Positions 1 to 13,035 of a stretch of 13,035 bases of DNA are shown here, piece after piece. The DNA is from Lysobacterales bacterium (GTDB taxonomy: Bacteria > Pseudomonadota > Gammaproteobacteria > Xanthomonadales > Rhodanobacteraceae): contig JAAFHE010000035.1 of the NCBI GenBank assembly GCA_013298265.1, positions 1 to 13,035 of the forward strand. The letters run 5' to 3'. Numbering within the stretch: position 1 is the first letter of the stretch; each line of letters opens with the position of its first letter. The notes below the pieces were generated by a model. It was not told the DNA's origin, made no database searches, and saw only the letters and a list, made by a program, of their open reading frames with translations. A program made the translations under genes and the position numbers.

Positions 1-628
1 CGGTCGAGCGCCACATTTTCTGGCCGCTGCCCGGGCCGTTGGTGCCGGCGATGACGAGGTTGGTGTTGACCGGATTGATTGCGACAGCCGATTCGGCCGC
101 GCCGGCAGGCGTCGTGATGCGCTTTTCGCCGCCGAGAAAATTCTGGAAGATGCTGCCGCGTGCGTCCTGGTCGGCTGCTGCGGATTCGTGCACCTGGAAG
201 CGACCTGCCGCATCGGACGTGACCGCCCGGTAGCTGACGCCGTTGATGCGATAGCCCTCATATTTGGCGAGGTAGCCGTTCAGCGCGCTGCGCGGGTACT
301 GCACCGGACCGACGGTCGGCAGCCCCTTGTTCGCCTTGCGCATCTCGACGCGGTAGAACGCCGGGATCGCGACGATCGTTTCATGTTCATTTTTGGACAA
401 CAGCGCAAGGTCTTCCGCGGTGAGCGCGTAGTTGCGGTCGTCCCAGGGACCCAGCAACTGCAACGCGGCGTAGTCGACGCGCTTGTCGGCGCCCTTCATG
501 GCGTCAACGGTGAATTCAACGGCGCGGCCAGCGCTGACTTCTTCCTCAGCCTGCAGCGCGGTGCCCATGCTGCAACCCAGTGCCGCGGCGAGCAGCAGCG
601 GCAGCCGGCCGATTTTCGACTTGTTCAT
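1..628 (-). CDS. Secreted BNR/Asp-box-like protein, N-terminal part (C-terminus outside the window)
   Basis: The frame is open from an ATG at 626-628 to the left edge, giving 209 residues with no stop. A strong Shine-Dalgarno sequence GGGAGGG (635-641) lies 6 bases upstream and fixes the start. The N-terminus is an export signal: MNKSK, then a hydrophobic run, then GTALQA ahead of an acidic EEE stretch. Signal peptidase I cleavage after residue 27 is likely; Cys19 in ALGC makes a lipoprotein possible but does not fit a good lipobox. Residues about 30-170 match no domain I recognise. The last visible residues (about 180-209: AVAINPVNTNLVIAGTNG, then GQKMW) resemble the first blade of BNR/sialidase-like or sortilin-type beta-propellers, where similar wording precedes an S-x-D-G-G-x-T-W Asp box. 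The role is therefore probably extracellular, as a glycan-binding, hydrolytic or structural propeller. That assignment is inference, because the diagnostic repeats lie beyond the edge. Confidence 0.8.
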   Translation of the reverse strand, partial: MNKSKIGRLPLLLAAALGCSMGTALQAEEEVSAGRAVEFTVDAMKGADKRVDYAALQLLGPWDDRNYALTAEDLALLSKNEHETIVAIPAFYRVEMRKANKGLPTVGPVQYPRSALNGYLAKYEGYRINGVSYRAVTSDAAGRFQVHESAAADQDARGSIFQNFLGGEKRITTPAGAAESAVAINPVNTNLVIAGTNGPGSGQKMWRST

Positions 629-1419
629 TTACAACCCTCCCATTCGTCCACGAATGCACCGGGCGAAATGCCTGGCGCCCCGTCGCGAACCCATCGGTGG
701 GCGGCACGGGCGATGGTTGCCGTGCACTGATCACCTCGCCGACGCGCTCGCGACCTACTACGGCTGAGGCGCGGACCGGTCACGGTTCCTGGGCCTGAAT
801 GCCGCGGCTGAACAATCCCCCGATATGTCAGCCGCCAACCGTTTACAGGATGATTGAATATCCGTCTACAGGTGGATTTGCATCTGGCACAAGGCTGAAT
901 TGTGCGTTTGCAACAATGTTTCGGGCGCGGTTCTTGTGTAGCGCTACTGCCTGCGGGTGCAGCAAAGCGGCTGAATACCGCGTTCGGTTCGCCTTCACCC
1001 GCCCGTTCCGGAGGCGGTCTGCAGCACGATGGGCGTGTGTGCAGTGCAACACAACGGAACCGCTGCAAGTTTCCGCTCCATCGTTTCCCGTTCTCGCTGC
1101 CGCCTGCCCCTGCTGCTGTGCGTCCTGGCCACGCGTGCCTTTTCCCCACTTCTGCTGCGGCCGCCGTTACGCTCGCCCTGGCGCGCGTTGCTCCCTCGTG
1201 TCGGCTCGACGTAGTGTCGGCTACGCCTTCACCGTCACTGAAGTCCGCGGCGTGCATCAGGACGGCGTCTCGACGGCCTCGCTACGAACGGGTGTGAGTA
1301 GGGCGGGTCAAGGGGGCTCCAACAGCGAGAGGCCGCTTTCTTGCGGTGAAGGCGTTGTGTCGAGAAAGGGCTCGCGAACGGCTTCTCAGCACCGCTGTGC
1401 CTCGGCTATCGTCGGCCGC
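629..1419. other. Gene-free intergenic stretch with AT-richer patch and repeat copy
   Basis: No convincing coding region lies here. The open frames on both strands have Arg/Ala/Ser-rich translations, lack ribosome sites and match nothing I recognise. The stretch from about 841 to 925 is noticeably richer in A and T than its surroundings. It contains an imperfect 12-base direct repeat (TACAGGATGATT at 844-855 and TACAGGTGGATT at 867-878), spaced about two helical turns apart, which could be regulatory for the minus-strand gene starting at 628. From 1149 to 1298 lies the first copy of the dispersed repeat described separately. The remaining 120 bases up to lpxH must hold its promoter, but I see no convincing -35/-10 pair. 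Confidence 0.6.
1149..1298 (+). repeat. Dispersed ~150-bp repeat, copy 1 (degenerate ends)
   Basis: This segment aligns with 2195-2343 in the same orientation. By hand count there are about nine substitutions and one single-base indel, roughly 93% identity. Conserved landmarks include GGCTCGACGTAGTGTCGGCT and the right end CTCGCTACGAACGGGTGTGAG. Unlike copy 2, it lacks the outer inverted-repeat ends: the right side diverges straight after GGGTGTGAG, and the left side (CCTTTTCCCCACTTCT) only vaguely resembles the intact end. It is probably an older, truncated copy of the same element. It encodes nothing recognisable. Confidence 0.85.
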
Positions 1420-2139
1420 ATGACGACCCTGTTCATCTCAGACCTGCATCTCGACGACGAGCGCCCTTTCATCACCGAGCTGTTCGAGCAGTTCCTGCGT
1501 GGCGAGGCGCGCGAGGCCCAGGCGCTGTACATCCTCGGCGATCTGTTCGAGAGCTGGATCGGCGACGATGACGATGCGCCGCTCGCGCAGCGGGTGCAGG
1601 ACGCGCTGGCCGAACTGTCGCGCAGCGGCGTCACCACGTATTTCATGGCCGGCAACCGCGATTTCCTTGCCGGTCCACGCTTCGCGCAGCGCAGCGGTGT
1701 GACGCTGCTCGACGATCCCGCCTGCGTCGATCTGGCCGGCGTTCCCACCCTGCTGATGCACGGCGACACCTTGTGCACCGACGATCTGGCCTACCAGAAA
1801 TTCCGCGCGCAGGTGCGCGATCCGGCCTGGCAGCAGGCCTTTCTCGCGCAGCCGCTGGAACAGCGTCGCGCGTTCGCCGCGCAGGCGCGCGCGCAGAGCC
1901 GGCTGCATACCGGCAGCGCGATGGCGCAGATCATGGACGTGACCGACGCGGCGGTGCATGACGCGCTGCGCACCGGTGGCGCGCAGCGTCTGATCCACGG
2001 GCATACGCACCGCCCGGCGCGGCATCATGTCGAACTCGGCGACCGCGTCGCCGAACGTGTCGTGCTCGGCGACTGGTATGAACAGGGCAGCGTGCTGCGC
2101 GTCGACGGCAGCGTGATCGAGCTGGCGTGCTTGCGCTGA
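1420..2139 (+). CDS. lpxH: UDP-2,3-diacylglucosamine diphosphatase LpxH
   Basis: LpxH hydrolyses UDP-2,3-diacylglucosamine to 2,3-diacylglucosamine 1-phosphate (lipid X) plus UMP, the fourth step of lipid A synthesis, at the inner face of the cytoplasmic membrane. The 239-residue protein has the usual length. The calcineurin-like metal ligands fall at the same numbers as in E. coli LpxH: Asp8 and His10 (SDLHL), Asp41 (GDLF), Asn79 (GNRDF), His114 (MHGD), His195 and His197 (HGHTH). The frame is open for 207 codons further upstream, but that part is Arg/Cys-rich noise that crosses the repeat, and the ATG at 1420 begins exactly at the family's MTTLFISDLHL start. No clear Shine-Dalgarno sequence precedes it. 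The gene stands alone, between two direct copies of a dispersed repeat. The identification is secure. Confidence 0.97.
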   Translation: MTTLFISDLHLDDERPFITELFEQFLRGEAREAQALYILGDLFESWIGDDDDAPLAQRVQDALAELSRSGVTTYFMAGNRDFLAGPRFAQRSGVTLLDDPACVDLAGVPTLLMHGDTLCTDDLAYQKFRAQVRDPAWQQAFLAQPLEQRRAFAAQARAQSRLHTGSAMAQIMDVTDAAVHDALRTGGAQRLIHGHTHRPARHHVELGDRVAERVVLGDWYEQGSVLRVDGSVIELACLR

Positions 2140-2171
2140 CGCGCCGTCGCGCAGCAGCGGGACAGACGCCG

Positions 2172-2357
2172 GCTAGCCCGCATTTCTCACACCCCTTCTA
2201 CTGCGGCCGCCGATACGCTCGCCCTGACGCGCGCTGCTCCCTCGCGTCGGCTCGACGTAGTGTCGGCTACGCCTTCGCCGCCACTCAGTCCGCGGCGCGC
2301 ATCAGGACGGCGTCTCGACGGCCTCGCTACGAACGGGTGTGAGAAATGCGTGCTAGC
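2172..2357. mobile_element. MITE-like foldback element, copy 2 of the dispersed repeat, with terminal inverted repeats
   Basis: The ends are inverted repeats: GCTAGCCCGCATTTCTCACA (start at 2172, continuing CCC to 2194) pairs with GGGTGTGAGAAATGCG, then TGCTAGC, at 2335-2357, with a single base mismatch or offset. The symmetry continues inward. Bases 2205-2218 (GGCCGCCGATACGC) match the complement of 2310-2323 at 12 of 14 positions, and 2223-2234 match the complement of 2295-2306 at 11 of 12. The whole segment could thus fold into a long imperfect hairpin with a central loop of about 60 bases. It has no coding capacity. The core is about 93% identical to 1149-1298. The size and inverted ends fit a miniature inverted-repeat element or a large REP-type element. 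No target-site duplication is obvious. Confidence 0.7.
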
Positions 2358-2910
2358 GGGCGAAATCGCGCTTGAGCAGGCCGTAAAGCGCGGTGTCGGT
2401 GATCTCGCCATTCACCAGCCAGCGTTCGCGCAGATAGCCTTCGCGCTGGAAGCCGAGGCGTTCGACCAGACGGCAGGAAGGCGCGTTGCGCGGGTCGATG
2501 TCGGCTTCGACGCGACGCAGGTCCAGCGCGTCGAAGCCGTAGCCCAGCACCGCACGCAGCGCTTCCTGCGCATAGCCCTGACCCCACTGCGACGGGTGTA
2601 GCTGGTAGCCGGTCTCGGCGCGCTGTTGCAAGCGGTTGGTCGCGAACAGCGTGACGATGCCTACCAGTTCGTCCGCGCCGGTGAGTGTGATCGCCCACGG
2701 CCAGACTTCGTCGCGCTCGCCCATGCGGCGGCGCTGTTCGAACCAGTCCAGCGCCTGCTGCTGCTCGGTCCAGGCGGCGAAACTCCAGTAGCGCATCGCG
2801 CGTGAATCCGAGTGCAGCAGGTAGATCTGTTCGAGATCGCTGCGCTGCACGGTGCGCAGGCGCAGGCGCGCGGTGTCTAGCACGGGCACGGCACTCAGGC
2901 TGTCGCTCAT
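2353..2910 (-). CDS. GNAT family N-acetyltransferase, RimJ/RimL type
   Basis: This 185-residue protein is a cytoplasmic acetyl-CoA-dependent acyltransferase of the RimJ/RimL (Acetyltransf_3) group, which acetylates protein N-termini or small amines; the substrate cannot be read from sequence. The typical opening LDTARLRLRTVQRSD is at residues 11-25. The acetyl-CoA-binding segment QWGQGYAQEAL is at 108-118 and the family's NAPSCRLVERLGF at 142-154. An ATG 21 bases further upstream (2931) is in frame, but the start at 2910 is preferred because AAGGAAG lies 6 bases before it. The TAG stop (2353-2355) lies inside the right inverted repeat of the MITE-like element, so the element probably replaced the original 3' end or serves as its 3' flank. 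It is divergent from the hydrolase gene at 3050. Confidence 0.9.
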   Translation of the reverse strand: MSDSLSAVPVLDTARLRLRTVQRSDLEQIYLLHSDSRAMRYWSFAAWTEQQQALDWFEQRRRMGERDEVWPWAITLTGADELVGIVTLFATNRLQQRAETGYQLHPSQWGQGYAQEALRAVLGYGFDALDLRRVEADIDPRNAPSCRLVERLGFQREGYLRERWLVNGEITDTALYGLLKRDFAR

Positions 2911-3049
2911 GAAGGCTTCCTTGAGGGCCATGGATTGCAGGGGGAAACATGATGCCCGCCTGCGTGCCGAGCTTGCCAGCGCTGGCGCAGTCCCTGCGAT
3001 CCTGGCCTGCTACAGTCCGGTCGACTCGACGACTCGCAGGACGCACGGC

Positions 3050-4228
3050 ATGGCCACCATTCTGATCCCGGGCATCAAGGGCAGCGAACTTGCCGACAGC
3101 TATCCGCTGGACTGGCCGGTGCGCTGGAGTCTGGAGGACATGGTGTTCGGCGACGCGTTCGAGAACCCGCTGGACTTCGCCCTGATCGACGGCCGCTACG
3201 AGGCCAATGACGGCCACCGCATGTTGCCGTCGCGGCCGATCCGCTACGCCTACGGCGAGATGGTCGGCAAGCTGCGTGCGTGGAAGCCGAACGAATCGCT
3301 GCATGTCTTCACCTACGACTGGCGCCGCCCGATCGAGCACGCGGCGCAGAAGCTCGCCGAATTCTGCGACGAACTGCGCGGGCGCCAGGCGCGGCTCAAG
3401 CGCCCGACCGCGCTGAATTTCGTCACCCACAGCATGGGCGGGCTCGTGCTGCGCTCCCTGCTCGCGCTGCGCGGCGGCAAGGAACCGTTCGCCGATGTGG
3501 GCCGCATCGTCTTCATCGCGCCGCCGTTTCGCGGCTCCGTCGCCGCGACGCAGATGCTCATTGCTGGAGAGCGCGACGGCTGGTTCGGTACCGATGAGGA
3601 CTACCGCAAGATCGCGCGCAGCTTTCCGTCGGTCTACCAGATGACGCCGCACTTCGCCGACTGCTGCGTCGACGAGCAGGGCAACAGCGTCGACTTGTTC
3701 GACGCGGCCAACTGGCAGGCCAACGTGCGCGACGGCAGCGGTGGCTTCGATGCGCGCTTCGTCGCCGATGCGGAAGCCTTTCTGCGCGGCGCTTCGCACC
3801 GTGGTGGCCACAGCCCGGCGAGCCTGCTCGACGATGCGGCGCTTGCGGCGAATGCTGAGAACATTCTGATTCTGCAGGGCACCGGCATCCCGACGCCGCA
3901 CCAGTTCACCGTACAGCGTGCGAACACCAGCAATCCGAACTGGTTCGATTTCGCCGGCGCGCGCAAGGACGATCTCGGCGACGGCCGCGTGCACCTGCGC
4001 AGTTCCGCCATACCCGGCGTGACGCTGGCGGCCTTTGCGGGCGCGCTCGATCACGGACGGGTGTGCCGCGATACGCGCGTGATCAACACGGTGTCCCTGT
4101 GGCTCGAAGGCAAGCGTGCGCTGCGCATGCTGCCGCGCGGTCCCGACCACACGGTGGAGCGGCGCAGCCGCAGCTATTTCGGTGTCTGGGACGGCGACAT
4201 AGCGAGTTTCGCGGCGCACATCACCTGA
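3050..4228 (+). CDS. LCAT-like alpha/beta hydrolase (lipase/acyltransferase), no signal peptide
   Basis: This 392-residue protein has the layout of the lecithin:cholesterol acyltransferase-like alpha/beta-hydrolase family. It opens with MATILIPGIKGSEL, the oxyanion-region loop typical of that family, followed by YDWRRPIEHAAQKLAEF. The nucleophile elbow THSMGG has Ser128. GDGRVHLRSS places the likely acid at Asp311, and the DHGRV motif places the catalytic His at 335. Known relatives act on the ester bonds of phospholipids or glycerides, or transfer acyl groups. The absence of an export signal or membrane segment suggests a cytoplasmic enzyme, unlike secreted LCAT-like lipases. The open frame extends 66 codons upstream, but the ATG at 3050 is chosen because the protein fold starts there and AGGA lies about 8 bases ahead. 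Substrate and pathway are unknown. It converges on the next gene with only 18 bases between them. Confidence 0.85.
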   Translation: MATILIPGIKGSELADSYPLDWPVRWSLEDMVFGDAFENPLDFALIDGRYEANDGHRMLPSRPIRYAYGEMVGKLRAWKPNESLHVFTYDWRRPIEHAAQKLAEFCDELRGRQARLKRPTALNFVTHSMGGLVLRSLLALRGGKEPFADVGRIVFIAPPFRGSVAATQMLIAGERDGWFGTDEDYRKIARSFPSVYQMTPHFADCCVDEQGNSVDLFDAANWQANVRDGSGGFDARFVADAEAFLRGASHRGGHSPASLLDDAALAANAENILILQGTGIPTPHQFTVQRANTSNPNWFDFAGARKDDLGDGRVHLRSSAIPGVTLAAFAGALDHGRVCRDTRVINTVSLWLEGKRALRMLPRGPDHTVERRSRSYFGVWDGDIASFAAHIT

Positions 4229-4246
4229 GCCGCGGGCATCTCGGCG

Positions 4247-4672
4247 CTACAGCGGCCTCGCGTAGCGCCGTCCGGTCAGCTCATAGCCAAGCCGTTCGTA
4301 GAACGCATGCGCGCCGCTGCGATGTACGGCAGTGGCCACGACCAGGCGCAGCGCGCCTTGCTGCCGCGCCCAGTCTTGCGCTGCCGTTACCAGGCATCGT
4401 CCCACCCCCGCGCCGCGTGCGTCGCTCGCGACCACCAGCAGGGTCAGTTGCACCGCGGCTTCGTCGCGGTTGAGCGCCTGATGCGCGTGTACCGTGGCCA
4501 GGCCGCGGACACGGTCCGCGGTGCAGGCGACCAACACGACGGCTTGCGGATCCGCCGCGAAGCGGGCCAGGCGTGATGCCGCCTGCGCCGCATCGGCCGG
4601 ATAACCCAGCTCGCCGAGCAGCAGTGCCACTGCGGCGGCGTCCCTGGCACATGCGTGGCGGATCTTGATCAT
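4247..4672 (-). CDS. Small GNAT family N-acetyltransferase
   Basis: This is a 141-residue single-domain GNAT protein, cytoplasmic, of the usual minimal length. The acetyl-CoA pyrophosphate-binding loop is ARGAGVG (residues 85-91, the R-x-x-G-x-G motif), preceded by the beta-4 strand AVQLTLLVV. The C-terminal AFYERLGYELTGRRY (123-137) is the standard motif B end. It resembles the broad group of aminoglycoside 6'-acetyltransferase-like and PhnO-like enzymes, but no substrate can be assigned. A near-perfect Shine-Dalgarno AGGAGGT (4680-4686) lies 7 bases before the ATG. It is divergent from the exported TraB/GumN protein, with 162 bases between the start codons, and converges with the hydrolase upstream in the window. 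Confidence 0.9.
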   Translation of the reverse strand: MIKIRHACARDAAAVALLLGELGYPADAAQAASRLARFAADPQAVVLVACTADRVRGLATVHAHQALNRDEAAVQLTLLVVASDARGAGVGRCLVTAAQDWARQQGALRLVVATAVHRSGAHAFYERLGYELTGRRYARPL

Positions 4673-4834
4673 CTCGTGTACCTCCTGCAGCCAGCCGTGC
4701 GGGACAGGGATCTTGCCTCAACCGGGCTCTTGCGCCACCTCCGCGCCGGATGCCTCGCGTTCATTCGGAGTCGTCTAGTGTGCGGCGCCGGCTGCCTCGC
4801 GGCCGATCCCGTTCCCTCACGTCCAAGGCGTCCC

Positions 4835-5821
4835 ATGCGCGCGACCCTGCTTGCCTGCCTGCTGTACCTGACGGCCCCTGCCATCCTTGCCGATACCCCC
4901 GAACCGGTCGCCGTGCTCGAGACCGTCGTCGTCAGCGGCGAGCAGCCCGGTCCAGGTTTGTGGAAAATTTCCAAAGGCGATCATGTGCTGTGGATACTCG
5001 GCACGCTCACGCCGCTGCCGCGGCGCGTGGAATGGGTTTCCCGCAATGTGGAGAAGATCGTCAGCCAGGCGCAGCGCGTGCTGATGCAGCCGCAAGTCTC
5101 CCTCAGCGTGGACGGCGGCGCGCTTGGCGGCCTGTTCCTGCTGCCCAGCCTGCTCAAGGCGCGCAACAACCCCGACAAGCAGACCCTGGCCGATGTGGTC
5201 CCGGCCGATCTCTACGCGCGCTGGCAGCCACTCAAGCGCAAATACATAGGCCGCAGCAACACGGTCGAGAAGCGCCGGCCGATCTTCGCTGCGCAGGAAC
5301 TCTACGAGGAGGCAATCGAAGAGGCTGGTCTGCGCATTGATGGCAAGGTCGGCGACACCGTGGAGAAGCTCGCCAAGAAGCACGATGTCGCGATCGAGCG
5401 GCCGGTGGTCAAGGTCAAGCTGGCCGAACCGCGCGACACGCTGCGCGCGTTCGCGAAATCCAGCCTCGACGACGTGGACTGCCTGCGCAAGACCGTCGAC
5501 CGGCTCGAAACCGACCTGCCTGCGATGCAGCTGCGCGCCAATGCCTGGGCCGTCGGCGATCTCGAAGCGCTGCGTGCGCTGCCCTTCGTCGACCAGAACC
5601 AGGTCTGCCGCGACGCCATGTTGCGCAACAGCATCGTGCAGGAGACCGGCATGGGTGATCTGCGCGAACGCGTCGCCGCCGCATGGCTGGCGGCGGCGGA
5701 CGACACGCTGCGCGACAATGCCGTGTCGCTGGCGGTGCTGCCGATAGGCCAAATGCTCGCAGAGGACGGCTATCTGACCGCGCTGACGCAGCGCGGCTAT
5801 GTGGTCGAGGCGCCGCAGTAG
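4835..5821 (+). CDS. Exported TraB/GumN family protein
   Basis: This 328-residue protein starts with a classical signal peptide (MRATLLACLLYLTAPAILA, cleavage before DTPEP), so it is periplasmic or secreted. The core line LWKISKGDHVLWILGTLTP (residues 42-60) is the hallmark of the TraB/PrgY/GumN family. GumN is encoded at the end of the xanthan gum cluster in Xanthomonas, and metazoan relatives (TIKI) are metalloproteases. In most of the family the Gly-Thr is followed by a conserved metal-binding His (GTxH). Here that position is Thr59, so hydrolytic activity is doubtful. The start at 4835 is chosen over 60 further upstream open codons because of the signal peptide and AAGG 7 bases before it. 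No exopolysaccharide genes are next to it, so a link to gum export is not supported by context. Confidence 0.85.
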   Translation: MRATLLACLLYLTAPAILADTPEPVAVLETVVVSGEQPGPGLWKISKGDHVLWILGTLTPLPRRVEWVSRNVEKIVSQAQRVLMQPQVSLSVDGGALGGLFLLPSLLKARNNPDKQTLADVVPADLYARWQPLKRKYIGRSNTVEKRRPIFAAQELYEEAIEEAGLRIDGKVGDTVEKLAKKHDVAIERPVVKVKLAEPRDTLRAFAKSSLDDVDCLRKTVDRLETDLPAMQLRANAWAVGDLEALRALPFVDQNQVCRDAMLRNSIVQETGMGDLRERVAAAWLAAADDTLRDNAVSLAVLPIGQMLAEDGYLTALTQRGYVVEAPQ

Positions 5822-5830
5822 CGGCGGCAT

Positions 5831-5884
5831 CACCGGTCGCGCGAGCTGTCGCTCCTACGATTCCCGATTCTCCATTCCCGATTC
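5831..5884. repeat. REP-like palindromic repeat plus tandem 11-mer
   Basis: Read on the minus strand, 5837-5858 gives GTAGGAGCGACAGCTCGCGC. This has the form of the REP sequences scattered through Xanthomonadaceae and pseudomonads (GTAGGAGCG, a short stem, CGCGACC); the stem here is GAGC-GACA-GCTC. It is joined to two direct copies of ATTCCCGATTC (5860-5870 and 5874-5884), 14 bases apart, a companion often seen next to such REPs. It fills the 68 bases between the convergent gumN-like and thioesterase genes, where it may act as a bidirectional terminator or mRNA stabiliser. Confidence 0.7.
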
Positions 5885-5889
5885 GCGCC

Positions 5890-6681
5890 TCACGCAAACA
5901 CCACCATGCTTTGCCGGCTCAGCGCGACCGGCGTGCCGTCGGGAGCGGCGATCCAGGTCGACTGGCTGGTATAGCCGTCGCGCGCGGCGACGAGTTCCGC
6001 GTCGACGCGCCAGCCGGCCAGCGGCTGCGCGGCGTAGTCCTCGACCAGCAATTCCAGCATCCACGTGAGCGAGCTGCCCGGTGACGCGCCGTCCATCCAT
6101 GACAGTGCGACCGGTGGCACGAAGTCGGCGATCGAGAGCAGATGCCATTCGCTGGTGCCGCCGTCGTCGCGGACGCCGACTTCGAAGCGGTTTACGGTCA
6201 CCGGCTTGGCGCTGAACGGCAGCGCGCCGTGGCGCAGGCTCACCGCGAAGTGCTGCATGAAATTCGGCGTGATGCCGGGCAGGAAGGGCAGCGGCGTCGG
6301 CGTGGCCTGGCTGGTATCCGCCGCGAGTTCCGGCACGCGGGCCACACGCGACGCACGGCCGGTACCGAACACGCCGATCACGAGCGCGAGCAGGCCGCCG
6401 TGCTCGTCCTCCAGCCGCGCCTGTGCGTGCACCGCGCTCTTGCCGCTGCGCAATAGCTGCGCGACCGCGCGCACCTGCCCGGCCGGCACTGGCGCGATGA
6501 AGGTCATCTGCAGAGTGCGCAACGGCAGTCCCGCCGGCAGCTGCGAGCGCATGGCCGCGACCGCGATCGCGGCCTGCAGGCCGCCGAACACGCTGCGGCC
6601 CTGCAGCCAGTCGTCGCCGACCGTGACCTGCAGGCGTTCCCCGTCGCGCACGGCGCTGGAAATCAGTTCGGACAGTTTCAT
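5890..6681 (-). CDS. TesB-like acyl-CoA thioesterase (double hotdog)
   Basis: This 263-residue protein has the TesB-like double-hotdog form of acyl-CoA thioesterases, which hydrolyse fatty acyl-CoA to free acid and CoA in the cytoplasm. The first hotdog contains VFGGLQAAIAVAAM (residues 31-44), the central helix of the fold, followed by LRTLQMTFIAPVPAGQV (54-70), which is typical of the family. The second half includes SWMDGASPGSSLTWMLELL and ends SRQSMVVFA. The ATG at 6681 is used because the domain begins right there (MKLSEL) and CGGAGC lies about 8 bases upstream; the 34 open codons before it look non-coding. The acyl-chain preference is unknown. It is divergent from the beta-helix gene across 218 bases. 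Confidence 0.85.
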   Translation of the reverse strand: MKLSELISSAVRDGERLQVTVGDDWLQGRSVFGGLQAAIAVAAMRSQLPAGLPLRTLQMTFIAPVPAGQVRAVAQLLRSGKSAVHAQARLEDEHGGLLALVIGVFGTGRASRVARVPELAADTSQATPTPLPFLPGITPNFMQHFAVSLRHGALPFSAKPVTVNRFEVGVRDDGGTSEWHLLSIADFVPPVALSWMDGASPGSSLTWMLELLVEDYAAQPLAGWRVDAELVAARDGYTSQSTWIAAPDGTPVALSRQSMVVFA

Positions 6682-6723
6682 GAGGCGTGCTCCGGTAGGG
6701 CGATCCGTCGAGGGTAGTGCATC

Positions 6724-6743
6724 GCACCGGTCGCGCCCGGTGC
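6724..6743. promoter_or_regulatory. Inverted repeat in divergent intergenic region
   Basis: GCACCGG and CCGGTGC form a perfect 7-bp inverted repeat around a 6-base centre. It lies 43 bases upstream of the thioesterase start and 157 bases upstream of the beta-helix start. It could be an operator or a leader hairpin, but in DNA this GC-rich such repeats also arise by chance. Confidence 0.25.
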
Positions 6744-6899
6744 AGGACTCGCCATCGGCCGCGGGTCCGGCGCAATCCACCATTGGCCCTGTTCGGTTTG
6801 TGCTTCGCCACGGGTTTCACGGTTCGAGCCGCAACGCGCAGGCAGCCTGCGTTGCCCGAATCACACCCTCTCCCACACCACATCCCTTCGGAGTGCGCC

Positions 6900-8261
6900 A
6901 TGCGCCGTTACCTGCCGTTGCCATCGCTGCTGCTGGCATTGCTGCCGCTGTTCGCAGCCGCACCCGCCTTCGCCGCGACCTATCAGGTCGGGCCGGCGCG
7001 CACGTATACGACGCTCAACCAGCTATTCGCGGCGGTGAATCTCGGTGGCGGCGACATTGTCGAGGTGGACGGCAATGTCACGTATCCCGGCGGTGTCGTC
7101 GTGCCTGCGGCCGACGGCGGCAGTAGCGGCAATCCGGTCGTGATCCGCGGCATCCGCGTCAACGGCCAGCGCCCGCGTATCGACGGCAGCACCAATACGG
7201 TGGAATTCCGTCAGTCGAACTACGTCGTCTTCGAAGGCTTCGAGGTGACCGGCGGCAGTTCCCGCTGCATCCTGCAGGGCGCGCACGAAGTCACCGTGCG
7301 CGACAGCGTGATCCATGACTGCGCGGGACACGGCATCCTCGGCACGGACCAGTTCTCCGGCTCGTTCACGCTGGAATATTCCGAGGTCTACAACGCCGGT
7401 GCCGGCACCTCGCAGCATCCGCTGTACATCCAGAGCGACGAGATCGCCTGGCCCGGCTCGGTGTTCCGCATGCGCTACAACTACATCCACGACGGCAACG
7501 GCGGCAACCTGCTCAAGTGCCGGCACGAGCGTGCCGAGGTCCACTACAACTGGTTCCAGGGCGCGGCCTACCACGAGCTTGAACTCATCGGCCCGGACGA
7601 GGCGACCCAGCAGAGTGGCTGGACCCGCGACCTCGTGCGCGAGGACCAGGACGTGGTCGGCAACGTCATCGTACACAGCAATCCCGCGTTCGGCGCGGTC
7701 GTGCGCATCGGCGGCGACGGTTCCGGCGTCAGCAAGGGCCGCGCGCGCTTCGTCAACAATACCTTCCTGCTCACGTCCGGCCAGGACACCACGGTGTTTC
7801 GCATTTTCCAGGAAATGCAATCGGTAGAAATGCACAACAACGTCATCGACGTGACCGCCGGCGGCGTGCCGCGCATCATCCGCGCGGTGGACGGCGAGCT
7901 GGTCTGGACCGACGGGCGGCAGATACGCGGCAGCAACAACTGGATCGAAAGCACGTCGAGCTTTGTGCCAACGGTCGGTGAGTGGGCCGGAACCTTGACC
8001 GGCACGAATCCCGGATTCACCAACGCCGCGAGCTTCGACCTGCGCCCGGCCGCCGGCAGTCCGCTGCGCAATGCCGGCAACAATGCGCCGGCCAGCAATC
8101 CCGCCTTCGCCTTTCCCGGACCCCTGTTTCCTCCGGCCTTCCTGCCGCAGCGCGGCGTTGCGGCGGTCGGCGCAGCGCTGTCGCGCCCGACCGACGGGCT
8201 CATCGACATCGGCGCGCTGGAACTTGCGACCGACGGCATCTTCGCGAACGGGTTCCAGTGA
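6900..8261 (+). CDS. Secreted right-handed beta-helix protein (choice-of-anchor Q-like end) with IFANGFQ tail
   Basis: This 453-residue protein has a clear signal peptide (MRRYLPLPSLLLALLPLFA, cleaved near APAFA-ATYQ). The mature part reads as a parallel right-handed beta-helix of the polysaccharide lyase/pectate lyase superfamily: repeated short strands such as YVVFEGFEVTGG, HEVTVRDSVIHDC, FRMRYNYIHDGNGGN and VEMHNNVIDV, rich in N and H at the turns. SPLRNAGNN followed by DIGALE (residues 436-441) is the C-terminal wording of choice-of-anchor Q proteins. In other bacteria this element is followed by an interchangeable surface-sorting signal. Here only LATDGIFANGFQ follows. The heparinase-like protein at 9436 ends the same way. 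The likely place is outside the cell or on its surface, and the likely substrate is a glycan; enzymatic activity is unproven. The start is fixed by the signal peptide and CGGAG 8 bases upstream. Confidence 0.85.
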   Translation: MRRYLPLPSLLLALLPLFAAAPAFAATYQVGPARTYTTLNQLFAAVNLGGGDIVEVDGNVTYPGGVVVPAADGGSSGNPVVIRGIRVNGQRPRIDGSTNTVEFRQSNYVVFEGFEVTGGSSRCILQGAHEVTVRDSVIHDCAGHGILGTDQFSGSFTLEYSEVYNAGAGTSQHPLYIQSDEIAWPGSVFRMRYNYIHDGNGGNLLKCRHERAEVHYNWFQGAAYHELELIGPDEATQQSGWTRDLVREDQDVVGNVIVHSNPAFGAVVRIGGDGSGVSKGRARFVNNTFLLTSGQDTTVFRIFQEMQSVEMHNNVIDVTAGGVPRIIRAVDGELVWTDGRQIRGSNNWIESTSSFVPTVGEWAGTLTGTNPGFTNAASFDLRPAAGSPLRNAGNNAPASNPAFAFPGPLFPPAFLPQRGVAAVGAALSRPTDGLIDIGALELATDGIFANGFQ

Positions 8262-8297
8262 TTCGGTTGACGGCTGCGATGGCAAGCCCAGCCTGCG

Positions 8298-8909
8298 TCA
8301 GTCGTCAGCCTGCCCGCGCCGGCTCGGCCTCACCGGCAGCGGGGCGAGTATCCAGGCCAGTGCGATCAGCTTGTCGCGCGATGCACTGCGTGGTTTGTGC
8401 AGCAGTTCGAGCGCGCGGGTCAGCAGGCGGTTGATCTCGGCCAGGTCGCGCCGGTCGACCCAGCCTTTGCCGCGCGAGGCCCAGACTTCGCGTTCCGCGC
8501 CTTCCGTCGCCACGTCGCTGCGCTTGAGCGCGGCGGAAAAATCGCGCGTGGCGATGCGCATCATGCTCGCGCCGGCCCTGTCCACCGCCGCTGCTCCGGC
8601 ATTGCGACCGCCGCGGTAGCGCAGTTGCAGACGCGAGCCCTTGTCCGCGCGCGTGCGGTAGCGGCGGCCCTCGCCGTCGTCGGGAAGCTCCTCGAGCAGG
8701 CCGCCGCCGACGAGCAGGCGCAGGTGGTAGTACAGGCCGTCGGCGGGGCGGCCGAGCTGCGCGGCGAGCGTTGCGACCGAGGCTTCGCCACCGAGCGCTT
8801 CCAGCGTATCGACGAGTTCCTGCCGCGCCGGTGCGGCGAGCAGGGCGATCTGACGCGGCTTGTCGACCACACGGCCGGCGGCGGGGCGGGGCTTGCGGGG
8901 CTGTGCCAT
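8298..8909 (-). CDS. ArsR-like winged-helix transcriptional regulator
   Basis: This 203-residue protein has an N-terminal winged helix of the ArsR/HTH_20 kind at about residues 17-78. ALLAAPARQELVDTLEALG opens it, ASVATLAAQLGRPADGLYYH holds the recognition helix, and LRLLVGGGLLEELPDDGEGR leads into the wing. No Cys metal-binding pair is present, so it is not a metal sensor of the classic ArsR type. The C-terminal 120 residues, rich in Arg and Ala with a helical stretch AEINRLLTRALELL, match no ligand domain I recognise. It is expected to bind DNA as a dimer. A perfect palindrome at 8938-8951, 28 bases before its start codon, is a natural autoregulatory site. It stands between the two secreted proteins that share the IFANGFQ tail and is transcribed opposite to both. 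Confidence 0.8.
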   Translation of the reverse strand: MAQPRKPRPAAGRVVDKPRQIALLAAPARQELVDTLEALGGEASVATLAAQLGRPADGLYYHLRLLVGGGLLEELPDDGEGRRYRTRADKGSRLQLRYRGGRNAGAAAVDRAGASMMRIATRDFSAALKRSDVATEGAEREVWASRGKGWVDRRDLAEINRLLTRALELLHKPRSASRDKLIALAWILAPLPVRPSRRGQADD

Positions 8910-8937
8910 CGATTGGTTTTCCTTCGTTGAAATACTG

Positions 8938-8951
8938 ATTGAATATTCAAT
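8938..8951. promoter_or_regulatory. Perfect 14-bp AT-rich palindrome, candidate operator of the adjacent regulator
   Basis: ATTGAATATTCAAT is a perfect palindrome in an otherwise very GC-rich region. A further TTGAA half-site lies 12 bases to the left (8927-8931). It is 28 bases upstream of the ArsR-like regulator's ATG and 75 bases upstream of a possible signal-peptide start at 9027. Palindromes with TTGAA/TTCAA arms are the typical form of ArsR-family operators. Confidence 0.55.
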
Positions 8952-9026
8952 GGAAGGACAGTCAGCCGCGGTGTGACCGACTGCAGCCGCCAGCGGGCGC
9001 GTTGCAGGTCAAAACGGGAGAAAGCC

Positions 9027-9435
9027 ATGTTTGTACCTGCGCTATGGCTGTTGCTGGCGGCGTTGTCAAGCGTCGCGAGTGCCGCGCCCAATGCGGCCGC
9101 CCCTGCGGGTGCCGGCCAAGGTGGCCAGCGGCGGCGAAAGCCGGAACACGGCCCCGAGTCTGTCGGAGTGGGCGAGATAGAGGCCGCCGCGCTCGGCGGG
9201 CTAGTGGAAGCGCGGGAGAACCTGGCCACGGACCACCGTGTCGCGTTGCCGCCTTGGCCCTTTCCAAGGTCGCGACTGGCTGTGAGGGCAGCGAGGCAGC
9301 CCGTCTCGACGCGCCCGGGCGCGCTGCGGCAGGCCGGCGGACCGGTGGCGCGCCCGGCCTGGCGTAACGCGACGCCGGCCACCGTTGTGCAGGAAAGCGT
9401 CCGATACCCTACGCCCAACTGCCTACGGACCCGCC
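9027..9435 (+). other. Possible start of a small or decayed secreted-protein gene
   Basis: An ATG at 9027 with a well-placed GGGAG (9016-9020, 6-base spacing) opens a frame that begins like a signal peptide: MFVPALWLLLAALSSVASA, then APNAAAP. The frame then continues as Gly/Arg-rich and finally Arg/Pro-rich sequence. It stays open until 9878, overlapping the heparinase-like gene in another frame for more than 440 bases, so the full frame cannot be real. Third codon positions are less GC-biased than in neighbouring genes. Either the N-terminus is a remnant of a gene whose rest has decayed or been lost, or the resemblance is chance. The rest of the 484-base stretch between 8952 and 9435 holds nothing else I can support. 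Confidence 0.25.
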
Positions 9436-11583
9436 ATGTATTCCTACCTGTTCCGCGTTGTCATCGCGCTGCTGGCCGGCGCACCGCTGCTCGCGCACGC
9501 TGTCAGCCTGGACATTCCCGCCGGCCATCCGCGCAACTGGTACGGCAACGCCGCGCGTCTGAGCCAGGCGCGCGCGCACTTCGGCTCGACGCCGTTCACG
9601 CCGGCCGGCGAGCCGACCACGCTCGCGTTCGGCCGCGCGCTGCGCGGCCTGCTCACGAACAGCACGACCGACTGCGACCAGGCCGTGGCCTATCTGAGCA
9701 CCTGGGAGGCGCCGGCCGGCATCGGCGGTTTCCGCGATGCCACGCGCCAGCAGGGCGAGGCGCTGCTGCTGATCTACGACTGGTGCCATCAGCGCCTGTC
9801 ACCCGCGCAGATCACCACGCTGGTCGCGCGCTGGAACGGCTACATGGATCGCGACAACGGCGACGATTTCGCCAATGAAGGCTCCGAAGCGAACAACTAT
9901 TTCTGGGGCCGCGTGCGCAACAACCTGCTCTGGGGCATCGCGAGTTTTGGCCATAACCCGCGCGCGCAGGAATTCATCGACAACGCGCTGGAGACGCGGC
10001 TCGGCGTCTGGTTCCCGTCCTGGTACCAGGACTTCGGCCGCGGCGGCGTGTTTCCCGAAGGCGCGGACTACGGTTCCGTGACACTGTCGTATCCGATCGT
10101 GCCGTTCCAGAGCGCGGCGGATTTCGGCTTCGACCCGTATGCGCAAACTCCGTATTTCCGGGAAGCGCAGTACGCGCTGATCTACGGCACCACGCCCGGC
10201 CCGACCAGCATCACCGGCGTCCCCCCCGCCGGCAACGTGCTGTTCCCGTTCAACGACGACGCGACCTTCTTCGAAGGCAGTCCGATCAACGTGCGCACCT
10301 ACTACGGCGATGCCGCGCGCTATTTCGGCCAGCGCAACCCGGCCAGCGGCAACGCGCGCCACATGCGCGCCTGGCTCGCGGCGACGAACGCGGGGCGCAG
10401 CTGGATGTTCGATGCCTTGGGCGGGGCCGGCCAGCCGGCGGACTTGAACGCCTTGCCGCTGGACTATTTCGCGCCCGGCGCGGCCGTGTTCTACGCGCGC
10501 AGCGCGTTCGATGCGAACGCGAGCGCGCTGCATGTCCAGCTCGGTACGCCGGGCGGTGTGCAGCATCGCCACCGTGACGCGGGCAATTTCCAGTTCTGGC
10601 GCAAGGGCCGCTGGATCACGCGCGAAAGTGTCGGCTACTCCAAGCCGCTGCGCGGCTTCGGCGGTGTCGGGCAGATCGATACCGAGCACCACGTCGCGCA
10701 CAACGGCCTGCTGTTCCAGGGCCGCACGACCGGGCGCTGGGTCGGCAGCGGGCCGATCGTGATTCCGCCGGGCGCCGATCGTGGCGACCAGCCCGACGGA
10801 CTGCCCGAGGTCGTGCGCCTGCACCACCATCCGGAATTCGGCTACGTCGCGACGGATTTTTCGAAGGCCTACCGCAATACCGGCGGACGCCGCGTCGACT
10901 GGCCGTATGCGGACAAGGCCGTGCGCGAGTTCCTGTTCCTGCGCCGCTTCGGCGCGCTCGTGATCCTCGACCGTATGCGCGCCAGCGGTGACTCGCAGCT
11001 ACCGTTCTACTTCACGCCCAACTGGATCAGCAGCATCGAAGGCAGCGGCGCGCCGGACCCGCAGGCCGTGCATGTGAATGCGGACGCCGTGGTGCGCACG
11101 TTTCTGATGCACTTCGAGACCGCGCCGACGACCGTGGCCAATCGCGCCAGCGCGACGGTCGGCAACCAGGTTGCCGAACTCATCACGCTGCTGCCGGCCA
11201 ATCCGGTTTACCGGGTCGTCAACGAGGACGTCGCCGGCGCCGAGCTGTACGGCCAGCACCGTCTGGAACTGGATTCCAGCGGCAGCGTCGAGAGCTATTT
11301 CATCAACGTCGTGCACGGCCGCGACAGCGGCGCGACCGCGCTGGCCGCGAACCTCGTCGACAACGGCGGTAGCTGGACGCTGACCTTGAGCGATGCGCTG
11401 CAGGGCAGCGTCAGCGTGGTGCTGCTCAAAGGCATGGCCTCGAGCGGCGGCAGCGTCACCTTCGGTGCTGCCGCGCCGGTGCCGCTGCACGGTGGCGTGC
11501 AGGGCATCACGGTCACGAGCGAGGGACCCGTCTGGGCATCGCTGCAGGATGCGATCTTCGCGAACGGGTTCCAGCTGCCGTGA
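9436..11583 (+). CDS. Secreted heparinase II/III-like protein (putative polysaccharide lyase) with IFANGFQ tail
   Basis: This 715-residue protein starts with a signal peptide (MYSYLFRVVIALLAGAPLLAHA, cleaved before VSLDIPAG). The N-terminal half looks like the alpha/alpha-toroid of heparinase II/III and alginate lyase-type enzymes, with EGSEANNYFWGRVRNNLLWG (residues 148-167) and FPEGADYGS (206-214). The second half begins with the family signature, here QHRHRDAGNFQFWRKGRW from residue 376 (His377, His379, Asp381). In relatives, H-x-H-x-D-x-G contributes to the metal or active site next to the beta-sandwich. Relatives cleave uronic-acid polysaccharides by beta-elimination; the substrate is unknown. 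It ends LQDAIFANGFQLP, sharing seven residues with the end of the beta-helix protein at 8261. The ATG at 9436 is chosen for the signal peptide; the Shine-Dalgarno sequence is weak. Together with the beta-helix protein it suggests extracellular glycan use. Confidence 0.85.
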   Translation: MYSYLFRVVIALLAGAPLLAHAVSLDIPAGHPRNWYGNAARLSQARAHFGSTPFTPAGEPTTLAFGRALRGLLTNSTTDCDQAVAYLSTWEAPAGIGGFRDATRQQGEALLLIYDWCHQRLSPAQITTLVARWNGYMDRDNGDDFANEGSEANNYFWGRVRNNLLWGIASFGHNPRAQEFIDNALETRLGVWFPSWYQDFGRGGVFPEGADYGSVTLSYPIVPFQSAADFGFDPYAQTPYFREAQYALIYGTTPGPTSITGVPPAGNVLFPFNDDATFFEGSPINVRTYYGDAARYFGQRNPASGNARHMRAWLAATNAGRSWMFDALGGAGQPADLNALPLDYFAPGAAVFYARSAFDANASALHVQLGTPGGVQHRHRDAGNFQFWRKGRWITRESVGYSKPLRGFGGVGQIDTEHHVAHNGLLFQGRTTGRWVGSGPIVIPPGADRGDQPDGLPEVVRLHHHPEFGYVATDFSKAYRNTGGRRVDWPYADKAVREFLFLRRFGALVILDRMRASGDSQLPFYFTPNWISSIEGSGAPDPQAVHVNADAVVRTFLMHFETAPTTVANRASATVGNQVAELITLLPANPVYRVVNEDVAGAELYGQHRLELDSSGSVESYFINVVHGRDSGATALAANLVDNGGSWTLTLSDALQGSVSVVLLKGMASSGGSVTFGAAAPVPLHGGVQGITVTSEGPVWASLQDAIFANGFQLP

Positions 11584-11592
11584 AACGGCGCG

Positions 11593-11630
11593 CGATCACG
11601 CAGACGGCAACCTCGCCGCCGGCGTGATCG
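11593..11630. terminator. Hairpin between convergent genes, candidate bidirectional terminator
   Basis: CGATCACGC (11593-11601) and GCGTGATCG (11622-11630) are perfectly complementary over 9 bp. A small inner stem, CGGC/GCCG, lies within the 20-base loop. It sits 10 bases after the heparinase-like stop and 8 bases beyond the 3' end of the RidA gene. No T-run follows on either strand, so termination strength is uncertain. Confidence 0.5.
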
Positions 11631-11638
11631 GCCGCGGC

Positions 11639-11992
11639 TCAGGCGGTGCCGGTTGCGGCGGTCACGACGATCTCGACCTTCCATTGCGGATTGGCGAGTG
11701 CTGCCTGCACGGTCGCGCGGGCCGGCGTATGGCCGGGCACGACCCAGGATTGCCAGACCGCATTCATCGCGTCGAAGTCACCAAGATCGACGAGGAAGAT
11801 TTCGGCGCGCAGCAGGCGCGACTTGTCGCTGCCGGCGCGGGCGAGCAGCGCATCGATCGCGGCCAGCACCTGCTGTGTCTGGCCGGTGATGTCCGCGGCG
11901 GCATCGTCGGCGATCTGTCCGGCGAGATAGATCGTGCCGTTGTGGATGACCATCTCGGACATGCGTGGACCGGTGTCGAAACGCTGGATCAT
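11639..11992 (-). CDS. RidA/YjgF/Rid family protein
   Basis: This 117-residue protein is a complete Rid-family member. Family enzymes act as cytosolic trimers and hydrolyse reactive enamine/imine intermediates, such as 2-aminoacrylate, that leak from PLP enzymes. GTIYLAGQIADD (residues 19-30) and AGSDKSRLLRAEIFLVDL are typical of the family. The key Arg is present as Arg92 in TPARATVQ, and Glu107 lies in VEIVV, so imine deaminase activity is plausible. The sequence fits the shorter Rid relatives opening MIQRFDxGPRMSEMV better than canonical RidA, so no gene symbol is given. AAGGAA lies 7 bases before the ATG. It lies 79 bases downstream of the PQQ-dependent dehydrogenase on the same strand, but a strong hairpin separates them, so co-transcription is doubtful. 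Confidence 0.92.
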   Translation of the reverse strand: MIQRFDTGPRMSEMVIHNGTIYLAGQIADDAAADITGQTQQVLAAIDALLARAGSDKSRLLRAEIFLVDLGDFDAMNAVWQSWVVPGHTPARATVQAALANPQWKVEIVVTAATGTA

Positions 11993-12025
11993 GGGGATTC
12001 CTTGTGTGTGATTGCCGAGAGCTTA

Positions 12026-12050
12026 AGCCCTCCCCTTGAAGGGGAGGGCT
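12026..12050 (-). terminator. Strong GC hairpin downstream of the PQQ-dependent dehydrogenase
   Basis: AGCCCTCCCCTT (12026-12037) and AAGGGGAGGGCT (12039-12050) are perfect inverted 12-mers around one base, in practice a 10-bp stem with a TTGAA loop. On the minus strand it comes 22 bases after the dehydrogenase stop and is followed by TAAGCTCTC, so there is only a weak T-tract. Similar CCCTCCCC/GGGGAGGG hairpins are frequent between genes in Xanthomonadales, so it may also be a dispersed repeat. Confidence 0.65.
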
Positions 12051-12071
12051 GTTTACCGGCTCGTGGATCGG

Positions 12072-13035
12072 CTAGTGCGCCGGATCGATCTTCAGCACCG
12101 CGCCGGGATTCGCGTCCGTCAGCAGGTACAGGCCGCCGTCCGCGGCGACCCGCACGTCGCGCAGGCGCTGGCCGAGTTCGGCGAACAGCACTTCCTGCGT
12201 GCCCGGCTGGCCGCCGCGCAGCGGTATGCGCCGCACCTGCCGCGCGGCGAGCGCGCTGACCAGCAGGCTGTCGCGCCATTGCGGAAACGCATCGCCGCGG
12301 TACAGCGCGAAGCCGGCCGGCGCGATCGACGGTGTCCAGTGCAGCAGCGGTGGTTCCAGTCCCGGCCGTTCCGTATACGGCGAGACCAGCGCGCCGCTGT
12401 AGTCCCGCCCGTAGGTCACCAGCGGCCAGCCGTAGTTGCGGCCGGGCCGGATACGGTTGACCTCGTCGCCGCCGCGCGGACCGTGTTCATGTGCGTAGAT
12501 CGTTCCGTCGTTCGCGTCGACGAGCAGGCCCTGCACGTTGCGATGACCGAGGCTGTAAATCTCGGGCAGCGCGTCATCGCGGCCGACGAAAGGATTGTCG
12601 GCCGGCACGCTGCCGTCGCGGTTGACGCGCACGAGCTTGCCGAGGTGGCTCTTGAGGTTCTGTGCTTCCTCGCGGAACGCGAAGCCGTCACCGAGCCCGA
12701 TCACGAGGCTACCGTCGGCGAGCTGCGCCATGCGCGCGCCGTAGTGCACGCTGCCCTTCTTCAGCGGACGTGCGGAGAACACGGTCCTGACGTCGGTGAG
12801 CGCAATGCCGTCGAAACGCGCGCTGACCACGTTCGTCGCGTTCGCGTCGGGGCTGCCGGCGGCAAACGAGAGATAGATCGTGTGGTTCTGCGCGAAACCG
12901 GCGTCGGGCAGCACGTCGAACAGGCCGCCCTGGCCGTGCGCCAGCACGGCCGGTGGGCCGGTCACGGGTTCGGCGCGCAGCGCGCCGTTCTCGATCACGC
13001 GCAGGCGGCCGGGACGTTCCGTCACGAGCACGCGC
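12072..13035 (-). CDS. PQQ-dependent sugar dehydrogenase (soluble aldose type), N-terminus outside the window
   Basis: The frame is open through the right edge; about 320 residues are visible, lacking the start and signal peptide. It belongs to the soluble PQQ-dependent glucose/aldose sugar dehydrogenase beta-propeller family, which oxidises aldoses to lactones in the periplasm with pyrroloquinoline quinone and Ca2+. Visible signatures, counted from the first visible VLVTERPGRLRV, are SVHYGARM (catalytic-base His at about 96), IGLGDG (111-116), GHRNVQG (162-168) and YAHEHGPRGGDEVNRIRPG (179-197), followed by NYGWP. It ends in LKIDPAH. The initiating Met is not in view: the leftmost codons (RVLVTERPG) are internal. 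It lies upstream of the RidA-family gene on the same strand. PQQ synthesis genes are not in the window. Confidence 0.93.
   Translation of the reverse strand, partial: RVLVTERPGRLRVIENGALRAEPVTGPPAVLAHGQGGLFDVLPDAGFAQNHTIYLSFAAGSPDANATNVVSARFDGIALTDVRTVFSARPLKKGSVHYGARMAQLADGSLVIGLGDGFAFREEAQNLKSHLGKLVRVNRDGSVPADNPFVGRDDALPEIYSLGHRNVQGLLVDANDGTIYAHEHGPRGGDEVNRIRPGRNYGWPLVTYGRDYSGALVSPYTERPGLEPPLLHWTPSIAPAGFALYRGDAFPQWRDSLLVSALAARQVRRIPLRGGQPGTQEVLFAELGQRLRDVRVAADGGLYLLTDANPGAVLKIDPAH

Follow-up and report, generated by a model that had tools for sequence, protein, structure and literature searches.

Two tag carriers in the window

The window, which is the whole analysed stretch of 13,035 nucleotides, covers positions 1-13,035 of the forward strand of contig JAAFHE010000035.1 from Lysobacterales bacterium GCA_013298265.1. 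Two of its genes encode exported proteins that carry a common C-terminal tag (Table 1). The beta-helix protein showed a Pfam match to PF13229 (1.4e-8), and the Pfam search of the heparinase-like protein at E ≤ 1 gave no match; the name heparinase II/III-like is the one given by source records to some of its homologs. Both N termini contain a hydrophobic, signal-like segment on reading of the sequence, in agreement with the initial annotation. The proteins end in ..DIGALELATDGIFANGFQ (stop codon at 8259-8261) and ..SLQDAIFANGFQLP (stop codon at 11581-11583), respectively, and the 21 bases of ATCTTCGCGAACGGGTTCCAG, noticed earlier as common to the two genes, are in frame at both C-terminal ends.

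Table 1. Tag-carrying genes of the window and their C-terminal tags
Feature	Position	Strand	Remarks
Exported right-handed beta-helix protein, tag carrier 1	6900..8261	+	453 aa, likely start 6900
Tag D-G-I-F-A-N-G-F-Q of the beta-helix protein	8232..8258	+	Shared 21 bases at 8238-8258; same hexapeptide class genome-wide
Exported heparinase II/III-like protein, tag carrier 2	9436..11583	+	715 aa, likely start 9436
Tag D-A-I-F-A-N-G-F-Q, then L-P, of the heparinase-like protein	11548..11580	+	Shared 21 bases at 11554-11574

A homology search with the beta-helix protein confirmed the conservation of the tail, with the core kept at the end in 108 of the 120 matches listed (of 1458; one is the window's own protein). 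Among the heparinase-like homologs, the strict core lay no more than 10 residues from the end in 82 of the 120 listed (of 151 found). The placement of the tail behind a choice-of-anchor Q-like region needs a correction: the window beta-helix protein scored below the NCBIfam cut-off (13.1 bits versus 25), whereas two other tagged proteins of the same genome, L009 and L012, scored above it and carry the tag shortly after this domain.

The identity of the two window copies in DNA (21/21 bases) could reflect a local duplication, a gene conversion, or a chance match that has no function. However, the flanks of the two copies agree at only 18/60 bases upstream and 17/60 downstream, with no conversion tract, and 90 distinct nucleotide versions were found among 95 tags (counted within genome and peptide). 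Because synonymous codons vary and the flanks differ, the tag is kept as protein and not copied as DNA. In addition, the counts over the whole genome rule out chance, since the tag pattern occurred 16 times in this genome and its reversed control not once. Together with the spread of the tag across the order, these results refute gene conversion or chance as the origin of the 21 bases, and a functionless copy is highly improbable.

A modular C-terminal tag on exported proteins

Tags were counted with the pattern F-x-x-G-F-[EQ]-stop, a strict pattern that misses variant tails, and the reversed pattern served as the control. Among the 16 matches in the window's own genome, L002 is followed by TGG and not by a stop codon, and L016, which repeats the matched bases of L001, is a fragment of 8 codons at a contig end; each of the 14 remaining genes ends an open frame of at least 118 aa as fetched. 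The heparinase tail is absent from the 16 because two residues come after its tag. In a 299-genome sample of the order, the pattern was found up to 67 times per genome and 2312 times altogether, versus 395 matches of the reversed control. The 175 genomes with fewer than five tags and no GspC match had a mean of 1.1 matches (control, 1.1), and the 80 genomes with at least five tags and GspC had a mean of 24.3 (control, 2.1). Thus, the tail is not confined to the two window proteins, a case that the initial annotation had named as fatal to its proposal. Machinery beside single tags in low-count genomes was also considered and rejected, as the matches read there were background, for example short frames and a zinc-ribbon protein with the ending FExGFE. 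The tag is present in records of Dokdonella, as the initial annotation had suspected, and also in those of Tahibacter, Rudaea, Pseudofulvimonas, and Marinicella.

The core consensus is [LIV]-F-x-[DN]-G-F-[EQ], either C-terminal or a few residues before the end; 0 to about 10 residues may come after it, and in 94 of 114 tags the E/Q is the last residue. The motif D-x-IF-x-x-GF put forward earlier stands in its core, but the leading D is merely preferred (36/114). The logo of the 114 tags (8 residues before the core and a few after) showed no LPXTG motif or basic tail and no conserved hydrophobic run or basic end, and the tail is therefore unlike PEP-CTERM, GlyGly-CTERM, and LPXTG signals, as had been argued.

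The tagged proteins are mostly exported and have unrelated folds. By a crude rule, an export-like N terminus was found in 100 of 114 tagged proteins, compared with 348 of 815 untagged neighbours; the tag is thus concentrated on export-like proteins and not equally frequent on cytoplasmic ones. Two of the tagged proteins, L010 and L015, have Tat-like N termini as read by eye, and an ExeM/NucH nuclease ending in the tag was found among the tagged families (422 bits). We are nearly certain that the tail is a modular C-terminal tag carried by dozens of unrelated proteins. No description of this tag was found in the open-licence literature searched.

Co-distribution with a PDZ-bearing type II secretion system

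The distribution of the tag follows that of a second type II secretion system (T2SS-A), whose GspC bears a PDZ domain. For the association test over the 299 genomes, a GspC profile match at E ≤ 1e-33 was compared with the presence of at least five tags (Table 2); this threshold was picked after the values were seen, weak PDZ matches occur in 299/299 genomes, and at 1e-12 a GspC-like match appears in as many as 3 untagged genomes of family f1 and 4 of f2. The profiling across the order proposed in the initial annotation revealed a correlation of the tag with T2SS-A in f1 and f2, where the system was present in 13/13 tagged genomes versus 1/141 untagged genomes, counts which are not independent because the genomes are related. 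At the genus level in these two families, 6/6 tagged genera and 1/37 untagged genera have GspC (Fisher p 1.1e-6). The tag and T2SS-A are likewise co-distributed in f9, which has one untagged genome. If each family is a clade and T2SS-A was present in the ancestor, the system was lost at least once each in f1, f2, and f9.

Table 2. Genomes with at least five tags and with a GspC match at E ≤ 1e-33
Family	Both	Tag only	GspC only	Neither
f1	11	0	1	64
f2	2	0	0	76
f8	2	8	4	25
f9	30	2	0	1
f10	7	1	26	9

In addition to the GspC test, GspD was compared in a panel of 58 genomes. A match was found in 57 of them, 56 over the cut-off; the untagged genome G019 gave no GspD match and the untagged G001 only a match below the cut-off. 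With secretin class assigned by eye from score and frame length, the tagged genomes other than G097 had, next to a longer secretin, a shorter one of class A, and among nine untagged f1 genomes only G230 had a class-A-like secretin. The GspC of T2SS-A consists of T2SSC and a C-terminal PDZ in all six proteins scanned, some PDZ matches being below the Pfam cut-off, and the PDZ domain was modelled with good confidence. The Xps-type GspC of Xanthomonas is described as having a single helix where the PDZ would be (PMC11981180). In several families, the T2SS-A locus reads rho-trx-rhlB-gspC-gspD-gspE, with gspF and ftsE near by; in the untagged genomes G100 (f1) and G013 (f2), ftsE comes directly after rhlB and the intervening gspCDEF are missing.

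In f8 and f10 of the 299-genome sample, the tag showed no association with GspC. Over all 299 genomes, 13 tagged genomes had no GspC match and 31 genomes with GspC had few tags. Tag-only genomes other than G112, G122, and G171 were looked at further. Assembly gaps seem to account for several of these exceptions: a Rho match is also absent from G048, G059, and G178, and the contig of G212 stops inside rhlB. The completeness of G118 and G182 is 94% and 81%, respectively. In the four loci of G200 and the three of G216 that were examined, the matches were short chance frames, and in G063 the tag was on a long frame in one of four loci examined. The f8 genome G097 (98% complete) has 11 pattern matches; all four loci examined end frames of at least 181 aa, of which one has an export-like N terminus and two are cut at the 5' end. 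This genome gave no class-A GspC or GspD match, and its rhlB and ftsE are directly joined. The aligned GspCs of f8 and f10, except that of G176, have a PDZ hairpin shortened by about six residues. As a cause of the f8 and f10 exceptions, hairpin length was set aside, since the tagged genomes G117, G079, G163, and G173 also have a short one, and it stays a lead.

The broken link in f8 and f10, together with the relatedness of the genomes, would also suit a general periplasmic factor, either a chaperone or a PDZ protease of the DegS/Tsp kind, that reads the tag for quality control and overlaps with T2SS-A through ancestry and parallel loss only. However, such proteases are expected in untagged genomes as well, which leaves the patchy tag unexplained, and tag and T2SS-A are jointly absent from many genomes in f1 and f2 and from one in f9. 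We consider such a factor improbable.

Candidate readers of the tag

The tag resembles other C-terminal sorting signals in its use. As with PEP-CTERM, LPXTG, and MYXO-CTERM, the same tail recurs on diverse exported proteins, and a genome often has many such carriers. The T9SS C-terminal domain of Bacteroidota is also a soluble signal and directs proteins across the outer membrane, but it folds as a domain of about 70-100 residues and the tag is far shorter. PEP-CTERM/exosortase and LPXTG/sortase signals (PMC3237569) and the MYXO-CTERM/myxosortase signal (PMC11980579) are described as tripartite with a membrane helix, unlike the tag. GlyGly-CTERM shares with the tag the many-to-one logic of one C-terminal tag on many unrelated exported proteins, the link to type II secretion, and ExeM nucleases as one substrate class. 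In contrast, GlyGly-CTERM combines a Gly-rich motif, a transmembrane helix, and a basic cluster, whereas the tag has 6-9 residues and no conserved helix or basic end.

The tag may instead act after or beside export, read by a surface or periplasmic anchoring or processing protein, with T2SS-A delivering the tagged proteins as for GlyGly-CTERM in Vibrio. Some tagged families bear anchors elsewhere, as in the ExeM nuclease, whose tag stands where the Shewanella protein is described as having a GlyGly-CTERM motif (PMC6085458), and GlyGly-CTERM species in general also have T2SS according to Haft and Varghese (PMC3237569). The choice-of-anchor Q domain before the tag in L009 and L012 and the tags kept without T2SS-A in G097 point the same way. 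However, a sorting enzyme was not found. In a panel of 45 genomes, exosortase (TIGR02602) was found in none, and rhombosortase (TIGR03902) was over the cut-off in three, the untagged G230 and G013 and, as the only tagged genome, G097; weak rhomboid matches occurred in 45/45 genomes and in all 14 controls. Both enzymes were therefore rejected as readers for nearly all tagged panel genomes. A sorting enzyme encoded beside the tags was also sought by clustering 1047 proteins from five genomes, and none was sortase-like: the untagged families recurring near tags in at least three of the five were, by resemblance, kinases, sigma factors, ABC ATPases, regulators, and housekeeping enzymes. The logo, without a conserved hydrophobic run or basic end, also speaks against an anchoring or processing reader, which we regard as rather unlikely.

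A sorting role of the tag is likely. In our preferred reading, to which we give slightly less than even odds (about 0.48), the tail is a modular sorting tag for proteins exported by T2SS-A, with the GspC PDZ as its likely reader. The initial proposal of a recognition tag is supported, none of its three refuting cases having been borne out, but its machine need not be a wholly unknown one, as the co-distribution points to the PDZ-bearing T2SS, a function predicted from genomic evidence. Tagged proteins would pass the inner membrane through Sec or Tat, and the tag would mark them for T2SS-A. The exposed F-x-[DN]-G-F hook, possibly shaped by an N-G or D-G turn between the two Phe residues, would be bound by the periplasmic GspC PDZ, which would bring the folded protein to the secretin; the tag may accordingly be needed for export or sorting. 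Because residues are tolerated after the tag, classical binding of a free C terminus by the PDZ is disfavoured and an internal-motif mode would be needed. Profiling was limited to T2SS (GspD and GspC), rhombosortase, and exosortase, which leaves room for a third factor as the true partner.

VesB secretion is described as requiring the EpsC PDZ, and a disordered loop of PelI is the reported ligand of the OutC PDZ (PMC12369372). In these accounts, the GspC PDZ of V. cholerae and Dickeya works without a known linear tag; the reported determinants of the EpsC-VesB and OutC-PelI pairs lie in Ig/Fn3 folds or loops (PMC12369372, PMC7949064), whereas here they would lie in a linear C-terminal motif. 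The authors of both papers also remark that T2SS lacks a common or universal signal of linear form. It is possible, though doubtful, that the tag is the first linear modular T2SS signal, a C-terminal hook of 6-9 residues read by the GspC PDZ, carried by dozens of proteins per genome across the order and lost with T2SS-A.

Substrate choice by T2SS is an open question, and a short tail that singles out dozens of candidate substrates per genome, together with a single candidate reader domain, makes it directly testable. Its presence on unrelated exported proteins and its tendency to occur with one secretion machine make the tag look like an address label for export or surface sorting. Even with another reader, it would be an unusually short Gram-negative C-terminal sorting tag without a membrane helix and would aid the annotation of exported proteins in Dokdonella, Tahibacter, Marinicella, and many uncultured Lysobacterales.

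Anatomy of the C-terminal tag

The tag, a C-terminal core of the form [LIV]-F-x-[DN]-G-F-[EQ], ends a beta-helix protein and a heparinase-like protein in the window. The 21 bases that the initial annotation had described as identical in these two unrelated genes were present, in frame and terminal in both. Because the 60-base flanks of the two copies matched at only 18/60 positions upstream and 17/60 downstream, a gene conversion tract was ruled out as the source of the shared bases. The tail also extended beyond these two proteins: F-x-x-G-F-[EQ]-stop gave 16 matches in the organism's own genome (GCA_013298265.1) versus 0 for the reversed pattern. These matches corresponded to 14 frames, since one was followed by TGG and another lay on a contig-end fragment duplicating another's matched bases. 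By eye, the frames included subtilase-like, FG-GAP-like and several beta-helix-like proteins, among others; the names DUF1501, subtilase and FG-GAP are our presumed assignments. The tagged proteins also included an ExeM/NucH nuclease, a protein with a sub-cut-off delta-60-repeat match, and dioxygenase-like and DUF1501-like proteins, both with Tat-like N-termini.

Positions in the window of the shared bases, and arrangement of the T2SS-A locus
Feature	Position (nt)	Gene order	Neighborhood
21-base copy, beta-helix gene	8238-8258		
21-base copy, heparinase-like gene	11554-11574		
T2SS-A locus		gspC-gspD-gspE, gspF adjacent or close by	beside rhlB, trx and rho in genomes of families f1, f2, f3, f10 and f12

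Among 114 tags on stretches fetched from five genomes, L, I or V occupied position -1 in 104 and D or N position +2 in 105, and the core closed with E in 106 cases and with Q in the other 8. The leading D of the D-x-IF-x-x-GF tail originally claimed was only a preference, found at position -3 in 36/114. Synonymous variation was strong, with 90 distinct nucleotide versions among 95 tags. The distance from core to C terminus was 0, 1, 2 and 3 residues in 95, 12, 5 and 4 proteins, respectively, and 5 and 9 residues in one each; the count at distance 0 is biased because stretches were picked by exact-end tags, whereas the 21 at distances 1 to 3 were unselected. The core occurred internally 9 times in the 387,520 residues of these stretches, a rate from which about 0.07 would be expected at distances 1 to 3 among 994 proteins, versus the 21 seen. 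Because trailing residues are tolerated, the sequences argue that the F-x-[DN]-G-F core, and not a free carboxylate, is what is recognized.

In both window families, a short variable linker joins the conserved domain end to the tag. The strict core lay no more than 10 residues from the C terminus in 82/120 heparinase-like homologs (among the matches listed, of 151) and 108/120 beta-helix homologs (among the matches listed, of 1458, including the window's own protein). Many homologs failing the strict core carried close variants, such as LLRDGFE and QMYDGFE; in the rest, mostly more distant homologs, the tag was absent. Some untagged homologs in both families (heparinase-like P0113, P0114 and P0118; beta-helix P0229 and P0231, the last a Luteimonas MAG per its source) had an alternative tail, in which a motif resembling G-x-x-P-L-x-P-P is separated by tens of linker residues from an end rich in W and R. 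This may be a further C-terminal sorting tail, used where the tag is missing from the lineage.

Distribution across genomes

The pattern occurred 2312 times, versus 395 for the reversed control, across the 299 genomes sampled from the order. The highest per-genome counts were 67 (f4), 64 (f9), 58 (f12), 51 (f5), 30 (f1) and 26 (f2), and most f1 and f2 genomes had 0 to 3 matches. A zinc-ribbon-like conserved protein (by eye) ending FExGFE in untagged f1 genomes (stretches L132, L134, L142, L146 and L150-L152) is part of the pattern background. In a 229-genome class sample, with three genomes from the order, the maximum among the remaining genomes was 11 matches (own genome, 16). The highest outside family, f86, had 11 and 7 matches in G372 and G499 versus 0 and 2 for the control.

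A strict scan of named genomes (D-x-I-F-x-[DN]-G-F-E-stop) matched at least 118 stretches; among the matches listed, 104/123 lay at the ends of frames of at least 150 aa. The 80 titles listed included Marinicella, Tahibacter, Rudaea, Pseudofulvimonas, a Xanthomonas-labelled MAG, Lysobacterales MAGs, MAGs labelled Alcanivoracaceae, Bacillota, Pseudomonadales or class/phylum only, and Dokdonella, in agreement with the initial annotation's suggestion of similar tails in Dokdonella-like genomes. The tags in Alcanivoracaceae-labelled MAGs (stretches L270, L276, L277, L306 and L335) looked genuine, reflecting mislabelling or spread beyond the order.

Association with a second type II secretion system

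A GspD search of 58 genomes revealed an extra, shorter secretin in addition to a longer one in tagged f1 and f2 panel genomes. It belongs to T2SS-A, a second type II secretion system (T2SS) whose gspF adjoins ftsE where seen; in f4, f5, f6 and f9 (one genome each), the locus was at least 27 kb from rho or on a separate contig. Its GspC combines T2SSC (PF11356) with a PDZ domain, and its profile matched the solved structures of OutC, PulC PDZ and EpsC PDZ. AlphaFold modelled the helix, homology region and PDZ confidently and the linker poorly (mean pLDDT, 78; PDZ blocks, 83-94, the last block 74; pTM, 0.38).

When genomes were scored for GspC (E ≤ 1e-33) and for the tag (5 or more per genome), 80 of the 299 had both, 13 the tag only, 31 GspC only and 175 neither (Fisher, 7.5e-33, with genome kinship ignored). 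This threshold was chosen post hoc so that the own genome's partial GspC (G000:C527, 121 bits, 1.9e-34) would count; the corresponding numbers were 78, 15, 31 and 175 at 1e-38, 80, 13, 38 and 168 at 1e-24, and 80, 13, 42 and 164 at 1e-12. The suggested correlation with secretion genes held in f1, f2 and f9 pooled (43, 2, 1 and 141) but not in f8 or f10, which showed no association in the 299-genome table, and G097, with tags on long frames and T2SS-A absent, is a counter-case. The two tag-only genomes in f1/f2/f9 were incomplete MAGs, and the sole GspC-only genome, G230, was untagged. G230 carries a different, all-in-one T2SS cluster (L188, G230:C47), in which a gene of the rhombosortase family, scoring above the cut-off at 131.6 bits, lies next to gspC. 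The sole untagged f9 genome, G019, had no GspD match and no GspC over the threshold. In G100 (f1), G013 (f2), and G171 and G063 (f8), rhlB was joined directly to ftsE.

Predicted sorting step and novelty

Among 45 genomes searched with profiles, exosortase was found in none and rhombosortase over the cut-off in three. Ser/Thr-kinase-like (17 members) and ECF-sigma-like (9 members) families, assigned by resemblance, recurred near tags among 1047 proteins (L107, L115 and others; G237, G150, G091, G003 and G015), as raw counts.

A T2SS acts on proteins already in the periplasm. Because tagged proteins carry both Sec- and Tat-type N-termini, their shared step would follow transport into the periplasm. 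The GspC PDZ is a T2SS part for which there is evidence of action on some substrates (PMC12369372). The main rival is that tagged proteins are anchored after export. Given the shared periplasmic step and the action of the GspC PDZ on some substrates, we favor T2SS-linked sorting, in which tagged proteins would be sorted at the periplasmic stage, after Sec or Tat transport, with the GspC PDZ as the predicted tag reader.

No NCBIfam release 20 family covered the tail itself in the 12 proteins scanned, and no description of it was found in open-licence PubMed Central papers using tail strings and related terms; the 18 string matches there, judged by title and opening of the abstract, look like broken words. 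C-terminal sorting tags in general are already known; what is new here is a short, helix-less C-terminal tag tied to a T2SS subtype. Should the tag turn out to act as a linear T2SS signal, it would be categorically new.
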